A DNA stretch of 64,000 nt, taken from the NCBI RefSeq assembly GCF_003052265.1, contig NZ_QANS01000001.1:682001-746000 (forward strand). Direction: 5' to 3'. Origin of the DNA: Stenotrophobium rhamnosiphilum (GTDB lineage: Bacteria; Pseudomonadota; Gammaproteobacteria; Nevskiales; Nevskiaceae). Positions within the stretch are counted from its first letter, which is position 1; the number at the start of each line of letters is the position of its first letter. Below the pieces are notes generated by a model. It worked only from the letters and a program-made list of their open reading frames with translations, was not told the DNA's origin and ran no database searches. Shown piece by piece: positions 1 to 64,000 of the stretch. The position numbers were made by a program, and so were the translations under genes.

Positions 1-834
1 CGCGAGACCCATCATGCCGTTTTGTTCTGCTCCGATTCGCGACCATATGCGCTCGCTAAGCACATCTGCGTAGCGGCGGCCTGTCACTTTTTCGATGATC
101 AGTCCGAGCATATTGGTATTGGCGGACGAGTATTCAAAGACTTCGCCTGCAGGCCGTTTGCGGGTCATGCTGAGAAGCGCTTCGTTGTGCGTCAGCATTT
201 CGCGACCATCTTCAGGTTCAAGAATTCGCTCGGCCATGATGAGACGACTTAATTCTGATTGAGGTGAAGCGTAGGAACTGATTTCCAATTCTTCGGCATT
301 GATTCCGCTGCAATGATCGGCGACGTCTTGAACCGACGTACCTTGCCATCCGCTGGCTGCGAACTCTGGAAGAAAATACTCAACCGGGCGCGTCGGATCT
401 AACACTCCATCGCAGACCAGCATCGCGGCGAGGGTGCCAGCGAGCACTTTCGCGCTAGACCACCAGAGATGATTGTCTTCAGGACGCATGCCCGGATAGC
501 GCTCAAAGACGATGCGTCCGCGATGCAACACGATAAAGCCCTGCACACGAGAGCGAGGGTCATTCAGAAGTTGATCAAGCGTCAGTTCGCCCAACGCCGT
601 GCATGCGCTAACGGCGCCAATGCTGCCCTCAATGTCGATGTCAGCGGCGAGGGGAAGATCCATCACCGCACCCCCTCGCGCAACGACTTGGTGCGGGAAG
701 AACTGCGGCATGTTGAGATACATGTAAAGCGCCTGCTCGCCAGCGACGGCGATGTTGTTGGCGCGATACTGTCGCTGCAGATCGTAGGCTTCTTCAGCAG
801 AGAAGCCACGCTTGGCGCGCTCGAATTCGCTCAT
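1..834 (-). CDS. Serine hydrolase, class C beta-lactamase/esterase family (C-terminus off the window)
   Basis: The frame is open for 278 codons from an ATG at 834 to the left edge, so the C-terminus is missing. The family hydrolyses ester or amide bonds through an SxxK serine. Here Ser126 and Lys129 sit in WWSSAK, and Tyr235 in EYSSANTN takes the place of the YxN catalytic tyrosine motif. The surroundings resemble the 6-aminohexanoate-dimer hydrolase/EstB branch more than true beta-lactamases. There is no signal peptide, so a cytoplasmic esterase or amidase is likely. GGAG lies just upstream of the ATG, which is 22 bases after the MFS stop. It is therefore the third gene of a GMC–MFS–hydrolase operon. 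The substrate is unknown; an antibiotic-resistance role is not supported. Confidence 0.85.
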   Translation of the reverse strand, partial: MSEFERAKRGFSAEEAYDLQRQYRANNIAVAGEQALYMYLNMPQFFPHQVVARGGAVMDLPLAADIDIEGSIGAVSACTALGELTLDQLLNDPRSRVQGFIVLHRGRIVFERYPGMRPEDNHLWWSSAKVLAGTLAAMLVCDGVLDPTRPVEYFLPEFAASGWQGTSVQDVADHCSGINAEELEISSYASPQSELSRLIMAERILEPEDGREMLTHNEALLSMTRKRPAGEVFEYSSANTNMLGLIIEKVTGRRYADVLSERIWSRIGAEQNGMMGLA

Positions 835-856
835 CAAAACTCCATTGTCGAATCGT

Positions 857-2062
857 CTACAAAGCTGACTTTCGAGCTCGGCGATCCATCTGCACAAGAA
901 TGCCCACTGAAAGTAGCAAGCAAATGAGATAACAAGACACGCTGACCCAAGCGACATAGCTATAGCCGCCGGAGACAACTGTTGCAGCCATCGCAGGGCC
1001 TAGTGCGGCGCCGCCAGCTTGCAGTGCTCCGCCTGCGCTATTCCAGCGACCCGACGAATCGAGCGTTGCGATAGCGCCTTGCAAATAAGGCAGCCCCAAG
1101 AACCAACCAATCTTGATCAGCACGGCTCCGGCTGCAAATGTCGCGACAGAATTTCCGTGTGCCAATAGCAGCGCTGAACTGATGACGATCAAATAGCTCA
1201 CCGCCTGTGGAATTAATAAACCAGAACGTTGCCCCCACAGCAATGCCAGCGCAGCACCTGCAGCGCCGCCTAATACTGAGATGCCAAGAAGCAGCGCCAC
1301 GCTCTGCTGATCAAGGCCCACGTGCAAGCCGATGCGCTCTTGATAAGTCCACAGCGCTGCGTGTCCGGCGTAAACGAACAACATCGTTAAACCCAATCGG
1401 ATTAGTGCACCGATATTTCCGCTTGCGCTTGGCTGTATTTTTCCGCTGCTTGCATCCGTTTGCGGTGGCATGCGACTTGGCAATCGTCGCGCACTCAAAA
1501 GGCCTGCGGCTGCTAACACGGCGGAAAGCGCCATCAAGCCTGAAGAACCGAAGTCGCGCGCGACCACACCGGACAACATCAGAAGCGCAGCTGCATACAA
1601 CAGCAGGCTCACACCCGCGATTGAGTAATCACGTTGCGGATTGGGTCGCGCGGCCAGTGCGCTATAGAGCACTGCAAGCGTGACGCCGATACCAAGCCCG
1701 GCCAGTATTCGCGCCGCCGCTAATTGCGGATACGAACTCGCCAGAGTGGTCAGCGCGCAGCTGAGAAGAACGGTCCACATTGCAATGGTGGCAACTTGGT
1801 CTCGTTTGAACACGTGGCCATGTAGTGAGAACCACAGTAGCCCAACCATGTACGCGGCTTGCTCCATGGCGAAAACGTAGCCCGCCTGCTGTTCGCTGAT
1901 GCCAAGCCCGTCGATAAATGTTCCGAGCAGAATCGGAGCGATCGTTGTGCTCGACATGCCGGTCATGCCAACCAGCAAGAGCGAGAACAGAAAGCGCCCG
2001 GATTGGAGGTAAGACGAATCGAAGTTCCGCGTCATCAATGGCTCACTGATCGGTATGGGCAA
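857..2062 (-). CDS. MFS transporter
   Basis: This is a 401-residue, very hydrophobic protein with about twelve predicted membrane helices and the usual MFS length. It should be an inner-membrane secondary transporter. The first helix region (LLVGMTGMSSTTIAPILLG) and a short basic loop near the middle fit the superfamily. The reported start is a TTG two bases after the GMC oxidoreductase stop; an ATG at 2035 (MTRNF) is an equally good start. Neither has a clear Shine–Dalgarno sequence, so translation is probably coupled to the gene before it. Lying between an oxidoreductase and a hydrolase, it probably imports the substrate or exports a product of that pathway. The transported compound cannot be read from sequence. 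Confidence 0.85.
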   Translation of the reverse strand: MPIPISEPLMTRNFDSSYLQSGRFLFSLLLVGMTGMSSTTIAPILLGTFIDGLGISEQQAGYVFAMEQAAYMVGLLWFSLHGHVFKRDQVATIAMWTVLLSCALTTLASSYPQLAAARILAGLGIGVTLAVLYSALAARPNPQRDYSIAGVSLLLYAAALLMLSGVVARDFGSSGLMALSAVLAAAGLLSARRLPSRMPPQTDASSGKIQPSASGNIGALIRLGLTMLFVYAGHAALWTYQERIGLHVGLDQQSVALLLGISVLGGAAGAALALLWGQRSGLLIPQAVSYLIVISSALLLAHGNSVATFAAGAVLIKIGWFLGLPYLQGAIATLDSSGRWNSAGGALQAGGAALGPAMAATVVSGGYSYVAWVSVSCYLICLLLSVGILVQMDRRARKSAL

Positions 2063-2064
2063 TC

Positions 2065-3675
2065 TTAGAGGGCAGCATCAGCTTTGATCAGATCAGCCGC
2101 GCGTTCACCAATCATGATGGCCATCGCGTTTGTGTTGGCGTTCACCAACGTAGGCGCAATCGATGCGTCCACCACGCGCAGGCCGTTAACGCCGTGTACT
2201 CGGCATCTGGCATCAACAACTGCAGCGGGATCGTCTCCCATTTTGCATGTACCTACCGGATGGTAATGCGGGAGAGACTTCGCTTTCAGATAAGCGACGA
2301 TTTCTGCTTCAGTCGATACAGCCGGGCCAGGGCTCACTTCGCGCACGACCTGCTCGCGCATAGGCGTGCTCTCCATGATCTTTCTGCATAAATGGATCAA
2401 TCCAACAAACGCTGGTAGATCACGCTCATCCATTAAGGCCGGACGAATCAACGGAGCATCTGCTGGATCTGCAGAGCGCAGTCGCACATCGCCGCGCCCA
2501 ATGGGATTTCCCAGATTAGGAATTAGAGAGACTGATGCAAACTTGTAAATCTGGTGCTTGCTTCCCTGGTGCTCCAAGCCAACCGGCGTAAAGTGAATTT
2601 GCGCGTCAGCTTCTTTCAGGTCCGGTTGAGATTTAACGAATGCAATCGACTCGCAGCCCGGCATCGTCATGAGGCCGTCTTTAGAACGCCACCATCTCAG
2701 CAACGCTTTTGCGAGCGAGAACGGGTTGTATTGATTGTTCATGGTGGGCTGTCGCATCTCCCACGTCATCCAAGGGCCGCAATGATCTTGCAAGTTGCTG
2801 CCAACGCCCGGGCGGTTGAGCAAAACCGGAATTCCCAAATCTTTCAAATGTGCTTCGGGGCCGATACCTGAGAGCATGAGCAGCTTTGCTGAGCCGACAG
2901 CGCTTGCAGACAAAATGACTTCGCGTCGCGCGCGCGCCGTCGACAATGCGCTACCACGGCGGAACTCAACGCCAACAGCACGCAGTCCTTCGAATAGAAC
3001 GCGCGTGGCCATTGCGCCAGTGACGATATTCAAGTTCGGTCGTTGGCGTGCGCGATCAAGATACGCCCATGCGGTGCTGTCTCGACGTCCGTTGAATTGC
3101 GACACTTGGTTCTGTGCAACGCCTTCTTGGCGTGCGCCGTTGAGGTCGGGATTTGCGGGAACTCCAGCCTGTATCGCCGCCTGCACAAATGTCTCAGCTA
3201 ATGGATGAGGGCTACACACTGGCGATACATGCACAGGCCCGTCCTTACCGTGGTATTCACCGCCGAAGGCGAGGCTGGTCTCCAGCTTTTTGAAATACGG
3301 AAGTACATCGTCCCAGCCCCAACCCGGATTACCCGCTAAACGCCAGCGGTCGTAATCCTCGCGATTGCCGCGAACAAAAATCTGACCGTTAATTGATGAA
3401 CTGCCGCCGAGTACCTTGCCGCGTGGCCAGTAGTCGCGCTGTCCTCCACGTGTGGCGTCTGGCTCGGCCCACTCACCCCAGTTGTAGCGGGGATTGTCGT
3501 AGGCGAGGGCACCGCCAAGCGGCACCGTAAAAAAAAACTTGCGATAGCTGCCGCCTGCTTCAAGCAGCGTTACGCTCACCGCCGGATTCTCTGACAAGCG
3601 ATAGGCTAGTGCTGCGCCTGCGCTGCCGCCACCAACGATCACGTAGTCAGAAACAAGTTCGTTCGATTGAGTCAT
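2065..3675 (-). CDS. GMC-family FAD oxidoreductase (choline/alcohol dehydrogenase type)
   Basis: The 536-residue length is typical for GMC alcohol or choline dehydrogenases. The FAD-binding GGGSAGAAL lies at residues 15–23. The first GMC signature (RGKVLGGSSSINGQIFVRG) and the second (GIPVLLNRPGVGSNLQDH) are both present. The C-terminal catalytic histidine is in HYHPVGTCKMG, and the asparagine is in VNANTNAMAI. It should oxidise a primary or secondary alcohol to an aldehyde or ketone, passing electrons to an acceptor through FAD. It is first in the minus-strand operon and diverges from an AraC regulator that probably controls it. AlkJ-like or polyethylene-glycol-dehydrogenase-like activity is equally possible. 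Confidence 0.93.
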   Translation of the reverse strand: MTQSNELVSDYVIVGGGSAGAALAYRLSENPAVSVTLLEAGGSYRKFFFTVPLGGALAYDNPRYNWGEWAEPDATRGGQRDYWPRGKVLGGSSSINGQIFVRGNREDYDRWRLAGNPGWGWDDVLPYFKKLETSLAFGGEYHGKDGPVHVSPVCSPHPLAETFVQAAIQAGVPANPDLNGARQEGVAQNQVSQFNGRRDSTAWAYLDRARQRPNLNIVTGAMATRVLFEGLRAVGVEFRRGSALSTARARREVILSASAVGSAKLLMLSGIGPEAHLKDLGIPVLLNRPGVGSNLQDHCGPWMTWEMRQPTMNNQYNPFSLAKALLRWWRSKDGLMTMPGCESIAFVKSQPDLKEADAQIHFTPVGLEHQGSKHQIYKFASVSLIPNLGNPIGRGDVRLRSADPADAPLIRPALMDERDLPAFVGLIHLCRKIMESTPMREQVVREVSPGPAVSTEAEIVAYLKAKSLPHYHPVGTCKMGDDPAAVVDARCRVHGVNGLRVVDASIAPTLVNANTNAMAIMIGERAADLIKADAAL

Positions 3676-3856
3676 GGTCTGCTTTTAATTTGAATTTCGA
3701 GTGCATCTGCGCGGCAACCATTATTGGCAGGCTTGGCCCAACAAATGGCGGCCAAGATTTCACGTTATATCGGTTGATGGTCAATTTGAGCATGTGGGCA
3801 ATTGAGCCTTCCTTTCCTTTCCTGACGAACACCTTTGCGTGTCGATTTGGACGCCT

Positions 3857-3874
3857 AGAAACCGCGTGGTTTCT
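3857..3874. promoter_or_regulatory. Inverted repeat in the GMC/AraC divergent gap
   Basis: AGAAACC and GGTTTCT form a perfect 7-bp inverted repeat with a four-base spacer. It lies midway in the 333-bp gap between the GMC gene (start 3675) and the AraC gene (start 4009). Its position suits an operator for the divergent pair. A second, shorter hairpin (TTCGG/CCGAA) lies near 3940–3957. No convincing promoter hexamers were recognised elsewhere in the gap. Confidence 0.35.
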
Positions 3875-4008
3875 TGGTATATGGGATAGATTGGTGACGA
3901 TGCGTTGATCATAAAGGCGCAGGCTCCGGTGCAGGCTCTTCGGCTATTGACCGAAGGGGGTAAAGCTGCTCCACTGGATCGAAGGATAGTTGAGTAACGA
4001 GGCGGCCA

Positions 4009-4923
4009 GTGGACGGTCAGTTGGTTCAAGAAGTACTTCGAATACCGGCGGAACTGGGTTCCGGCCAGGCCATGATGTATCGGCCAGAGGATCACGTCTT
4101 CGCACTTTCTGAGCGCTACGAACTCAACCGCGAAGGCGCGTTACGCGTGAACGGTCACGACTGTCTCAAAATCCAGTTTCGTCTAGAAGGTCACGCATCA
4201 TTCCGTTTCGGGAGTAAACATCTCCTCGAGTTGGCGCCCTACGAGGCAGCGATTGTTCTCGATGGCAGCGACGTTGAGAAGGATTGCCTTGTTCAACCGG
4301 GCGTGACTTCAACAATCATGCTGGGCTGCGACGCCGAATTTCTGAGTCGCTATTTCGAAGGCGACTGCCGTGATTTGCCACGTCAGATTCGTCAGTTCCT
4401 GGCCGACAAAAGTATGAACTTCTACTGCGGTTCGCTGCCGATGACACCATCGATGGTCGCCGCATCTCGTGCGCTTTTGGTCTCAACGCACACCGGTGTA
4501 ATTAGACGCGCGTACTTTCAAGCGAAGATTGTGGAGCTTCTCTGCGATATGTTCCAAAGCTTGGGTGCATCAGAAACACCAGACACACTGCCTTCTCGCG
4601 TGATCGCGCAATTGGAATCGGTGCGGGAACGCATTCATCAACAGTTCGCCCAGCCGCTGACCGTGACTGAACTTGCGCATGCAGTCGGCACCAATGAATC
4701 CAAGCTGTCTCGCTTGTTCCGTGAGCGTTACGGCGTGCCGGTTTACGAATACCTTCGCAACGTGCGTCTGAATCGTGCACGCGAATTGCTTCGCTCGCCC
4801 AACTACACAATCACCGACATTGCCCTCATGGTTGGCTACGAGCACCCAGCAAATTTCGCCACTGCGTTCCGAAAAGAGTTTGGAATCTCCCCACGACAGG
4901 GACGCATCGTATCGGTGCAGTAG
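4009..4923 (+). CDS. AraC-family transcriptional regulator
   Basis: This 304-residue protein has a C-terminal double helix-turn-helix of the AraC/XylS type, from about residue 205. The first helix-turn-helix is in LTVTELAHAVGTNESKLSRLF and the second in YTITDIALMVGYEHPANFATAFRKEFG. The N-terminal half is an effector domain of the PchR-like kind, with no similarity I can name to the other two AraC proteins here. The start is GTG at 4009, with GAGG six bases upstream; an ATG near 4072 is possible. It diverges from the GMC–MFS–hydrolase operon and precedes the esterase/TonB-receptor run, so it could govern either. Confidence 0.9.
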   Translation: MDGQLVQEVLRIPAELGSGQAMMYRPEDHVFALSERYELNREGALRVNGHDCLKIQFRLEGHASFRFGSKHLLELAPYEAAIVLDGSDVEKDCLVQPGVTSTIMLGCDAEFLSRYFEGDCRDLPRQIRQFLADKSMNFYCGSLPMTPSMVAASRALLVSTHTGVIRRAYFQAKIVELLCDMFQSLGASETPDTLPSRVIAQLESVRERIHQQFAQPLTVTELAHAVGTNESKLSRLFRERYGVPVYEYLRNVRLNRARELLRSPNYTITDIALMVGYEHPANFATAFRKEFGISPRQGRIVSVQ

Positions 4924-5043
4924 ATGTCGCTGAGTGGCTAGCGGCCGTAATGCCATCAGGATCGCAAAGAAAGTAGCTTCGCCTCCAAAAGACCCCTTTG
5001 CCATTGGGTGCTTAACTCCCAAATCGAGAACTGGGAGACTGGA

Positions 5044-5136
5044 ATGGTTAACGCCGTTATTACAAAGACAGGCCTGTGCGTCGCGGCAGCTGGTTTGCTG
5101 AGAGTTGCCGCCATAGCGGCAGGTCCGGCGGTGTAA
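5044..5136 (+). CDS. Possible 30-residue leader peptide upstream of the carboxylesterase
   Basis: An ATG preceded by GGGAG opens a 30-codon frame ending in TAA three bases before the GTG of the esterase. The peptide is hydrophobic and alanine-rich (starts MVNAVITKTG, ends AAGPAV). It could be a translational-coupling leader or the remnant of an older signal peptide. It does not resemble an attenuator with runs of one amino acid. The good ribosome-binding site and the tight spacing are the only evidence. Confidence 0.35.
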   Translation: MVNAVITKTGLCVAAAGLLRVAAIAAGPAV

Positions 5137-5139
5137 GCG

Positions 5140-6825
5140 GTGTCGCGTATTCAGTCACTCACCAAAGCTGCCGTATTCGTCGCCATGAATATCGTGCTTG
5201 CCAGTTCTTCGTTTGCGAACGAGCTTAGCGCTTCTGCCGCTGACGCCTCGTTATTGACCGCGCGCACCACACTTGGACCTTTACGCGGAACACAAGCAAC
5301 TGGAGGCTCTGGAATTCGGTGGTTGGGAATTCCCTATGCCAAGCCACCAATCGGCGATCTCCGTTGGAAAGCACCAGAACCGCACCAGCCTTGGACTGAT
5401 GTGCGAAGTGCCGATGTATTCGGCTCCCCGTGCGCGCAACTCGGTTCAATTTACGGGCCTCCGCCAGATGGAAAAGTCTGGGGTGCATCAAACGTTGAAG
5501 CTTTCGACAAACCTGTCGGCAGTGAAGATTGCCTGACGCTGAATGTTTGGAAACCCAATCATTCTGCAAGTCGATTGCCCGTCATCGTGTTTGTACATGG
5601 TGGCAGCAATATCGCTGGCTATTCCGGCGATCCTGTTTACGAAGGTGAGAAGCTCGCGGCCGCAACAGGCTCTGTTGTCGTCACCGTCAATTATCGTCTG
5701 GGTATTTTCGGATGGATGACACATCCGGCTTTTCAGAGCGACGACGCCAAGAGTAGCTCTGGAAATTTTGGAACCTTAGACATCCTTCTGGCGCTTCGAT
5801 TTATTCAATCAAACGCAGCTGCTTTTGGCGGTGATCCAGCTAACGTAACTCTGATGGGCCAATCAGCAGGCGCCATCAACGTATATAGCGTGATGGGCTC
5901 TCCGCTTGGCGCGGGTCTCTTTCAGAAAGCAATCATCCTCAGTGGAATCATCGTCTCCACGCCGAGAGAGAAGGGCTATGAATTCTCAAGAAAGTTCGCT
6001 ACGCAGTTGGTAATGGATGACGGCTTAGCTAAGTCGAAAGACGCAGCTAAAGAGTATTTGGAAAATAAGAATGCTTCCGAACTCAAGGCTTACCTGAAAT
6101 CAAAAACAACAGCTCAACTGCTTACTGCTCAAGGCCAAGATCCTGCTTTGCGTCGAGTGCCGACGTGTTTTGGCGATGGCGCCGTTATTCCTGCCGACCT
6201 CAATGATGTCTTCGAAAAGGGGCAGTTCAACCGCGTTCCAACAATTGTCGGCATGACCCGAGATGAAGCAAAGCTATTCACAGCGAACGTCATGAAAGTC
6301 TCTGACGCTGAGCGATTCACCCTGATGTTGAAAACGGATTCTGATGCCGCGCCGACGTTGAAGCTGAAAGATTTGGTCACGCCATATCTGTTGCCAGCTT
6401 TGGGCTCCGGATTTTACGACGCCTATGCATGGCTGATTCTTAAAGCCGCAGAGCATCAGGCGAACGCCGCCATTACCACAATGGCTCGGCACGAGCCCAA
6501 AGTATTCGCCTACAGATTTGATTGGAACCAAGGCCCAGAACCTTGGAGAACCTTGTATGGCGCAGGACACGCCATCGATCTGGCGTTCGTCTTTGGGAAT
6601 TTCTCAAACAACTTCTTCTCAATGGATTTCTCCAAGCGCAACAGCGCAGGCAGAGAAGCCTTGTCCAAAATCATGATGCGAACGATCGGCGCATTTGTCC
6701 GATCTGGCGATCCGAATAATCCAGAGCTCACGGCAACGTGGGATGCGTGGAGCCCGTCGGAAGGTAAGACCAAAAAATTCGTATTCAACGCTACCGATCA
6801 AGAAGTCGATTTGTCCGTGCGCTGA
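5140..6825 (+). CDS. Secreted type-B carboxylesterase
   Basis: The product is 561 residues with an N-terminal signal peptide (AVFVAMNIVLASSSFANE). The type-B carboxylesterase fold is clear from the GIPYAKPPIGDLRW motif, the cystine-flanked EDCLTLNVW motif and the nucleophile elbow GQSAGA. Ser242, Glu376 (in TRDEAKL) and His477 (in GAGHAIDL) form the expected triad. It should hydrolyse carboxylic esters in the periplasm or outside the cell. The start is GTG, and translation is probably coupled to the small upstream frame. It is followed by a TonB receptor and a GH106-like rhamnosidase, so it may remove acyl groups from a glycoside before uptake or deglycosylation. Confidence 0.93.
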   Translation: MSRIQSLTKAAVFVAMNIVLASSSFANELSASAADASLLTARTTLGPLRGTQATGGSGIRWLGIPYAKPPIGDLRWKAPEPHQPWTDVRSADVFGSPCAQLGSIYGPPPDGKVWGASNVEAFDKPVGSEDCLTLNVWKPNHSASRLPVIVFVHGGSNIAGYSGDPVYEGEKLAAATGSVVVTVNYRLGIFGWMTHPAFQSDDAKSSSGNFGTLDILLALRFIQSNAAAFGGDPANVTLMGQSAGAINVYSVMGSPLGAGLFQKAIILSGIIVSTPREKGYEFSRKFATQLVMDDGLAKSKDAAKEYLENKNASELKAYLKSKTTAQLLTAQGQDPALRRVPTCFGDGAVIPADLNDVFEKGQFNRVPTIVGMTRDEAKLFTANVMKVSDAERFTLMLKTDSDAAPTLKLKDLVTPYLLPALGSGFYDAYAWLILKAAEHQANAAITTMARHEPKVFAYRFDWNQGPEPWRTLYGAGHAIDLAFVFGNFSNNFFSMDFSKRNSAGREALSKIMMRTIGAFVRSGDPNNPELTATWDAWSPSEGKTKKFVFNATDQEVDLSVR

Positions 6826-6870
6826 AAGAAGTGCGTGGGCAATTTAAAAAATTAGGAGAACGCTGGAACC

Positions 6871-9390
6871 ATGAGCAAGATCACGAGAATCATTGTGGGT
6901 AGTAGGGGTTTATCTGTCGTAGGATATTGTTTGGTTCTGGCGCTGACTACGTTTCAGGTGAGTGCACAAGACAATCAGCAGGCGGAGCAAAACGCGTCAC
7001 CAGCGCCAGCTCAATCTTTTGATGACGGACTTCTGAATGACATCATCAATTCCGGTGACACAAGCGCGCCCGAAGATACCATTGCCCAGCCATCAGCTGA
7101 CGTGCTGCCAAGCAATGACAACGCGGCTGTCGTTGATCTGCCCAATATCCCGGTTGTCAGCGAACAGGCAGGAGCCTCGGTCGCTGATGCGCCAGTAGGC
7201 AACTCACGACAGATTGAAGAAATCGTTGTCACTGCAACCAAGCGAGAAGAATCGATTCGCGATATTCCTGCATCAATCTCAGCGTTCTCCGGCGCGGACT
7301 TGGAGAACCAAGGCAAGTTGAATCTAAACGACTTCATTCAGCAGTCGCCCGGCGTTGTTGCTTCACAGCAGGGTTCTGGATTCACCCGCATTTCAATGCG
7401 CGGTATCAGCACGGACACGAATCCAACTTCTACCAACCCGGCTACTGTCGGTATTTTCATTGGCGATACAGCTTTTACTGATCCTTACATCAACGGTATT
7501 ACGCCTGATTTAAGTGCTTTCGATTTGTCCGGTGTGCAGGTACTGAAAGGACCGCAGGGAACGTTGTTTGGTGGCGCAGCGCTGTCTGGTGCAGTTCGTT
7601 ATGAGCTTCAGGATCCCGTCGTTGGTGAATGGCAATTCCGAGGCTTCTCTTTGTACACGAGCCCTGATCAAGGCACGAGCGCATTTACGAATGGTGCCGC
7701 GATCAACGTGCCCATCCTCAAGGATGATGGACTGGCACTCAGGTTTGCCTATATCAAGCGCAACACCCCAGGCCTATACGCCAATACGCGAACCAATCCG
7801 CCAGAGCGGGGAGTGGACGAGGGAGAGGGCGATCAAATCCGCGCAATCTTGTTGTGGACTCCGTCTGAAGATTGGAAATTCAAGCTGACACATCTCACTC
7901 AAAACTTTTCGGCACCGAATGCAACCTCGTCTGCAGACTCACCGAATGGCCCGCGTGAGAGCGATAAATTTATTCTGGACCAACCCTTGAAGAACAAGTT
8001 TGGTTTGGATTCATTTGAAGTGAATTACAACTTTGATTCCATGCGAGTGGTGTCACTGTCCTCTTTCATCAGCAAGGATCTTTTCGTCTCGAATGACTTA
8101 ACCCCGATCATCACGGGTTCTCCACCGCAGGGCTATCCGCAAGAACTGGGGTTATTCCTTGCAGTCAACGACGATTCTCGTGCGTTCTCTCAGGAGTTGA
8201 GACTGCAATCGACGGGAGATGGGCCATTCAAGTGGCTGGTCGGCGGATACTTCTACAACTACAAACTCGACTTCAACATGCTCGGAGATACGGTTCTTCA
8301 CCAGAATATTTCCGCCAATGACCTGTTGAACTCCTTGCCGGGTGTTCTTGGAAGTATCGTTGACTTCACCACGCAGACCACTTCACTGCTCTACGCTGTG
8401 AACAAGGCAAAATCGCAGGAGCGCGCGTTCTTTACCGATCTCACTTACACATTGTGGGACGACCTCGATTTATCAGCGGGTGCGCGCTTCTATTCGACTT
8501 CCGTGTCGGGAGGATTCGTCGGGACAGGCGTTCTGGTGCTGGCGTCGAACAATCTAATGCCGGTGGATCTGACGAGTCGAATCGCGGAGCATGGAATCAA
8601 TCCGAAATTCTCTGCGACCTATCGCTTCAGCGAAGATATCTCGCTGTATGGATTAGCCAGCAAAGGTTTTCGATTCGGCGGCCTTCAGCAGGTTCCATCA
8701 ACGGCTACCAACGGCGTTCCTGCAACTTATAAATCCGATTCGCTGTGGAATTACGAATTGGGACTGCGAACCAGCTGGCTAGATCAAACGCTGCAAGCAG
8801 ATATCACCGGCTTCTATATCAAGTACAAAGACCCGATTATTCAGCAGGCGACGCAGGGTATTCCGCTGAACTACTACGTCAATGTTTCGTCTGCAGTTAG
8901 TAAAGGCTTTGAGGCTAATTTCCTGTGGAATCCGCCTGTCGACGGTCTGACTGTTTCAGCGTCAGGCGGCCTTACTGATGCGTATATCACTGCGCCGTTT
9001 ACCGCAGTGGGTGGTGTGGAGGTCAAGTCTGGCGCGCAAATGCCTGGCGCAGCGCGAAGCCAATACAATGCTTCCATCCGATACATGAAGCCGCTGTGGT
9101 TTGTACTGGCGGGCGTTGATGTGGGTTACAACTACATCGGCAAAGGATTTAGCAACGTCACGCACGACATTCCTATCAATGATTTCGGAACGCTCAATGC
9201 GGGACTCTCTTTGATGGGTGGATCTGAGACGAGTCGCCTGCGTCTGAATTTCAATATCGTCAACATACTCAACGAGACAGTTCCGGTGACTGGATCGATT
9301 AGCACGGCACTCAATCAGATCACAAAAATAAATCAGTACGTTTTGAACCAGCCACGTACTTTCACCATTCGATTGGGCCTTGATCTGTGA
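6871..9390 (+). CDS. TonB-dependent outer-membrane receptor
   Basis: This 839-residue protein has a signal peptide, an acidic and proline-rich stretch (about residues 33–110), then a TonB-box/plug start (EEIVVTATKREESIRDIPAS). The plug continues through VLKGPQGTLFGGAALSGAVRY and is followed by a 22-strand-type barrel ending in an aromatic-poor NQPRTFTIRLGLDL. Such receptors import large or scarce ligands across the outer membrane using TonB energy. AGGAG lies 12 bases before the ATG. Its stop overlaps the GTG of the rhamnosidase-like gene by GTGA, so the two are translationally coupled. That favours a glycoside or its aglycone, rather than iron, as the ligand. The extra linker before the plug is unusual in length. 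Confidence 0.95.
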   Translation: MSKITRIIVGSRGLSVVGYCLVLALTTFQVSAQDNQQAEQNASPAPAQSFDDGLLNDIINSGDTSAPEDTIAQPSADVLPSNDNAAVVDLPNIPVVSEQAGASVADAPVGNSRQIEEIVVTATKREESIRDIPASISAFSGADLENQGKLNLNDFIQQSPGVVASQQGSGFTRISMRGISTDTNPTSTNPATVGIFIGDTAFTDPYINGITPDLSAFDLSGVQVLKGPQGTLFGGAALSGAVRYELQDPVVGEWQFRGFSLYTSPDQGTSAFTNGAAINVPILKDDGLALRFAYIKRNTPGLYANTRTNPPERGVDEGEGDQIRAILLWTPSEDWKFKLTHLTQNFSAPNATSSADSPNGPRESDKFILDQPLKNKFGLDSFEVNYNFDSMRVVSLSSFISKDLFVSNDLTPIITGSPPQGYPQELGLFLAVNDDSRAFSQELRLQSTGDGPFKWLVGGYFYNYKLDFNMLGDTVLHQNISANDLLNSLPGVLGSIVDFTTQTTSLLYAVNKAKSQERAFFTDLTYTLWDDLDLSAGARFYSTSVSGGFVGTGVLVLASNNLMPVDLTSRIAEHGINPKFSATYRFSEDISLYGLASKGFRFGGLQQVPSTATNGVPATYKSDSLWNYELGLRTSWLDQTLQADITGFYIKYKDPIIQQATQGIPLNYYVNVSSAVSKGFEANFLWNPPVDGLTVSASGGLTDAYITAPFTAVGGVEVKSGAQMPGAARSQYNASIRYMKPLWFVLAGVDVGYNYIGKGFSNVTHDIPINDFGTLNAGLSLMGGSETSRLRLNFNIVNILNETVPVTGSISTALNQITKINQYVLNQPRTFTIRLGLDL

Positions 9391-12300
9391 GGATTCTCCG
9401 CTCGCTTGGTTTCGCGCTGGTGGGCTGTGCAATGGCTACGACATTGCCATGCTCCTCACATGCAGAAGCTGCGAATCCGACGCTGAAATCCGTTGATCCT
9501 TTGTACGCGGGATTCGTCAATCCTCCGAATGCTGCTCGCCCAAGAGTGTGGTGGCACTGGATGAATGGCAATGTCACCAAAGAAGGAATCCGTAAAGACT
9601 TCGAGTGGATGCAGAGAGTCGGAATCGGCGGCGTGCATAATTTTGATGCGTCTCTTTCAACTCCGCAGGTTGTAGACAAGCGACTGATCTACATGTCGCC
9701 AGAGTGGGATGAGGCATTTTCGTATGCGGTTGGTTTGGCCGATCAGCTCGGTATGGAATTCGGGATTGCCGCCTCTCCTGGTTGGAGTGAAACAGGAGGG
9801 CCATGGGTTCCACCGCAAGATGCGATGAAGAAGCTGGTGTGGACCAGCATTGATGTTGCTGGCGGACAAGCTTTAGCGCAGCCATTACCGACGCCTTCTG
9901 ATGTAGCAGGACCTTTCCAGGCGCTGCCTCCATCAGCAAATCCGGCGGCAGCCTACCGCGCAGTCGAGAAGCCCGTTCTGCCACGCTTCTATTCCGATAT
10001 TGCAGTGCTGGCTTTTCCGATTGAGCAAACAAAGTCACTGCCTACTCCAAAGATTTCACTATCCGATGGAGTGGAAGTGGCATCGGCATCCATTGTCGAT
10101 GACAGCTACGACACTGGAATTGAAGTGCCGGTTGGCGACGAAAAGAAACCGGGTTGGGTGTCCATTGAGTACCCAACTTCTCAAACGATTCGTTCAATCA
10201 CGGTTTTCGTTCCCGGCGTGACCGCGTTATTTGGATCGAAATACCAAGCCAGTTTAGAAGTGGAAGAAGGCACTGGCTGGCAACGTGTGACCGATGTGCC
10301 GTTGACGGGCGTTCCATCGACAGCAAGCTTTGATCCGGTGACGGCGAAACGCTTCCGCGTATTGCTGACACACGTCGCGCCAGTGATTCCAAAATTCGCT
10401 ATACCGGCAGAAGGCTCTTCAATCAGCCTGAAGAACTTTTTTGGGCCGCTGAAACCATCTGCGCTTGTGACTGAACTCCGATTGTCCTCAGAGTCCAGGA
10501 TCGACAGATTTGAGGCGAAGGCTGGATTTGCGATTGTTCCGGACTACTACGCCATCGAGCGAGCAGATAGCTCGAATGATGTTGGCGCACCAACGGCGTC
10601 GGTGCGCGACGTGACATCTTTTCTTCATGCGGATGGCACGCTCGCTTGGACTCCGCCTGAAGGAACATGGCGAATCCTAAGGGTGGGATATTCCTTGACG
10701 GGAACCACGAATCATCCTGCAACAAAGGAAGCGACTGGATTAGAAGTCGACAAGTACGACGGCGCAGCGGTTGGTCGATACATCAATCACTACTTCGACA
10801 CCTATCGTTCAGCGGTCGGCGACAAATTGATAGGCAAGCGTGGCGTGCGTGCCGTTCTGACCGACAGTATCGAAGTGAAAGCGAGTAATTGGACGCCTGC
10901 GTTCATCGCGCAATTTAAGCGTCTTCGAGGTTATGACCCGATTCCGTGGCTGCCGGCTCTCACAGGCACTATTGTTGGCGATCGAATCAGTAGTGAGCAT
11001 TTTCTCTACGACTTTCGACGCACCTTGGCCGATTTGATCGCGAGCGAGCATTACGGAAAAGTTGCCGAAGCAGCACACGACCGCGGGCTTTTTTACTACA
11101 GCGAAGCGCTAGAAAATGGACGGCCATCGCTTGGCGATGATATGGGGATGCGTGCTCCGGCTGATATCCCCATGGGTGCTTTCTGGACGCATCCTGTCGG
11201 CACCCAATCAGATCCTACTTTTTTTGCCGATTTAAAAGGTGCGGCTTCTGTTGCGCATGTTTACGGCAAACCGCTGGTGGCAGCTGAATCATTAACGACC
11301 GCACTACACCCTTGGGGCTATGGCCCCGCAGATTTGCTGCCGATGATCAATCGCTTGTTCGCAGCGGGCGTCAACCGACCCGTCTTGCACACGTCGGTTC
11401 ATCAGCCGATTGATAGCAAAGGCCCCGGTCTTACGCTTTCTATCTTTGGTCTGGATTTCAATCGACTGGATTCGTGGGCGGGGCTAGCGAAACCTTGGGT
11501 TACCTATATCTCTCGCTCCAGCTACTTGTTGCAGCAAGGCAAGAATATTGCGGACGTTGCTTATTTCTATGGAGAAGAAGGGCCTCTCACTGCGCTGTAT
11601 CACGACAAGGCCGTGCAGGATGCTCCGCGTCGATATGCCTATGACTTCGTCAATTCTGAAATTGTTTTGAATGAATTGTCTGTGGTGAAAGGCAAGCTAG
11701 TCAGTCGCAGTGGCGCGCAATACCGATTGCTGTACTTGGGCGGAAGCAGCGAGAAGATGACCGTCCCCGTGTTGCGGCGTTTGAAAAAGTTAGTTGCTGA
11801 CGGCGCCACCATCGTCGGAATGGCTCCAACTTCCAGCCCAAGCCTTGCAGATGATTCGTCTGAATTCTCCAGCTTGGTGACCGAACTCTGGCGCAGCAAG
11901 AAATATCAGAGTCGTGTCATCGCGACGCGCGATGTCGAGGCTGCACTCAAGAAAATCCAGGTGACTCCAGATTTTGATCCAATCAATGCTGACGTTCTGT
12001 CCGATATCTTGTTCGTGCATCGCCAGTCACGCGAGGCTGAGATTTACTTCATTCATAACGCGACTGATGTGGCTAAACAGTTTGATGCTGGATTCCGTGT
12101 GTCAGGAAGAGTTCCAGAAATCTGGAATGCAGAAACAGGCGCAGTAGAACCCGTCTCATATCGAACTGAAGGCGACGTCACCAAGCTGCGCATGAGTCTG
12201 AGACCTCAAGATGGAGTCTTCGTTGTTTTTCAACGCAGAGCGACTCGAACTCAGCTTGAGGTTCCGCAGCGTGCCGTGAAAAAGATGATCGACATTGAAG

Positions 12301-12773
12301 GGCCGTGGTCAGTCGCATTCCAAGCGGATCGCGGCGCGCCGACATCAGCACAACTGACGCAGCTATCTTCGTTGTCTGAAAATCAGAATCCCGCAATCAA
12401 ATATTTTTCAGGAGTTGCGACATACCGTACGTCGTTCAAGATTTCCTCCAAGCCGCAGGGAAATGATCATGTCTTCATCAATCTTGGAGGCGTTGGCGAT
12501 GTTGCGGAGTTGAAGGTCAATGGCAAGTCCGTCGGCTATGCATGGAAGTCGCCATTCCGAATCGACGTTACATCAGCGCTGCAAGTAGGCGAGAACGAGC
12601 TTGAGATTTCAGTCGCTAATCTTTGGGTCAATCGCCTGATAGGAGATGCGCAGACAGGTGCGACGAGCGTGACAGGACTAAAGAGCTTGCCGTATCTGCC
12701 GACGACACCGCTGCGTCAATCAGGACTAATCGGACCAGTTTCATTGGAAGTTCAGCATTGCCAGTTCCTTTGA
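9387..12773 (+). CDS. GH106-like glycoside hydrolase (probable alpha-L-rhamnosidase)
   Basis: This 1128-residue secreted protein has a signal peptide ending near CSSHAEA. Its N-terminal block (PRVWWHWMNGNVTKEGIRKD, then GIGGVHNFDA and GIAASPGWSETGGPW) is characteristic of the GH106 alpha-L-rhamnosidase family. Further conserved blocks include HLYDFRRTLADLI-like sequence around residue 540 and FYYSEALENGRPSLGDDM. The last 150 residues look like a beta-sandwich carbohydrate-binding domain. The enzyme should release terminal L-rhamnose from glycosides. It is coupled to the TonB receptor upstream and followed by a LuxR HTH gene. Activity on another sugar cannot be excluded, since GH106 members are few. 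Confidence 0.85.
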   Translation: MRILRSLGFALVGCAMATTLPCSSHAEAANPTLKSVDPLYAGFVNPPNAARPRVWWHWMNGNVTKEGIRKDFEWMQRVGIGGVHNFDASLSTPQVVDKRLIYMSPEWDEAFSYAVGLADQLGMEFGIAASPGWSETGGPWVPPQDAMKKLVWTSIDVAGGQALAQPLPTPSDVAGPFQALPPSANPAAAYRAVEKPVLPRFYSDIAVLAFPIEQTKSLPTPKISLSDGVEVASASIVDDSYDTGIEVPVGDEKKPGWVSIEYPTSQTIRSITVFVPGVTALFGSKYQASLEVEEGTGWQRVTDVPLTGVPSTASFDPVTAKRFRVLLTHVAPVIPKFAIPAEGSSISLKNFFGPLKPSALVTELRLSSESRIDRFEAKAGFAIVPDYYAIERADSSNDVGAPTASVRDVTSFLHADGTLAWTPPEGTWRILRVGYSLTGTTNHPATKEATGLEVDKYDGAAVGRYINHYFDTYRSAVGDKLIGKRGVRAVLTDSIEVKASNWTPAFIAQFKRLRGYDPIPWLPALTGTIVGDRISSEHFLYDFRRTLADLIASEHYGKVAEAAHDRGLFYYSEALENGRPSLGDDMGMRAPADIPMGAFWTHPVGTQSDPTFFADLKGAASVAHVYGKPLVAAESLTTALHPWGYGPADLLPMINRLFAAGVNRPVLHTSVHQPIDSKGPGLTLSIFGLDFNRLDSWAGLAKPWVTYISRSSYLLQQGKNIADVAYFYGEEGPLTALYHDKAVQDAPRRYAYDFVNSEIVLNELSVVKGKLVSRSGAQYRLLYLGGSSEKMTVPVLRRLKKLVADGATIVGMAPTSSPSLADDSSEFSSLVTELWRSKKYQSRVIATRDVEAALKKIQVTPDFDPINADVLSDILFVHRQSREAEIYFIHNATDVAKQFDAGFRVSGRVPEIWNAETGAVEPVSYRTEGDVTKLRMSLRPQDGVFVVFQRRATRTQLEVPQRAVKKMIDIEGPWSVAFQADRGAPTSAQLTQLSSLSENQNPAIKYFSGVATYRTSFKISSKPQGNDHVFINLGGVGDVAELKVNGKSVGYAWKSPFRIDVTSALQVGENELEISVANLWVNRLIGDAQTGATSVTGLKSLPYLPTTPLRQSGLIGPVSLEVQHCQFL

Positions 12774-12782
12774 GATAAACGC

Positions 12783-13079
12783 ATGAGTATTCATCAGTTC
12801 AGGATTGAAATCCGGAGCCAACTTCAGGAATCGCTAACTGAACGAGAACTTCAAATTCTCGCGTGGGCGGGGCAGGGACTTTCCATGAAAGGAACAGCTC
12901 AGGTTTTGGGTATCTCATCCAGTACCGTCAGGTGGCATTTGAAAAATACCTACCTGAAGCTTGGCGCAACCTCTCGCGAAGATGCACTTCGAATCGCTCG
13001 TGCTGATCGTCTCATTGCTTCGGGTCTGCTTTGTGAGAAATGTGCTTGTGCGCTTGAGCCCGCACTGCTGACGGCCTGA
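12783..13079 (+). CDS. Stand-alone LuxR-type helix-turn-helix protein
   Basis: A 98-residue protein made almost entirely of a LuxR/FixJ DNA-binding domain: LTERELQILAWAGQGLSMKGTAQVLGIS and STVRWHLKNTYLKLGA give the four helices at about residues 17–72. There is no receiver, autoinducer or PAS domain. The tail holds a CxxCxC cluster (CEKCAC), which might bind a metal. It sits nine bases after the glycosidase stop and two before the next gene, inside the hydrolase operon. It may tune expression of this locus, possibly as a GerE-like small regulator. The role is inferred from position only. Confidence 0.8.
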   Translation: MSIHQFRIEIRSQLQESLTERELQILAWAGQGLSMKGTAQVLGISSSTVRWHLKNTYLKLGATSREDALRIARADRLIASGLLCEKCACALEPALLTA

Positions 13080-13081
13080 CT

Positions 13082-14092
13082 ATGATTCAAACGAACGTTC
13101 ATCCACGCAGTCGACGCCGCACTATTCTGATTAGTGCGATTGCCTTGCTGGTGCTGGCAATTGTGGCAGTGAAGATCTCCAGCTTCAGGTCTGGAGAATC
13201 GATGGTGACGCATCTCGTTCGTGTTGCTGTTCTGCCGATGCTGCAAGTGAAGTCGACGATGCAAAACGTCGACCGCTACCAAGAGCTTGTCCAGAAGAGA
13301 CAGGCTGAAGGTGATGCGCGACCCAGTGACAAGTTAAAAAAGCAGTTTGATATCCGAACAGAGTCGATCGGCGGATATCTCTACTACATCGTGTCACCGA
13401 AAAATTCGAAACCTGATCGCGCAATTATTTACATTCATGGCGGCGCGTATGTGGGGCCGATGGCTGACTTCCAGTGGAATTTAGTTAAGGGCCTCGCCGA
13501 ACGCACAGGCGCGCAATTGATAGTGCCCAATTATCCGCTTGCACCCAAGCATGATTGGAAAGACGCGTACGCGATGATGGCGCAGCTTTACGACAGGCTG
13601 ATTCAGCAATTTCCCGCGAATCGAATTTCCATCACCGGTGATTCTGCAGGTGGGGGGTTGGCGTTAGGTTTTTCCATGGAGTTGCGCGAACGAGGAAAGC
13701 CAATGCCCGGATCGATTGTCCTGTTCTCACCGTTTCTTAATCTGCTCGCTGATAACCCTGCGCAGGCAGCTCTTGAAGATATCGATCCGCTGCTATCGCG
13801 GCCTGCACTCGTCTGGGCGGCCAAACAATGGGCCCGCGACACGCTTCTCGATGATCCGCACGTCAGTCCCGTTCTCGGCAATCTTTCCGACCTTCCGCCA
13901 ACGCTAATCTTTAGCGGCACGGCTGATCTTCTGCATGTGGACTCTCTTCAATTTGTTGAGCGAGCACGAGCACAAGGTGTCGATGTCACTTACATCCAAG
14001 GTCGCAACATGACGCATGGATGGTCAGTGCTTCCATTGCCGGAAGCTGCGCCGCTTTACGACGCGACTGCTGGTTTTATTGCGCGACACTGA
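13082..14092 (+). CDS. Membrane-anchored alpha/beta hydrolase, hormone-sensitive-lipase family
   Basis: This 336-residue protein has one N-terminal membrane helix (TILISAIALLVLAIVAVKI), so the catalytic domain is anchored on the periplasmic side. The HSL-family oxyanion motif HGGA (IYIHGGAYVG) precedes the nucleophile elbow GDSAGG. Ser188, Asp282 and His312 (MTHGW) complete the triad. It should hydrolyse short-chain esters. The ATG follows the LuxR-like stop by two bases, so it is the last gene of the esterase–receptor–glycosidase run. Together with the first esterase it gives the locus two deacylases of different folds. Confidence 0.92.
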   Translation: MIQTNVHPRSRRRTILISAIALLVLAIVAVKISSFRSGESMVTHLVRVAVLPMLQVKSTMQNVDRYQELVQKRQAEGDARPSDKLKKQFDIRTESIGGYLYYIVSPKNSKPDRAIIYIHGGAYVGPMADFQWNLVKGLAERTGAQLIVPNYPLAPKHDWKDAYAMMAQLYDRLIQQFPANRISITGDSAGGGLALGFSMELRERGKPMPGSIVLFSPFLNLLADNPAQAALEDIDPLLSRPALVWAAKQWARDTLLDDPHVSPVLGNLSDLPPTLIFSGTADLLHVDSLQFVERARAQGVDVTYIQGRNMTHGWSVLPLPEAAPLYDATAGFIARH

Positions 14093-14144
14093 GGCTCTCT
14101 TCGTTCCAACTACTGTTTAGCTTGCGAGCATTGTCGAGCGTTTT

Positions 14145-14936
14145 CTAAAACACCTTATTTGAAGCAAGGTCCGGCGCCACCGCATCCAAGCGCCGCGCGA
14201 GAACGGGCAGTTTGCACGTCGGTACAGCTGGGAAGAGGTGATGCTCGACGTGATAGAACATGTTGTAGGTGATAAGTGCCTTCAGTTTATGGCGAATAGT
14301 TCGGGCAAAAGCCGTTTCAGAATGACAGTCATGATGCACGGTCCAGACAGCAAAGAATGCGGTCAGACACTGGCCCGCCAGCATGGCTGTGACGTGATAT
14401 TTGAGCCATTGAGCTTCCAGAGCAAAGAAGGCTATAAGAATGAACACGACATTCGCCAGAAGCTCAGCCCAAATCCACCGACGATAGCGAGCATCCGCTA
14501 TTTCAAGGGCCTTACTGTGGATATGCAACGGGAATAATGGGCCGATCAGTATCGCTTTCCACCAAGGCATACGAGCGCTCATCGCCTCTACATCATTCTC
14601 AGTCATACAGTAGCGGTGATGACGCAGGTGAATGAATTGCACTGCATGCATTGAGCCAAGCATAAATACGCTAAGTGCAAACATTACCCACTCGGTTGCG
14701 CTACGAGACAAGCCGAGCGCGTAGTGGTACGCGTTATGGACTTGACGCAGGCCTGTTAGGAAGAACATGAACGATGCGCCCAGTGCGAGCAGATAGTACT
14801 CATGCGCCGCAGCGAACCAAGAGGCGGCTAGCCAAGGTGCCGAAAGAGTCAGTTCGTACGCCACCTCAAACTTGGTGAGGTAGCGCAAATCCTTCCAGCC
14901 TATGCTCTTGAGACGTTCATCCCGGAGTTCAGACAA
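14145..14936 (-). CDS. Membrane fatty-acid desaturase family protein
   Basis: This 263-residue integral membrane protein carries the histidine boxes of the di-iron desaturase/hydroxylase family: HNAYH, HLRHH and HVEHH, with four hydrophobic segments between them. It should introduce a double bond or hydroxyl into an acyl chain or other lipid. The start is taken as TTG at 14936, with GGGAG nine bases upstream. It lies directly after an attC-like site, and runs against its plus-strand neighbours, like the other cassette-type genes here. The exact substrate is unknown; carotenoid or sterol-type substrates also occur in this family. Confidence 0.88.
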   Translation of the reverse strand: MSELRDERLKSIGWKDLRYLTKFEVAYELTLSAPWLAASWFAAAHEYYLLALGASFMFFLTGLRQVHNAYHYALGLSRSATEWVMFALSVFMLGSMHAVQFIHLRHHRYCMTENDVEAMSARMPWWKAILIGPLFPLHIHSKALEIADARYRRWIWAELLANVVFILIAFFALEAQWLKYHVTAMLAGQCLTAFFAVWTVHHDCHSETAFARTIRHKLKALITYNMFYHVEHHLFPAVPTCKLPVLARRLDAVAPDLASNKVF

Positions 14937-14954
14937 GTGCTAGCTCTCCCAAGA

Positions 14955-15021
14955 TAAACAACGCTCAAACTCAGGCGCGGCCCCGCGAAGCGGGGGCGTC
15001 AACTGGAGTGTCTTGTTAGAT
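14955..15021 (-). repeat. attC-like recombination site (cassette boundary)
   Basis: Read on the minus strand it begins with ATCTAAC, a perfect RYYYAAC core that contains the stop codon of the gene before it. A GC-rich hairpin CCCCGC-TTCG-CGGGG lies in the middle, and it ends in GAGCGTTG, a weaker GTTRRRY core. Length, hairpin and stop-in-core placement all match integron attC sites. The right core is degenerate, so activity is uncertain. Confidence 0.6.
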
Positions 15022-15351
15022 GCGTAGTAAATGAAGGGCAACACTGCTAACTACCATGACAAATGTGGTGAGGGAGACGAAGAGCATTGTTGTCTTGAGG
15101 CCTCCAAACACGCTGAATGGCACACTTTGATTCCATGAGGTGGGATTTGCAGAGCGCCATGCCGCAGCGCGTTTGCTTAGCCAACGAAAATATAAGGCTA
15201 CGGTTAGGAAGGTCAACGCTAGCGGAGCAGCCGTAGCGATTCCTTTCTGGCGATAAATGGCCGCAATAGCAAGGAATACGAATAGGCCAAGGAGCGTGAA
15301 TGCAACAGCCAATCTTCGGGAATGTGCTTTAGCTAGAGATGAGCTATCCAT
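15016..15351 (-). CDS. Small four-helix-type membrane protein, cassette-borne, function unknown
   Basis: I do not recognise this 111-residue protein. It has three or four hydrophobic segments (residues about 14–34, 39–56 and 88–108) separated by a basic loop (RWLSKRAAAWR). It begins five bases after one attC-like core and its TAA lies inside the next, exactly as in an integron gene cassette. Orientation is opposite to the surrounding plus-strand operons. Nothing in it points to an enzyme. Confidence 0.7.
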   Translation of the reverse strand: MDSSSLAKAHSRRLAVAFTLLGLFVFLAIAAIYRQKGIATAAPLALTFLTVALYFRWLSKRAAAWRSANPTSWNQSVPFSVFGGLKTTMLFVSLTTFVMVVSSVALHLLRI

Positions 15352-15355
15352 GTAT

Positions 15356-15413
15356 ATCTAACGCTCAAGTTAAGCGGCAAGCGTAGCCCGTCCGCTTGGA
15401 TGCCTGATTAGGC
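15356..15413 (-). repeat. attC-like recombination site (cassette boundary)
   Basis: On the minus strand it runs from GCCTAAT (one base off the RYYYAAC core, and holding the upstream gene's TAA) to GTTAGAT, a perfect GTTRRRY core. The 58-bp interval folds on itself through AAGCGG and CCGCTT with a short unpaired centre. It separates the 109- and 111-residue genes. Confidence 0.6.
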
Positions 15414-15737
15414 ATTGTTTTGCCCTGATGAAGGGAATTCGTAGTACTCAAGTGAGAAATCTGTGCCATCGTCGTATAGCAATTGTCCGCCATAGTGCTT
15501 GAAGCTAGCCAATTGACCGAAACCATTTTTGAGAGCTTCGCAAAGGGCCTGTACGGCGTCTGCCCCCGCCATGTTTATGACGCCACCATAAAGAGGCTTG
15601 CACGACACGGGACAGCGCCATTGTTGGACTGGACTGCTTTCATTGAGAAAAGGCTTGCCTATAAGCAGCTCAATTTCGATGCGCTCACCGCTTGGACGAA
15701 TACCTACAACCTTGAAGCTGGCGGTGACCAAGTCCAT
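15408..15737 (-). CDS. Small soluble protein resembling DUF6968, cassette-borne
   Basis: A 109-residue soluble protein. Its pattern (an N-terminal strand pair, then ADAVQALCEALKNGFGQLAS and a tyrosine-rich C-terminus) recalls the DUF6968 family often carried on integron cassettes, but that match is from memory and tentative. The ATG lies four bases after a GTTAGGC core at the edge of the dispersed repeat, and its stop falls in the attC-like site downstream. No catalytic motif is visible. Confidence 0.65.
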   Translation of the reverse strand: MDLVTASFKVVGIRPSGERIEIELLIGKPFLNESSPVQQWRCPVSCKPLYGGVINMAGADAVQALCEALKNGFGQLASFKHYGGQLLYDDGTDFSLEYYEFPSSGQNNA

Positions 15738-15740
15738 TTT

Positions 15741-15934
15741 GCCTAACTACAATTGGGCCGCCTAATGGCGGTAATTAATTGCTGCATTTCGGCAGTTGTT
15801 GTCGATCGGGTCATTCTGAAGGCGCTGAATTCGCTTGGCTCTATAAATCACTATCACCCGATCAGACCGCTAAATCAATTTACGTAATTGGGATGCCCTA
15901 AAGCGGCCGCTTGCAATTGACAGGAAAGGGCTGA
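15741..15934 (-). repeat. Dispersed repeat, copy 1 (head of cassette group)
   Basis: The first of three related copies (others at 23123 and 30753). On the minus strand it ends in TTGTAGTTAGGC, a perfect GTTRRRY core, immediately before a small gene. Shared landmarks read on the plus strand are CTAACTACAAT, CCGCCTAATGGCGG (a hairpin), GACCGCTAAATCAATTTACG and CCCTAAAGCGGCC. It fills most of the 234-bp gap to the TetR gene. A tail GGGCTGATTCTAG…GTTAGTGCCAA recurs near 29123. Confidence 0.7.
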
Positions 15935-15971
15935 TTCTAGCCGTCGGGTTAGTGCCAACAGCGTACATTCG

Positions 15972-16613
15972 TTATGCGTCTTTAAAAACCATTCCGTCAA
16001 AGATCGGGATCAGATCCTTGGCCTTAACGAAGCGGGCATGGGTTTGAAATTGAACGGTGGCCATCCCGTTGATATACGAAACGAGGTGTGACGCAACTGT
16101 CTCGGCGTCGCTACGCAATTTTTCACCTCGGGCCAGAGAACTCTGCTCGATACACCGCGCAACATCCTTGATGACTTTGCGCGCCAGATCCGACACTTTT
16201 TCTGCGATGTCTGGGCGGCTGAGTGAGATCGTCTGCACGACAAAGAACAGGCGCTCGGAATCATCCACTGGCTTTTCCGTGTTGAAGCTGTCGGCCAACA
16301 GCGCAGACAGTTGCTTGAGATTGCGTCTCAGCGGGGTGCCCGGCACAAAGTGCTTGAACAGACTCTGCTCGAGATCAGCTGTGGCGCTGCGCCACAGCTC
16401 GAAAAATAAATTCTGCCGGTCGCCGAACAGGGTGTAGACCGGCATGCGTGAGCACCCGGCATATTCCGCGACCTGATCAATGGTGACGGCGTCGTAGCCT
16501 TTCTCGCGAAACATCACGCGGGCGGCTTCCAGCAAATCTTGCACGCGGGCGGCTTTTTGCTGCTCGCGGCTTAAGCGCGGTTTTTTACGGGGATTGCCCG
16601 CTGGTTGGTTCAT
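15972..16613 (-). CDS. TetR-family transcriptional repressor
   Basis: This 213-residue protein has a TetR helix-turn-helix at about residues 24–70 (ARVMFREKGYDAVTIDQVAE, then CSRMPVYTLFGDRQNLF). The C-terminal half is a helical ligand-binding domain of the usual length. The N-terminus is basic. It diverges from a TonB receptor operon across 125 bp holding a 27-bp perfect palindrome, which is almost certainly its operator. It probably represses the receptor–esterase–oxidase operon and itself until a hydrophobic ligand binds. Confidence 0.93.
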   Translation of the reverse strand: MNQPAGNPRKKPRLSREQQKAARVQDLLEAARVMFREKGYDAVTIDQVAEYAGCSRMPVYTLFGDRQNLFFELWRSATADLEQSLFKHFVPGTPLRRNLKQLSALLADSFNTEKPVDDSERLFFVVQTISLSRPDIAEKVSDLARKVIKDVARCIEQSSLARGEKLRSDAETVASHLVSYINGMATVQFQTHARFVKAKDLIPIFDGMVFKDA

Positions 16614-16667
16614 TCAAAGGTCCTGACTAAAGGCGTCGGCTTGCGTCTGAGTATATTAAACGCTATA

Positions 16668-16694
16668 TTTTTATAAACACAGTGTTTATAAAAA
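16668..16694. promoter_or_regulatory. 27-bp perfect palindrome, predicted TetR operator
   Basis: Two 13-bp arms (TTTTTATAAACAC and its exact complement) flank a single A. The element lies 54 bp from the TetR start and 44 bp from the receptor start. A weaker outer pair (TATATTAAAC on the left, GTTTATATA on the right) brackets it at about 16651–16710, suggesting a nested or cooperative site. Position, symmetry and size suit binding of two TetR dimers. Confidence 0.8.
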
Positions 16695-16738
16695 CAAATA
16701 GTTTATATAACCGTGCCACGTGCATGGCAGGAGCGAGA

Positions 16739-19318
16739 ATGAATCTTTGGACAAGAAAACTGCTGATCGCAGCAGCAGTGGCGACAACGTCCTGCTGGGC
16801 TGTGACTGGATCATCGCAGGAAACGACAGCACCAGAAACACCGGTTGAGCCCACGACTGCAGCGCCGAACAGCACAGCGCCAGCCGATAACGCCACGGTC
16901 GCAGCGGACCTATTGGACGTGCTCAACGTTGAATCTCCAATGGCTGAATCCTCAACGACTGAATCCGCTCCTACTGAATCTGTTGTACCTGAATCTTCTG
17001 CTGCTGAAGTTGCTTCAGAGCTTGATGTGATTCCGCTCCCACAGCGTCCAAATGCGATCCCCCCGCCGGAAGCGCCAGCAGCGGGTCCCCGCCTCGAAAG
17101 CATTGAAGTAACCGCCTCGTATCGCAGCGAAAATGTGCAGGACGTTGCGGGCAGTGCACATGCATTCGGAGGGCGCGCGCTCGACAAAGCAGGTGTCACC
17201 GGCATGCAGGATTACCTGCTGCAAGTGCCTAGCGTGTCGCTGCAAAAGTCTGGCAATGGCACGGCAAGAATCGCCATGCGCGGCATCTCCAACGTCAATG
17301 CTTCAGATCTTGGTTATGGCGATGGCTCGCCCACGACCGGTGTCTATCTCGACGATGTCGCGATCCAAGGCTCAGGCGTTTTTCCCGATCTCAACATCTA
17401 TGACTTGTCACGCATCGAAGTGCTGAAAGGCCCGCAAGGCACCTTGTATGGCGAAGGCTCCATGGGCGGCGCCATCAAGATGATCACTCGCGAACCTTCG
17501 TTAAACGAATGGACAGTACGCGGCACGCTTATGGGCAGCCAGACACAACAGGGTGGCGACAGCTACGACGCTCGCCTGGCTGTGAACATCCCGCTGTGGG
17601 AAGACCACATCGGTGCACGCATCGTCGGCACCAAGCGTAAGACCGGCGGCTATGTCGACTACACGGCACTCAACCGTCCGGATGCCGACGAAGAAGACGC
17701 AGACTCCGTTCGTGGCCTGCTGCGTTGGCAAGTCAGCGACAACTTCCAAGCGGATTTCTTGCACCTTCAAGATCACAGCAACAAGAAACAGTTTCCAGTC
17801 GTGGAACCCGGCCACACGGAAGATCTGACCAACTCGCATGTGGAAGATCAGTACGCGAAGACTGATTTCGCCATCAATGCGCTAACGCTACGCTGGACAT
17901 TGCCGTTTGCCGAGCTGACCTCAGTCAGTGCGCTTTACGACACAGACAAAGACATGCGCCGCCGCACGCCGGTTTTGCAGACGCTGGTCAACGGGCAATT
18001 TCTGACGCTGGGCCTAGGCCAACCGCCAGACATATTCAGCAACGCTTCGACTCGCGTTATCACTGATCTCAATTCGTTCTCGCAAGAATTGAGATTGGTG
18101 TCCAATGGCGACGAACGCTTCGACTGGATCGCTGGCGCTTTCTATCGCGACCGCAGCCAGACCTTTGATGAAACAAAGCGTGAAGACAATATTCCTGACA
18201 TCGATCCCACTGGCGGCCTGCTTAGCGGCCTCCTCGGTGCTTTTTATCCTCTGCAGGGGGAACAGGAGCATGGCTTTGGCGATGAGGCCTTCACCCAATA
18301 TGCTGCGTACGGTGAACTCAAGTGGAACGTGATTCCTGAACGCTTTGAAATCACCGCCGGCTTGCGTTATTTCAGCGAGGACATCGACTTCTACTTCGAC
18401 TCCTATCTGTCTGGCGTCGAGGCCTTTCTCATCGGATCTGATCCCAACAACATCGATCCCGAAACTCAAACGGTCAGCGTGCACGTTAAGCAGCGTATGA
18501 ACAGCAAGGGATTTTTGCCCAAGCTTTCGGCTTCATGGCACTTCAACGCAGACCACATGGTTTACGCCACAGTCAGTCGCGGATTCCGTTCCGGCACATC
18601 CAACATCTTGGCGACGCTGGACGCAGGCCCCGCAATCATTCGACCCGACTATGTGTTGAACAAAGAAATCGGCACCAAGTCCACTTGGCTGGATGGCCGA
18701 CTCACCAGCAATCTTGCGGTCTATCACATCGACTGGAAGGACATTCAGGGCACGGTTGTGGGAACCGCGATGCTCGGCAGTATTCCACTTTCCAATTTCG
18801 GTCATCTCGACAATGCTGGAGACGCGGTGGCCTATGGAGCTGAAGCGTCCGTGGCATGGTTGCCAATCGAAAACCTTACGCTGCTGGCCAATGCTGGATT
18901 CAACGACGGCAAAGTGACTCGATCTGAAGATCCCACCACCGTGCAGAAAGGCGCCAAGCTGCCCAACATGCCGAAGTTGACGCTCAGCACCACGGCGAAT
19001 GTGACCTTTTATTTGCCGTTCGATCTTAACGGCGATGCCAGCGCTACGCTGTCCTTCATCGGCTCGCAGTACGCAGTGTTTGAACCAGCACCTCAAAAGG
19101 ATGCGCTGGGTAACACAATCGATTACGGCGACTTTACCGTGCCGAGTTACGCCCTACTTAAAGCAAGCATCGGTGCCGGCACCGACCAGTGGCGCGTACA
19201 GCTGTTCGCCGACAACTTGCTGGACCGCCACGCGATCACATCTGTCTCTGGCCCCACCGTGCAGTACACCGTGACCACGCCACGCACCGTTGGCCTGCGA
19301 CTCAGTTATGAATTCTGA
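16739..19318 (+). CDS. TonB-dependent outer-membrane receptor
   Basis: An 859-residue receptor starting at ATG 16739, with AGGAG five bases upstream. A signal peptide (LLIAAAVATTSCWAVTGSSQ) is followed by a Pro/Thr/Ser/Glu-rich linker of about 100 residues, partly made by a 15-bp tandem repeat. The plug starts at RLESIEVTASYRSENVQDVA and includes VLKGPQGTLYGEGSMGGAIK; the barrel ends VTTPRTVGLRLSYEF. An earlier in-frame start at 16682 lies inside the operator and is unlikely. It heads an operon with a tandem esterase and a flavin alpha-hydroxyacid oxidase, so an organic ester rather than iron is the likely ligand. Confidence 0.95.
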   Translation: MNLWTRKLLIAAAVATTSCWAVTGSSQETTAPETPVEPTTAAPNSTAPADNATVAADLLDVLNVESPMAESSTTESAPTESVVPESSAAEVASELDVIPLPQRPNAIPPPEAPAAGPRLESIEVTASYRSENVQDVAGSAHAFGGRALDKAGVTGMQDYLLQVPSVSLQKSGNGTARIAMRGISNVNASDLGYGDGSPTTGVYLDDVAIQGSGVFPDLNIYDLSRIEVLKGPQGTLYGEGSMGGAIKMITREPSLNEWTVRGTLMGSQTQQGGDSYDARLAVNIPLWEDHIGARIVGTKRKTGGYVDYTALNRPDADEEDADSVRGLLRWQVSDNFQADFLHLQDHSNKKQFPVVEPGHTEDLTNSHVEDQYAKTDFAINALTLRWTLPFAELTSVSALYDTDKDMRRRTPVLQTLVNGQFLTLGLGQPPDIFSNASTRVITDLNSFSQELRLVSNGDERFDWIAGAFYRDRSQTFDETKREDNIPDIDPTGGLLSGLLGAFYPLQGEQEHGFGDEAFTQYAAYGELKWNVIPERFEITAGLRYFSEDIDFYFDSYLSGVEAFLIGSDPNNIDPETQTVSVHVKQRMNSKGFLPKLSASWHFNADHMVYATVSRGFRSGTSNILATLDAGPAIIRPDYVLNKEIGTKSTWLDGRLTSNLAVYHIDWKDIQGTVVGTAMLGSIPLSNFGHLDNAGDAVAYGAEASVAWLPIENLTLLANAGFNDGKVTRSEDPTTVQKGAKLPNMPKLTLSTTANVTFYLPFDLNGDASATLSFIGSQYAVFEPAPQKDALGNTIDYGDFTVPSYALLKASIGAGTDQWRVQLFADNLLDRHAITSVSGPTVQYTVTTPRTVGLRLSYEF
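16944..17003 (+). repeat. 15-bp tandem repeat, four units, inside the receptor gene
   Basis: CTGAATC recurs at 16944, 16959, 16974 and 16989, each followed by eight variable bases. The array encodes a five-residue period with Glu-Ser at fixed positions in the linker between signal peptide and plug. In-frame units mean copy number could change without a frameshift. Confidence 0.8.
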
Positions 19319-20813
19319 AATCATGACTTCGATGTCGGCTAGCCGCTTTTCTATCAGCCTGCGCGACGCGACCTGTCGACGACATACTGGTATCGATTGC
19401 CACGAGTTGAAGGCGAGCAATGATCATGTGATGTATCGCGTCATCGTTGCAGTCCCAGTGTCTTACGTAGAGAAACCCAAGCGTCACTATCCACTTGTCG
19501 TGCTGCTCAACGCCTGCGACATATTTGGTTCAGCCGTCGAGATGAGTCGTCTGATGGCGCAGACTCGCGAGATCGAAGAAAGCATCATCGTCTGCTTTGA
19601 AACGCCGACCGTGACCACCGACGACGTCCAGCGTCACGGTGCGTTCATTGCCGAGCAGCTACTGCCTTGGTGTCGCGACAAGTATCGTGTGGCGCCTGGT
19701 TCAGTCGCATTGTTCAGTGGATTGGTTGGCACTGTTGAAGCGATCTTGCGCAATGTTGGTGCCACTGCGTTGCAGCCGCTGCTTGGCGTGGGCGACCTAA
19801 ACAACGACACCAATCGCGTGCCGATGTTGGTGAGTGGACTACGTCGACATCTCGGTACGGGTCATGAATATGGCAGCGAGATCGTGCCGCTCAGCAATCC
19901 ATTTCTCAGTAAAACGATTGGCGCGCTGCGGCCATTCATCAGCGCGCTGCGTTCCATGACTGCAAGCGCACCCGAGAATCTCAGCCAGTATGTGATTCGC
20001 TCGCAGCAGATGGAACGTGATTTCGAAGTCTTTGCGGTTCTACCCGCATCTGCTGCCGCAAATCCGTCCCGTCGGTATCCGACGCTGTTGGTGCTCGACG
20101 CCAATATCGAATTCTCGACCGTCGCGGAAGCTGCAGCGCGCATGGCGCGACGCGGCGAAATCGAAGAGATCATGGTGATCGGTATCGGCATTCCTCGCTC
20201 GGAAGGCGCCGTTGAATTCGGCTTTCGCCGCTTCGAAGAGTTTGCACCGCCACCCGATGGTTATCGCTTCGACGACCGACTGGGTCGCATCTTCCGTGCG
20301 CTGTTCGCAACTCGCGGACAGGACGCACGCAAGTGTGTCGGCAAGGCTTCACAGCTGCACAGCTTCTTGCTTGACGAACTATTGCCGACGCTGACGCAAC
20401 AGTTACCAGTCGATGAAAACAACTTGGACATCCTTGGCCATTCTGCCGGCGGAACCTTTGTCGCTTATACGCTTAAGCAGGAAAGATCGCCGTTTCGCAA
20501 TTACGCAATCATCAGTCCTGGCGTGGGCATGAGTGGCTCATGGTTGATGCGAGAGCCGCAAAATTCGCAGGCTTCGCAAGCGCTGTCCAAGTCGGCACGC
20601 CAAGCTTTCTTCGCTGTCGGCGGTGACGAAAAAACGAACCGCTTCTGTCAGATTGCCGGCATTCCTGAAACCGAAGCACTTTCCTTGCAGGTGAGGAAAC
20701 AGCATTCAGAAATGAAGGTTAACTTCCAGTGCTTCGATGGTGAAACACATTCCACCATCTACCCAAATGCAATAGCAGAGGCTTTGCGCTCGTTCTATTG
20801 CATCGAGTCTTAA
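19308..20813 (+). CDS. Tandem alpha/beta hydrolase (esterase-D type) with an inactive first half
   Basis: About 500 residues containing two copies of an esterase-D-like alpha/beta hydrolase domain. The halves align through 'yrVIVAVPVS…PLVVLLNA…ARM/RLM…REIEE' and 'FEVFAVLPAS…PTLLVLDA…AARMARRGEIEE'. The second half keeps the nucleophile elbow GHSAGG (Ser at about residue 379) and a late His (GETHSTIYP). The first half reads FSGLVGT there and has lost the serine. There is no signal peptide, so it is probably cytoplasmic. The start may be ATG 19308, overlapping the receptor, or ATG 19323. It should act on the ester imported by the receptor upstream. Confidence 0.82.
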   Translation: MNSEIMTSMSASRFSISLRDATCRRHTGIDCHELKASNDHVMYRVIVAVPVSYVEKPKRHYPLVVLLNACDIFGSAVEMSRLMAQTREIEESIIVCFETPTVTTDDVQRHGAFIAEQLLPWCRDKYRVAPGSVALFSGLVGTVEAILRNVGATALQPLLGVGDLNNDTNRVPMLVSGLRRHLGTGHEYGSEIVPLSNPFLSKTIGALRPFISALRSMTASAPENLSQYVIRSQQMERDFEVFAVLPASAAANPSRRYPTLLVLDANIEFSTVAEAAARMARRGEIEEIMVIGIGIPRSEGAVEFGFRRFEEFAPPPDGYRFDDRLGRIFRALFATRGQDARKCVGKASQLHSFLLDELLPTLTQQLPVDENNLDILGHSAGGTFVAYTLKQERSPFRNYAIISPGVGMSGSWLMREPQNSQASQALSKSARQAFFAVGGDEKTNRFCQIAGIPETEALSLQVRKQHSEMKVNFQCFDGETHSTIYPNAIAEALRSFYCIES

Positions 20814-20897
20814 TGACGCTCTCGCCGAAGGCTGATTGTTCAGCTCAGCCGCGGTGATGTAACAGGCGCTTAAATTACAAAGAATAGGAAAGCATTC

Positions 20898-22055
20898 ATG
20901 AGCCTGAAGCGTTGCTACAACATTGACGACCTGCGCATTCGAGCGAAGAAAAAATTACCTGCGCCGATGTTTCACTATATCGACGGTGGTGCTGATGACG
21001 AATGGACGCTGCGACGAAACACCAGCGCGTTCGAGCAATATCAGTTACTGCCACGGTATTTGAACGATATTTCCAGAGTTGATCTGAGCACGCGAGTGTT
21101 GGACAGTGATCTGCGCATGCCGTTGCTTCTCAGTCCGACGGGCATGTCGCGCTTGTTCCATCATCACAAAGAGCTCGGCGCAGCGAGGGCAGCAGATAAG
21201 CACGGATTGCTCTATAGCTTGTCGACGATGGCGACGACTAGTCTCGAAGATGTAGCAGCTGCCACGACGGGCCCAAAGATGTTCCAGATCTACATCTTCA
21301 AAGATCGCGAGCTGACCCGAGAGTTGGTGCAGCGCTGCAAAAAGGCTGGCTACAAGGCTCTGTGCCTGACCGTCGATACCGCTGTCGCAGGCAATCGCGA
21401 GCGTGACCATCGACATGGCATGACGATGCCGCCACGCATTACGCCAAGTTCTTTTTTTAGTTATGCCACGAGCTTCGAATGGCTGTTCAATTTATTGCGA
21501 GATCCGGATTTCCGTTTAGCGAATGTCGCACATCGTGTTGATGCGCTCGGTAACGGAGCAATGGGCTTGATCGAATATGTGAACAGTCAGTTTGATCGTA
21601 GTGTCACTTGGGAAGATGCAGCTTGGCTCGCCGAACAATGGCAGGGACCTTTCGTTATCAAAGGCATGAGCACGGTAGAGGATGCGAAGCTGGCAGTGTC
21701 GATTGGAGCAACCGCAGCGATGTTGTCCAACCATGGAGGCAGGCAGCTCGACGGTTGTCCATCTCCGATCGAAACAGTTGCGCCTATTCGTGATGCCATC
21801 GGCAATCAGCTGGAACTCATCGTTGATGGCGGCATTCGACGCGGCACGCATGTACTGAAAGCTTTGGCACTCGGCGCCAATGCTTGTTCAATTGGTCGAC
21901 CGTATCTTTATGGTCTTGCCGCAGGAGGCGAGGCAGGGGTGGATCGGGCATTGACGCTACTGCACGATGAAATCGCACGAAGTCTAAACCTGCTCGGCTG
22001 CACATCGGTGTCAGAGCTCGGCCCGCAGCATGTCCGACAACTTAATGTTGCATAG
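20898..22055 (+). CDS. FMN-dependent alpha-hydroxyacid oxidase/dehydrogenase
   Basis: A 385-residue TIM-barrel flavoprotein of the lactate/glycolate/mandelate family. Key features are FHYIDGGADDEWTLRRN near the N-terminus, the FMN-contacting LLLSPTGMS, Tyr in QIYIFKDRE, Lys in FVIKGMS, and the catalytic SNHGGRQLDG (His279). The phosphate-binding end VDGGIRRG and SIGRPYLYGLA follow. It should oxidise an (S)-2-hydroxyacid to the 2-oxoacid. An 84-bp gap separates it from the tandem esterase, so it may share that operon and use the hydroxyacid released by ester hydrolysis. The exact acid is unknown. Confidence 0.92.
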   Translation: MSLKRCYNIDDLRIRAKKKLPAPMFHYIDGGADDEWTLRRNTSAFEQYQLLPRYLNDISRVDLSTRVLDSDLRMPLLLSPTGMSRLFHHHKELGAARAADKHGLLYSLSTMATTSLEDVAAATTGPKMFQIYIFKDRELTRELVQRCKKAGYKALCLTVDTAVAGNRERDHRHGMTMPPRITPSSFFSYATSFEWLFNLLRDPDFRLANVAHRVDALGNGAMGLIEYVNSQFDRSVTWEDAAWLAEQWQGPFVIKGMSTVEDAKLAVSIGATAAMLSNHGGRQLDGCPSPIETVAPIRDAIGNQLELIVDGGIRRGTHVLKALALGANACSIGRPYLYGLAAGGEAGVDRALTLLHDEIARSLNLLGCTSVSELGPQHVRQLNVA

Positions 22056-22285
22056 ACGGTGAGTCTGCAATTGAAAGCAAACGCTGACTGAATTGATCAG
22101 AATTTTACAGCCGTATTTTTGCCTTGGAAAATGTTCGCTATGGGCTGATTCGTGCCAAGTGCTGCCGGCCACACTTTTGGATTCACTGCCACAAAGCGGC
22201 CGTCCCTCTAGAGCGCCTTGCTAGGGTGCATTCTCAGTAGACCTGCGGAATCTACGTGCGAGATAGGCGTATGCACGGCCCTTGA
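22056..22285. other. Convergent intergenic region with a decayed repeat fragment
   Basis: This 230-bp gap lies between convergent genes. It holds a fragment related to the tails of the dispersed repeats (GGGCTGATTCGTGCCAAG near 22142, AAAGCGGCCG near 22195) and a small palindrome CTCTAGAG. No attC-like hairpin, terminator with a T-run, or ORF with a start could be supported. Confidence 0.4.
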
Positions 22286-23119
22286 TTATGGTTGAGCCAC
22301 TGCAATGTGACCTTCGATCGGAAACGCCAATCCGTCATCGTTCATATGAGCCTGCATTGCGGCAGTGACCTCGCGGAGCAAGGTCTCACGCGCGGCATCG
22401 CCGACGGCCGCGACGTGGGGCGACAGCGGTGATCCCGCCACTTGATGTTGCACGAAGGCCGCTGGCGACGAAAAACGGACCATGCGCACGTCGGCACCGA
22501 CGCGAACGGTTCGGAAGCCTGCCTGCGCGAGCAAGCCGCGAAACTCGTCGGGACTGTCACCAAAGACAAAGGGCGCGCGCATGACCGCAGCGGCTGCCGT
22601 GCTCACGTTCCGCTCTAGGGCTGTTGCGAGCGCCGAAAAGCCGGGACTATGAGAGAGCCCTCGCCACACAAGAGCGACAAGTCGTCCAGTGGGTTTGAGC
22701 ACACGGAGCATCTCGCGCGCGGCCTGCGCTCGATCTGGGAAGTATTGGAACCCGAGCTGACAGATGACGGCGTCAAAGCTGCTCGCTTCGAACGGGAGCG
22801 CACCAGCGTCACCTTCTTGCCAATCCACGGCGGCACCCGCCGGGGATGGCGTGGCGCGCGCGCGCGCGAGCATGCCTGCGTTGAGATCAAGACCGACGAC
22901 ATGACCGGTCGGCCCCACCTGTTCTGCGGCCAAGCGTGTAACCACGCCTGTCCCGCATGCCACATCGAGCACTCGCTCGCCAGCGCACAGTGTCGCTTGC
23001 GCCACCAGCAACGGTGCCCATGGGCCAAAGAGGGCGGGCACCAACTGAGTCTCGTAAACTTCTGGAGCGTTACCGCCAAGCTGCCACTTTTCAGGCTGAG
23101 TCATCTGCATCTCCTTCAT
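22286..23119 (-). CDS. Class I SAM-dependent methyltransferase
   Basis: A 277-residue UbiE/COQ5-like methyltransferase. Motif I is VLDVACGTGVVTRLA (about residues 49–63), the acidic residue ending strand 2 is in VVGLDLNAGML, and motif post-I/II is GALPFEASSFDAVICQLGFQ. The C-terminal part is less conserved, as expected for the substrate region. Its codons look more GC-rich than its neighbours (including a GCGCGCGC run near 22855), hinting at a separate origin. It starts just after the GTTAGGG end of dispersed-repeat copy 2, like the cassette-type genes. An alternative start is ATG 23104 (MTQPEK). The substrate is unknown. Confidence 0.88.
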   Translation of the reverse strand: MKEMQMTQPEKWQLGGNAPEVYETQLVPALFGPWAPLLVAQATLCAGERVLDVACGTGVVTRLAAEQVGPTGHVVGLDLNAGMLARARATPSPAGAAVDWQEGDAGALPFEASSFDAVICQLGFQYFPDRAQAAREMLRVLKPTGRLVALVWRGLSHSPGFSALATALERNVSTAAAAVMRAPFVFGDSPDEFRGLLAQAGFRTVRVGADVRMVRFSSPAAFVQHQVAGSPLSPHVAAVGDAARETLLREVTAAMQAHMNDDGLAFPIEGHIAVAQP

Positions 23120-23122
23120 GGC

Positions 23123-23315
23123 CCCTAACTACAATGGGACCGCCTCATGGCGATAAATAATTGCCGCAATTGGGCAGTTTTTCTTGGGCAGATTATTCGC
23201 AAGGCCCTGAATTCGCGTGGGTCTAAAAGTACTATCGCTGGATTAGACCGCTAAATCAATTTACGCAATTTGGCTGCCCTAAAGCGGCCACTTGCGACGG
23301 GCTGAAATGGGCTGA
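23123..23315 (-). repeat. Dispersed repeat, copy 2 (head of methyltransferase gene)
   Basis: It shares with copy 1 the blocks CCTAACTACAAT, ACCGCCT…GGCG, GACCGCTAAATCAATTTACG and GCCCTAAAGCGGCC, in the same order and spacing. On the minus strand it ends in GTAGTTAGGGG four bases before the methyltransferase start. It occupies the first part of the 459-bp gap before the DUF1993 gene. In 23316–23578 I see nothing beyond a short tail. Confidence 0.7.
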
Positions 23316-23578
23316 TAGTGCTTGACTAATCTCCACGTCAGTCGGTCATTAACTCCATAAGTAGGCTGATCAATTCTTAACAAGCAGCATGACTTTGACA
23401 GCACCGGTAATATCCTCGCGCCCAGCTCATCGAAATTGCTTACTGTTTATATCGGCCAGATGCTCAAACCTTTGGCGAATACTCTCAACCACGTCACGCG
23501 GCCGACGGCATTTAACCGTCTGGCCTCACAAGCCCACAACCCAGGGCTCGCCTCGATTCAATCCCACCAGGACTTCGC

Positions 23579-24088
23579 ATGAACCATCCGATGTATACCC
23601 ACTCTGTTCCCGTCTTTAAACAAATGCTGACGGCTCTGAAAGCTATTCTTGTCCAGACAGAAGAGCATGTTTCCGCGAAAGCCATAGAGCCAGATGCGCT
23701 CCTCCAAGCGCGTCTATTTCCAGACATGTTTCCCCTAGTTAAGCAGGTGCAGATTGCGGCTGATTTCTCACGGGGAATTGCTGCGCGGCTTGCAGGTGTC
23801 GATGTGCCAGCCTTTGAGAGCAATCAAAAAACCTTTGGTGATCTTGACGCTCTGCTGACACAAACCATCGCTTTTCTGGATAGCGTGACCTCGGCGCAGT
23901 TTGAAGGTAAGGAAGGTATTGAGGTTGTGCTTCGGCCCGGCACGCCAAAGGAAAAGAAGTTGAGCGGCCAAGCGTATCTGGCCAACTACGGGCTACCTCA
24001 GTTCTTTTTTCACGTCAGCACGGCCTACTCCATCCTGCGTCACAACGGCATGCCCATCGGCAAGCGCGACTACATGGGTGTTTATTGA
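23579..24088 (+). CDS. DUF1993 family protein
   Basis: A 169-residue soluble helical protein that matches my recollection of the DUF1993 family. It opens with MYTHSVPVFKQMLTALKAIL, has a central DMFPLVKQVQIAADF segment, and ends with PQFFFHVSTAYSILRHNGMPIGKRDYMG. The family belongs to the DinB/YfiT-like four-helix group, but has no established reaction. Length is normal. It is a single gene between dispersed-repeat copy 2 and the first candidate sRNA, with its own upstream gap and no clear operon partner. Confidence 0.85.
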   Translation: MNHPMYTHSVPVFKQMLTALKAILVQTEEHVSAKAIEPDALLQARLFPDMFPLVKQVQIAADFSRGIAARLAGVDVPAFESNQKTFGDLDALLTQTIAFLDSVTSAQFEGKEGIEVVLRPGTPKEKKLSGQAYLANYGLPQFFFHVSTAYSILRHNGMPIGKRDYMGVY

Positions 24089-24167
24089 AGCAAAGTGAAT
24101 CTCCTCGGCTTTCGTGGAGACTCGCAATATTTTCAGTTGCTGCGAATTTGAGTCTGTAGATTAGGTT

Positions 24168-24252
24168 TCACGAGATTACTCCCTGATCTCGAGGAAGGTT
24201 CCCCAAGCTTCCGCTCTTTCTAGGCCCACAGTTCTCACTGTGGGCTTTTTTT
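24168..24252 (+). ncRNA. Candidate small RNA, copy 1 of a sibling pair
   Basis: The segment folds into three consecutive hairpins: CGAGAT/ATCTCG with loop TACTCCCTG (24171–24191), GGAAG/CTTCC with loop GTTCCCCAAG (24193–24212), and a terminator stem. The C-rich loops resemble the antisense-to-Shine–Dalgarno loops of known sibling sRNAs. A copy with about ten differences in 140 bp lies at 31081–31166. In hairpin 1 one base differs, and pairing is preserved by a G·U. A TAGATT −10-like box at 24157–24162 would place the start near 24168; the −35 is unclear. It could instead be the 3' end of the DUF1993 transcript, but copy 2 has no such upstream gene. Confidence 0.6.
24224..24252 (+). terminator. 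Rho-independent terminator
   Basis: GCCCACAGT pairs perfectly with ACTGTGGGC around a short TCTC loop, and seven T residues follow. It ends the candidate small RNA and would also stop read-through from the DUF1993 gene into the converging AraC gene. Confidence 0.85.
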
Positions 24253-24271
24253 ATGGGCGAGGGAATTTCAC

Positions 24272-25339
24272 TCAGTTTTTAACGTTCAAGCATCGCAGCC
24301 GATATTGGCTCGGTGATTCGCCGGTCCATTTTCGAAAAGCGCGCGTGAAGCTAGGTGGATTTAGAAACCCTAGGCGCGATGAAATGGTTTGGATGTCGAG
24401 TGCTGATGATTCAAGCAACTGTCGCGCATCGCGTTGACGAGCCTCATCGAGCAGTGCTTGATAGCTCGCTCCCTGCAAATCAAGTTTGCGCCGTAAGGTG
24501 CGTGAGGAAATGTGCAGGCGCTCTGCCAACTCATCAAGTGACGGGTAACTCGTATCGCCGAGCATCAATGCAGCGCGCACCTTTGGCACGAGATTCTCGT
24601 CTTCGCTTCTGACGGAGGCATACTCACGCGCTACTTGCGCGATCGCTTGGCCGTGCGCGCTGTCGTCAGCGAGCATCGGTTGACGCTCAAGATAGCGACG
24701 CGGAAAACGTAATTGATTTGCGGGCTGCGAAAATCGTGTAGGGGGCAGGCGATCACGATAGCGTGCGAAGTACGCTGGCTCTGGCCAATCGAACCAGAGT
24801 TCAACTTCCTCAGCTTTTTCGCCAATGAATGACGCTGGTAGCTGCTTCATGCTCACGAGCAAGCATTCAAAGAAGAAGCTACGCAGCACGGGAATGGGAT
24901 GAGCCTGCGAAATTTCCAGCACGGCTCTCTCACCGTCTTCAGCAAGATGTAAGTGATAAGACTGCAAACGCATGCGGAAATACTGCGTCGCTAATGTGAT
25001 GGCTTGGCGCAGCGTCGGTGCTGTCATCGCCGCATAGCCAAGAAAGCCATGCGCTGAAGGTTTCAGGCGAAGTCCGTACTCGATACCAAGACCTTGTTCG
25101 CCACTGAGGCGGATCGCGTGAAGGGCAAGTCGTGTCCACTGCGTCAACGAGATGCGGCCTTCAGGCTTGGCCAGAACATGGGCCGCGATACCGCTATCAC
25201 TCGCCACTTGCTCTGTTGAATGACCGCGCTCGCTGAGCATTTCCAGCAGCAACAGCGGATAGGCCACCGGCAGGCTAGGGCGGTTCAGACCGTGGGGATC
25301 TTTGCTGGAAATGACGAGCTCGACGTTCGTGTTGGCCAT
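24272..25339 (-). CDS. AraC-family regulator (OruR/arabinose-binding-domain type), paralogue 1
   Basis: A 355-residue regulator with an N-terminal effector domain of the kind found in OruR-like proteins (GIEYGLRLKPSAHGFLGYAAMTAPTLR region). The C-terminal AraC helix-turn-helix pair is in LDELAERLHISSRTLRRKL and IQTISSRLGFLNPPSFTRAF. The protein at 31186–32295 is clearly paralogous over its whole length, sharing RKWTGESPSQYRLRCLNV-like C-termini. It diverges from an SDR-led operon, with a shared upstream motif in the gap, so it likely activates that operon in response to a hydrophobic ligand. Confidence 0.92.
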   Translation of the reverse strand: MANTNVELVISSKDPHGLNRPSLPVAYPLLLLEMLSERGHSTEQVASDSGIAAHVLAKPEGRISLTQWTRLALHAIRLSGEQGLGIEYGLRLKPSAHGFLGYAAMTAPTLRQAITLATQYFRMRLQSYHLHLAEDGERAVLEISQAHPIPVLRSFFFECLLVSMKQLPASFIGEKAEEVELWFDWPEPAYFARYRDRLPPTRFSQPANQLRFPRRYLERQPMLADDSAHGQAIAQVAREYASVRSEDENLVPKVRAALMLGDTSYPSLDELAERLHISSRTLRRKLDLQGASYQALLDEARQRDARQLLESSALDIQTISSRLGFLNPPSFTRAFRKWTGESPSQYRLRCLNVKN

Positions 25340-25344
25340 TTATG

Positions 25345-25375
25345 TTAAGCGAATTGGCCGCTGATCGCATCACGT
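25345..25375. promoter_or_regulatory. Motif shared by both AraC/SDR divergent gaps, site 1
   Basis: TAAGCGAATTG, ten less conserved bases, then CGCATCACG. The same bipartite motif occurs at 32307–32337 in the equivalent position beside the paralogous AraC gene, with 21 of 31 positions identical. Two conserved blocks separated by one helical turn suit an AraC dimer or direct-repeat site. Confidence 0.6.
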
Positions 25376-25432
25376 ATGAAGTGCTAGCGGACGGACACTG
25401 AGCGCCGTCAAAGCACTCCAGAGAAAAGCACC

Positions 25433-26227
25433 ATGAGCCTTCCGCAGCCTAGTTCCGAATCCCGCGCCGTCATCACTGGCGCCTCCAGTGGCATCGGTGA
25501 ACAACTCGCACGTCAGCTCGCCGAGCGCGGTCATTCGCTGATTCTTGTCGCCCGTCGCATCGCAAAGCTGGAAGCGCTCGCTGCTGAGTTGCGCGACAGC
25601 TACAAAGTGACGGTGGACTTGCGGCCCTGCGATCTTGCAGATCGAAAAGCACGCAAGCAGTTTCGCGATGAATTGGCAGCCGCGGATATTTCTATCCTCT
25701 GCAATAACGCTGGTTTCGCAACTTTCGGCAAGCTTGCGAATCTTGATGCCGAGCGTGAGCGTGAGGAGTTAGAACTCAATGCCGTCGCCGTGCAGGATCT
25801 GACACTCGCTGTATTGCCCGGAATGATCCAGCGCAAGACCGGTGCGATTCTGATCGTGGGTTCAACCTCGGGCCATCAACCCACGCCTGCCAACGCGACG
25901 TACGCAGCTAGCAAGGCTTTCGCCAATTCATTTGCAGAAGCACTGCACAGTGAACTGCACGGCACCGGCGTCTCCTGCACCTTGCTGGCACCCGGCCCAA
26001 CACGCACCGCATTTACCGAAGTCGCAGGCGTCTCCAAGCTTGATCGTCTGGGGCCGCTGTGGGTCAGCGCTTCATCAGTAGCGCATGCAGGCATTGATGG
26101 CATGGCGCGCAACAAACGAATTGTCATTCCAGGTTTTGTCGCGCAAGCGCAGACCGTTGGCGGCCGCTACACCCCGCGCAGCATTTTGCTGCCCGTGCTC
26201 AAGCAGGTTTTCTCGAGGCTCGCCTAA
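25433..26227 (+). CDS. Short-chain dehydrogenase/reductase (SDR)
   Basis: A 264-residue classical SDR. The cofactor site is TGASSGIGEQLARQL (residues 15–29), the NNAG motif is CNNAGFATFG, and the catalytic Ser, Tyr and Lys are in IVGSTSGH and TYAASKAFA. It should interconvert an alcohol and ketone with NAD(P). It starts a four-gene operon with an acetoacetate-decarboxylase-like protein, an old-yellow-enzyme-type reductase and a PF10118 hydrolase. The TAA overlaps the next ATG by one base (TAATG). AGAGAAAAG precedes the start. Confidence 0.93.
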   Translation: MSLPQPSSESRAVITGASSGIGEQLARQLAERGHSLILVARRIAKLEALAAELRDSYKVTVDLRPCDLADRKARKQFRDELAAADISILCNNAGFATFGKLANLDAEREREELELNAVAVQDLTLAVLPGMIQRKTGAILIVGSTSGHQPTPANATYAASKAFANSFAEALHSELHGTGVSCTLLAPGPTRTAFTEVAGVSKLDRLGPLWVSASSVAHAGIDGMARNKRIVIPGFVAQAQTVGGRYTPRSILLPVLKQVFSRLA

Positions 26228-26976
26228 TGTTCAATAAACTGCTCTCAGATTTGCGTACGCCTTGGGCATTGGCCAGCTTAGGCGGCAAGCTTTATCGCAA
26301 CGCGCAGTATCTGACCGCTGTTGTTGAGGTGGATGAGAAGGCGATGACGCGTTGGCTGCCAAGCGGTATTAAATTGGCCACGCCTGCTCGCGCAGATTTG
26401 TTCTGCGCTTACTTTCCTGAAAATGTTTATACCGACGCGTATCACGAAGCCGGTTTATTCGTGCATGTGAAAGCGGGTCGCGGCTACGGCATCTTCTGTC
26501 CTTGGATGATCCTCGACGACGACCGCGCCATGATCATCGGCCGCGAGTTGTTGGGTTATCCCAAGAAGCTTGGCGAAATAGCATGGGATGACAATGGTCG
26601 GCGCATCGTTGCAAAAGCATCACGTCGCGGCAGCAGCTTGATCGAGATGGAAGCAAAGCTCGGCGAGGTATTGCACGACGCGCCACCGATTCTCGGACTG
26701 CCGCATCGCAACGTGACCGGCAATCTAGGCCTCAGTCTTCCACGCGAAGTTCGCTTTACGCCGAAGGAACATCCGATTGAAGTGCGCCGCGTCGACATGC
26801 AATTACGTTTTAACGGCAACGCCAATGATCCGCTGCATGAAATGGGATTGGGAAAAGTAGTCGAAGCCCGTCTTCATCGCGTCGATCTTTCTGCTGGATT
26901 GATTCCACCGCTACAAATTCCACGCGTGAGCAATCCGCTATTTCTTTTGCGTCAGTTCAACCCGCGAGTACTTTGA
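26227..26976 (+). CDS. Acetoacetate decarboxylase-like protein (ADC superfamily)
   Basis: A 249-residue ADC-superfamily protein. Recognisable parts are VDEKAMTRWLPSGIKLATPARADLF, then WMILDDDRAMIIGRELLGYPKKLGEI. The latter holds the Glu and the Lys pair that build the Schiff-base pocket in true decarboxylases. Many homologues are not decarboxylases but aldolase/dehydratase-like lyases, so the reaction is open. It overlaps the SDR by one base and is followed by the flavin reductase, so a beta-keto compound made or used by those enzymes is a reasonable substrate. Confidence 0.82.
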   Translation: MFNKLLSDLRTPWALASLGGKLYRNAQYLTAVVEVDEKAMTRWLPSGIKLATPARADLFCAYFPENVYTDAYHEAGLFVHVKAGRGYGIFCPWMILDDDRAMIIGRELLGYPKKLGEIAWDDNGRRIVAKASRRGSSLIEMEAKLGEVLHDAPPILGLPHRNVTGNLGLSLPREVRFTPKEHPIEVRRVDMQLRFNGNANDPLHEMGLGKVVEARLHRVDLSAGLIPPLQIPRVSNPLFLLRQFNPRVL

Positions 26977-26978
26977 TC

Positions 26979-28220
26979 ATGAAAAACACCAACACTAAAT
27001 TGACATCTGCTGCTGCAACGCTGGATCAGTCACTGACACTTCCTTGCGGTCTCACCATTGCCAATCGCATCGCCAAATCCGGCATGAGCGAGCAACTTGC
27101 GAATCGCCACGGCTCACCAACGCCTGAAATCGAACAGCTGTATGCAGCTTGGGCGCGCGGCGGGGCAGGGTTGTTGATCACTGGCAACGTCATGGTTGAT
27201 GGCCGCGCCTTTGTCGAACCACGCAACGCGGTTCTCGAGAGCGATCGTTTCCTGTCTGCCTATAAGCTTTGGGCGAAAGCCGCACATGCACATGGCAGCG
27301 CGATCATCATGCAGATCAATCACCCTGGCCGCGTAGCAGTACTGCCATTGCTGAAAAAACCTTTAGGTCCGTCTGCAGTCGGCCTTGATCTGCCAGCGAT
27401 GAATATCGTCCGCATTCCGCGCGCGATCACTGAGGTGGAGATTCACGAACAGATCGCACGCTATGCAACCACAGCAGCGTTAGCGGTGCAGGCTGGTTTC
27501 GATGGCGTGCAAGTGCACGCGGCGCATGGCTATCTGCTTTCGCAATTCCTGTCGCCACTAGCCAACGTTCGCACGGACGCTTGGGGCGGAAGCCCAGAGA
27601 AGCGCCGTCGTTTTCTGATTGAAGTGGTACGCGCTGTGCGTACAGCAATCGGGCCGAATAAAGCCTTGTCAGTAAAACTCAACTCAGCAGACTTCCAGAA
27701 AGGCGGTCTGTCACAAGAAGAATCGCTGGAGATCGCATTGGCACTGGAAGCCGAAGGCATCGACCTGTTGGAAATTTCCGGCGGCAACTACGAGTCGCCT
27801 GCACAGTTAGGTTTTGCATCGAGCAAACAAGCGGGTCGCGATGCTTATTTCTTGTCTTACGCAGAAGCGTTGCGCCGTCGCAGCAAATTGCCGCTGATGC
27901 TGACTGGTGGTTTGCGCAATGTCGAACTGATGCAACGCATCCTAGCGGAAGGCGTGGTCGAGATGATTGGAATGGCGCGACCGTTTGCGATGCAGCCTGA
28001 TGTAGCAAAACGTTTGTTGGCCGGAGAATCTGCGGCCGAGCCACCGGCTATCCCACGAGTCGGTTACAAGCCTGTAGATGCCTATCTTCAATTGGCTTGG
28101 CACGCCGCACAGTTCCGCAGCATCGCTGCTGCGCGCGATCCAAAACCATTAGGGGGTCTGTTGCGCACAGTGTTGGCGTTCGCGCCGCGTATGGGCTTCA
28201 ACATCGTCACGCAGAACTAA
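26979..28220 (+). CDS. NADH:flavin oxidoreductase, old yellow enzyme/dienoyl-CoA reductase type
   Basis: A 413-residue protein with the OYE TIM barrel only; it lacks the FeS and NADH-binding domains of full FadH. FMN-binding parts include GLTIANRIAKSGMSEQLA near the start, QINHPGRV (catalytic His region), HAAHGYLLSQFLSPLANVRTD and the C-terminal LMLTGGLRN phosphate site. It should reduce activated C=C bonds, such as enones, with NAD(P)H. The start chosen is ATG 26979, just after the preceding TGA; an in-frame TTG at 26973 is less likely. It is the third gene of the SDR operon. Confidence 0.92.
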   Translation: MKNTNTKLTSAAATLDQSLTLPCGLTIANRIAKSGMSEQLANRHGSPTPEIEQLYAAWARGGAGLLITGNVMVDGRAFVEPRNAVLESDRFLSAYKLWAKAAHAHGSAIIMQINHPGRVAVLPLLKKPLGPSAVGLDLPAMNIVRIPRAITEVEIHEQIARYATTAALAVQAGFDGVQVHAAHGYLLSQFLSPLANVRTDAWGGSPEKRRRFLIEVVRAVRTAIGPNKALSVKLNSADFQKGGLSQEESLEIALALEAEGIDLLEISGGNYESPAQLGFASSKQAGRDAYFLSYAEALRRRSKLPLMLTGGLRNVELMQRILAEGVVEMIGMARPFAMQPDVAKRLLAGESAAEPPAIPRVGYKPVDAYLQLAWHAAQFRSIAAARDPKPLGGLLRTVLAFAPRMGFNIVTQN

Positions 28221-28234
28221 AACGGAGCACAGAC

Positions 28235-29113
28235 ATGAGCGCGCTGATCAAGGAGACACACAACATTACACCGCGCCGCCCACGTTTCGATTTCAGTGAG
28301 ACACCTATGCACTGGATTGCCGGCGATCCACTGGCCTCGCAGATGCTCAATGTTCTGCAGCCGATCACGCCAGCGCCGGAGCGTTGGTTTTGTCAGGCCG
28401 TTCGCGAAGCGCTGCCATTAATTCGCGATGAAAAATTGCGGCAGGCAGCCGTGGCATTCATCAAGCAAGAAGGCGCGCATAGCCACGCGCACACGCTGGG
28501 CAATCGCCGACTGACAGAGCTGGGTGTAGATGTCTCGTCATACGAAGCGTTGCTGGATTGGGTGTTCGGTCGAATGCTGGGCTCTGATCCATTCGGACAA
28601 AAACTGAAAAGCCCACGCCTGCGTTTGGCTTGGTTAAAAACGCGACTGGCAATGGTTGCAGCGAGCGAACACCTGACAGGTGTACTCGGCGATTGGGTGT
28701 TGAACGCCAAGAGTCTTGAACAGCTGCCCGTCGATCAAGAGATGCTGCAGTTGTATCAATGGCATGGTGCAGAAGAGGTCGAGCATCGGGAAGTTTGCGA
28801 TGCTGTGTTTCGCGATATCAGCGGAAATATTTTTCTGCGCACGACAGCAGCAGCGTTCGTCTTTCCATTGTTTGCATCGCTTGCTTGGGTCGGCGTGCAA
28901 GAACTCGTGTCCAAAGATCCGCAGCTGCCATATCAACGCGTGCGCATAGCTGACTATCTGCGTGCCGCGCGACAAGGGAAGGTGCCCGCGCCGAGATTTC
29001 TAGTGCGGCGCGCACTGGGATATTTCTCACCTCGTCATAGCCCACTGAACGAGGGCTCGACGGAGCAGGCATTGGCTTATCTTTTGAAGATGCCAAGTCT
29101 GATTCGGACATGA
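28235..29113 (+). CDS. Metal-dependent hydrolase family protein (PF10118)
   Basis: A 292-residue protein with the PF10118 pattern: RPRFDFSETPMHWIAGDP at the N-terminus, then FIKQEGAHSHAHTLGNRRL and WHGAEEVEHREVCDAVF. The conserved Glu and His residues (QEGxH and EExEH) resemble a ferritin-like di-iron site. The name 'hydrolase' is historical, and an oxygenase-type reaction is plausible. The start is ATG 28235, with GGAG ten bases upstream. An upstream extension would overlap the preceding gene. It is the last gene of the SDR operon. Confidence 0.85.
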   Translation: MSALIKETHNITPRRPRFDFSETPMHWIAGDPLASQMLNVLQPITPAPERWFCQAVREALPLIRDEKLRQAAVAFIKQEGAHSHAHTLGNRRLTELGVDVSSYEALLDWVFGRMLGSDPFGQKLKSPRLRLAWLKTRLAMVAASEHLTGVLGDWVLNAKSLEQLPVDQEMLQLYQWHGAEEVEHREVCDAVFRDISGNIFLRTTAAAFVFPLFASLAWVGVQELVSKDPQLPYQRVRIADYLRAARQGKVPAPRFLVRRALGYFSPRHSPLNEGSTEQALAYLLKMPSLIRT

Positions 29114-29187
29114 ATGCTTGGGGCTGATTCTAGTCGTCGAGTTAGTACCAAGAGCGGACGCTAAATCTTGATGCTCTTCTTCAAGTT

Positions 29188-29253
29188 GTAGCCCGGGTGC
29201 AACCCGGGGCTTTTCGTTTAGTGACTGAGCATCCCGGGTTTCACCCGGGCTAC
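29188..29253. repeat. Pair of inverted REP-like palindromes
   Basis: GTAGCCCGGGTGCAACCCGGG (split here as GTAGC, CCGGGT, ACCCGGG) is followed 24 bases later by CCCGGGT…ACCCGGGCTAC in the opposite orientation. Each unit is itself a strong hairpin, and the GTAGC/GCTAC ends mark the inversion. This is the BIME arrangement typical of REP elements. It lies between the convergent ends at 29113 and 29289 and may act as a transcription or decay barrier. Confidence 0.75.
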
Positions 29254-29288
29254 GTTGCCTTTGGCTGGTTAGTGCCAATAGCGGACGT

Positions 29289-29639
29289 TCAATGCTTCTT
29301 TCGGTTTAGGCCTCGGGCCCAACTAAAGGTAAGAAGTCCAATTGAACTGATTAAAAGGCCTAAAACATTTAGCCCCATGGTGAACCAGACCATCGAGTCA
29401 CGAAAGGGAACTTGAACAATGCCGATATCTCGTTCATAAACTACAGGCCAGATCTTGTACGCGGCGAACGATAAGAGCTCTGATAACACAAGAACGCCCA
29501 TTCCAAGAGAAAACACGGCTGCCGATTTATATGCAGTATCTTTGTAGAAGCGCAGCCCAGCAATAAGCATCGCTGTCCATGCGAAAGGAAGTGCCGCGAT
29601 CTGACAATTGAGTAAAAGATCAGTCATCTCGGGAGTCAT
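29289..29639 (-). CDS. Small membrane protein, function unknown
   Basis: I do not recognise this 116-residue protein. It has four hydrophobic segments (about residues 7–27, 38–58, 77–87 and 90–108) and ends in a basic tail. It belongs to the third minus-strand group of small genes. Its TGA falls in a short element (GCATTGAACGTCCGC on the minus strand) that recurs in related form near 29720 and 15960. No attC-like hairpin directly follows. Confidence 0.6.
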   Translation of the reverse strand: MTPEMTDLLLNCQIAALPFAWTAMLIAGLRFYKDTAYKSAAVFSLGMGVLVLSELLSFAAYKIWPVVYERDIGIVQVPFRDSMVWFTMGLNVLGLLISSIGLLTFSWARGLNRKKH

Positions 29640-29764
29640 CTTTGATCTCGTTTGAATCGCTCAATACTTACAAGTACTTCAGAGGAGCCTAAGCATTCGT
29701 TTTAGGCCGGTCGGTGCCAGAAGCAGACATTCAACGCCTCTCTACAACCTGTTGTTAGAGCGCA

Positions 29765-30184
29765 TTAGATAACCGCCTTGAATGGCATGCTTTTAAGGTC
29801 AGTGAGTAATTCCTCCCAGACCTCAGCGTCGAAGATCGCCTTGTTGACGATAATGTCTTGCTGCCCTTTTTTCCTGAAAGCAATCCAGTCCGTGCTGATG
29901 ACGAGCGAGTAGTTACGCACGTCTTCAACAACTGCTTTGCCGCCAAAGAACTTCTTGGTTTGGATCTCAGTTTCTTGGATCGATAGGTGCGGGCCGCGGG
30001 CCCTCAAAAAGAAGGTCACTGCTACGAGTGTCGCGAACAAAGTGGCGGTGAGCAGGCCTGCCGTGATCCAGCTCAGTTTGCTCTGCCAAGCCAAAACGAC
30101 GCATAGCCCGGATATGAAGATGTACTGGCCCGCGTAGCCGTGCGTCAGTTGGCGTAAGTTGGATCGCCGATATTCCTTGTTCAT
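29765..30184 (-). CDS. Membrane-anchored PH-like domain protein, cassette-borne
   Basis: A 139-residue protein with two adjacent membrane helices (residues about 18–36 and 39–60), then a soluble beta-rich C-terminal domain (SIQETEIQTKKFFGGKAVVEDV…DWIAFRKKG). That layout resembles small bacterial PH-like membrane proteins. Its start follows an attC-like core by four bases. After its stop the minus strand has CTCTAACAAC…GGCGTTGAAT, a shortened pair of attC-type core sites about 30 bp apart. Function unknown. Confidence 0.65.
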   Translation of the reverse strand: MNKEYRRSNLRQLTHGYAGQYIFISGLCVVLAWQSKLSWITAGLLTATLFATLVAVTFFLRARGPHLSIQETEIQTKKFFGGKAVVEDVRNYSLVISTDWIAFRKKGQQDIIVNKAIFDAEVWEELLTDLKSMPFKAVI

Positions 30185-30187
30185 ACG

Positions 30188-30253
30188 CTCTAACGCCCAA
30201 ACTCAGCCGACCGCGCGCGAAGCGCGTGGGTCGGCTGAAGTGCTTTGTTAGGG
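30188..30253 (-). repeat. attC-like recombination site (strongest in the window)
   Basis: On the minus strand it runs CCCTAACAAAGC … GGGCGTTAGAG. The arms CTTCAGCCGACC and GGTCGGCTGAG pair almost perfectly around CACGCGCTTCGCGCGC. The TAA of the preceding 163-residue gene lies in the first core. TAACAA…GCGTTAG, the 66-bp size and the imperfect outer arms are classical attC features. Confidence 0.75.
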
Positions 30254-30739
30254 AGCATGGCTAAACCGCCGATAGATCTGTTTGCTACCAAAAACGAGAA
30301 AAAGACCAAAAGCAGTTTTAGCGAGCGCAGCAAATAGACCAATTTTGTGTTCAGTAGGCAACGTGCCGTAATCATCTTGAGTAGCGAAGAACACAAAACC
30401 AAATGCTTTTAACAATTCTGGGCCGGCGCTAGAAATAGCAAGTAAGCCCACCATGACGCTGCCAAGTTGCCATGCCTCATTAAGCGTTATGGCGGTTGCA
30501 GCTTCTGAAGTTCGCGGGACGAGTATGCGTGCTATTGCCAGCGGGAAACGCCAAAGGAAAATTGCCAAGCCAAAAGAAATGAATGTGGGTGCGAAGGCCA
30601 GTAAGCCCTCTGGGGTTGTAAGCGGAAAAGCCATGGTGTTTCGCAATGCAAAACCAACGGCGAGAGCCTGCAACGAATAAAGAAAAACCCACAACGAGAA
30701 GAGCCTGATTGCCAAGCCTGCCGCTTGAAGGAATGACAT
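30248..30739 (-). CDS. Four-helix membrane protein, cassette-borne, function unknown
   Basis: A 163-residue, strongly hydrophobic protein with four membrane segments (about residues 8–30, 47–67, 85–107 and 130–150) and little soluble sequence. I do not recognise a family. It starts ten or so bases after the GTTAGGG end of dispersed-repeat copy 3, and its stop lies in the attC-like site. It is therefore the first gene of a cassette-like group. Confidence 0.68.
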   Translation of the reverse strand: MSFLQAAGLAIRLFSLWVFLYSLQALAVGFALRNTMAFPLTTPEGLLAFAPTFISFGLAIFLWRFPLAIARILVPRTSEAATAITLNEAWQLGSVMVGLLAISSAGPELLKAFGFVFFATQDDYGTLPTEHKIGLFAALAKTAFGLFLVFGSKQIYRRFSHAP

Positions 30740-30752
30740 ACGCTTCTTTTCT

Positions 30753-30910
30753 CCCTAACTACAATTAGACCGCCTAATAGCGGTGAATAATTGCCGCAAT
30801 TGGGCGGTTTTTCTCGGGCGGTTCATTCGCAAGTCGCTGATTTCTTATGATTGTGCAGATACTGTTGCCGAATTAGACCGCAAAGGCAATTACCCATTTG
30901 GCTAATGACC
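30753..30910 (-). repeat. Dispersed repeat, copy 3 (head of cassette group)
   Basis: It matches copies 1 and 2 in CCTAACTACAATTAGACCGCCTAAT (split: CCTAACTACAAT and GACCGCCTAAT), AATAATTGCCGCAATTGGGC, CATTCGCAAG and GAATTAGACCGC. It then diverges, and the CCCTAAAGCGGCC block is absent. The minus-strand end is GTAGTTAGGG before the small membrane gene. In the rest of the 446-bp gap, 30911–31040 holds nothing I can name. Confidence 0.65.
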
Positions 30911-31080
30911 GTCGAAGAGCAACGAGGTTCAGGAGACCGGACGGTGGCGACCGTCAGCTATGGGCTGTTAGCAGACAGCAACATGTGGCACAGCTAAAAC
31001 GAATCGCGCCGTTCACCTGTCTTTCGACATCGCTCATCCGCTTTTCCAGTTGCTGCGAATTTGAATCTGTAGATTAGGTT

Positions 31081-31166
31081 TCACGAGATTACTCCCTGGT
31101 CTCGAGGAAGGTTCCCCAAGCTTCCGATCCTTTTAAGCCCACAGTTCCCCACTGCGGGCTTTTTTT
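31081..31166 (+). ncRNA. Candidate small RNA, copy 2 of a sibling pair
   Basis: It has the same three-hairpin architecture as the copy at 24168: CGAGAT/GTCTCG with loop TACTCCCTG, GGAAG/CTTCC with loop GTTCCCCAAG, and a terminator stem. The upstream block with TAGATT (31070–31075) is also conserved, back to CAGTTGCTGCG. The nearest plus-strand gene upstream ends at 29113, with minus-strand genes between. An independent promoter and a true small RNA are therefore more likely than a 3' UTR. The target is unknown, but UCCC loops would pair with ribosome-binding sites. Confidence 0.62.
31137..31166 (+). terminator. Rho-independent terminator
   Basis: GCCCACAGT pairs with ACTGCGGGC with one A/C mismatch relative to copy 1. 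The loop is TCCCC, and seven T residues follow. It ends the second candidate small RNA. Confidence 0.8.
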
Positions 31167-31185
31167 ATGGGCGAGGGAATTTCGC

Positions 31186-32295
31186 TCAGCTGCTCACGTT
31201 CAAGCATCGCAGTCGATAAAGGCTCGGTGACTCACCGGTCCACTTACGAAAGGCTCGTGTGAAATTTGCGGGATTTTGGTAGCCGAGGCGGGTGGCTACT
31301 TCTTGTAGATCAAGCTCGGTGTTTTCAATCAGATCGCAGGCATCACGCCGTTGAGTTTCTTCAAGCAGCTGCTGGAATGAACTGCCGTCATCCTTGAGTT
31401 TACGAGCGAGCGTGCGGCTCGATATGTGTAGCTTGGCGGCTAATGTTTCTTGATCAGGATAGCCGCCGTTTTTGGCTTGAATAAGTTCAGCGCAGACGCG
31501 AAGGACGATGCTGTCACCCGCTGCACCGGTCTGCGCTAATTCGCGCTCGCATAATTCGATCGCCTGTTTGGTGGCCAGCGGATCCGCTAGCACGGGGCGC
31601 ATTTCTAATAATCTGATTGGGAAGCGCAGTTGATTACTTGATCGGGAAAATCGAACCGGCGGCAAGCGATCTTTCCAGCGTGCGTGATATTCCGGCTCTG
31701 CCCAATCGAAACACAGTTCACCTCCGAGATCGAGTAACTCTCGACCGAGCATCGCTGCTGCTCCGCGTGCGACGCCAAGCAGAATGTGTTCGTAGAAAAA
31801 ACGACGAAGCGATAAGAGCTGGTTCGCAGCATCGGGTGCCGCTGCGGAAATTTGCGTGGGGAGTTTCTTGGTCGTCGGGATGATCGGATGAAATTCAAAC
31901 ACTTCGACTGCCGCGTAATCCTGCTCAATCAGCATGCGAATTCCGAAGTCACGCTGGCGTGTCTGGAAGTAGCGAATTACAAGCTCCATCGATTCGCGTA
32001 CTGACGCGCAACTCAAAACCGCGTAGCCGAGAAATCCATGCGCAGAGGGACGTGTTCGCAAGCCGCATTCATAACCGAGCGCGGGCTCTTGCAGTAATCG
32101 CATCGCGCGATTTACCAGCAAGCCCCACTGCAGGGCCGACATGCGTGAGGCTGGACTGTCCACCAAATTTGGAGAGACGGGCAATCCTTTGAACAGTTCC
32201 TGCGTATCAATGCCGTGCTCGGCCACGATCTCCAGCAGCAGTTGGAGATAGGACACGGGAACGGTGGGCTTGGCGTATCTGTCCGGACGCTTCAT
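31186..32295 (-). CDS. AraC-family regulator (OruR/arabinose-binding-domain type), paralogue 2
   Basis: A 369-residue paralogue of the regulator at 24272–25339, with the same N-terminal domain (GYECGLRTRPSAHGFLGYAVL) and C-terminal HTH pair (TLAAKLHISSRTLARKL, LQEVATRLGYQNPANFTRAF). It has an insertion around residues 125–145 that paralogue 1 lacks. It diverges from the SDR–monooxygenase–patatin operon and probably activates it. The shared gap motif suggests both paralogues may recognise related sites, so cross-regulation is possible. Confidence 0.92.
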   Translation of the reverse strand: MKRPDRYAKPTVPVSYLQLLLEIVAEHGIDTQELFKGLPVSPNLVDSPASRMSALQWGLLVNRAMRLLQEPALGYECGLRTRPSAHGFLGYAVLSCASVRESMELVIRYFQTRQRDFGIRMLIEQDYAAVEVFEFHPIIPTTKKLPTQISAAAPDAANQLLSLRRFFYEHILLGVARGAAAMLGRELLDLGGELCFDWAEPEYHARWKDRLPPVRFSRSSNQLRFPIRLLEMRPVLADPLATKQAIELCERELAQTGAAGDSIVLRVCAELIQAKNGGYPDQETLAAKLHISSRTLARKLKDDGSSFQQLLEETQRRDACDLIENTELDLQEVATRLGYQNPANFTRAFRKWTGESPSLYRLRCLNVSS

Positions 32296-32306
32296 GGCTG
32301 AAAATG

Positions 32307-32337
32307 ATAAGCGAATTGTCGGGCTTGCGTATCACGC
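32307..32337. promoter_or_regulatory. Motif shared by both AraC/SDR divergent gaps, site 2
   Basis: TAAGCGAATTG, ten variable bases, then CGTATCACG, matching site 1 at 25345–25375. It lies 12 bp upstream of the AraC start and about 70 bp before the SDR start, the same layout as in the other copy. Confidence 0.6.
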
Positions 32338-32406
32338 TCCACGCGGAACTCTTCACAGAATGCTCCATCGACCCGACTAAACGGGAACCGAATCTAAGGA
32401 GTCGTC

Positions 32407-33255
32407 ATGGCAAAGGGTGTAGCGCTCAAGGGCGCAGTGGTTGCAATCACGGGTGGAGGTCGCGGCATTGGCCTCGCCATCGCAAAGGCCATGGCAGAGC
32501 AGGGCGCGCGAGTCAGCTTGGGAGATATCGACGCTGATCTGGCGCTGAAAGCTGCCGAACCTCTGGGTGGATATGGCGGTCGTTTGGACGTGCGCGACCG
32601 CGAGTCGTTTGTGAAATTTCTGGACACCACGCGACGCATGCTCGGGCCCATCGACGTGCTCATCAACAACGCCGGCATCATGCCGATTGGCGCGTTCACT
32701 GATGAAACGGATGCAATGTCGGATACGCAGATCGACATCAATCTGCGCGGCGTCATTCATGGTTGCAAGGCGGTGCTGCCAGAGATGCTTGCTCGTGGCA
32801 CGGGCCATATCGTCAATGTCGCTTCATTGGCTGGCGTCATGCCAGTGCCGGGTCTGGCGGTTTACTGCGCCACCAAATTTGCAGTGCTGGGCTTAACGCA
32901 AACACTGCGTGAGGAATATCGCGACAGTGGCATTCACTTCACTACCATTATGCCGTCGAAGGTGAGAACCGAATTGGCTTCGGGCTCTGATGCGGCTCGC
33001 GGCATTCCGTCAGTTTCTCCCGGGCATGTTGCTCGCAGTGTGGTCGATGCGATTAAGCACCAGCGACGTGAAGTCGCGGTGCCTAGCTATCTCGGCTCAA
33101 CGCCTGCCGTGCTCAACCTCACGCCGCAGTGGCTCATGCGTCGCTTACGTCATGCGATTGATGATCGGGCGGGGCTGGAGAAAATTGATCACCAGCAGCG
33201 TGCTTCTTATACGCAGCGCATCGAATCTCTGACTGCGGCGAAGAAACTGCGATGA
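32407..33255 (+). CDS. Short-chain dehydrogenase/reductase (SDR)
   Basis: A 282-residue classical SDR: cofactor motif TGGGRGIGLAIAKAM at about residues 15–29, Asp at the end of strand 2 (LGDIDAD, suggesting NAD preference), NNAG in LINNAGIMPIG, catalytic Ser in NVASLAG and YxxxK in YCATKFA. A C-terminal extension of about 30 residues follows the usual fold. It should oxidise a hydroxyl to a ketone. The ATGA junction couples it to the Baeyer–Villiger-type monooxygenase, which could take that ketone as substrate. Confidence 0.93.
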   Translation: MAKGVALKGAVVAITGGGRGIGLAIAKAMAEQGARVSLGDIDADLALKAAEPLGGYGGRLDVRDRESFVKFLDTTRRMLGPIDVLINNAGIMPIGAFTDETDAMSDTQIDINLRGVIHGCKAVLPEMLARGTGHIVNVASLAGVMPVPGLAVYCATKFAVLGLTQTLREEYRDSGIHFTTIMPSKVRTELASGSDAARGIPSVSPGHVARSVVDAIKHQRREVAVPSYLGSTPAVLNLTPQWLMRRLRHAIDDRAGLEKIDHQQRASYTQRIESLTAAKKLR

Positions 33256-34760
33256 ATGCCTACGAAAAATCGCGTGAGATCGAAGTCGTCGTTGTCGGTG
33301 CTGGCGTCAGCGGTATCGGTGCGGCGATCAAGTTGCTCGATAACGACATCAAGGATTTCGTTGTGTTGGAGAAGGCAGATGCGCTCGGTGGCACATGGCG
33401 CGACAACACTTATCCGGGCTGTGCCTGTGATGTTCCTTCGCATCTGTATTCCTATTCATTCGCACAGAAGTCGGACTGGACTCGCATGTTCGCGAAGCAA
33501 TCTGAAATTCTTGACTACGTGAAAGAGACTGCGAGCCAATATCAGCTGGAGCCTTATATCCACTTTAGTGAGCCAGTCGAATCCGCAGCGTGGGATGAAC
33601 ACGATATGCGTTGGCTGGTGCGTACACCCAAAGGAAATTACCGCGCGCGCGTTCTGATTTCCTGCACGGGCTATCTGCATGATCCGCAAATACCCAATCT
33701 GCCGGGACTCGAAAATTTTCCGGGCAAGGTTTTTCATTCTTCGCGCTGGGATCATGCGCACGATCTCAATGGTGAGCGCGTCGCGGTGATTGGCACCGGC
33801 GCCTCAGCAATTCAGTTCATTCCAGAGATTCAATCGAAGGTTAAATCACTGACGGTTTACCAGCGCACGCCACATTGGGTTTTGCCGAAGTCTGATGGAA
33901 AAATTTCAAGCTTCGGACATCGCATGCTGCGCCTGCCTTTTGTCACGCAGGCTTGGCGCAAGATGCTCTACACAGGCTTCGAAACTTTCGGCATCGGCTT
34001 TCGCCATCCGAGCTTGCTCAAATATGCGCAGCGCATGTCCTACGGAATGATGAATCGCCAGATCAAAGATCCTGAATTGCGTAGCAAGGTCACGCCGAAT
34101 TACACGCTGGGTTGTAAGCGTGTACTACTTTCCAATAGCTACTACCGTGCGCTGACCAAACCCAATGTTGAAGTGCTCGCAACCGGCGTCGATTCATTGC
34201 GTGGACGTACATTGATTGGTGCGGATGGCAGTGAACGCGAGATCGACACGATCATTCTTGCGACTGGTTTCCACGTTACAGAACAGCCGAGCATGGCGCA
34301 TGTCTTCGGTGTGGACAGGCAACGCTCGCTGTCACAAGTCTATGCAGGAAGTCCGGAAGGTTATCGCGGCACCACCGTCACGGGTTTTCCTAATCTCTTT
34401 CTGGTGCTGGGCCCCAATCTCGCCATTGGCCACAACTCTGCGTTTGTCGTCATTGAGTCGCAGCTCGCTTACATCATGAGTGCGCTGCGCGAAATGCGGA
34501 AAGAGAAAATTGCTCGCGTTGAAGTGTTGCGTGAAGTGCAGAACGCATACAACGAAAAAGTACAGCGTGATCTACGGGGAACAGTCTGGAATGCGGGTGG
34601 TTGTTCCAGCTATTACCTCGATACCAACGGTCGCAACAGCACGGGGTTTCCTTGGAGCACGCTAGAAATGCGACGACTGCTGGCGCGCTTTGATATCGGT
34701 AGTTACGCAACGCAATCGCTCAAAGCTTCAAAAAAGGAGAGCGCTCGTGAAGCGGCTTGA
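33252..34760 (+). CDS. Flavin-containing Baeyer–Villiger-type monooxygenase
   Basis: A 502-residue class B flavoprotein monooxygenase. FAD binds at VVVGAGVSGIGAAIKL (residues 13–28) and NADPH at VIGTGASAIQFIPEI. Between them is the type I Baeyer–Villiger fingerprint FxGxxxHxxxWD (Phe156 to Asp167, FPGKVFHSSRWD). It should insert oxygen next to a ketone, giving an ester or lactone. It overlaps the SDR by four bases and the patatin gene by 14. The order alcohol dehydrogenase–BVMO–hydrolase is the classical ketone-cleavage module. Confidence 0.93.
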   Translation: MNAYEKSREIEVVVVGAGVSGIGAAIKLLDNDIKDFVVLEKADALGGTWRDNTYPGCACDVPSHLYSYSFAQKSDWTRMFAKQSEILDYVKETASQYQLEPYIHFSEPVESAAWDEHDMRWLVRTPKGNYRARVLISCTGYLHDPQIPNLPGLENFPGKVFHSSRWDHAHDLNGERVAVIGTGASAIQFIPEIQSKVKSLTVYQRTPHWVLPKSDGKISSFGHRMLRLPFVTQAWRKMLYTGFETFGIGFRHPSLLKYAQRMSYGMMNRQIKDPELRSKVTPNYTLGCKRVLLSNSYYRALTKPNVEVLATGVDSLRGRTLIGADGSEREIDTIILATGFHVTEQPSMAHVFGVDRQRSLSQVYAGSPEGYRGTTVTGFPNLFLVLGPNLAIGHNSAFVVIESQLAYIMSALREMRKEKIARVEVLREVQNAYNEKVQRDLRGTVWNAGGCSSYYLDTNGRNSTGFPWSTLEMRRLLARFDIGSYATQSLKASKKESAREAA

Positions 34761-35697
34761 TCGTGCGAAAAAGTCTGGAGCCAAACGCGCCTTGGTACTC
34801 GGCTGCGGCGGTGTTGCGGGTGCGGCTTGGACCATCCCCATGTTGGATGCGGTGCAACGGCAGTTGAAATGGGATGCGCGTGAAGCGGACATTCTGATCG
34901 GGACTTCCGCAGGCGCCGTCATTGCCTCACTGCTTGCGGCTGGCGTGAGCGTTGATCAAATGATGGCAAGTCAGAACGGTACGGCCGAAGACTGCATCTG
35001 GAATCACGACACCGATACCGGCGGTGCACTGCCGCCGCGACCGGCTCTGCGTTTTCCTGCGGCGAGACTGGCGATTCAAGGGCTACGCGGCAAAGTGGGT
35101 TTACTTGCCGGAGTCAGCGGGTTGTTGCCAGAAGGCCGTTGCGACATGACGCCATTTATGCGCGTGATTGATAGCGTTGTTCCTGAGGGAGAATGGGCAC
35201 CACATCCGGCTTGTTGGATCGTGACCGCCGATGCCAAGAGTGGCGAGCGTGTTGCGTTTGGTCGCGATGACGCGCCAGAAGCGCCGATGAATCTTGCGGT
35301 CTGTGCGTCCTATGGCGTGCCCGGCTGGTGCCCGCCGATTCAGATCGGTGATCGATCCTTCATGGACGGTGGCATTTTATCGCCGACGTCTGCGGATTTA
35401 TTGCTGGGCAGTGATGTGACTGAGGCCATCGTCATCGCTCCTATGGCATCGACGCAATTCGACCATCCCACATCTATGGCGACGAAGATCGAACGCTACA
35501 TGCGTCGATACATGACTCGCATCGTTGATCGTGAAATTGTGCAGCTTCGTGATGCGGGCATCCGTGTTGTTCGCTTGGAACCGGGCCCGGCAGACCTGAA
35601 GGCGTTTGGCTCCAATATGATGGATCCACGCAGGCGCTTGAGGGTATTTGAGACTGCGCTGCGAACCGCGCCAGAAACGCTTCGAGCGGTGGCATGA
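34747..35697 (+). CDS. Patatin-like phospholipase/esterase
   Basis: A 316-residue patatin-fold hydrolase. The oxyanion loop is GCGGVAGAAW, the nucleophile elbow IGTSAG has Ser54, and the catalytic aspartate is Asp207 in FMDGGI. The start is GTG 34747, inside the monooxygenase 3' end, with AGGAG eight bases upstream. An earlier in-frame start would lengthen the overlap without sense. In this operon it is the natural candidate to hydrolyse the ester or lactone made by the monooxygenase, although patatins more often act on lipids. Confidence 0.92.
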   Translation: MKRLDRAKKSGAKRALVLGCGGVAGAAWTIPMLDAVQRQLKWDAREADILIGTSAGAVIASLLAAGVSVDQMMASQNGTAEDCIWNHDTDTGGALPPRPALRFPAARLAIQGLRGKVGLLAGVSGLLPEGRCDMTPFMRVIDSVVPEGEWAPHPACWIVTADAKSGERVAFGRDDAPEAPMNLAVCASYGVPGWCPPIQIGDRSFMDGGILSPTSADLLLGSDVTEAIVIAPMASTQFDHPTSMATKIERYMRRYMTRIVDREIVQLRDAGIRVVRLEPGPADLKAFGSNMMDPRRRLRVFETALRTAPETLRAVA

Positions 35698-35853
35698 TTT
35701 CTGCAATTTCTTCATATCGTTATAATTTTTAATACAGTGTCCTCTAGAGCTAAAGCTCGCCAAATTGAGCAAGGCATACTCCGCGCGCATTGTGGTCAGG
35801 GCGACTCTTTGTCGTGTGCCACGCTCGTTCAATACGATTCTGAGGGTGAAAAA

Positions 35854-37218
35854 ATGTCGCGTTCGGGGCTGAATTTTCTCGCTGCATTTCTATGCTTGAC
35901 GCTGGCTGGCCAAGCAAACGCCAAGGTCTCCACCGCGGAGGCTGCCCAGATCGGTCAATCGCTGACGGAAGTTGGCGCGGAAAAAGCGGCGAGCGCTGAC
36001 GGCCGAATCCCGGCGTGGACGGGCGGCATCAAGCCTGCTGATTTCGGAACGAAGTTCGCCAACTTCAAGCAAGGTAATTTTTATCCGGAGCTGTTTTCCG
36101 AAGATAAACCGCTGCTCAAGATCACCCACGACAACTACAAAAAGTATGTGACTGAACTGCCCGCCGGCGCGCAGTTGATGTTGGAGCGTTATCCGCAGTA
36201 CTTCCTGAATGTTTATAAATCGAGACGAACGGCCGCGTACCCTGATTTCATCGCCAAGGCGACTCAAGAGAATGCGACCACTGCGCATCTCGAAGGCGGC
36301 GACGACTTAAAGGACTCGAAGCTGGGCTTTCCATTTCCAATTCCAAAAACCGGCATGGAGGCGATCTGGAACCATAAGGTTCGATACCTCGGCAGCACGG
36401 TGGATCAGACCGGCAACTTTCTGGTTGTCAGCCCCGATGGTGGGATTCATAGCGCGAGCTACACGCAGTCCGTGCGCTTTCAATACGCCAATCCGAAAAT
36501 GGCGCAGGAAGATAAGCGCGGCATGATTTTCCAGTTGGTCCGCACACAGGTCGCGCCGCCACGACTGGCCGGGCAGGTGACGATGGCTTGGGAATATCAG
36601 GACGGCTCAAGAGAAGCTTGGCTTTATACGCCGGGCACTCACCGCGTACTCAAGGCTCCTTCGCTGGGCTTTGATGCGCCGATGGTCGGTACCGATGGTG
36701 GCGTGTCCATTGATCAAGGCGACATGTTCAATGGCTCGCTCAAACAATATTCATGGAAGCTGTTGGGCAAGCGCGCGATGTATATCGCTTACAACAACTA
36801 TCACCTCCAGCAACCTTCGCTGAAATACAGCGCCTTGATCCGCGCGCGTCATCTGGCACCGGAACATCTGCGCTATGAATTGCACCGCGTATGGGTTGTC
36901 GAGGCGACGCTGGCTCCCGGCCAGAAGAATGTCATCGCTAAACGCGTTTTCTATATCGACGAAGACAGTTGGACGATTGCAGCGGTTGATTGCTACGACT
37001 CACGCAATCAGTTGTGGCGGTATCAGGAAGGTCATTTGTTCCCGCTGATCGTGAATCAGATTGTGGTGCCTGCGCCGATGGCTGTTTACGACTTCACCTC
37101 GGGTCGTTACGTGTTGACCAATCTTGTCAACGAGCTTCCATACGTCGCCAAATTTGATGTGAAGTTTTCCGCTGACTACTTCACGCCGCAGCGCATTTTG
37201 AGTTCGGGCCGGCAGTAA
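35854..37218 (+). CDS. DUF1329 periplasmic/outer-membrane lipid-handling protein
   Basis: A 454-residue protein with a signal peptide (LNFLAAFLCLTLAGQANA). Its DUF1329 pattern includes AASADGRIPAWTGGIKP after the signal and later YTPGTHRVLKAPSLGFDAP and FYIDEDSWTIAAVDCYDSR. The fold is related to LolB-like lipoprotein-sorting proteins, which bind hydrophobic molecules. DUF1329 genes commonly pair with DUF1302 genes, as here (38958). The pair is thought to move hydrophobic compounds across the outer membrane; no transport assay is known to me. The start ATG 35854 has GAGGG eight bases upstream. Confidence 0.88.
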   Translation: MSRSGLNFLAAFLCLTLAGQANAKVSTAEAAQIGQSLTEVGAEKAASADGRIPAWTGGIKPADFGTKFANFKQGNFYPELFSEDKPLLKITHDNYKKYVTELPAGAQLMLERYPQYFLNVYKSRRTAAYPDFIAKATQENATTAHLEGGDDLKDSKLGFPFPIPKTGMEAIWNHKVRYLGSTVDQTGNFLVVSPDGGIHSASYTQSVRFQYANPKMAQEDKRGMIFQLVRTQVAPPRLAGQVTMAWEYQDGSREAWLYTPGTHRVLKAPSLGFDAPMVGTDGGVSIDQGDMFNGSLKQYSWKLLGKRAMYIAYNNYHLQQPSLKYSALIRARHLAPEHLRYELHRVWVVEATLAPGQKNVIAKRVFYIDEDSWTIAAVDCYDSRNQLWRYQEGHLFPLIVNQIVVPAPMAVYDFTSGRYVLTNLVNELPYVAKFDVKFSADYFTPQRILSSGRQ

Positions 37219-37249
37219 TGCCATACCCAATAATTTCAGAGAATAAATA

Positions 37250-38926
37250 ATGAAGCCGAGACTCCGCCGTATTGCGCTCATCCTCGTTGTGATTGTTGCC
37301 GTCATTGCTGTGCTGGGGCCGATCGCGCGCGACTATGTGATTCTGCATATCGCGGGTTGGATGGCGCCTCCTGTTGGCGAGCCACAGGAAGTGACATGGG
37401 CGACTGGCGAAACACCGCCAACATTGGCCGGACAAAAACGTCCGAACATCGTCGTCATTCTCGCTGACGATCTGGGTTACAACGATCTGAGCTTTGGCGG
37501 TGGTGGCGTCGCTAACGGTGCAGTGCCAACGCCGAACATCAATGCGATTGCGCATGATGGTGTGACGCTAGCGCAGGGTTACGCAGGTAATGCGACCTGC
37601 GCACCTTCTCGCGCTGCGATTCTCACAGGCCGATTCGCAACGCGTTTCGGTTTTGAGTTCACGCCGGTGCCTAAAGAGTTCTCCAAGGTCATCAGCAAGT
37701 TTCGCAATGATATGGGTCACACAGGTCCTAATGATCCGCCAGTGATTTATCACTCCGAGTTGGAGGACCAAGAGCCGCCCATGGATGACATGGGGCTTCC
37801 GACTTCCGAAACGACGATTGCTGCGTTGTTGAAGAGCCGTGGTTATCACACGATTCATCTCGGCAAATGGCACTTGGGATCTGCCAAGCGTTTTCAGCCA
37901 CTCTCAGTTGGCTTTGATGAATCTCTGGGCTTTTATCAGGCGGCTTCGATGTTCTTGCCTGAAGACGATCCGAACGTCGTGAATTCGAAGCAGGATTTCG
38001 ATCCGATCGACAAGTTCATCTGGCCTAATCTTCCGTTCGGCGTTGTTCATAACGATGGCGATTATTTCCGTCCCAAGGCTTATATGACGGACTACCTGGC
38101 AGATGAGGCAGTTAAAGCGATTCATGCCAACGCGAAGCGGCCGTTCTTCATGTATCTCGCATTCAATGCCGTGCACACGCCTCTGCAAGCACTTAAGTCT
38201 GACTACGATGCGCTGCCGCAGATCAAGGATCACCGCATGCGTGTGTATGCCGCGATGGTGAAGTCGTTGGATCGCAGCGTCGGTAAGGTCACTGCTGCGC
38301 TGAAGGAACAGGGTCTCGAAGACAACACGCTGGTGATCTTCACCACCGACAACGGCGGCGCGCATTACATCGGCTTGCCGGATATCAACAAACCTTATCG
38401 CGGTTGGAAGGCAACGTTCTTTGAAGGTGGCATCCACGTGCCTTTCTTCATGAAGTGGCCCAACCAATTGCCGAAAGGCGTGAGCTATCAAAGAGCCGCA
38501 GCGCATGTCGATATTTTCTCGACGGCCGCAGCTGCTGCTGGCGCAGCTGTGCCAACGGATAGGGTTTACGACGGCGTAAATCTGGTGCCCTTCATCCAAG
38601 GCAAAGACGGGGGTCATCCGCATGACGCGCTTTATTGGAGATCGGGTGATTACAGCACGCTGCTTGCTGGCGACTGGAAACTTCAATCGGCCGAGAAGCC
38701 GAAGAAGGATTGGTTGTTTAATCTCAAGAATGATCCAACGGAGAAGGTCGATCTTTCTGCCAAAGATCCAGACAAGCTTGCAGAGCTCAAAGCGCTGATG
38801 GCTGTGAAAAGTAAGGAGATGGTCAAGCCGTTGTGGCCATCGCTGCTGCAAGCGCCGGTGAAGATTGATTATCCGATGGGGCTTCCAGCGCCTCCCGGTG
38901 CTGAATATGTTTATTGGTCGAATTGA
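37250..38926 (+). CDS. Sulfatase (type I, formylglycine-dependent)
   Basis: A 558-residue arylsulfatase-type enzyme. The formylglycine signature is CAPSRAAILTG with Cys117. Metal ligands are in ILADDLGYNDL near residue 70 and IFTTDNGG near residue 368, and HLGKWHLG carries the conserved Lys and His. An N-terminal hydrophobic segment (ILVVIVAVIAVLGPIA) anchors it or acts as an uncleaved signal, placing it in the periplasm. It hydrolyses a sulfate ester to an alcohol. It lies between DUF1329 and DUF1302 genes, so the imported compound may be sulfated. No maturation enzyme is in the window. Confidence 0.94.
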   Translation: MKPRLRRIALILVVIVAVIAVLGPIARDYVILHIAGWMAPPVGEPQEVTWATGETPPTLAGQKRPNIVVILADDLGYNDLSFGGGGVANGAVPTPNINAIAHDGVTLAQGYAGNATCAPSRAAILTGRFATRFGFEFTPVPKEFSKVISKFRNDMGHTGPNDPPVIYHSELEDQEPPMDDMGLPTSETTIAALLKSRGYHTIHLGKWHLGSAKRFQPLSVGFDESLGFYQAASMFLPEDDPNVVNSKQDFDPIDKFIWPNLPFGVVHNDGDYFRPKAYMTDYLADEAVKAIHANAKRPFFMYLAFNAVHTPLQALKSDYDALPQIKDHRMRVYAAMVKSLDRSVGKVTAALKEQGLEDNTLVIFTTDNGGAHYIGLPDINKPYRGWKATFFEGGIHVPFFMKWPNQLPKGVSYQRAAAHVDIFSTAAAAAGAAVPTDRVYDGVNLVPFIQGKDGGHPHDALYWRSGDYSTLLAGDWKLQSAEKPKKDWLFNLKNDPTEKVDLSAKDPDKLAELKALMAVKSKEMVKPLWPSLLQAPVKIDYPMGLPAPPGAEYVYWSN

Positions 38927-38957
38927 TAGCTACAAGATTTGGGGAAGGGGATAAAAA

Positions 38958-41081
38958 ATGGGGAATCAACAACGAAGCCAGCAGCGCCCACGTATGGCGC
39001 TGCTGGGGGGAACTTCGTGGATCGTGGCCGCTGTAGCTGCATTGCCATGTGTGGCATCTGCTGCTGTTCTCGATCTTGGCGATAGCGGCTTCACTGGCTC
39101 GGCCGATCTGATGGTCACGGCTGGCGCGCGCGTTCGTACGCAATCACGCGATTCTGATCAGATTGCTAAAACCAATCTGCCGGGGCAACAAGGTTTTTGC
39201 GATGACAAGAATGGCGGCATCAGCTGCGTGACGGTTGCTGGCAACGCAGCTTTTTTGGCGCTGCCTGGTTCCTTGGCGATCAACGCTGACAACGGCGATC
39301 TAAATTACGACAAGGGTGATCTGGTCAATGGCGCGCTCAAGCTTTCGCCAAGACTTCAGCTCACTTATGGCGAGTTTGGTCTCGATCTCAGCGGCCTCTA
39401 TTTCTACGATGCCATTAACAGCGGCTTCGATGAATATCATCCCAACAACAGCAGTAACAACGGCTTCCAGCCTGAGCACACGCGACGCGCTAAGAGCGCG
39501 GAAAAAGATATTGGCTCTAACTTCGAGTTATTGAACGCTTATGTGTCTGGCGCGATACCGCTGAATGAAGATCACAATATTCGCTTCAAGGTCGGCAACT
39601 TCGTGCTTAACCAAGGACAGAGCAGTTTCTTGGTGTTGAACAGCCTCAACATCATCAATCCTCCAGACGTTAACGTCGCCAATTTGCCGGGCGCGGATCT
39701 CAAAGAAATCTTCAAGCCAGTGCCGCTGATTGCACTGGATACTTCATTGACTGAAAATTTTTCTCTACAGGGTTTCTATCAATTCAAATGGGTTGGTGCG
39801 CCACTGATTCCACAAGGCTCTTACTTCTCGACTTCTGATCCCGTCGGCGCAGGCGGCACCTATGCGCAGATCGGTAACGGCAAAAATCGCGAAGATCCAA
39901 TGGATCGAGTGGGTAAAGAAGGTCGCCTGCCTGGCGTCGCTTCGCTGCTTTCAAAAGCAGGACGCACCAACAACCGCGCGCCAGATCAGGATGCGCGCGA
40001 CAGTGGCCAATACGGCCTCTCAGCCAGCTACTTTGCTCACGAGCTGAACGATACGACGCTTGGAATTTATTACCGCAATCTTCATAGCCGACTGCCGATC
40101 TTCAGCTTTCATGCTGCGCAGAAATCGTGCGCCTCTGACGCGACCAACGCAGTTGATGCGCTAGCTGCGTGCGGTGGCTTCACTTCGGTTCCTGTGACTG
40201 GACTGGAGCCTACGCCAGTTGATACCGCGCGATACTTTTTGGAATACCCGGAAGATATTCATAGCTTCGGCTTCAATTTCACCACTTCGCTGGGCAGCGT
40301 GGCTTGGTCAGGAGAAGTTGTTTATCGCCCCAATCAGCCGCTGCAGGTTGATCCGGTCGACGTTGGTTTCGCCGCGCTACAGCCCGCTTTCCCCAAGCAG
40401 ACCATTAGCTTGGCAGTTCAGGATATTCCGGGTCAGCGAGTGGCTGTGCCGGACTATCTCTACACGACTTATCTCAAGCAAGTGGTAGAGCCCGGGCAGA
40501 CAGTGCACGGTTTTATTCGTCGTAAGACGCTTGCCTATCAGACGTCGTTCCTCTACTCAGGCGGCGCAAGCGACAATCCTTTTGGTGCCACATCAATCAC
40601 CGCATTGGTGGAACTGGGGGCTTATCAAGTTCTCAATCTTCCCAGCTTGAATGAGTTGCAATTGGCAGGTCCGGGCACCGCGACGCATCACAGTGCGGGC
40701 ATCGACGGAACAGGCATCGCAAACAGCCAGCAGCAGGCGTCAAGCGCAGCGGGCCGACAGAATGCGACCTCGCAAACCAATGGTTACGCCGACAGTCTTT
40801 CCATTGGCATGCGTTCGCTATTCGCGCTTGAGTACAACGATGTATTCGAAGGCATCAAACTGATTCCGGTTCTGGGCTACTTCCATGATTTTCGCGGAAC
40901 AGCGCCATTGCCTTCAGGCGAATTCATCTCTGGCCGAAAACAAGTGGTGTTGCAGCTTCAGTTCAATTACTTCGATCGCTTCTTTGGCGGCGTCACCAAT
41001 ACTTTTTACTTAGGCGGTCGCGAATTCAATTTGCTGCGCGATCGCGGCAATGTCTCGGCATTCATCGGCTTCCAGCTCTAG
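38958..41081 (+). CDS. DUF1302 outer-membrane protein
   Basis: A 707-residue protein with a signal peptide (WIVAAVAALPCVASAA) and a long beta-rich region. The DUF1302 features are GDLNYDKGDLVNGALKLSPRLQLTYGEFGLDLSG near residue 115, the asparagine-rich loop YHPNNSSNN, and KVGNFVLNQGQSSF. It ends in a barrel strand with an aromatic-poor terminus (SAFIGFQL). It is probably an outer-membrane channel acting with the DUF1329 protein. The cluster of signal-bearing proteins around it fits uptake of a hydrophobic substrate. Confidence 0.88.
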   Translation: MGNQQRSQQRPRMALLGGTSWIVAAVAALPCVASAAVLDLGDSGFTGSADLMVTAGARVRTQSRDSDQIAKTNLPGQQGFCDDKNGGISCVTVAGNAAFLALPGSLAINADNGDLNYDKGDLVNGALKLSPRLQLTYGEFGLDLSGLYFYDAINSGFDEYHPNNSSNNGFQPEHTRRAKSAEKDIGSNFELLNAYVSGAIPLNEDHNIRFKVGNFVLNQGQSSFLVLNSLNIINPPDVNVANLPGADLKEIFKPVPLIALDTSLTENFSLQGFYQFKWVGAPLIPQGSYFSTSDPVGAGGTYAQIGNGKNREDPMDRVGKEGRLPGVASLLSKAGRTNNRAPDQDARDSGQYGLSASYFAHELNDTTLGIYYRNLHSRLPIFSFHAAQKSCASDATNAVDALAACGGFTSVPVTGLEPTPVDTARYFLEYPEDIHSFGFNFTTSLGSVAWSGEVVYRPNQPLQVDPVDVGFAALQPAFPKQTISLAVQDIPGQRVAVPDYLYTTYLKQVVEPGQTVHGFIRRKTLAYQTSFLYSGGASDNPFGATSITALVELGAYQVLNLPSLNELQLAGPGTATHHSAGIDGTGIANSQQQASSAAGRQNATSQTNGYADSLSIGMRSLFALEYNDVFEGIKLIPVLGYFHDFRGTAPLPSGEFISGRKQVVLQLQFNYFDRFFGGVTNTFYLGGREFNLLRDRGNVSAFIGFQL

Positions 41082-41093
41082 CCCTAGGGCAAG

Positions 41094-41666
41094 ATGAAAA
41101 CAAGATATTGGATTGCGCTAGTCGTCATTGCTTGTCTGACGGGCGTGCTTGCGACAAAGCCTGTCGTGGCATACCTGATGAACCGGTTTGCAGTTCATAA
41201 CGGTTCATGGACGACGAGTGCCAGCACCGGTAGCGACAGCGCTAATATCTATGAGCGTGCCGCGATTGCTGTAGCGGGCCTTTATGCACTCTCGAACAAA
41301 GAGGCGATCTACTACACCGCGTTTACTGATAGCGATGGTCAGCCTTTAGACGGCGCCTGTGATTACAGTCTTCGTGGATCAACGCTGCCAGCGCGTTGGT
41401 GGAGTCTGACGATGTATGGCGCAGATCATTATCTCGTCGATAACGTTGCTGGCATCTATTCGCGACACGCGGGCAACCTGGAATTTGCAGCGGATAAAAG
41501 TTACAGCGTGCATATTTCAGCAACAGCCCAAGCGCACAACTGGTTGCCTGCGCCGAAGAGTGGAAAGTTTTCAATCACGCTTCGACTTTACAACCCGGAT
41601 GTCACAGTTCACGAGAACTTGTCCGGCATCGCCTTGCCTGTGATTACGCGAGGGGGCTGCAAGTGA
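41094..41666 (+). CDS. DUF1214 domain protein
   Basis: A 190-residue protein with an N-terminal membrane anchor or signal (YWIALVVIACLTGVLATKPVVAY). The DUF1214 pattern is NKEAIYYTAFTDSDGQPLDG, then PARWWSLTMYGADHYLVDN, and a C-terminal SITLRLYNP. It overlaps the DUF1254 gene by four bases. In many bacteria the two domains form one protein in the order DUF1254–DUF1214; here they are separate genes in reverse order. No reaction is established. Confidence 0.85.
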   Translation: MKTRYWIALVVIACLTGVLATKPVVAYLMNRFAVHNGSWTTSASTGSDSANIYERAAIAVAGLYALSNKEAIYYTAFTDSDGQPLDGACDYSLRGSTLPARWWSLTMYGADHYLVDNVAGIYSRHAGNLEFAADKSYSVHISATAQAHNWLPAPKSGKFSITLRLYNPDVTVHENLSGIALPVITRGGCK

Positions 41667-42202
41667 AAGTCCTCAAGCTGATTGCGGTATTCATTCTGAT
41701 TGCGGGCTTGAGCAATCTGGCGACGGTTGCGGCCTTGCCGTATCTGATTAATGCGTACGTCGCCCATCGCATTGCTGATGTCGTTGGTGGGTACAACAAA
41801 GCCCTGCATGCGCCACGCCCAGATTCTCATGCGCGCACGGTGGTGCGTCCAAGTCCGGACCTGCTCTATACCGCCTGCGCTTTTGATATCTCAGAACATC
41901 CATTGTTGATTACAGCGCCGGTGCAGAGGAGTTACGTCTCGGTGTCGGCCTTTGCTTCGGATACCAGCAACTTCGCTGCAATCAATGATTCGCTGCTGCA
42001 AGCTGATGCAAGCGGCAACAAGCATTTCAATTTGGTCTTAGTGCGTGAGGGCGTGTCGGTTGATCTGCCAGCAGGAGCGCAAGTCATTAAAGCGCCTAGT
42101 GATAAAGGACTGGTCCTGTTTCGATCGCTGATCACTGACGAAGCCCAGTTGCGGCAGTTGCAACAGGATTTTCAAGCGCAGCAGAATTGCAGTCCCTTGT
42201 AG
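41663..42202 (+). CDS. DUF1254 domain protein
   Basis: A 179-residue partner of the DUF1214 protein, with an N-terminal membrane segment (LIAVFILIAGLSNLATVAALPYLI) and the DUF1254 pattern RPSPDLLYTACAFDISEHPL and YVSVSAFASDTSNFAAIND. The soluble part should lie in the periplasm. It ends the accessory cluster. GTG start, overlapping the preceding TGA. Confidence 0.83.
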   Translation: MKVLKLIAVFILIAGLSNLATVAALPYLINAYVAHRIADVVGGYNKALHAPRPDSHARTVVRPSPDLLYTACAFDISEHPLLITAPVQRSYVSVSAFASDTSNFAAINDSLLQADASGNKHFNLVLVREGVSVDLPAGAQVIKAPSDKGLVLFRSLITDEAQLRQLQQDFQAQQNCSPL

Positions 42203-42407
42203 CTGAGCGCGCGATCAAGTTCATATGAATTTAGCCAGTAAGTCTTTTCTGGCTACGCAGAATCCCGTCACTATGCAGATATCGCGGGGATAACCACGGA
42301 CAATAAAAATCTGCCAGCTACTTGTTGCGGCGCGTTGAATATTGACCCACTTAGAGGTGGTTTGCGTGGATTTATTAGCGTGGACCGCGGGCTTTTCTCC
42401 ACAAAGC

Positions 42408-42435
42408 AAAAAGGGGCAGGCGCGAGCCTAACCCC
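42408..42435 (-). terminator. Rho-independent terminator of the tRNA-like gene
   Basis: On the minus strand GGGG-TT-AGGC, loop TCGC, GCCT-G-CCCC, then five T residues. It starts 11 bases after the encoded CCA and suits a monocistronic tRNA transcript. Confidence 0.75.
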
Positions 42436-42445
42436 TTGGAGTGTA

Positions 42446-42521
42446 TGGTGGAGCGAAGGTGGATCGAACTCCCGACCTCTGCATTGCAAACGACGCGCTC
42501 TCCCAGTTGAGCTATCGCCCC
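42446..42521 (-). tRNA. tRNA-Ala (anticodon TGC), with imperfect stems
   Basis: A 76-nt cloverleaf with encoded CCA. The acceptor stem GGGGCGA/TCGCTCC keeps the G3·U70 alanine identity pair. The D-arm GCTC/GAGC, anticodon loop TTTGCAA and T-loop TTCGATC are normal. The anticodon stem (CGTCG against TGCAG) has two mismatches and a wobble, and the T-stem (GGGAG against CACCT) has an A·A mismatch. It may be a poorly functional or decayed copy. It marks the border between accessory and core regions. Confidence 0.75.
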
Positions 42522-42691
42522 ACGCGGTTAAAATTGATCCAATCAGCGGGTCTATAAAAGGCTAAAAAGCCCCGGGATGGCTGTAAGATTTCGTCGTATC
42601 CGCTTATTTAGGTTGTGTTTCCTCCCGCTTTGCTTTGAAATCCACATATCTGATCAAGCTCGCCACAGTCGGCGAGGCCGGGAGTGGTGTG

Positions 42692-44176
42692 ATGCCTGTG
42701 ACTCGTTTGCGACTGCGGTCTTCGATGGCCGTGCTTGCCCCTCTGATTCTTCTTAGCCTGACGGCCTGCGAACGTGGGCAGTTTTCTGGGCGCCCGGATT
42801 TTGCTGATCTGGTGGACGAGGTCAGTCCTTCGGTGGTGAATATCAGTGCGGTGACGGCAACGCTGCCTGCACAGCAGCAGGCTTCGGCGACTGAAGAACC
42901 GAATGCTGAGGGCGCGCCCAAGGGTGATGCTTCTGAGCAACTGCCGGATTGGTTCAAGAAGTATTACAACGAGCACGGCGGCGAAGAAGCTGCGCCTAGC
43001 GAAGATGACTCTGAATCGCAGTCACTCGGTTCCGGTTTTGTGCTGTGGGACGATGGCTACATCCTGACTAACTTCCATGTGGTGCGTGATGCCAAGGAAG
43101 TGGTGGTGCGTTTGCTTGATCGTCGTCAGTTCACGGCGCAGGTGATTGGTGGCGATGAGCCTAGCGATCTGGCGTTGCTGAAGATTGATGCGACGGATTT
43201 GCCGGTGGTGAAGCTGGCGGATTCTGGCAAGGTTCGCCCGGGTCAGTGGGTGTTGGCGATTGGTTCGCCTTTTGGTTTCGATTACTCGGTGACTGCGGGC
43301 ATCGTTTCTGCGAAGGGCCGTGCGCTGCAAACTGAACAGTACGTGCCGTTTATTCAAAGCGACGTCGCGATCAATCCCGGTAACTCCGGTGGCCCTTTGT
43401 TCAATCTCAAGGGCGAAGTGGTTGGCGTGAATTCGCAGATCTATTCGCAGTCCGGCGGTTATCAAGGTGTGTCGTTCTCAATCCCTATTGATGTCGCGGC
43501 CAAGGTCGCGCGCCAACTCAAGGAGCACGGCAAGGTCACGCGCGGTTGGCTGGGCGTGGTGGTGCAGGAAGTCGATCGCGCAACGGCGCAGAAGCTCGGC
43601 ATGGATAAGCCAGAAGGCGCGCTGGTGGCGCGAGTGATTTCAGGTAGCCCGGGCGAGAAGGCCGGACTCAAATCTGGTGATGTGATCCTGACTTACAACG
43701 ATCACGTATTGGCCAGCTCCACTTCGTTGCCGCCAGAAGTGGGCAGTTCCGATCCGGGCGAGATCGTGACGCTGCAAGTGATGCGCGAGCGCAAAAAGAT
43801 CACGATCAAGGTTGAAGTCGGGAAGCTCGACGCTCAGCTAGACGCACAGGCGCAGGATGTCGCGCCACAGCCCAAGCCACCGGTTGGTCCGCTGGGCATG
43901 GTTGCGGTTCCGTTGACGGCTGAGCAGCGCCGCAGCGCGCAAGTTGTTGCGGGTGGCGTGCTGATTAGCGATGTCAGTGATGGTCCAGCGTTGCGCGCCG
44001 GCATTCGTCCGGGCGATGTGTTGCTGCAGATCAATGGCCAGCAGGTTGATTCCGTACAGAGACTGACTGAGGTCGTCACGCGTTTGACGCCGGGCGCTAG
44101 CGTGCCTTTGTTGGTGCAGCGTCGCGGCGCGCCGCTGTTCTTGGCCTTGGATTTGCCTTCCACTGGCAAGCCATGA
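42692..44176 (+). CDS. mucD: Do-family periplasmic serine protease (MucD/DegP-like)
   Basis: About 494 residues: lipoprotein-type signal (LILLSLTAC), trypsin-like protease domain with His129, Asp159 and Ser232 (GNSGGP), and two PDZ domains (from about residues 275 and 390). It degrades or refolds damaged envelope proteins. GGGAG eight bases before ATG 42692 and the signal sequence favour this start over a TTG at 42635. The mucD–lepA–lepB order matches Pseudomonas, but the usual sigma-E/anti-sigma genes upstream are absent. It overlaps the next gene by four bases. Cys after the lipobox suggests it is membrane-tethered. Confidence 0.95.
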   Translation: MPVTRLRLRSSMAVLAPLILLSLTACERGQFSGRPDFADLVDEVSPSVVNISAVTATLPAQQQASATEEPNAEGAPKGDASEQLPDWFKKYYNEHGGEEAAPSEDDSESQSLGSGFVLWDDGYILTNFHVVRDAKEVVVRLLDRRQFTAQVIGGDEPSDLALLKIDATDLPVVKLADSGKVRPGQWVLAIGSPFGFDYSVTAGIVSAKGRALQTEQYVPFIQSDVAINPGNSGGPLFNLKGEVVGVNSQIYSQSGGYQGVSFSIPIDVAAKVARQLKEHGKVTRGWLGVVVQEVDRATAQKLGMDKPEGALVARVISGSPGEKAGLKSGDVILTYNDHVLASSTSLPPEVGSSDPGEIVTLQVMRERKKITIKVEVGKLDAQLDAQAQDVAPQPKPPVGPLGMVAVPLTAEQRRSAQVVAGGVLISDVSDGPALRAGIRPGDVLLQINGQQVDSVQRLTEVVTRLTPGASVPLLVQRRGAPLFLALDLPSTGKP

Positions 44177-44421
44177 AGCCCAAGTTGCTGCTGCTGTCCC
44201 GGCCAGAATGCGAGCTCTGCGAAGAACTCGAGTTCGCCCTGTTCACGCAGTTCAGCGCGACCACTTTTGAGCTTGAGCGGGCCGATGTGGATAGCCGCCC
44301 AGAGTGGAAAACCCGCTATGGCCTGAAGATTCCGGTGTTGCTGACAGCTGCCGGGGAGGTGCTGTGTTCGACCCGTTTTGATGCTGAAGCGGTGGCAGAT
44401 TTCCTGAAAAATCCCGGCTAA
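44173..44421 (+). CDS. Glutaredoxin-like protein (DUF836)
   Basis: An 82-residue thioredoxin-fold protein with a CxxC motif (CELC) at residues 14–17 after strand one (KLLLLSRPE), and a cis-proline segment KIPVLLT. It is typical of the DUF836/glutaredoxin-like group of small redox proteins, whose partner is not known. It overlaps mucD by ATGA and should be cotranscribed with it. Confidence 0.88.
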   Translation: MKPKLLLLSRPECELCEELEFALFTQFSATTFELERADVDSRPEWKTRYGLKIPVLLTAAGEVLCSTRFDAEAVADFLKNPG

Positions 44422-44531
44422 AGTCGAATAAAGTGCTGATAAAGCGGGGTTTAAGGCCTTAATCGAGGTCAGAAAACCCCTAAACGGCTATACTCCGCGG
44501 CCATTTTGTCGCCGTATCCTGCCGCGTTTCC

Positions 44532-46340
44532 ATGAAACAAGAGAACATCCGTAACTTCTGCATCATCGCCCACATCGACCACGGCAAATCAACGCTGGCG
44601 GATCGCTTCATTCAGATCTGTGGTGGCCTTGAAGAGCGCGAAATGCAGGCGCAGGTTTTGGACAACAATCCGATCGAGCGCGAGCGTGGCATCACGATCA
44701 AGGCTCAGGCCGTTTCGCTGGAGTACAAAGCGAAGAATGGCGAAACCTATCAGCTAAACCTCATCGACACGCCCGGGCACGTCGACTTCTCATACGAAGT
44801 CTCGCGTTCGCTGTTCTCCTGCGAAGGTGCCGTGTTGGTGGTGGACGCCTCACAGGGCGTTGAAGCGCAGAGCGTTGCCAACTGCTACACCGCGCTGGAA
44901 ATGAATTTGGAAGTGTTGCCGGTGCTCAACAAGGTTGACCTGCAAAACGCAGAACCTGAGCGCGTCGCAGACGAAATCGAGCAGGTCATCGGCATTGAAG
45001 CCAGCGAAGCGCTGCGCATTTCTGCCAAGACCGGTCTCAATGTGGTGGATGTGCTTGAAGAGATCGTGGCCAAGCTGCCTGCTCCTAAAGGCAACCCAGA
45101 CGGCAAGCTACAGGCGCTGATCGTTGACTCCTGGTTCGACAACTATCTGGGCGTGGTCTCGCTGGTACGCGTGATCAATGGCCGCATCCAGAAGGGCCAG
45201 AAGGTCCGCGTGATTTCGACCGGCAAAGATTACGAAGTGACGATGCTGGGTGTGCACACGCCCAAGCGCGTATTTAAGAATGCACTGGAGACCGGCGAAG
45301 TCGGCTTCCTGATCGCAGGTATCAAAGATATTTTCGGCGCGCCGGTGGGTGACACGCTGACGATGTCGGGCAACGCTTCGGTTGAGCAGTTGCCGGGCTT
45401 TAAGAAAGTGCAGCCTCGCGTGTTCGCGGGCATGTTTCCGGTTGATGCAGACGACTTTGAAGATTTCCGCGAGTCGCTACAGAAACTGCGTTTGAACGAC
45501 TCGGCTTTGGTCTTCGAGCCAGAAAATTCCGGCGCTTTGGGTTTTGGTTTCCGTATCGGCTTCCTCGGCCTGTTGCACATGGAAATCGTGCAGGAGCGTT
45601 TGGAGCGTGAGTACAACCTCAATCTCATCACTACTGCACCGAGCGTAATTTACGAGGTGCTGTACAACGACGGCACCGTCAAGAAAATCGATAACCCCGC
45701 AGAGCTGCCAGATCCGGGCATGTACGACGAAGTTCGTGAGCCGATCATTGATTGCCGCGTGCTGATGCCGCCGGATTACGTTGGCTCCGTGATGCAGCTG
45801 TGCATGGAAAAACGCGGTTCGCAGAAAAATCTGCGCTACCTCGGCAGCCAGGTGCAGTTGGAAGTTGAGATGCCGCTGTCAGAAGTCGTCACCGACTTCT
45901 TCGATCGCCTCAAGAGCGTGTCGCGTGGCTATGCCTCTTTCGAATACGAATTCTCACGCTTCGAAGCAGGCGATCTGGTCAAGCTCGACGTGCTCGTGAA
46001 CGGCGACAAGGTTGATGCACTGTCCACCATCATTCACCGCAGCGTTTCAGCCAACCGTGGCCGCGATCTCTGCGAGCGTATGCAGGATGTGATTCACCGT
46101 CAGATGTTTGATATCGCGATTCAGGCTGCCATTGGCGCCAAGATCATCGCGCGTACGACCGTGAAGGCGCTGCGTAAAAACGTTATTGCCAAGTGCTACG
46201 GCGGCGACTTAAGCCGTAAGCGCAAACTGCTTGAGAAGCAGAAAGAAGGTAAGAAGCGCATGAAGCAGGTTGGCAGTGTGGAAATTCCACAGGAAGCCTT
46301 CCTCGCCGTGCTGGGCATGGAAAGGAAGAAGGGCGGCTAA
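44532..46340 (+). CDS. lepA: Elongation factor 4 (LepA) GTPase
   Basis: The 602-residue length is standard for LepA. G1 is AHIDHGKST (residues 13–21), the G2 threonine is in RGITIKAQ, G3 is DTPGH and G4 is NKVD. The C-terminal LepA-specific domain follows ([21 protein letters not shown]). It acts on the ribosome, promoting back-translocation or initiation-stage correction. A TATACT −10-like box at 44489–44494 in the 110-bp upstream gap, without a good −35, may be its promoter. It leads the lepA–lepB–DUF4845–rnc–era–recO–pdxJ–acpS run. Confidence 0.98.
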
Positions 46341-46376
46341 GCCGCACTTTATTGCCGTTCAATTTAGGAAGCCGTG

Positions 46377-47177
46377 ATGTCGTCCGATATTCATTTTGAT
46401 TTTGCAGTGCTGTTGACTGTCCTGACCCTGTTCACGGGTGTGTTCTGGGCGCTCGATAAGTGGGTGCTGGCGCCTAAGCGTCAGGCCGCATTGCAGCCGG
46501 GCCAAACGGATCAGCCGAATGCTTTCATCGACTTCTGCCGCTCATTCTTTCCGGTCATCGCCATCGTATTGGGCATGCGCTCATTTCTGGTTGAGCCGTT
46601 CCGCATTCCATCAGGCTCAATGATTCCGACGCTGTTGGTCGGTGATTTCATTCTGGTTAACAAGTTTGCTTACGGCGTGCGTGATCCTGTGGTTCACCAC
46701 AAGTTTATTAATGTGGGCGAGCCTAAGCGCGGCGATGTTTTTGTGTTCCGCTGGCCTGTGGACACCAGCAAAGATTTCATCAAACGCGTGATCGGTCTGC
46801 CGGGTGATCGCATCGCTTATCGCGAAAAGACGCTCTACATCAACGGCGAAAAGATGTCGCAGGAAGAGTCTGGCGTATTTGCTTCGCCAAGCCTGCCGCC
46901 ACCGAGCGTGGCACTGAGATTTAAAGAAGATCTGGGCGGCGTTGAACACTTTATTCTGACCAACCCGGATCGCCCGAACGACGACATTCTGGAATTCACC
47001 GTTCCAGACGGTCAGTACTTTGCGATGGGCGATAACCGTGATGGCAGCGATGACAGCCGCCGTTGGGGTTTTGTGCCGGAAGCTAATCTGGTCGGCAAAG
47101 CTTTCTTCATCTGGATGAGCTGGGACGCTGAAAACACCCGCGTGGATTTCTCACGCATTGGGAACCAAGTAAAGTAA
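46377..47177 (+). CDS. lepB: Signal peptidase I
   Basis: A 266-residue membrane protease. The N-terminal helix is LLTVLTLFTGVFWALDKWV, and a second membrane-proximal segment is FFPVIAIVLGMRSFLVEPF. The catalytic Ser is in PSGSMIPTL and the Lys in DFIKRVIGLPGDRI; box E is GDNRDGSDDSRRWG. It removes signal peptides from exported proteins. AGGA seven bases upstream supports ATG 46377; a GTG codon just before it is less likely. Confidence 0.97.
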   Translation: MSSDIHFDFAVLLTVLTLFTGVFWALDKWVLAPKRQAALQPGQTDQPNAFIDFCRSFFPVIAIVLGMRSFLVEPFRIPSGSMIPTLLVGDFILVNKFAYGVRDPVVHHKFINVGEPKRGDVFVFRWPVDTSKDFIKRVIGLPGDRIAYREKTLYINGEKMSQEESGVFASPSLPPPSVALRFKEDLGGVEHFILTNPDRPNDDILEFTVPDGQYFAMGDNRDGSDDSRRWGFVPEANLVGKAFFIWMSWDAENTRVDFSRIGNQVK

Positions 47178-47210
47178 GGCTAGGCACAACATCTGATAGG
47201 GAGTGGGGCA

Positions 47211-47594
47211 ATGAATCATTCACAAAAGAGACAACGCGGCCTTGGCATGTTTGGGCTTCTGTTTGTTTTCGCGGTGATCGGCTTTACGGCGATGCTTGTG
47301 ATGCGCTGCTGGCCGATTTACTTGAACCAAATGAAGATCGCAAAAGCGATCCACAACGTTTCTCAGGATGCTGGCGTTGCTAGCGCGCAGGACAGCAGTG
47401 CGCTGTTACGTCCCTTGGAGCGTTTCTGGGATATCGACAGCATCGACTATCTTGATTACAAGAAGGTCAAACTGATTCGCAGTGACCGTGGTCGCTCGAT
47501 TTCATATGCCTACGAGGCGCGCACGCCTTTGTTTTCGAATATCTCGCTGGTGCTGACGTTTGAAGATACCGTGCCTGTAGCAGCGTCTGAATGA
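47211..47594 (+). CDS. DUF4845 membrane protein
   Basis: A 127-residue protein with one N-terminal membrane helix (GLGMFGLLFVFAVIGFTAMLVMRC) and a small pilin-like periplasmic domain, matching DUF4845 at the same place between lepB and rnc in Pseudomonas and relatives. The function is unknown. It overlaps rnc by four bases. GGGAG precedes the ATG. Confidence 0.9.
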   Translation: MNHSQKRQRGLGMFGLLFVFAVIGFTAMLVMRCWPIYLNQMKIAKAIHNVSQDAGVASAQDSSALLRPLERFWDIDSIDYLDYKKVKLIRSDRGRSISYAYEARTPLFSNISLVLTFEDTVPVAASE

Positions 47595-48277
47595 GTGATT
47601 TGCTTCAACGTTTGTGTCGCAGGCTGGATTATCAATTCAAGAATCCAGCGCTGCTGACGCAGGCTTTAACGCACCGCAGTTTTGGTGCGCAGAACAATGA
47701 ACGCCTGGAGTTTCTGGGCGACGGCCTGATCAACTTTGTGATCGGTGCTGAGCTTTATGACAAGCAGATTCGTGCAGAAGAAGGCGCGTTGTCTCGTTTG
47801 CGCGCCAGCCTGGTTCGCGAAGAAACGATGGCGCTGATTGGACGCGAGCTGGAGCTTGGCGAGGTATTGCACCTTGGTGAGAGCGAGCTGAAAAGCGGCG
47901 GGTACCGTCGTGATTCCATTCTTGCGGATGCGCTGGAAGCGGTTATTGGCGCAGTGTTTCTTGATACCGGTTTTGATGCCGCTCGCAAGGTCACACTGCA
48001 TGTGTATGCCGCGTTTCTGTCCAACTTACCGGACCACGAGACGCTTAAAGACGCCAAGACCCGTCTGCAGGAAGTTTTACAGGCGCAATCCCGAGCGCTG
48101 CCCGTTTATGAGGTGCTGTCCGAATCTGGCCCGCCCCATAAGCGCGAATTCGTAGTACGTTGTTCGCTGTCTGATGCCGTGGAAACGACACAGTCAGCCG
48201 GTCCCAGTCGCCGTATCGCCCAGCAACGTGCTGCAGCGATGATGCTGGAGAAACTTTCAGAGAATGCTCATGCGTAG
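47591..48277 (+). CDS. rnc: Ribonuclease III
   Basis: A 228-residue endonuclease of usual length. The RNase III signature is ERLEFLGDGLINFVIG (the common GDSVL is GDGLI here). Catalytic acidic residues are in this block and in DALEAVIGAVFLD. The C-terminal double-stranded-RNA-binding domain covers about residues 152–225. It processes rRNA precursors and regulatory duplexes; candidate substrates here include sRNA pairs. It overlaps era. Confidence 0.97.
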   Translation: MSDLLQRLCRRLDYQFKNPALLTQALTHRSFGAQNNERLEFLGDGLINFVIGAELYDKQIRAEEGALSRLRASLVREETMALIGRELELGEVLHLGESELKSGGYRRDSILADALEAVIGAVFLDTGFDAARKVTLHVYAAFLSNLPDHETLKDAKTRLQEVLQAQSRALPVYEVLSESGPPHKREFVVRCSLSDAVETTQSAGPSRRIAQQRAAAMMLEKLSENAHA

Positions 48278-49160
48278 CGGTATTGTTGCCATCATTGGCC
48301 GACCTAACGTCGGTAAGTCCTCACTGCTCAATGTCCTCGTTGGGCAGAAGGTCAGCATCGTCTCGCATAAACCGCAGACTACCCGCCATCGCATTCAGGG
48401 TGTGTTGCATCACCCAGATGGTCAGGTCGTGTTTGTCGACACGCCGGGTCTGCACATCGTTCAAAAGAAGGCGCTGAACCGTGCCATGAACGACACCGCA
48501 GCAGGTGCGATGCATGGCGTTGATTTGCTGTTGTTTGTCGTTGACTCAAGTCGTTGGACGGATGAAGACGAAGCTGTGTTGCAGCGTCTCAGCAACTTCG
48601 ACACCCCAGTGGGTTTGGTCATCAACAAGATCGACAAGATTGTCGACAAGGAAAAGCTTTTCCCATTGCTGGAAAAGCTCGCTGCCAAGCGCAACTTTGC
48701 GTTTGTGATTCCGCTATCGGCACTGCGCAAATCCAATCTTGAAGGCTTGATCAAAGAACTCACCAGCCGCATGCCGGAAGGCGATGCGCTGTATCCGGAA
48801 GACATGATTGTTGGGCACGACACCAGCTTTGCTGTCGCCGAAATCATTCGCGAAAAACTGACGCGTAATCTGCATCAGGAATTGCCTTACGCATTGACCG
48901 TTCAGGTTCAGAAGTTTGAAGTCGACGGCAATATGGATCGCATCGAAGCCGTGATCATGGTCGAGCGCGAAGGCCAGAAAGCCATCGTGATCGGCGAGAA
49001 GGGCGCAACGCTGAAGGCTGTTGGCACCAGCGCACGTCGTGATATCGAACGCATGACTGAGCGCAAATGCTTCCTCAAACTCTGGTGCGCTGTGCGCGAG
49101 AACTGGAGTGACGACATGCACGCCCTGCGTCGCTTTGGTCTAAGCAACTCGGAAGAGTAA
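48264..49160 (+). CDS. era: GTPase Era
   Basis: A 298-residue ribosome-assembly GTPase. G1 is GRPNVGKSSLLN, G2 is the Thr in KPQTTRHRI, G3 DTPGLH and G4 NKID. The C-terminal KH domain with GEKGATLKAVGTSARRDIE binds 16S rRNA near its 3' end. The start may be ATG 48264 or 48270, both inside the rnc 3' end, so translation is coupled. Confidence 0.97.
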   Translation: MLMRSGIVAIIGRPNVGKSSLLNVLVGQKVSIVSHKPQTTRHRIQGVLHHPDGQVVFVDTPGLHIVQKKALNRAMNDTAAGAMHGVDLLLFVVDSSRWTDEDEAVLQRLSNFDTPVGLVINKIDKIVDKEKLFPLLEKLAAKRNFAFVIPLSALRKSNLEGLIKELTSRMPEGDALYPEDMIVGHDTSFAVAEIIREKLTRNLHQELPYALTVQVQKFEVDGNMDRIEAVIMVEREGQKAIVIGEKGATLKAVGTSARRDIERMTERKCFLKLWCAVRENWSDDMHALRRFGLSNSEE

Positions 49161-49167
49161 ATCTGCG

Positions 49168-49869
49168 ATGACCCGTGCCCGCGTGCAGTTGGAGCCGGGC
49201 TACATTCTCAACGCGCGTCCGTATAACGACACCAGCCTGCTGGTGGAAGCGTTCACCCGCGAGCATGGCCGCATTGGCTTTGTTGCGCGCGGTGCACGCG
49301 GACCCAAATCCAAAACCCGCGCTTTGCTGCAGCCTTTGCAGCCGCTATTGCTGAGTTGGACGCAGTCTGGAGAACTGGGTGGACTGACGGCTGTTGAAGC
49401 TGCAGGCCCATCGCTGCCGATTTCTGGCGAGCGTGTGTTCTACGGCTGGTACGTCAACGAGCTGATTCTCAAGCTGCTGCAACGCCAAGACCCACATCCA
49501 AGCCTGTTCGAAACCTATGCGCTGACGCTGACACAGTTGGCAGATAGCGACGCCGAACGCGCGCTACGGATTTTTGAGAAGAGACTGCTGGATGAGCTGG
49601 GCTATGGCCTGCAACTGCCCGATGATCTGGAGCCCGAGCTGCATTACCAATACGACTGGGCTGAAGGCCCGATACCCACAGTGCAGGGGCCATCAACCTT
49701 TCTGGGCGCGCATCTGATTGCGCTGGCGCAGGAAACGCTCGACAGTTCAGAGGCGCAGTCGCACGCTCGCCGACTGCTGAAGGCTGCGATCCAGAATCAG
49801 TTAGGTGGCAAGACGTTGGAGACTCCCGTCATGCTGCGACAGCTTCGCAGTTCATTACGAGTAAAATGA
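49168..49869 (+). CDS. recO: DNA repair protein RecO
   Basis: A 233-residue protein with an N-terminal OB fold (residues 1–80; [24 protein letters not shown]-like segment here [19 protein letters not shown]) and a helical C-terminal domain. It helps RecF/RecR load RecA onto single-stranded DNA coated with SSB. The zinc-finger cysteines of some RecO proteins are not present. It follows era by seven bases and overlaps pdxJ by four. Confidence 0.95.
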
Positions 49870-50648
49870 GCGCAGGTTTACCGGATATTTTTATGGCTAC
49901 CCGCAATTCAAAGCGCAGCACGATTCGCCTCGGTGTAAACATCGACCATGTCGCCACCGTGCGGCAGGCGCGCGGCACGCCGTATCCAGATCCGGTGGAG
50001 GCCGCGCTGATCGCAGCGAGCAGCGGTGCAGACAGCATCACTATTCATTTGCGTGAAGATCGTCGTCATATTCAGGATCACGACGTCACGCGTTTGTTGG
50101 CTAAAAGTGCAGCGCCGACCAATCTTGAAATGGCAGTGACCAATGAAATGGTCGCGATTGCCGTGCGCGCCAAGCCACGCTTTGTGTGTTTGGTTCCAGA
50201 GCGTCGCGAAGAAGTGACGACTGAAGGCGGCTTGGATGTCGCAGGCAATGAAGCGCAGGTGACTGCTGCTTGCCAGCGTCTCGCAAAAGCGGGCATTGAA
50301 GTCGCACTATTCATTGATGCTGATCCACGCCAACTCGCTGCTGCAAAACGCACTGGCGTACCGCACCTGGAAATTCATACCGGCGCTTACGCTGATGCCA
50401 AAGGCAGCGCACGCGCTGCTGAGCTCAAGCGCATCGCTGCATTCGCACGTGCAGCGCACAAGGCTGGCATTGAAGTGCATGCTGGTCATGGATTGACCTT
50501 GGACAACGTCGCGCCGATTGCACAGATTCCAGAGATTGTTGAACTCAACATCGGCCACAGCATTGTGGCGCGTGCACTATTTGTGGGATTGCCCGCGGCC
50601 GTCGCTGAAATGCGTCGTGCGATGACTGAAGCTAGAAACGCAAAATGA
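49866..50648 (+). CDS. pdxJ: Pyridoxine 5'-phosphate synthase
   Basis: A 260-residue TIM-barrel enzyme. Conserved blocks are [49 protein letters not shown] and [13 protein letters not shown]. It condenses 1-deoxyxylulose 5-phosphate with 3-amino-1-hydroxyacetone 1-phosphate to form pyridoxine 5'-phosphate, a cofactor that cysM in this window also needs. The family usually starts near residue 10 here, so ATG 49893 is an alternative start. Confidence 0.97.
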
Positions 50649-50655
50649 GGCACCT

Positions 50656-51039
50656 ATGATCTGGGGCATCGGGGTCGACATTCTGCGTCAGGAGCGCATC
50701 CAGAAAGTCTGGGATCGTCATGGCGAGAAGTTCGCAGACAAAATTCTTGGTGACGCTGAACGAGCAGAATTTGCGCTCAACCAGAAACCGGTCCGTTATT
50801 TGGCGATGGCCTTCGCTGCCAAGGAAGCATTCTCCAAAGCATTAGGTACGGGTTTCCGGGATGAACTGGGGTTTCGTGATGCCGGCGTCGTGCGTGAGGC
50901 CAATGGCAGACCGGTGCTCATTTACAGCCCAGTGTTGAAGGCACTCCTGAGCAGCAAAGGAATTAGCGGCGGGCACGTTTCGCTATCAGATGAAGGCGGA
51001 ATGATCTGCGCGATGGTGGTGCTGGAGACGGCGAGCTAA
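50656..51039 (+). CDS. acpS: Holo-[acyl-carrier-protein] synthase
   Basis: A 127-residue AcpS. GIGVDILRQERI carries the Mg-binding Asp, and FAAKEAFSKALGTGF the Glu/Lys motif of 4'-phosphopantetheinyl transferases. It moves the phosphopantetheine arm from CoA to ACP, needed for fatty acid synthesis. GAGG eight bases upstream supports the ATG. It is the last gene of this run and converges on gacS. Confidence 0.97.
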   Translation: MIWGIGVDILRQERIQKVWDRHGEKFADKILGDAERAEFALNQKPVRYLAMAFAAKEAFSKALGTGFRDELGFRDAGVVREANGRPVLIYSPVLKALLSSKGISGGHVSLSDEGGMICAMVVLETAS

Positions 51040-51057
51040 GCGGTCTTTTTCTTAGCT
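51034..51057. terminator. Possible bidirectional hairpin between acpS and gacS
   Basis: AGCTAAG and CTTAGCT, a 7-bp inverted repeat with a ten-base spacer, straddle the two convergent stop codons. The CTTTTT lies in the loop rather than after the stem, so it is not a standard terminator. Confidence 0.3.
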
Positions 51058-53325
51058 GCTATAACTCAATCTGTTGTTGAGTTGATTCAATACTTGATCC
51101 AACGATGTGCGTATCTCGGCCAGCATTCCGGGCCAAACAGGATCATTTTGCAGGCTGTGTAACTGCAATAAATAAAGATCAAAAGCCGAAGTCACTTGCT
51201 TGAGCGTTGTCAGATGATAGAACGCAGCGGTGCCGCGTAATTGATGTGCAGCGTCACGCGAAGCGGTCAGATTGTTTTTGAACAAGGCATCTTCAAGTTC
51301 ACGAATCTGAATTGGCAATTCTTCACGCAATAGCACCAGCATTTCAGGATCAGCCGTGAGCATTGCCGAAACGGGCGGTGGCGGTGCGACCAACTGAGGT
51401 GCCAGCGTACGTAAGAGTTCGCGTCCATCGAAAGGTTTTAGCAGTACGCCATCGGCACCCGCGGCTAACAAGGCTTTGCGCTCATCTGGTTCAAGGTGCG
51501 CGCTGATCACAATGATTCGACTGCGTAGCGTTCCGGGCACCGTCTCGGCGCGAATCGCGCGTACGCAATTGAGTCCATCGACCTCAGGCATGCGCGCATC
51601 AAGCAATACATATTCCGGTGCAGCGTTGCGCCAGTAGCGCAGGGTTTCGCGTCCATCGGCGGCTTCTTGCACGGTGAGTGCCAGTTCTCCGCAAAGCGTG
51701 GCGATGTAACGACGGTTGACGGCGTTGTTGTCGGCAATCAACACACGTCGTCCTGCCAGCGGTTGCTTCTGCGCGGGCTTGAGACTGGTGAGATTGACAA
51801 GCTCGCGGAACAGACCGAGCTGACTCACGGACTTCGGCAAGCAGTTGGCTGCGCCTGCTTCGCGAACGCGTGCATGCATATCAATTGAAGAAGATGCGAT
51901 CAGCGCCAGCAGCGGTGGCTTGCGCCATGTGCAGCGTTGGAACGCGGCAAGATAATCAGGATCGTCGTGATCTTTTTCTTTCATGCCGACGATGACGACA
52001 TCGGGGCTGCGCGTGGCGAGCGCAATGTTGAGCTCAGCAATGCTTTCAAAGCTGTGAACATGCATACCCCAAAACTCAAGCCAATGCGTTAAAGCCAAGC
52101 GCGCTGTGGCGTGCGGCTCCAACACCCAAGCTTGCCGCTCGCGCAAGTGAGGCTCGGCTGAAGTGGGCGCTGACGACGCTTCCGTGCTGCTGAACGGCAA
52201 CATCACGCTGAAGGTTGAACCTTCGCCGACGATGCTTTTCATCTCAACATTGCCGCCCATCAGTTCCGCGAGTTTGCGCGTGATCGAAAGGCCCAAGCCG
52301 CTACCGCCAACGGTGCCGCTGGCTTGGTGAAAGGCTTGGAATAAATGGTTCTGTTGTTCGGGTGCGATGCCGACGCCGGTGTCGGTAACGCTAAAACTGA
52401 CCCAGACTTTGTCCTGCTCATCGCGCTCACGTAAAACGCGCAACACGATGCCGCCGACGTTGGTGAACTTGATGGCGTTGGAGAGCAGATTGGTCAGGAT
52501 CTGGCGCAGGCGTTGTGGGTCGCCACGCAGTTGCGTTGGAACGTCGTGATAAACGATGCGCACCAACTCCAGATCTTTGTCATAAGCCAGTGGGGCGAGC
52601 AGTGCGGTGATGTCTTCAACGGCTTCGTTGATATCCAGCTTGTCTTCGTTGAATTGCAGTTGTCCGGCTTCGATACGGCTCCAATCGAGCAGGTCGTTGA
52701 TCATGCCCAGCATGCCGCGCGCGGATTTGCCAACAGTGGCGATATGCAACTCCTGCTCGCGACTGAGGCCGGAGCGGCGGATGAGGTCGGTATAGCCGAG
52801 GATCGCTGTGAGTGGTGTGCGTAGCTCGTGAGAGAGATTTGAAAATAGCTCTGCTTGGGCCGCGGCGGCTTTTCGTGACTCGGCCAGCGCGTTGCTCAGT
52901 TCCTCGTTCAAGGTTTGCAGGCGCTGCTGATCTTGTCGCAAATGAGACGTCATTTGCACGACGCTGCCGTCGATATGGTCTCGATGGGACTTCACCTGCT
53001 TACCGAGCATGTTGATTTGCTCCGCTAGCTGGCCAGTGGTGCCGTGGAAATAGTTGGGTACGCGTGCTTCCATGCGGCCCTGAGCCAGGTTACGGGCTGC
53101 GCGCAGCAAGTCCCGTTGCGGACGTCCGACACGGACCATGCCGATCATGGAAATGGCGATCGCCAACAGGGTAATGCTGAAGCAGATCGTCATCAGCTGG
53201 ACGCTAAAGGGCGGCAGAACCCCTATCGCCATGCACAGCAGGGCGGTTCCTAGGCCAATCAAAACCGGCAAAAACAGCCATGGCCAGTTGTGAAAGCGCA
53301 GGTTCCAGATATTTTTAAGCTTCAA
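51052..53325 (-). CDS. gacS: Hybrid sensor histidine kinase GacS/BarA
   Basis: About 757 residues: two membrane helices (about residues 12–65), HAMP, HisKA with His166 (LSHELRTPL), HATPase with DTGVGI and GLGLSITRKL, a first receiver that lacks the phosphoacceptor Asp (VVIVGMKEK), a second receiver with Asp576 (LLDARMPEVDG) and an HPt domain with His694 (AHQLRGTAAF). The frame extends upstream into antisense of cysM, but TTG 53325 with AGGA six bases before it starts the real protein. It should phosphorylate GacA/UvrY to drive Rsm/Csr small RNA expression. Its position beside cysM and rlmD matches Pseudomonas gacS and E. coli barA. Confidence 0.93.
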   Translation of the reverse strand: MKLKNIWNLRFHNWPWLFLPVLIGLGTALLCMAIGVLPPFSVQLMTICFSITLLAIAISMIGMVRVGRPQRDLLRAARNLAQGRMEARVPNYFHGTTGQLAEQINMLGKQVKSHRDHIDGSVVQMTSHLRQDQQRLQTLNEELSNALAESRKAAAAQAELFSNLSHELRTPLTAILGYTDLIRRSGLSREQELHIATVGKSARGMLGMINDLLDWSRIEAGQLQFNEDKLDINEAVEDITALLAPLAYDKDLELVRIVYHDVPTQLRGDPQRLRQILTNLLSNAIKFTNVGGIVLRVLRERDEQDKVWVSFSVTDTGVGIAPEQQNHLFQAFHQASGTVGGSGLGLSITRKLAELMGGNVEMKSIVGEGSTFSVMLPFSSTEASSAPTSAEPHLRERQAWVLEPHATARLALTHWLEFWGMHVHSFESIAELNIALATRSPDVVIVGMKEKDHDDPDYLAAFQRCTWRKPPLLALIASSSIDMHARVREAGAANCLPKSVSQLGLFRELVNLTSLKPAQKQPLAGRRVLIADNNAVNRRYIATLCGELALTVQEAADGRETLRYWRNAAPEYVLLDARMPEVDGLNCVRAIRAETVPGTLRSRIIVISAHLEPDERKALLAAGADGVLLKPFDGRELLRTLAPQLVAPPPPVSAMLTADPEMLVLLREELPIQIRELEDALFKNNLTASRDAAHQLRGTAAFYHLTTLKQVTSAFDLYLLQLHSLQNDPVWPGMLAEIRTSLDQVLNQLNNRLSYSS

Positions 53326-53373
53326 GGCCCATCCTGAGTCTTTCCTTGTCGGGCAAAAGGTTAAAATTGGGCT

Positions 53374-54276
53374 ATGAACACGCCCAATAGCTATCGCAGT
53401 CTCGCCGATTTTATCGGTAATACGCCGCTGGTGAGGCTGACACGCCTGCCGGGTATCGGCAACAACACCTTGTTGGCCAAGCTGGAAGGCAACAATCCGG
53501 CCGGTTCGGTCAAGGATCGCCCTGCCTATTCGATGATCAGTCGCGCTGAAGAGCGTGGCGAGATCAAGCCAGGCGATACGCTGATTGAAGCCACCAGCGG
53601 TAACACCGGCATCGCACTGGCCATGGCCGCAGCGGTTAAAGGTTATCGCATGGTACTGATCATGCCGGAACATATGTCGGCAGAACGTCGCGCCGTGATG
53701 AAAGCATTTGGCGCAGAGATCGTGCAGGTCACCAAAGAGCAGGGCATGGAAGGCGCGCGCGATCTGGCGGATCAGATGCAGCTTGATGGCAAGGGCCGCG
53801 TGCTCGATCAGTTTGCGAATCCCGATAACCCACGCGCGCATTACGAAGGCACTGGCCCTGAAATCTGGCGCGATACCCATGGCGGCATCACGCACTTTGT
53901 GTCGTCGATGGGCACTACCGGCACCATCATGGGCACTTCGCGTTACCTCAAAGAAGTGAACCCGCAGATTCAGATTGTTGGCGTACAGCCAGACGGTGAG
54001 AGCAGCATCCCCGGTATTCGCAAGTGGCCAGAAGAATATCTGCCAAAAATATTTGATCAAAAGCGCGTCGATCGCGTGATTGAATCCAATAGCGAGAACG
54101 CTGAAAACACGATGCGCTTGTTGGCATCGAAAGAAGGCCTGTTCTGCGGTCCTTCATCCGGCGGTGCGGTGTGGGCGGCTTTGCAGATTTGCAAAGAAGT
54201 GGAAAACGCCACCATCGTTGCCATCATCTGCGACCGCGGTGATCGCTACATCTCGACTGGCGTGTTCCCGGACTAA
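53374..54276 (+). CDS. cysM: Cysteine synthase B
   Basis: A 300-residue PLP enzyme. The PLP lysine is in NPAGSVKDRPA, the substrate loop is EATSGNTGIALA, and the phosphate site is VSSMGTTGTIMGTS. The RPAYSMI sequence after the Lys is more CysM- than CysK-like. It makes cysteine from O-acetylserine and sulfide or thiosulfate. It diverges from gacS with 48 bp between starts and leads into rlmD. It may use sulfur released by the accessory sulfatase, but they are not linked genetically. Confidence 0.95.
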   Translation: MNTPNSYRSLADFIGNTPLVRLTRLPGIGNNTLLAKLEGNNPAGSVKDRPAYSMISRAEERGEIKPGDTLIEATSGNTGIALAMAAAVKGYRMVLIMPEHMSAERRAVMKAFGAEIVQVTKEQGMEGARDLADQMQLDGKGRVLDQFANPDNPRAHYEGTGPEIWRDTHGGITHFVSSMGTTGTIMGTSRYLKEVNPQIQIVGVQPDGESSIPGIRKWPEEYLPKIFDQKRVDRVIESNSENAENTMRLLASKEGLFCGPSSGGAVWAALQICKEVENATIVAIICDRGDRYISTGVFPD

Positions 54277-54281
54277 TTCAG

Positions 54282-55616
54282 TTGTCTAGAAAGAATCGCA
54301 GACAAAAGACGCTGCCCGTTGGCGAATTCAGCGCGGAAATCGTAGACCTGATTGCTGATGGTCGCGGCGTTGCGCGTATCAACGGTAAAGCTACGTTCAT
54401 CGCCGACTCTCTGCCGGGCGAACTGGTGCGCTTCAAGTACACCCGCACCGGCCGTGATCTTGATGAAGGCCGCATTGTTGCCATCGACAAAGCTTCGCCT
54501 GATCGCGTCGAACCCAAGTGCGCACACTTTGGAATTTGTGGTGGTTGCTCGCTGCAACATCTGGCGCCTGAGAGTCAGATTGTCTTCAAACAAAAACAAT
54601 TGCTGGAAGCGTTTGCACGTATTGGCAAGGTTAACGCTGAAGAAATCGTCGCGCCGATCACGGGCGCTGTCTGGGGTTATCGCCGCCGCGGCCGTTTAAG
54701 TGTGAAGCATGTATTGAAGAAAGGCGGCGTGACCTACGTTGGTTTCCGTGAGCGCGAAAGTGTGTTGCTCGCAGCGCTGGAGTCCTGTCATGTGTTGGAT
54801 CCGCGTGTGGGCCTACGCCTGCAAGCGATGGCACGCATGATTGATCATCTCGATATTCGTTTGGCGCTGCCACAAATTGAAATCGCCGCAGCGGAGCATG
54901 TTGCCATGGTGATCCGCGTCAACGAGAAGCCGAGTGATGCTGATCTTGAGCGTCTGCGTCAATTTGCCGCGGATGAGGGCGTTGATCTTTATTTGCAGAC
55001 GGGCGGACCGGAAACCATTACGCCGCTGTCAGCACCTGCACGCGTGTTGGATTACTCGCCAGACGGATCTGATCTAAAACTACGTTTTCAGCCCACCGAC
55101 TTTATTCAGATTAATGGCTCGATCAGCCAGCAGATCGTGCGCCGCGCGATTGAATGGCTGGCGCCGCAGCCGGGCCAGCGTGTGCTGGAATTATTCTGTG
55201 GCCTTGGAAATTTCTCTGCGCCTCTGGCAAAGACGGGCGTTGAACTCGTTGCCGTCGAAGGCGAAGCGGGCCTTGTGCAACGCGCGCGTGAAAACGCCGA
55301 ACGTCTGGGCTTAAAGATCCAATTCGATCAAGCCGATTTATTTACGCCGAGTGTCGATGCGCCGTGGATGCAGGGTCACTTTGATGCTGTGTTGCTTGAT
55401 CCTCCGCGCAGCGGCGCAAAAGAAATGATGCCGCTGATTGCAGCCAAGAAACCCAAGCGCATCGTCTACGTGTCATGTCACCCCGGTACGCTGGCGCGCG
55501 ATGCCGGTACGCTCGTCAACGAGCATGGCTATAAGCTGGTGCGTGCAGGCGTAATGGATATGTTTCCGCACACGGCGCATGTTGAAAGCATGGCGTTGTT
55601 CGAGAGAGTGAACTGA
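54282..55616 (+). CDS. rlmD: 23S rRNA (uracil-C5)-methyltransferase RlmD
   Basis: A 444-residue enzyme: N-terminal TRAM domain (residues about 10–70), a 4Fe-4S cluster from Cys in CAHFGICGGC plus a later Cys, and a C-terminal SAM domain (LELFCGLGNFSAPLA, LDPPRSGA) with the catalytic nucleophile in VSCHPGTLARD. It methylates U1939 of 23S rRNA. The start is TTG at 54282, six bases after the cysM stop, without a clear Shine–Dalgarno sequence. The stop TGA overlaps the CYTH gene's ATG. Confidence 0.95.
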   Translation: MSRKNRRQKTLPVGEFSAEIVDLIADGRGVARINGKATFIADSLPGELVRFKYTRTGRDLDEGRIVAIDKASPDRVEPKCAHFGICGGCSLQHLAPESQIVFKQKQLLEAFARIGKVNAEEIVAPITGAVWGYRRRGRLSVKHVLKKGGVTYVGFRERESVLLAALESCHVLDPRVGLRLQAMARMIDHLDIRLALPQIEIAAAEHVAMVIRVNEKPSDADLERLRQFAADEGVDLYLQTGGPETITPLSAPARVLDYSPDGSDLKLRFQPTDFIQINGSISQQIVRRAIEWLAPQPGQRVLELFCGLGNFSAPLAKTGVELVAVEGEAGLVQRARENAERLGLKIQFDQADLFTPSVDAPWMQGHFDAVLLDPPRSGAKEMMPLIAAKKPKRIVYVSCHPGTLARDAGTLVNEHGYKLVRAGVMDMFPHTAHVESMALFERVN

Positions 55617-56101
55617 TGGGCATTGAGATCGAACGCAAGTTTCTGGTGACTGGCGATGGCTGGCGCACTGAGGCAGCGCGCTCGCTAGAGATGCGTCAGG
55701 GCTATCTGGCGGGCGAGGGTGGTCGTGCTTCGGTACGTGTGCGTCTGGAAGGCACAGAAGCACGCCTCAATATCAAAGCTGCCGTCATCGGCGCTGCCCG
55801 TGCCGAATACGAATACCCGATGCCGGCTGACGATGCGCGCAAGATTTTGGAAACGCTGTGCGTTGGCACGCTGGAAAAAGTCCGCCATTACGTCGAACGC
55901 GAAGGTCTGACTTGGGAGGTTGACGAGTTTTTGGGCGTCAATGCGGGCCTGATCGTGGCCGAAATCGAGCTGGAATCGGTCGATCAGGCTTTTTCGCGCC
56001 CAGAATGGGTCGGACGCGAACTCACGGACGACCGGCGCTATTACAATCACTACCTCGCTATCCACCCTTATTCAACCTGGCCCGATGCGGATCGACATTG
56101 A
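55616..56101 (+). CDS. CYTH domain protein (triphosphatase/class IV adenylate cyclase-like)
   Basis: A 161-residue protein with the CYTH tunnel pattern: EIERKFLV at residues 4–11 (ExExK), then RVRLEG, KVRHYV and VDEFLG, and a paired EIELES. Short single-domain CYTH proteins of this type usually hydrolyse inorganic tripolyphosphate; cyclase activity is rarer. It shares one base with rlmD and overlaps the L,D-transpeptidase gene by 17. Confidence 0.88.
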   Translation: MGIEIERKFLVTGDGWRTEAARSLEMRQGYLAGEGGRASVRVRLEGTEARLNIKAAVIGAARAEYEYPMPADDARKILETLCVGTLEKVRHYVEREGLTWEVDEFLGVNAGLIVAEIELESVDQAFSRPEWVGRELTDDRRYYNHYLAIHPYSTWPDADRH

Positions 56102-56561
56102 CCTGACCAAACAGCACATGCAGCTACGCGATGGTGATCGCGTGGTGGCGGAATATGCTGTGTCGACAGGTGGCAATGGTATCGGCGAAATCAATGGCAG
56201 CGGTTGCACGCCACGTGGCCGTCATATTGTTCGCGCCAAGATTGGCGCGGGTGCTCCAGCAGGATCAGTGATGGTGCGTCGTCGCCCTACTGGCGAAATC
56301 TGGACGCCGGAGTTGCACACAAAATTTCCGAAGCGCGATTGGATTCTCACGCGCATTCTGTGGCTGTCAGGCACGGAGCTGGGGCGCAATCGCCTGGGCT
56401 GCGTTGATACCTTCCGCCGCTATATTTATTTGCACGGTACACCGGACAGTACGCGCCTCGGCGCACCCGGTTCTAAAGGCTGCGTGCGTATGCGCAATGC
56501 CGACATCATCGAACTTTTTGACCGGATTCCGGTGGGGACAGAAGTTGACATCCACGAGTAA
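56085..56561 (+). CDS. L,D-transpeptidase catalytic-domain protein
   Basis: A 158-residue YkuD/ErfK-type domain. The catalytic motif is HGTPD…GSKGCVRM with the Cys at about residue 135. Such domains cross-link peptidoglycan 3–3 or attach lipoproteins. No signal peptide is visible, which is unusual for an enzyme that should act in the periplasm. The upstream frame overlaps the CYTH gene, leaving no room for one. It is followed by nagZ (cell-wall recycling), which supports a wall-related role. Confidence 0.85.
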   Translation: MRIDIDLTKQHMQLRDGDRVVAEYAVSTGGNGIGEINGSGCTPRGRHIVRAKIGAGAPAGSVMVRRRPTGEIWTPELHTKFPKRDWILTRILWLSGTELGRNRLGCVDTFRRYIYLHGTPDSTRLGAPGSKGCVRMRNADIIELFDRIPVGTEVDIHE

Positions 56562-57522
56562 ACAATCGACGCACCTTGGCCCGCTGATGGTGGACGTTGC
56601 TGGGCTAGAGCTGACTGCTGAAGACCGCGAGGTCTTAGCGCATCCGCTGGTTGGCGGCATGATTCTGTTCACGCGTAACTATCGTGATCCTGAACAGCTT
56701 GCAGCGCTGTGCAAAGAAATTCTCGCTGTTCCACGTAAGTCGCGCTTGCTGCTCGCAGTGGATCACGAAGGCGGCCGCGTGCAGCGTTTTCGCGTTGGCT
56801 TCACTCGCATCCCTGCAATGCGCACTCTGGGCAAACTTTGCGAAGAAGATTCTGCAAAAGCAAAAGACGAAGCGCGTCTACACGGTCTCACTATCGGGCA
56901 AGAGCTTTCGAGCTACGGCATCGACCTGTGCTTTGCCCCGGTGTTGGATCGCGACTTTGGCGTGAGCACGGTGATTGGTGATCGCGCTTTCGACAATCGT
57001 TGCTCAACCATCATTGAACTCGCACGCTCATTCCGCGAAGGTCTCAACGCAGCAGGTCTCGCTGCAACTGGCAAGCACTATCCGGGTCATGGCGCAGTCG
57101 CTGCGGACTCGCATCTTGAGCTGCCGGTTGATCGTCGCTCGATGGATGCACTGCAAGAAGATTTGGAACCGTTCGAAGCGCTGATCAAAGACGGCATTGA
57201 ATCGCTGATGATGGCTCACGTGCGCTACACCTCGGTGGATCACACGCCAGCATCGTTGTCGAAAATTTGGATTCAGGATCTGCTGCGTAAGCGCTCAGGC
57301 TACGAAGGCGCCATCTTCTGTGACGACCTGAGCATGCACGGCGCTGCTGTTGTCGGCTCCATGGAAGAGCGCGCACGTATTGCACTGGATGCAGGCTGCG
57401 ACATGTTGCCTGTGTGTAACGACCGCGCCAGCGTGCTTGGTTTGCTCGAATCGCTTAAAGATTTAAAGCCGCAGAAAGCGGCGAGTGATCGTCTGAAAAA
57501 GTTGTATCGCAAAGAGGCCTGA
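56545..57522 (+). CDS. nagZ: Beta-N-acetylhexosaminidase NagZ
   Basis: A 325-residue GH3 enzyme: LMVDVAGLELTAEDREVLAHPLVGG at the N-terminus, LAVDHEGGRVQRF and the catalytic KHYPGHGAVAADSHLELP, with Asp in IFCDDLSMHGA as the nucleophile. It removes GlcNAc from anhydro-muropeptides in the cytoplasm for wall recycling. Family start and a GGGGA six bases upstream support TTG 56545, inside the L,D-transpeptidase 3' end; a longer frame upstream is antisense-like and improbable. Confidence 0.95.
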   Translation: MTSTSKQSTHLGPLMVDVAGLELTAEDREVLAHPLVGGMILFTRNYRDPEQLAALCKEILAVPRKSRLLLAVDHEGGRVQRFRVGFTRIPAMRTLGKLCEEDSAKAKDEARLHGLTIGQELSSYGIDLCFAPVLDRDFGVSTVIGDRAFDNRCSTIIELARSFREGLNAAGLAATGKHYPGHGAVAADSHLELPVDRRSMDALQEDLEPFEALIKDGIESLMMAHVRYTSVDHTPASLSKIWIQDLLRKRSGYEGAIFCDDLSMHGAAVVGSMEERARIALDAGCDMLPVCNDRASVLGLLESLKDLKPQKAASDRLKKLYRKEA

Positions 57523-57523
57523 G

Positions 57524-58075
57524 ATGGAACGTCACGCTGAAGCGCAGGATATTTTTAAGAACGCTGATTGCCTGCACGACGCTGCCGCAATCGCCGCTGC
57601 TTATGACCGCATGGCCGAAGCGATTCGGGTCCAGTACGAAGAAAAGAAGCCGCTGATTCTCTGCGTGATGATTGGTGGTTTGCACCCGACATCGGAAATC
57701 ACACAGCGTCTCAAGTTTCCATTCCAGATCGATTATCTCCACGCCACGCGTTATCGCGGTGAGACCACTGGTGGCGGCTTGTTGTGGAAAGCGCACCCGG
57801 AAATTTCTGTGCGTGGTCGCGATGTGTTGGTGATCGACGACATTCTTGATGAAGGCCATACGCTGGCTGCAATCATCGAATCGCTGCAGAAGATGGAAGC
57901 CGCGAGCGTCAAAGTTGCCGTGCTGGCCGAGAAGATTCACGACCGCAAAGCGCCGGGCATTAAAGCGGATTTTGTGGGCGTCACCGTTGAAGATCGCTAC
58001 GTCTTCGGCTGCGGCATGGATTACAAAAGTTACTGGCGTCAGCTGCCTGCAATTTATGCGGTGAAAGGTCTATGA
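57524..58075 (+). CDS. hpt: Hypoxanthine-guanine phosphoribosyltransferase
   Basis: A 183-residue type I PRTase with the PRPP-binding motif VLVIDDILDEGHT and an N-terminal hood. It salvages hypoxanthine and guanine to nucleotides. It lies one base after nagZ and overlaps mtnP by four. Hypoxanthine released by the next enzyme is a natural substrate, so the pair makes metabolic sense. Confidence 0.93.
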   Translation: MERHAEAQDIFKNADCLHDAAAIAAAYDRMAEAIRVQYEEKKPLILCVMIGGLHPTSEITQRLKFPFQIDYLHATRYRGETTGGGLLWKAHPEISVRGRDVLVIDDILDEGHTLAAIIESLQKMEAASVKVAVLAEKIHDRKAPGIKADFVGVTVEDRYVFGCGMDYKSYWRQLPAIYAVKGL

Positions 58076-58839
58076 GTACAACAATCGCCGTCATCGGCGG
58101 CACTGGCATGAATCAGTGGCCGGGCTTGGTGATCGAGAAGCGTCACGATGTCGATACGCCATATGGCAAACCATCAGCACCATTGCTGGAAGGCAAGGTC
58201 TACGGCGTGCGCGCGATTTTTCTCGCGCGTCATGGCGAGGGCCACAAGCTTCCGCCGCATGCGATCAACTATCGCGCCAATGCATGGGCGTTGCGTGAAG
58301 CTGGCGTAAAAAGTGTTGTTGCGATTGCAGCTGTCGGTGGCATCGCGCCATGGTTTCCACCTGCGGGCGTTGCCGTGCCGCATGATGTGATTGACTACAC
58401 CTACGGCCGCGAATTCACTTATTCCGATGGCAGCGAAGGCTCTGAGCTTAAGCACGTCGAGATGACGGAACCGTACTCCGAGCGCGTGCGCCGCGAGTTG
58501 TTACACGGGGCATTGGCTGCGGGCATTGATATCGCTGAATCCGGTGTGATGGGCGTGACTCAAGGGCCGCGCTTGGAAACGACGGCGGAGATTCAGCGCA
58601 TGAAGCGCGATGGCTGCGATATGGTCGGTATGACCGGAATGCCAGAAGCCTCACTCGCACGTGAACTGGGCCTTGATTACGCCTGCCTCGCACTCAGCGT
58701 GAACTGGGGCGCAGGCATCATGGGCAATGGCGACATTCATGCAGAGATTCATCAGTCGATAGAAATTGGTATGGGCAAGATTCGTGCGATCCTGTCACGT
58801 GCGCTGCCCGCTCTCGTCGCCAAGGACGAAGAAATGTAA
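58072..58839 (+). CDS. mtnP: S-methyl-5'-thioinosine phosphorylase (MTAP family)
   Basis: A 255-residue nucleoside phosphorylase: IGGTGMNQWPGL phosphate loop, FLARHGEGHKLPPHAINYRANAW (His/Asn active site), VTQGPRLETTAEI, and MVGMTGMPEASLAREL near the base site. In Pseudomonas the homologue beside nagZ uses methylthioinosine, giving hypoxanthine and methylthioribose 1-phosphate. The adjacent hpt supports that specificity over methylthioadenosine. Confidence 0.92.
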   Translation: MSTTIAVIGGTGMNQWPGLVIEKRHDVDTPYGKPSAPLLEGKVYGVRAIFLARHGEGHKLPPHAINYRANAWALREAGVKSVVAIAAVGGIAPWFPPAGVAVPHDVIDYTYGREFTYSDGSEGSELKHVEMTEPYSERVRRELLHGALAAGIDIAESGVMGVTQGPRLETTAEIQRMKRDGCDMVGMTGMPEASLARELGLDYACLALSVNWGAGIMGNGDIHAEIHQSIEIGMGKIRAILSRALPALVAKDEEM

Positions 58840-58857
58840 GGTCGGTTTGACCGGCCT
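58839..58857 (+). terminator. Hairpin after mtnP
   Basis: AGGTCGG and CCGGCCT pair with one G·U around a five-base loop directly after the mtnP stop. No T-run follows, so termination is uncertain; it may partly separate mtnP from the TAXI gene. Confidence 0.3.
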
Positions 58858-58902
58858 CCTACAGCTTGCAGCCTTTGAAGTGAAGCAAACGGAGATTGCA
58901 AA

Positions 58903-60294
58903 GTGATCGATCAAAAAAAAGAGCAGCAGGTTAAGGCTCGCCGCTGGTTGAGTAAGCTGCCGAAAGTTTCGAAAATTTCTTGGCGCGATCTGTCACTGTC
59001 TCTAGGCCCAGTGCTTGTGCTGAGCGCTTTGGCGCTGATTATCGCGATGCACTTTGTGCGGCCTGCGCCACCCGATACTTTGAATATGGTGAGCGGCAGC
59101 GAGGGCAGTACGTATCGCAAGAATGCCGAGAAGTATGCCGTCATCCTTAAGCGCAACGGCATCAAACTCAACCTGCTGCCATCACAAGGTTCTTTGGACA
59201 ATCTGCAACAGTTGGCAGATCCCGATTCCAAGATTGATATTGGTTTTGTTCCGAGCGGCTTGGCTACGGACACGGATGTCAGCAATCTGGTTTCTTTAGG
59301 CAGTGTGTTCTATCAGCCGGTCTCAATTTTTTATCGCGCGCCGAAAGCGATAGAGCGACTGTCGCAACTCAAAGGCAAGCGCATTGCCATCGGCAGGGAA
59401 GGGAGCGGCACGCGCTTCTTGGCGCTAGCGCTGCTCAAGGCCAATGGCATCAAGCCCGATGAAGGCCCGACAAAACTGGAAACCTTGGAAGGCGCAGTCG
59501 CGATGCAAGCGCTGATTGATCGCAAGGTCGACGCCATATTTTTATCCGGCGATTCGGCGGCGCCTTCAAATCTTCGTCAGTTGCTGCACACGCCCGGCGT
59601 CAACCTGTTCGATTACCCGCAGGCAGAAGGCTATCTGCGCCGCTTTCGTTACTTAAGCAAAATTGAAATTCCAGCTGGGGCTTTTGATCTTGGTGAAAAC
59701 CTGCCGGCCAAGCCAACAATCATGTTGGCGCCGACCGTTGAATTGATCGCGCGTCAGGATTTGCATCCCGCTTTGTCTGATCTCTTGATTGAAGCAGCGC
59801 GTGAAGTGAATGGACGCGCCACGCTGATGCAGAAAGCCGGTGAGTTTCCCGCACCTTTGCAGCGCGATATTCCAATCAGCAATGACGCATCACGCTATTA
59901 CCAATCTGGCAAAGGCTTTATGTATCGCAACCTGCCGTTCTGGTTAGCGAGCTTGTTGGATCGCACCTTGGTGGTGTTGCTGCCGATATTGGTTGTACTG
60001 ATTCCGGGCTTGCGCATGGTGCCGTCGATCTACGGCTGGCGCATTAAAAATCGCATCTATCGTTACTACGGCGATTTGATGGCGCTAGAGCGCGCAGCCT
60101 TGCAGCCCTTGGATGCTGTTGAGCGTGAAGCGCTGATGCAACGCTTAAGCGATATCGAAAAAGCGGTGATTACAGTCAAGATGCCCGCGGCGTTTGCAGA
60201 TCAGATTTACGTCCTGCGCCAGCACATCAACTTTGTGCGTATGCGGCTGGTGCCCGCGGCACCAGCGCCAGCACCAGAAGCAGACGCGCTGTAA
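58903..60294 (+). CDS. TAXI-family TRAP solute-binding protein with two membrane helices
   Basis: A 463-residue protein with an N-terminal membrane anchor (VLVLSALALIIAMHFV), a TAXI-type binding domain (SGSEGSTYRKNAEKYAVIL, IAIGREGSGTRFLAL) and, unlike ordinary TAXI proteins of about 320 residues, a second helix (TLVVLLPILVVLIPGL) with a cytoplasmic C-terminal tail. No DctQM-type permease is in reach. It may sense or deliver a solute to a distant permease, or act with an unrelated partner. GTG start with GGAG ten bases upstream. Confidence 0.88.
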   Translation: MIDQKKEQQVKARRWLSKLPKVSKISWRDLSLSLGPVLVLSALALIIAMHFVRPAPPDTLNMVSGSEGSTYRKNAEKYAVILKRNGIKLNLLPSQGSLDNLQQLADPDSKIDIGFVPSGLATDTDVSNLVSLGSVFYQPVSIFYRAPKAIERLSQLKGKRIAIGREGSGTRFLALALLKANGIKPDEGPTKLETLEGAVAMQALIDRKVDAIFLSGDSAAPSNLRQLLHTPGVNLFDYPQAEGYLRRFRYLSKIEIPAGAFDLGENLPAKPTIMLAPTVELIARQDLHPALSDLLIEAAREVNGRATLMQKAGEFPAPLQRDIPISNDASRYYQSGKGFMYRNLPFWLASLLDRTLVVLLPILVVLIPGLRMVPSIYGWRIKNRIYRYYGDLMALERAALQPLDAVEREALMQRLSDIEKAVITVKMPAAFADQIYVLRQHINFVRMRLVPAAPAPAPEADAL

Positions 60295-60314
60295 ATTACA
60301 GCGCGCCTTATCTT

Positions 60315-61115
60315 TTACTGTCTGCCGGCCCAATCTCGCGCAAACTGATTGGCAACGCGGCCGGAGCGTGAGGCGCGATTGAGGGCCCAACGCAACGCGA
60401 GCTTTTCGCCTTCTTCATCAATTGAGTTGATGCCGAGCTTGCGCAGGTGCAGTCGTACCAAATTCAAATACTGTTCTTGATTGAAAGAGTGGAACGACAG
60501 CCATAGGCCGAAGCGTTCGGACAGCGAAATCTTTTCTTCAGTACTTTCACCTGGATGAAGTTCGTCATCCATCCAGTGATATTCCAGATTGTCTTTTTTC
60601 GTCTCCGGCATCAGGTGGCGACGGTTGGACGTGGCGTAGATCAGGACGTTATCGGGCGGATCTTCAATGCCGCCATCGAGTGCAGTCTTCAGTGCGGTGA
60701 GTGCAGAATCGTTAGCTGACACTGAGAAATCGTCTACGTAGAGCACGAAGCGTTCTTTCTTGCCACGCAGCGGCGCAACGATATCCGGCAGATCAATCAG
60801 ATCGTGCACGGGCACTTCCACCAGTCGCAGGCCTTGCGAGGCAAAGTGATTTAACAAGGCTTTTACAATGGATGACTTGCCGGTGCCGCGTGCGCCGGTG
60901 AGCAGCACGTGATTGGCAGGCTTACCTTCGACAAATTGCAGTGTGTTTTGAACCAATGCGGCTTTCTGACGATCAATATCAATCAGATCGTCCAGTTCGA
61001 CGGCCTGCACAAAGTTAATCGGCTTGAGCTTGCCGCCATGCCAGCGCCAAGCCAGAGGGCCCTTCAGAGGTTTGGCGCGCGCCTTGGGTTTTGCTTTACG
61101 GACAGGTTTCTTCAT
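60315..61115 (-). CDS. DUF815 family ATPase
   Basis: A 266-residue AAA-like ATPase. The lysine-rich N-terminus is followed by Walker A GARGTGKSS and Walker B FVLYVDDF, and by the sensor-like IYATSNRRHLMPE block. The C-terminal arm RLWLSFHSFNQEQYLNLVRL-type sequence fits DUF815. The function is not established; homologues are mostly cytoplasmic. ATG 61115 is preferred; the longer frame from 61184 adds an unlikely Cys/Phe-rich stretch. Confidence 0.9.
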   Translation of the reverse strand: MKKPVRKAKPKARAKPLKGPLAWRWHGGKLKPINFVQAVELDDLIDIDRQKAALVQNTLQFVEGKPANHVLLTGARGTGKSSIVKALLNHFASQGLRLVEVPVHDLIDLPDIVAPLRGKKERFVLYVDDFSVSANDSALTALKTALDGGIEDPPDNVLIYATSNRRHLMPETKKDNLEYHWMDDELHPGESTEEKISLSERFGLWLSFHSFNQEQYLNLVRLHLRKLGINSIDEEGEKLALRWALNRASRSGRVANQFARDWAGRQ

Positions 61116-61244
61116 GTCGATGAACTTGTTATTACAGAATGAATGCCCACATTCTAAAACAGAACGAGGGCCGCAGAAGCGCATAGAATCAGCCCCTGAC
61201 TCTAGGCCTCACGGCCATCATCATTCATTAGATTGGAGAATGTC

Positions 61245-62303
61245 ATGCTCAAGTCCTTCGGCTATGCCGCCACCAGCGCTACTACGCCGCTGGCTCCGCA
61301 CGAGTTCGTGCGTCGTGATCCGGGCGCTGACGATGTGCAGATCGAAATCGAATATTGCGGCGTTTGCCACTCTGATTTACACGCGGCACGCAATGAGTGG
61401 GGCGGCACGGTATATCCCAGTCTGCCCGGTCACGAGATCATTGGCCGCGTCACCAGCATCGGAAAAGACGTAACGCGCTTTAAAGTGGGTCAACGCGTCG
61501 GCGTCGGCTGCATGGTGGATTCTTGCCAAAGCTGCGCCAGCTGCAATGAAGGTGATGAGCAGTATTGCGAGAAAGGCTTTACGGGGACTTATGGTGGTGT
61601 TGAGAAAGTCATTGGTGGCCGAACCTTTGGTGGCTACTCCAACAACATCGTCGTTAAAGACAAGTTTGTTTTGCGCATCCCCGAGTCACTCGATGCTGCA
61701 GGTGCTGCGCCTTTACTTTGCGCAGGCGTGACGACATGGTCACCGCTCCATCACTGGAAAATTGGTAAAGGTCACAAAGTTGGTGTGGTCGGCCTCGGTG
61801 GTCTGGGACATATGGCGATTAAGTTCGCTCACGCCTTGGGCGCACACGTCACGCTATTCACCACTTCGCCGGGCAAAGAAGAAGATGCCAAGCGCATGGG
61901 CGCGGACGTAGTCGTGATCTCGAAAGACAAGGATCAGATGAAGGCTTGCAAGAACAGCCTCGACTTCATCATCAACACCGTTGCAGCGTCACACAATCTC
62001 GATGCGTTCCTTGGTTTGCTGAAGCGTGATGGCAATATGACCTTGGTCGGCGTGCCTGAGCATCCGCATCCATCGCCGAGCGTTGCCAATCTCGTTTACA
62101 AGCGTCGCTCGCTTAGCGGCTCGCTGATCGGCAGCATTGCGGAAACGCAAGAGATGCTCGACTTCTGTGCCGAGCACAAGATTGTTTCAGATATTGAAAT
62201 CATTCCAATCCAGAAGATCAACGAAGCTTACGAGCGCATGCTCAAGAGCGATGTGAAGTATCGCTTTGTGATTGATATGGCAACGCTTAAGCCTGCGGCA
62301 TAA
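61245..62303 (+). CDS. Zinc-dependent NAD(P) alcohol dehydrogenase (YahK/CAD type)
   Basis: A 352-residue MDR enzyme: catalytic zinc ligands in CGVCHSDLHAA and GHEIIG, structural zinc from CQSCASCNEGDEQYC, and the cofactor motif GLGGLGHMAIKFA. It resembles the broad aldehyde-reducing YahK/cinnamyl alcohol dehydrogenase group. GGAG six bases upstream supports ATG 61245. It precedes an LLM monooxygenase with an eight-base gap, so the two may share an operon. Confidence 0.94.
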   Translation: MLKSFGYAATSATTPLAPHEFVRRDPGADDVQIEIEYCGVCHSDLHAARNEWGGTVYPSLPGHEIIGRVTSIGKDVTRFKVGQRVGVGCMVDSCQSCASCNEGDEQYCEKGFTGTYGGVEKVIGGRTFGGYSNNIVVKDKFVLRIPESLDAAGAAPLLCAGVTTWSPLHHWKIGKGHKVGVVGLGGLGHMAIKFAHALGAHVTLFTTSPGKEEDAKRMGADVVVISKDKDQMKACKNSLDFIINTVAASHNLDAFLGLLKRDGNMTLVGVPEHPHPSPSVANLVYKRRSLSGSLIGSIAETQEMLDFCAEHKIVSDIEIIPIQKINEAYERMLKSDVKYRFVIDMATLKPAA

Positions 62304-62310
62304 GGCACAA

Positions 62311-63306
62311 GTGCGCATCCCACTTTCAGTTCTCGATTTGGCGCCGGTGCCGACCGGCACTACGCCGTCGGAGGCGATCCGTCGCACGGTGGATCTGGCG
62401 CAGCTTGCGGACCGACTCGGCTATGTTCGCCACTGGTTTGCAGAGCACCATGGCATGCCTAGCGTGGCCAGTGCTGCGCCAGAAATTCTGATTGGCCATA
62501 TCGCGGGCGTAACAAAAAATATCCGTGTGGGTTCTGGCGGCATCATGTTGCCGAATCACACGCCGCTGAAAGTGGCGGAAACTTTTCGCACGTTGGAAGC
62601 TTTGTATCCGGGGCGCATTGATTTGGGTCTTGGCCGTGCGCCTGGTTCTGATCAGGCTGCTAGCCGCGCGCTGGAGGCCAGTGACGGCCATGATTTTTCG
62701 CAGCAACTCGCTGAGCTGTTGGCGTTTTGTGGGCAGACGGAATTCGCTGCGAATCACCCGTTCCGCAAAGTGATCGCGATTCCAGATGATGTGCCACTGC
62801 CACCCATTTGGATTCTCGGTTCTAGTGGTGCGAGTGCAAGACTCGCCGGCAATGCAGGCATGGGTTACAGCTTCGCCAGTCATTTCAGCCCCACGCCTGC
62901 GGGCCCGGCGTTTAATGCTTATGCAGACAGCTTTAAGCCCTCAGCGCAGTTTCCTAAGGCGAACGCGATTCTTGGTGTCGCCGTGGTTTGTGCAGAGACC
63001 GATGAAGAAGCGGATCACCTTGCGACGACAATGGATCTTGCGTGGTTACGCATTCGTCGTGGCGAGTTCCGACCGTTGCCGAGCCCTGAAGAAGCCAAGG
63101 CTCATGTTTACACCGAGTTTGAGCTTGAAGCTGTGCGTGAATATCGCAGTCGCACGGTGATCGGCAATCCTAAGAAAGTGCGAGCCCAGATCGAATCACT
63201 GGTTAGCGAAAGTGGCGCTGATGAAGTGATGGTGGTGACGAACCTGCACGGACATGCCGAGCGCTTGCGTAGCTACGAATTACTGGCGCGCGTGTTCGCA
63301 GAATAG
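62311..63306 (+). CDS. Luciferase-like monooxygenase (LLM class)
   Basis: A 331-residue TIM-barrel flavoprotein of the bacterial-luciferase-like family (MsnO8 subgroup): IPLSVLDLAPVPTGTTPSEA, YVRHWFAEHHGMPSVASAAPEI, and PGRIDLGLGRAPGSDQAASRAL. It uses reduced FMN or F420 and oxygen on an unknown substrate. GTG 62311 with AAGG five bases before it is taken as the start; the longer frame overlaps the dehydrogenase. Confidence 0.9.
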   Translation: MRIPLSVLDLAPVPTGTTPSEAIRRTVDLAQLADRLGYVRHWFAEHHGMPSVASAAPEILIGHIAGVTKNIRVGSGGIMLPNHTPLKVAETFRTLEALYPGRIDLGLGRAPGSDQAASRALEASDGHDFSQQLAELLAFCGQTEFAANHPFRKVIAIPDDVPLPPIWILGSSGASARLAGNAGMGYSFASHFSPTPAGPAFNAYADSFKPSAQFPKANAILGVAVVCAETDEEADHLATTMDLAWLRIRRGEFRPLPSPEEAKAHVYTEFELEAVREYRSRTVIGNPKKVRAQIESLVSESGADEVMVVTNLHGHAERLRSYELLARVFAE

Positions 63307-63307
63307 A

Positions 63308-64000
63308 TCAGGCGATTGCGTTAGCCTGAATTTCGATTAACACATCTCCAGTCTGAACCTTCGCGCGCGGACCTTCCCAAAAGCCAATGCGTTCGTTTTG
63401 GCGAAGCAGACGCACCACAAGGCCGGGACTAAGATCACGCATGGCTTTGCCGATTTCATCTGCGCGAGCAGGGCGCTCGACAAGGCGTACATGGCCATCT
63501 ACACACATCAAATCGTGGATGTAATCAGCAACGTGTGCGGATGCGATGGAATCCGCCATCAGGTATCCGCCAACAATCGACGGCGCGACGGTAGCGTTAG
63601 CGCCGGCCTGACTGATGAGCTTGATGTTTTCTTCTTCAGCAACCGAACAAACAATTCGCACTTTAGGGTTGAGTTGGCGCACCGTGAGCACGGTAAGCAC
63701 GGCCGCGTCGTCGCGGCCCAGACAAATCAGCACACTGCTGGCGCGATCAATGCCGGCATCAATCAAATCCTGTTCGCGTGTGGCATCGCCGAGTAGGCCG
63801 ATATAGCCCGCTTCTGCAGCTAGTGCGAGCTCACTGGTATTACGTTCAAGAATGAGCACTTGGCTTGCGGGCGTGCCGCGTGCCACTGCTTCTGAAGCAC
63901 AACTTTTTCCGCCATGACCAAATCCGCAAATGATGAGGTGTTGGTTTAATGTTTTTTGAATGTGAGTCATGCGGCGAGCCTCCAGCCAGCGTTGTAATAC
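63308..64000 (-). CDS. Potassium channel/RCK (TrkA-N) protein, N-terminus off the window
   Basis: The frame stays open to the right edge, so the true start lies outside. The visible end of a pore-lining helix and linker (VLQRWLEARRMTHIQK) leads into an RCK domain with LIICGFGHGGKSCASEAV (GxGxxG), an acidic residue after strand two (LILERN) and IGLLGDATREQDLIDAG. A TrkA-C-like beta domain follows from about residue 150. A ligand-gated K+ channel is the best reading; an ATG at 63970 would give only the soluble part. Confidence 0.85.
   Translation of the reverse strand, partial: VLQRWLEARRMTHIQKTLNQHLIICGFGHGGKSCASEAVARGTPASQVLILERNTSELALAAEAGYIGLLGDATREQDLIDAGIDRASSVLICLGRDDAAVLTVLTVRQLNPKVRIVCSVAEEENIKLISQAGANATVAPSIVGGYLMADSIASAHVADYIHDLMCVDGHVRLVERPARADEIGKAMRDLSPGLVVRLLRQNERIGFWEGPRAKVQTGDVLIEIQANAIA

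Follow-up and report, generated by a model that had tools for sequence, protein, structure and literature searches.

A sulfatase-DUF1302/DUF1329 module and a Baeyer-Villiger monooxygenase module lie side by side in Stenotrophobium rhamnosiphilum and appear to be regulated apart

Gene content of the locus

In Stenotrophobium rhamnosiphilum, nine genes lie between positions 31186 and 42202 of the window (the whole stretch of 64,000 nucleotides analysed here), and all of them give full-length Pfam matches above cut-off. A sequence-only reading of this DNA had named the set as AraC, SDR, BVMO, patatin, DUF1329, sulfatase, DUF1302, DUF1214 and DUF1254, and Pfam bears this out at the positions given below. 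It had also described a nearly unbroken plus-strand order, which holds for 32407-42202 and not for the AraC gene, as the latter is located on the minus strand and diverges from the other eight. The genes fall into two modules, A (31186-35697) and B (35848-42202):

31186-32295, minus strand: AraC-family regulator (Arabinose_bd plus HTH_18), module A; PF12625 4.8e-24, PF12833 2.6e-19
32407-33255, plus strand: short-chain dehydrogenase/reductase (SDR), module A; PF00106 2.4e-51, NCBIfam PRK07825 348.8 bits (cut-off 287)
33252-34760, plus strand: type I Baeyer-Villiger monooxygenase (BVMO), module A; PF00743 2.5e-21
34690-35697, plus strand: patatin-like hydrolase, module A; PF01734 2.5e-17, listed start TTG
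35848-37218, plus strand: DUF1329 protein, module B, probably exported, LolA-like; PF07044 1.7e-115 (scanned from a start at 35737)
37250-38926, plus strand: type I sulfatase, module B; PF00884 1.5e-53
38958-41081, plus strand: DUF1302 protein, module B; PF06980 1.6e-152
41094-41666, plus strand: DUF1214 protein, module B, small, with a hydrophobic N-terminus; PF06742 1.8e-26
41663-42202, plus strand: DUF1254 protein, module B, small, with a hydrophobic N-terminus; PF06863 9.1e-19

The listed patatin reading frame (TTG, 34690) overlaps the BVMO gene by 71 bases, and the true start is therefore likely to be found downstream. A signal-peptide-like stretch begins at 35848 in the DUF1329 reading frame; judged by sequence, this position rather than 35737 is probably the start, which leaves 150 bases between patatin and DUF1329, more than at any other plus-strand junction (-71 to 31 bases). 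No terminator-like site is listed for the plus strand in this interval, so that module A could read through into module B. The gap contains a TATAAT hexamer, but a consensus promoter scan lists no site in it. An inverted, tRNA-Ala-like remnant borders module B on the right (42449-42521, minus strand, RF00005, 37.7 bits); ARAGORN made no call for it in the window scan, a relaxed local run returned tRNA-Cys, and an intact relative is present in a genome of the same genus (G001) on mucD's own strand.

Module A and its putative operator

In the BVMO, the fingerprint FPGKVFHSSRWD occurs at residue 156, together with a GCKR motif and two glycine motifs of the Rossmann type, confirming the full FxGxxxHxxxW(D/P) pattern that had been noticed from the letters, and its best solved relative is phenylacetone monooxygenase (E 2.5e-67). 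The SDR contains TGGGRGIG and YCATK, and the patatin-like hydrolase GTSAG and DGG. Read from its sequences, module A would be a cytosolic alcohol-ketone-ester-acid unit under an AraC regulator, in which the SDR would yield a ketone, the BVMO is predicted to convert the ketone to an ester or lactone and the patatin-like hydrolase would release the acid.

Module A is intact in genome G051 (identities of 60% for AraC, 71% for SDR, 72% for BVMO and 67% for patatin), and SDR-BVMO-patatin recurs in G058 at 58-63% identity with a TetR-like neighbour instead of AraC; in the stretches examined, neither has a sulfatase or DUF1302 gene near module A. Like known SDR-BVMO-hydrolase modules for alcohol oxidation, module A combines its BVMO with an SDR, a relative of which is present at 15 of the 18 BVMO loci examined. 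It differs from other SDR-BVMO loci in that, among these 18, the exact set with a close patatin was seen besides only in G051 and G058. The proposed SDR-BVMO-hydrolase unit is a genuine gene module. DUF1329 relatives are found at 4 of the 18 loci, and the sulfatase at none.

A conserved sequence in the AraC-SDR spacer constitutes a putative operator, and a genome search located a second copy upstream, before another AraC-headed operon:

32308-32336, plus strand: putative operator of module A, TAAGCGAATTGTCGG-N5-CGTATCACG, in the AraC-SDR spacer
25346-25374, plus strand: second operator copy, before the upstream operon
24272-25339, minus strand: AraC regulator heading the upstream operon, a sister of the one in module A (42% identity)
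25433-29113, plus strand: upstream operon SDR-ADC-OYE-PF10118 metal-dependent hydrolase (Pfam)

These are the two sites in the entire genome at up to three mismatches, each preceding an AraC-headed operon; the same whole-genome search found no operator before DUF1329. An exact match is present in the orthologous AraC-SDR spacer of G051 (L139). AraC may bind this element, and the upstream SDR-ADC-OYE-PF10118 operon is probably co-regulated with module A. On this model module A would be regulated together with the upstream operon and not with module B. Separate control of the two halves, which the sequence-only reading had named as evidence against its own proposal, is indicated: the operator is conserved at the BVMO operon and absent before the sulfatase half.

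The virS-mymA regulon of mycobacteria comprises an AraC-type regulator, a BVMO, a hydrolase and an SDR; its hydrolase is LipR, in whose place module A has a patatin. According to the available part of one report, a ligand-responsive regulator controls this BVMO-containing operon (PMC13234193). To that extent it may resemble module A, in which a divergent AraC gene and the conserved putative operator precede the BVMO operon. VirS matches the AraC of module A only weakly (E 1.3e-07).

Module B and its sulfatase

The sulfatase has the C-x-P-x-R motif CAPSR at residue 117, as had been read from the sequence. CAPSR as well as D73, D74, R121, K206, H208, H309, D367, N368 and K387, which we take to be the catalytic positions by analogy to arylsulfatase A, do not vary across two alignments, of 24 and 26 rows. 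The structural model places an N-terminal helix at residues 2-37 (pLDDT 83.6), hydropathy peaks at residue 10 (3.16), and together sequence and model suggest a membrane-anchored protein with a periplasmic catalytic domain. Two genes for formylglycine-generating enzymes (FGE, PF03781 matches) are present in the genome, and matches to the FGE model occur at 26 of 44 related sulfatase loci, confirmed by Pfam in three of them (L101, L022 and L107). The nearest solved structures are carrageenan galactose-4-sulfatases of family S1_19 (top two Z 44.3 and 44.1, 37-38% identity). Further S1_19 structures, at Z 39-40, are tied with other sulfatases, the human 4-sulfatase reaches Z 38.9 and human steryl sulfatase Z 35.7 at 32% identity. 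The window sulfatase shares fold and catalytic residues with S1_19 enzymes such as PsS1_19B, but differs from the latter in its membrane-anchor-like N-terminal helix, its hydrophobic-uptake neighbours and one residue of the aromatic shelf: in the accessible part of the report on PsS1_19B, substrate binding is attributed to F103, Y455 and Y458 (PMC6923384); the sulfatase family profile has a non-aromatic residue opposite F103, and Y455 and Y458 fall outside the alignment.

The Pfam entries of DUF1302, DUF1329, DUF1214 and DUF1254 still name no function. By analogy with the literature, DUF1302 is probably an outer-membrane barrel; its fold prediction reached a pLDDT of 25.7 from an alignment of just two rows. 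A structure-database search found no solved relatives of DUF1302 or DUF1329, a weak one of DUF1214 (VPA0106, E 3.7e-07) and none of DUF1254 (sole match E 0.99). In the available text of two studies, Tween 20 metabolism of Pseudomonas putida needs DUF1302/DUF1329 proteins (PP_0765/PP_0766) (PMC10866462), and growth of Castellaniella on monoterpenes was reduced when its DUF1329 gene, ameB, carried an insertion (PMC6394551). Module B shares with PP_0765/PP_0766 and AmeA/AmeB the Pfam pair and, as far as these sources go, a connection to hydrophobic compounds, whereas a built-in sulfatase and DUF1214/DUF1254 pair set it apart. No RND transporter or YCF48-like partner was detected among the neighbours scanned; the P. 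putida partners have distant locus numbers in the accessible text (PMC10866462).

Of the eight further genomes of the order that have the sulfatase, three (G041, G034 and G029) also have module B, its genes side by side in two gene orders other than that of the window; the remaining five have no DUF1302/DUF1329 nearby. DUF1302 and DUF1329 are separated by one gene in the window and adjacent in these three genomes. The closest DUF1302s stem from G041, G034 and G029 (68, 48 and 49% identity) and a fourth from G027 (44%), and the closest DUF1214s again from G041, G034 and G029. In the tree, the sulfatase-linked DUF1302s form their own clade (support 100/100) apart from the eight paralogs of the window's genome that the tree included. 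Among 99 genomes, DUF1302 (4) and the sulfatase (8) overlap in three (hypergeometric P 0.0014, a value that ignores kinship, G034 and G029 belonging to one genus). The sulfatase unit tied to the DUF1302/DUF1329 pair is a genuine module. Beyond the sulfatase clade, the nearest DUF1302/DUF1329 pair is that of G027, beside a neutral ceramidase.

Two modules or one pathway

We lean towards reading the locus as two adjacent catabolic modules that are regulated apart, module B handling a sulfated amphiphile in the envelope and module A working in the cytosol. In module B, removal of the sulfate would fall to the sulfatase, which would sit in the inner membrane with its active site in the periplasm, after maturation by a formylglycine-generating enzyme whose gene lies elsewhere. 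Outer-membrane DUF1302 and periplasmic DUF1329 would move the hydrophobic substrate or product through the envelope, helped by the anchored DUF1214/DUF1254 pair.

The sequence-only reading had seen here one complete uptake-desulfation-ketone-cleavage system. According to this alternative, a sulfated alcohol such as a sterol conjugate would be taken up and desulfated by module B, after which module A would oxidize it to a ketone, insert oxygen and hydrolyse the ester, the two modules having been joined recently in this lineage. Both modules lie on the same strand, 150 bases apart and with no terminator-like site between them, and removing the sulfate leaves an alcohol, the type of compound on which an SDR acts. 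BVMO-model matches occur at 3 of the 44 sulfatase loci (L023, L026 and L034), immediately downstream of the sulfatase in L023 and L026, where a sterylglucosidase-like GH5 gene with PF18564 is also near. In G029, module B is followed on its own strand by a BVMO (42% identical, interrupted by an in-frame stop) and an SDR; the pair starts 7.9 kb beyond DUF1329 and about 11.7 kb beyond the sulfatase. Distant relatives of SDR (35%) and AraC lie within approximately 8 kb of module B in G041 (L101). Elsewhere in the genome there are genes for a KshA_C-type Rieske protein, for DUF1302/DUF1329 and, together with FGE, for a second sulfatase, on contig C18. Some of these related loci hint at a steroid-like substrate common to both modules. 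However, the BVMOs at related sulfatase loci are distant (26-34% identical to that of the window), and those of L023, L026 and G029, at 33-42% identity, are by score not its orthologs. Module A and the sulfatase were found together only in the window (patatin-model matches at 0 of 44 sulfatase loci, a sulfatase at 0 of 18 BVMO loci), and the operator ties module A to another operon. Clusters with one half were found on both sides: no BVMO or patatin relative is located beside module B of G041, G034 and G029 in the stretches first examined, and those examined of G051 and G058 lack the sulfatase. Because the modules occur apart in relatives and share no operator, a single unified operon was not adopted as the main reading, and we consider one complete pathway possible, though rather doubtful.

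Candidate substrates of module B

For module B, sterol-type conjugates are plausible substrates, and the sterol or terpenoid sulfate proposed by the sequence-only reading is a candidate. Steroid sulfate as an established substrate was not adopted, since the KshA_C-type protein, a PRK07121-type FAD protein and the second sulfatase with FGE lie on another contig and the window sulfatase is closer to S1_19 enzymes than to steryl sulfatase. The KshA_C-type protein exceeds its Pfam cut-off, and the matching NCBIfam sterol model stays far below its own; for the PRK07121-type FAD protein, the 3-ketosteroid dehydrogenase models matched below cut-off only.

Alternatively, the sulfatase might attack a polysaccharide or a lipid-borne sulfated sugar (in a sulfated steryl glycoside or glycosphingolipid) instead of acting on the hydroxyl of a sterol or terpenoid itself. 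The ranking of the carrageenan galactose-4-sulfatases (Z 44) above steryl sulfatase (35.7) points in this direction, as do the ceramidase beside the DUF1302/DUF1329 pair of G027 and the GH5 proteins of L023 and L026, whose best solved relatives are sterylglucosidases (7lpo, which we take to be Sgl1, E 1.1e-79; SglA, 9.9e-77) and which are less similar to endoglycoceramidases. Yet a common fold does not show function, the shelf residue F103 has a non-aromatic counterpart in the family profile, the GH5 gene was seen at only 2 of 200 loci, and the other neighbours scanned, a hand-picked part, are mostly oxidoreductases, CoA-pathway enzymes, GST and regulators; we therefore regard a sugar-directed sulfatase as a tentative option that is on balance unlikely. 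Quite improbable is sulfur scavenging, in which sulfate would be released for its sulfur and no use made of the carbon moiety: the sulfatases without nearby DUF1302/DUF1329 in five of eight relatives in the order would fit it, but the stable link of the sulfatase with this pair in four genomes, window included, and the lack of a sulfate transporter among the genes scanned at 24272-48277 speak against it.

Implications

In the paper collection searched, we found no paper joining DUF1302 and a sulfatase, none combining BVMO, short-chain dehydrogenase, patatin and AraC, and none on bacterial steroid sulfate degradation by a sulfatase. We offer as a speculation, with confidence well below even, that DUF1302/DUF1329 pairs act as lipid ports, each working with an exchangeable hydrolase of the envelope that unmasks the substrate, a sulfatase here and a ceramidase in G027. 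Module B would then be a dedicated gateway that desulfates and then imports sulfated lipid conjugates, assisted by the split, membrane-anchored DUF1214/DUF1254 pair; as related sulfatases have sterylglucosidase-like neighbours, its cargo may perhaps be sulfated steryl glycosides. The locus illustrates that two neat gene sets on the same strand can pass for one pathway, and a DUF1302 clade inherited with one sulfatase clade gives DUF1302, DUF1329, DUF1214 and DUF1254 a testable substrate class.

Gene content and layout

All nine genes which the sequence-only reading had joined into one possible complete uptake, desulfation and ketone-cleavage system were borne out by Pfam, and its plus-strand order holds for eight of them (32407–42202), whereas the AraC gene is divergent. 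The genes are real and make up two modules, each of a known kind, which are arranged as follows on C19:682001–746000 of the 3.96-Mb own genome (G000).

24272–29113: second AraC-headed operon, AraC-SDR-ADC-OYE-PF10118, left flank
31186–35697: module A, AraC (divergent), SDR, Baeyer-Villiger monooxygenase (BVMO), patatin
35848–42202, plus strand: module B, DUF1329, sulfatase, DUF1302, DUF1214, DUF1254
42449–42521, inverted relative to the same-genus genome G001: tRNA-Ala-like remnant (RF00005, 37.7 bits)
thereafter: mucD, lepA, lepB, rnc (named from Pfam domains)

The intergenic gaps along the plus-strand series measure −4, −71, 150, 31, 31, 12 and −4 bases, the 150 bases lying between patatin and DUF1329, given a DUF1329 start at 35848 with a signal-peptide-like stretch. 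Elsewhere in the window, a carboxylesterase, a TonB receptor and a GH106 rhamnosidase stand in series (5140–12773), a further TonB receptor is accompanied by an esterase (16682–20813), and plus-strand hairpins with a terminator-like tail (31081–31168) bear a weak likeness to Rfam anti-hemB RNA (28 bits against a cut-off of 49.5). The own genome (4 Mb) yields 16 DUF1302 matches, and 14 control genomes yield none.

Modules A and B in other genomes

Relatives of the BVMO (E ≤ 1e-60) occur in 82 of the 100 genomes searched, own included, but close relatives are confined to G051 (73%) and G058 (58%). Both keep SDR, BVMO and patatin in the same order; G051 also has the AraC gene, and its identities to module A are 60 (AraC), 71 (SDR), 72 (BVMO) and 67% (patatin). 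G058 instead has a divergent TetR-like regulator, and downstream of the set come genes of beta-oxidation (thiolase, 3-hydroxyacyl-CoA dehydrogenase, acyl-CoA dehydrogenase). Sulfatase and DUF1302 are absent from the stretches fetched from G051 (about 21 kb, reaching the contig end) and G058 (19.9 kb). Among 18 BVMO loci fetched out of many matches, one being the own genome's second BVMO, relatives of the SDR, DUF1329 and PF10118 are found in 15, four and three, respectively, and the sulfatase in none.

Across the order, nine of 85 genomes, the own one among them, have the sulfatase (E ≤ 1e-120), all nine also sitting within a 100-genome search set. DUF1302, DUF1329, DUF1214 and DUF1254 adjoin it in three of the eight other genomes (G041, G034, G029); DUF1302/DUF1329 were not found near it in the other five (G042, G012, G064, G070, G048), and the G012 locus holds DUF1214-like stretches only. 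The relative in G048 (L015, G048:C2:126323–127966) has an in-frame TAG, marking a decayed gene or a sequencing error. The order is DUF1214-DUF1254-sulfatase-DUF1302-DUF1329-FGE in G041, and divergent DUF1254/DUF1214 followed by FGE, sulfatase, DUF1302 and DUF1329 in G034 and G029, the formylglycine-generating enzyme (FGE) being recognized by Pfam in G041 and G029 and by model in G034. That the linkage of module B is kept despite rearranged order speaks for joint function.

Relatives of DUF1302 (E ≤ 1e-140) occur in four other genomes (G041, G034, G029, G027), and a 15-protein DUF1302 tree groups the four that are linked to a sulfatase in one clade with 100/100 support, the window protein standing beside G041. 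Sulfatase, DUF1302 and DUF1329 are concordant (67–70% with G041, 48–54% with G034/G029), whereas DUF1214 and DUF1254 are closer to G029/G034 (52–61%) than to G041 (38–41%); by these identities the latter pair has a history different from the rest of module B. Both are separate small proteins (41094–42202), and the solved chains matched by DUF1214 have 443–491 residues. A literature search found no paper joining DUF1302 and sulfatase, and in it no printed description of the module B combination turned up.

Are the two modules one system?

The claim of one complete system is opposed by homologous module A without sulfatase (G051, G058) and by module B without module A: no relatives of BVMO or patatin lie near the sulfatase in the first stretches fetched from the eight other genomes, about 9 kb on each side (less in G034). 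In its favour, the BVMO search listed for G029 a BVMO on the contig that also carries module B, and a further fetch located it beside an SDR; in the G041 locus L101, two AraC relatives and a distant SDR (35%) lie no more than about 8 kb from module B.

L198 (G029:C3:43000–62900), 8658–10709, same strand as module B: BVMO (42%, in-frame stop), then SDR (38%), 7.9 kb past DUF1329, about 11.7 kb past sulfatase
L101, 15808–17334: FA_desaturase plus rubredoxin fusion, alkane-hydroxylase-like, just past the FGE of module B

These neighbours are not module A, yet they leave a functional link of the modules possible. A pathway common to both in the own genome is possible, though less likely than two separate modules.

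Regulation was approached through the spacers that separate AraC from SDR in module A, the upstream operon and G051, which share TAAGCRAAWTGKCSG-N5-CGYATCACG. Allowing up to three mismatches, this putative operator has exactly two sites in the window (none expected in 100 shuffles), and a whole-genome search gave the same two only, with a control of zero. The second copy heads the sister operon AraC-SDR-ADC-OYE-PF10118 (24272–29113). The pattern was built from the two window sites and the G051 site, so that their recovery is no evidence; what argues for a candidate operator is that the genome has no further sites and that spacing and letters are kept across the paralogs and G051. Before DUF1329 (35600–35860) the best placement has nine mismatches, and no terminator-like site is listed in the patatin/DUF1329 gap. 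This distribution points to a predicted regulon that likely spans 24272–35697, with module B outside unless module A transcription reads through.

At the right border, the order mucD-lepA-lepB is kept in the seven relatives, G001 included, whose mucD stretches were fetched (out of 22 with a match), and none of the window's catabolic genes lies upstream of mucD within those stretches. G001 has an intact tRNA-Ala(CGC) before mucD, on the mucD strand, to which the remnant is 88.5% identical over 87 bases; no copy closer to it exists in the own genome. An ARAGORN scan of the window did not call the remnant, and a relaxed local run called it tRNA-Cys. An inverted, degraded tRNA relative therefore marks a breakpoint where module B ends on the right; the remnant is likely a rearrangement scar, and the breakpoint would fit a cluster that arrived recently or was rearranged.

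The sulfatase family and proposed function

A wider scan gave at least 80 named sulfatase loci, the closest among the matches listed being from an uncultured Sinobacteraceae bacterium (69%); on this basis the own genome probably belongs to that family, which is also called Nevskiaceae. The best 37 (L020–L056; 50–69% identity) belong mostly to Parvibaculum, Sphingopyxis, Hyphomonadaceae and Caulobacterales. Together with seven unnamed loci, and excluding L101 (a copy of L020), they form a set of 44, several short of full flank, in which models matched FGE in 26, DUF1302 in three, TonB-dependent receptors in four, BVMO in three and patatin in none. The three BVMOs (L023, L026, L034) are 26–34% identical to that of the window, and in L023 and L026 the BVMO directly follows the sulfatase. 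Among 200 loci examined, only these two carry a GH5 protein with PF18564:

L023, 7092–9041, opposite strand, 1 kb before sulfatase
L026, 3873–5828, opposite strand, about 4 kb before sulfatase

We count them as one event because they are 77% identical. The best solved matches of the L023 protein are sterylglucosidases (E 1.1e-79, 9.9e-77), endoglycoceramidases being weaker (about 1e-16); L023 also has an ecdysteroid-kinase-like gene. These two loci offer the strongest independent hint that members of this sulfatase family encounter sterol conjugates and BVMOs. In alignments of relatives the catalytic residues do not vary. In the predicted model (pLDDT 83.6), an N-terminal helix (residues 2–37) is read as a membrane anchor. 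Among solved structures, S1_19 carrageenan sulfatases come closest (Z 44 and 37–38% identity for the top two); human 4-sulfatase (Z 38.9) and steryl sulfatase (Z 35.7) score lower.

The alcohol-ketone-ester-acid chemistry of SDR, BVMO and hydrolase families is established, and module A would carry it out in the cytosol. In module B, a sulfated amphiphile would first be met by outer-membrane DUF1302, handled in the periplasm by DUF1329 and relieved of its sulfate by the anchored sulfatase, with DUF1214/DUF1254 as possible helpers at the inner membrane. Two papers describe related systems: metabolism of Tween 20 requires PP_0765 and PP_0766, for which a complex is predicted (PMC10866462), and ameB insertion reduced growth on monoterpenes (PMC6394551).

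In the own genome, G000:C18:1–40000 (L164, L165) encodes a KshA_C-type Rieske protein, a PRK07121-type FAD protein, DUF1302/DUF1329, a luciferase-like monooxygenase and a second sulfatase with FGE, and is possibly a steroid-catabolism region. The next-nearest DUF1302/DUF1329 pair belongs to G027:

L195 (G027:C1:3186000–3205900), 4338–11112: DUF1302, DUF1329, neutral ceramidase, SDR

Its DUF1302 is the closest outside the sulfatase clade, and the locus has a lipid hydrolase where module B has the sulfatase, which suggests that the envelope hydrolases of DUF1302/DUF1329 pairs are exchangeable.
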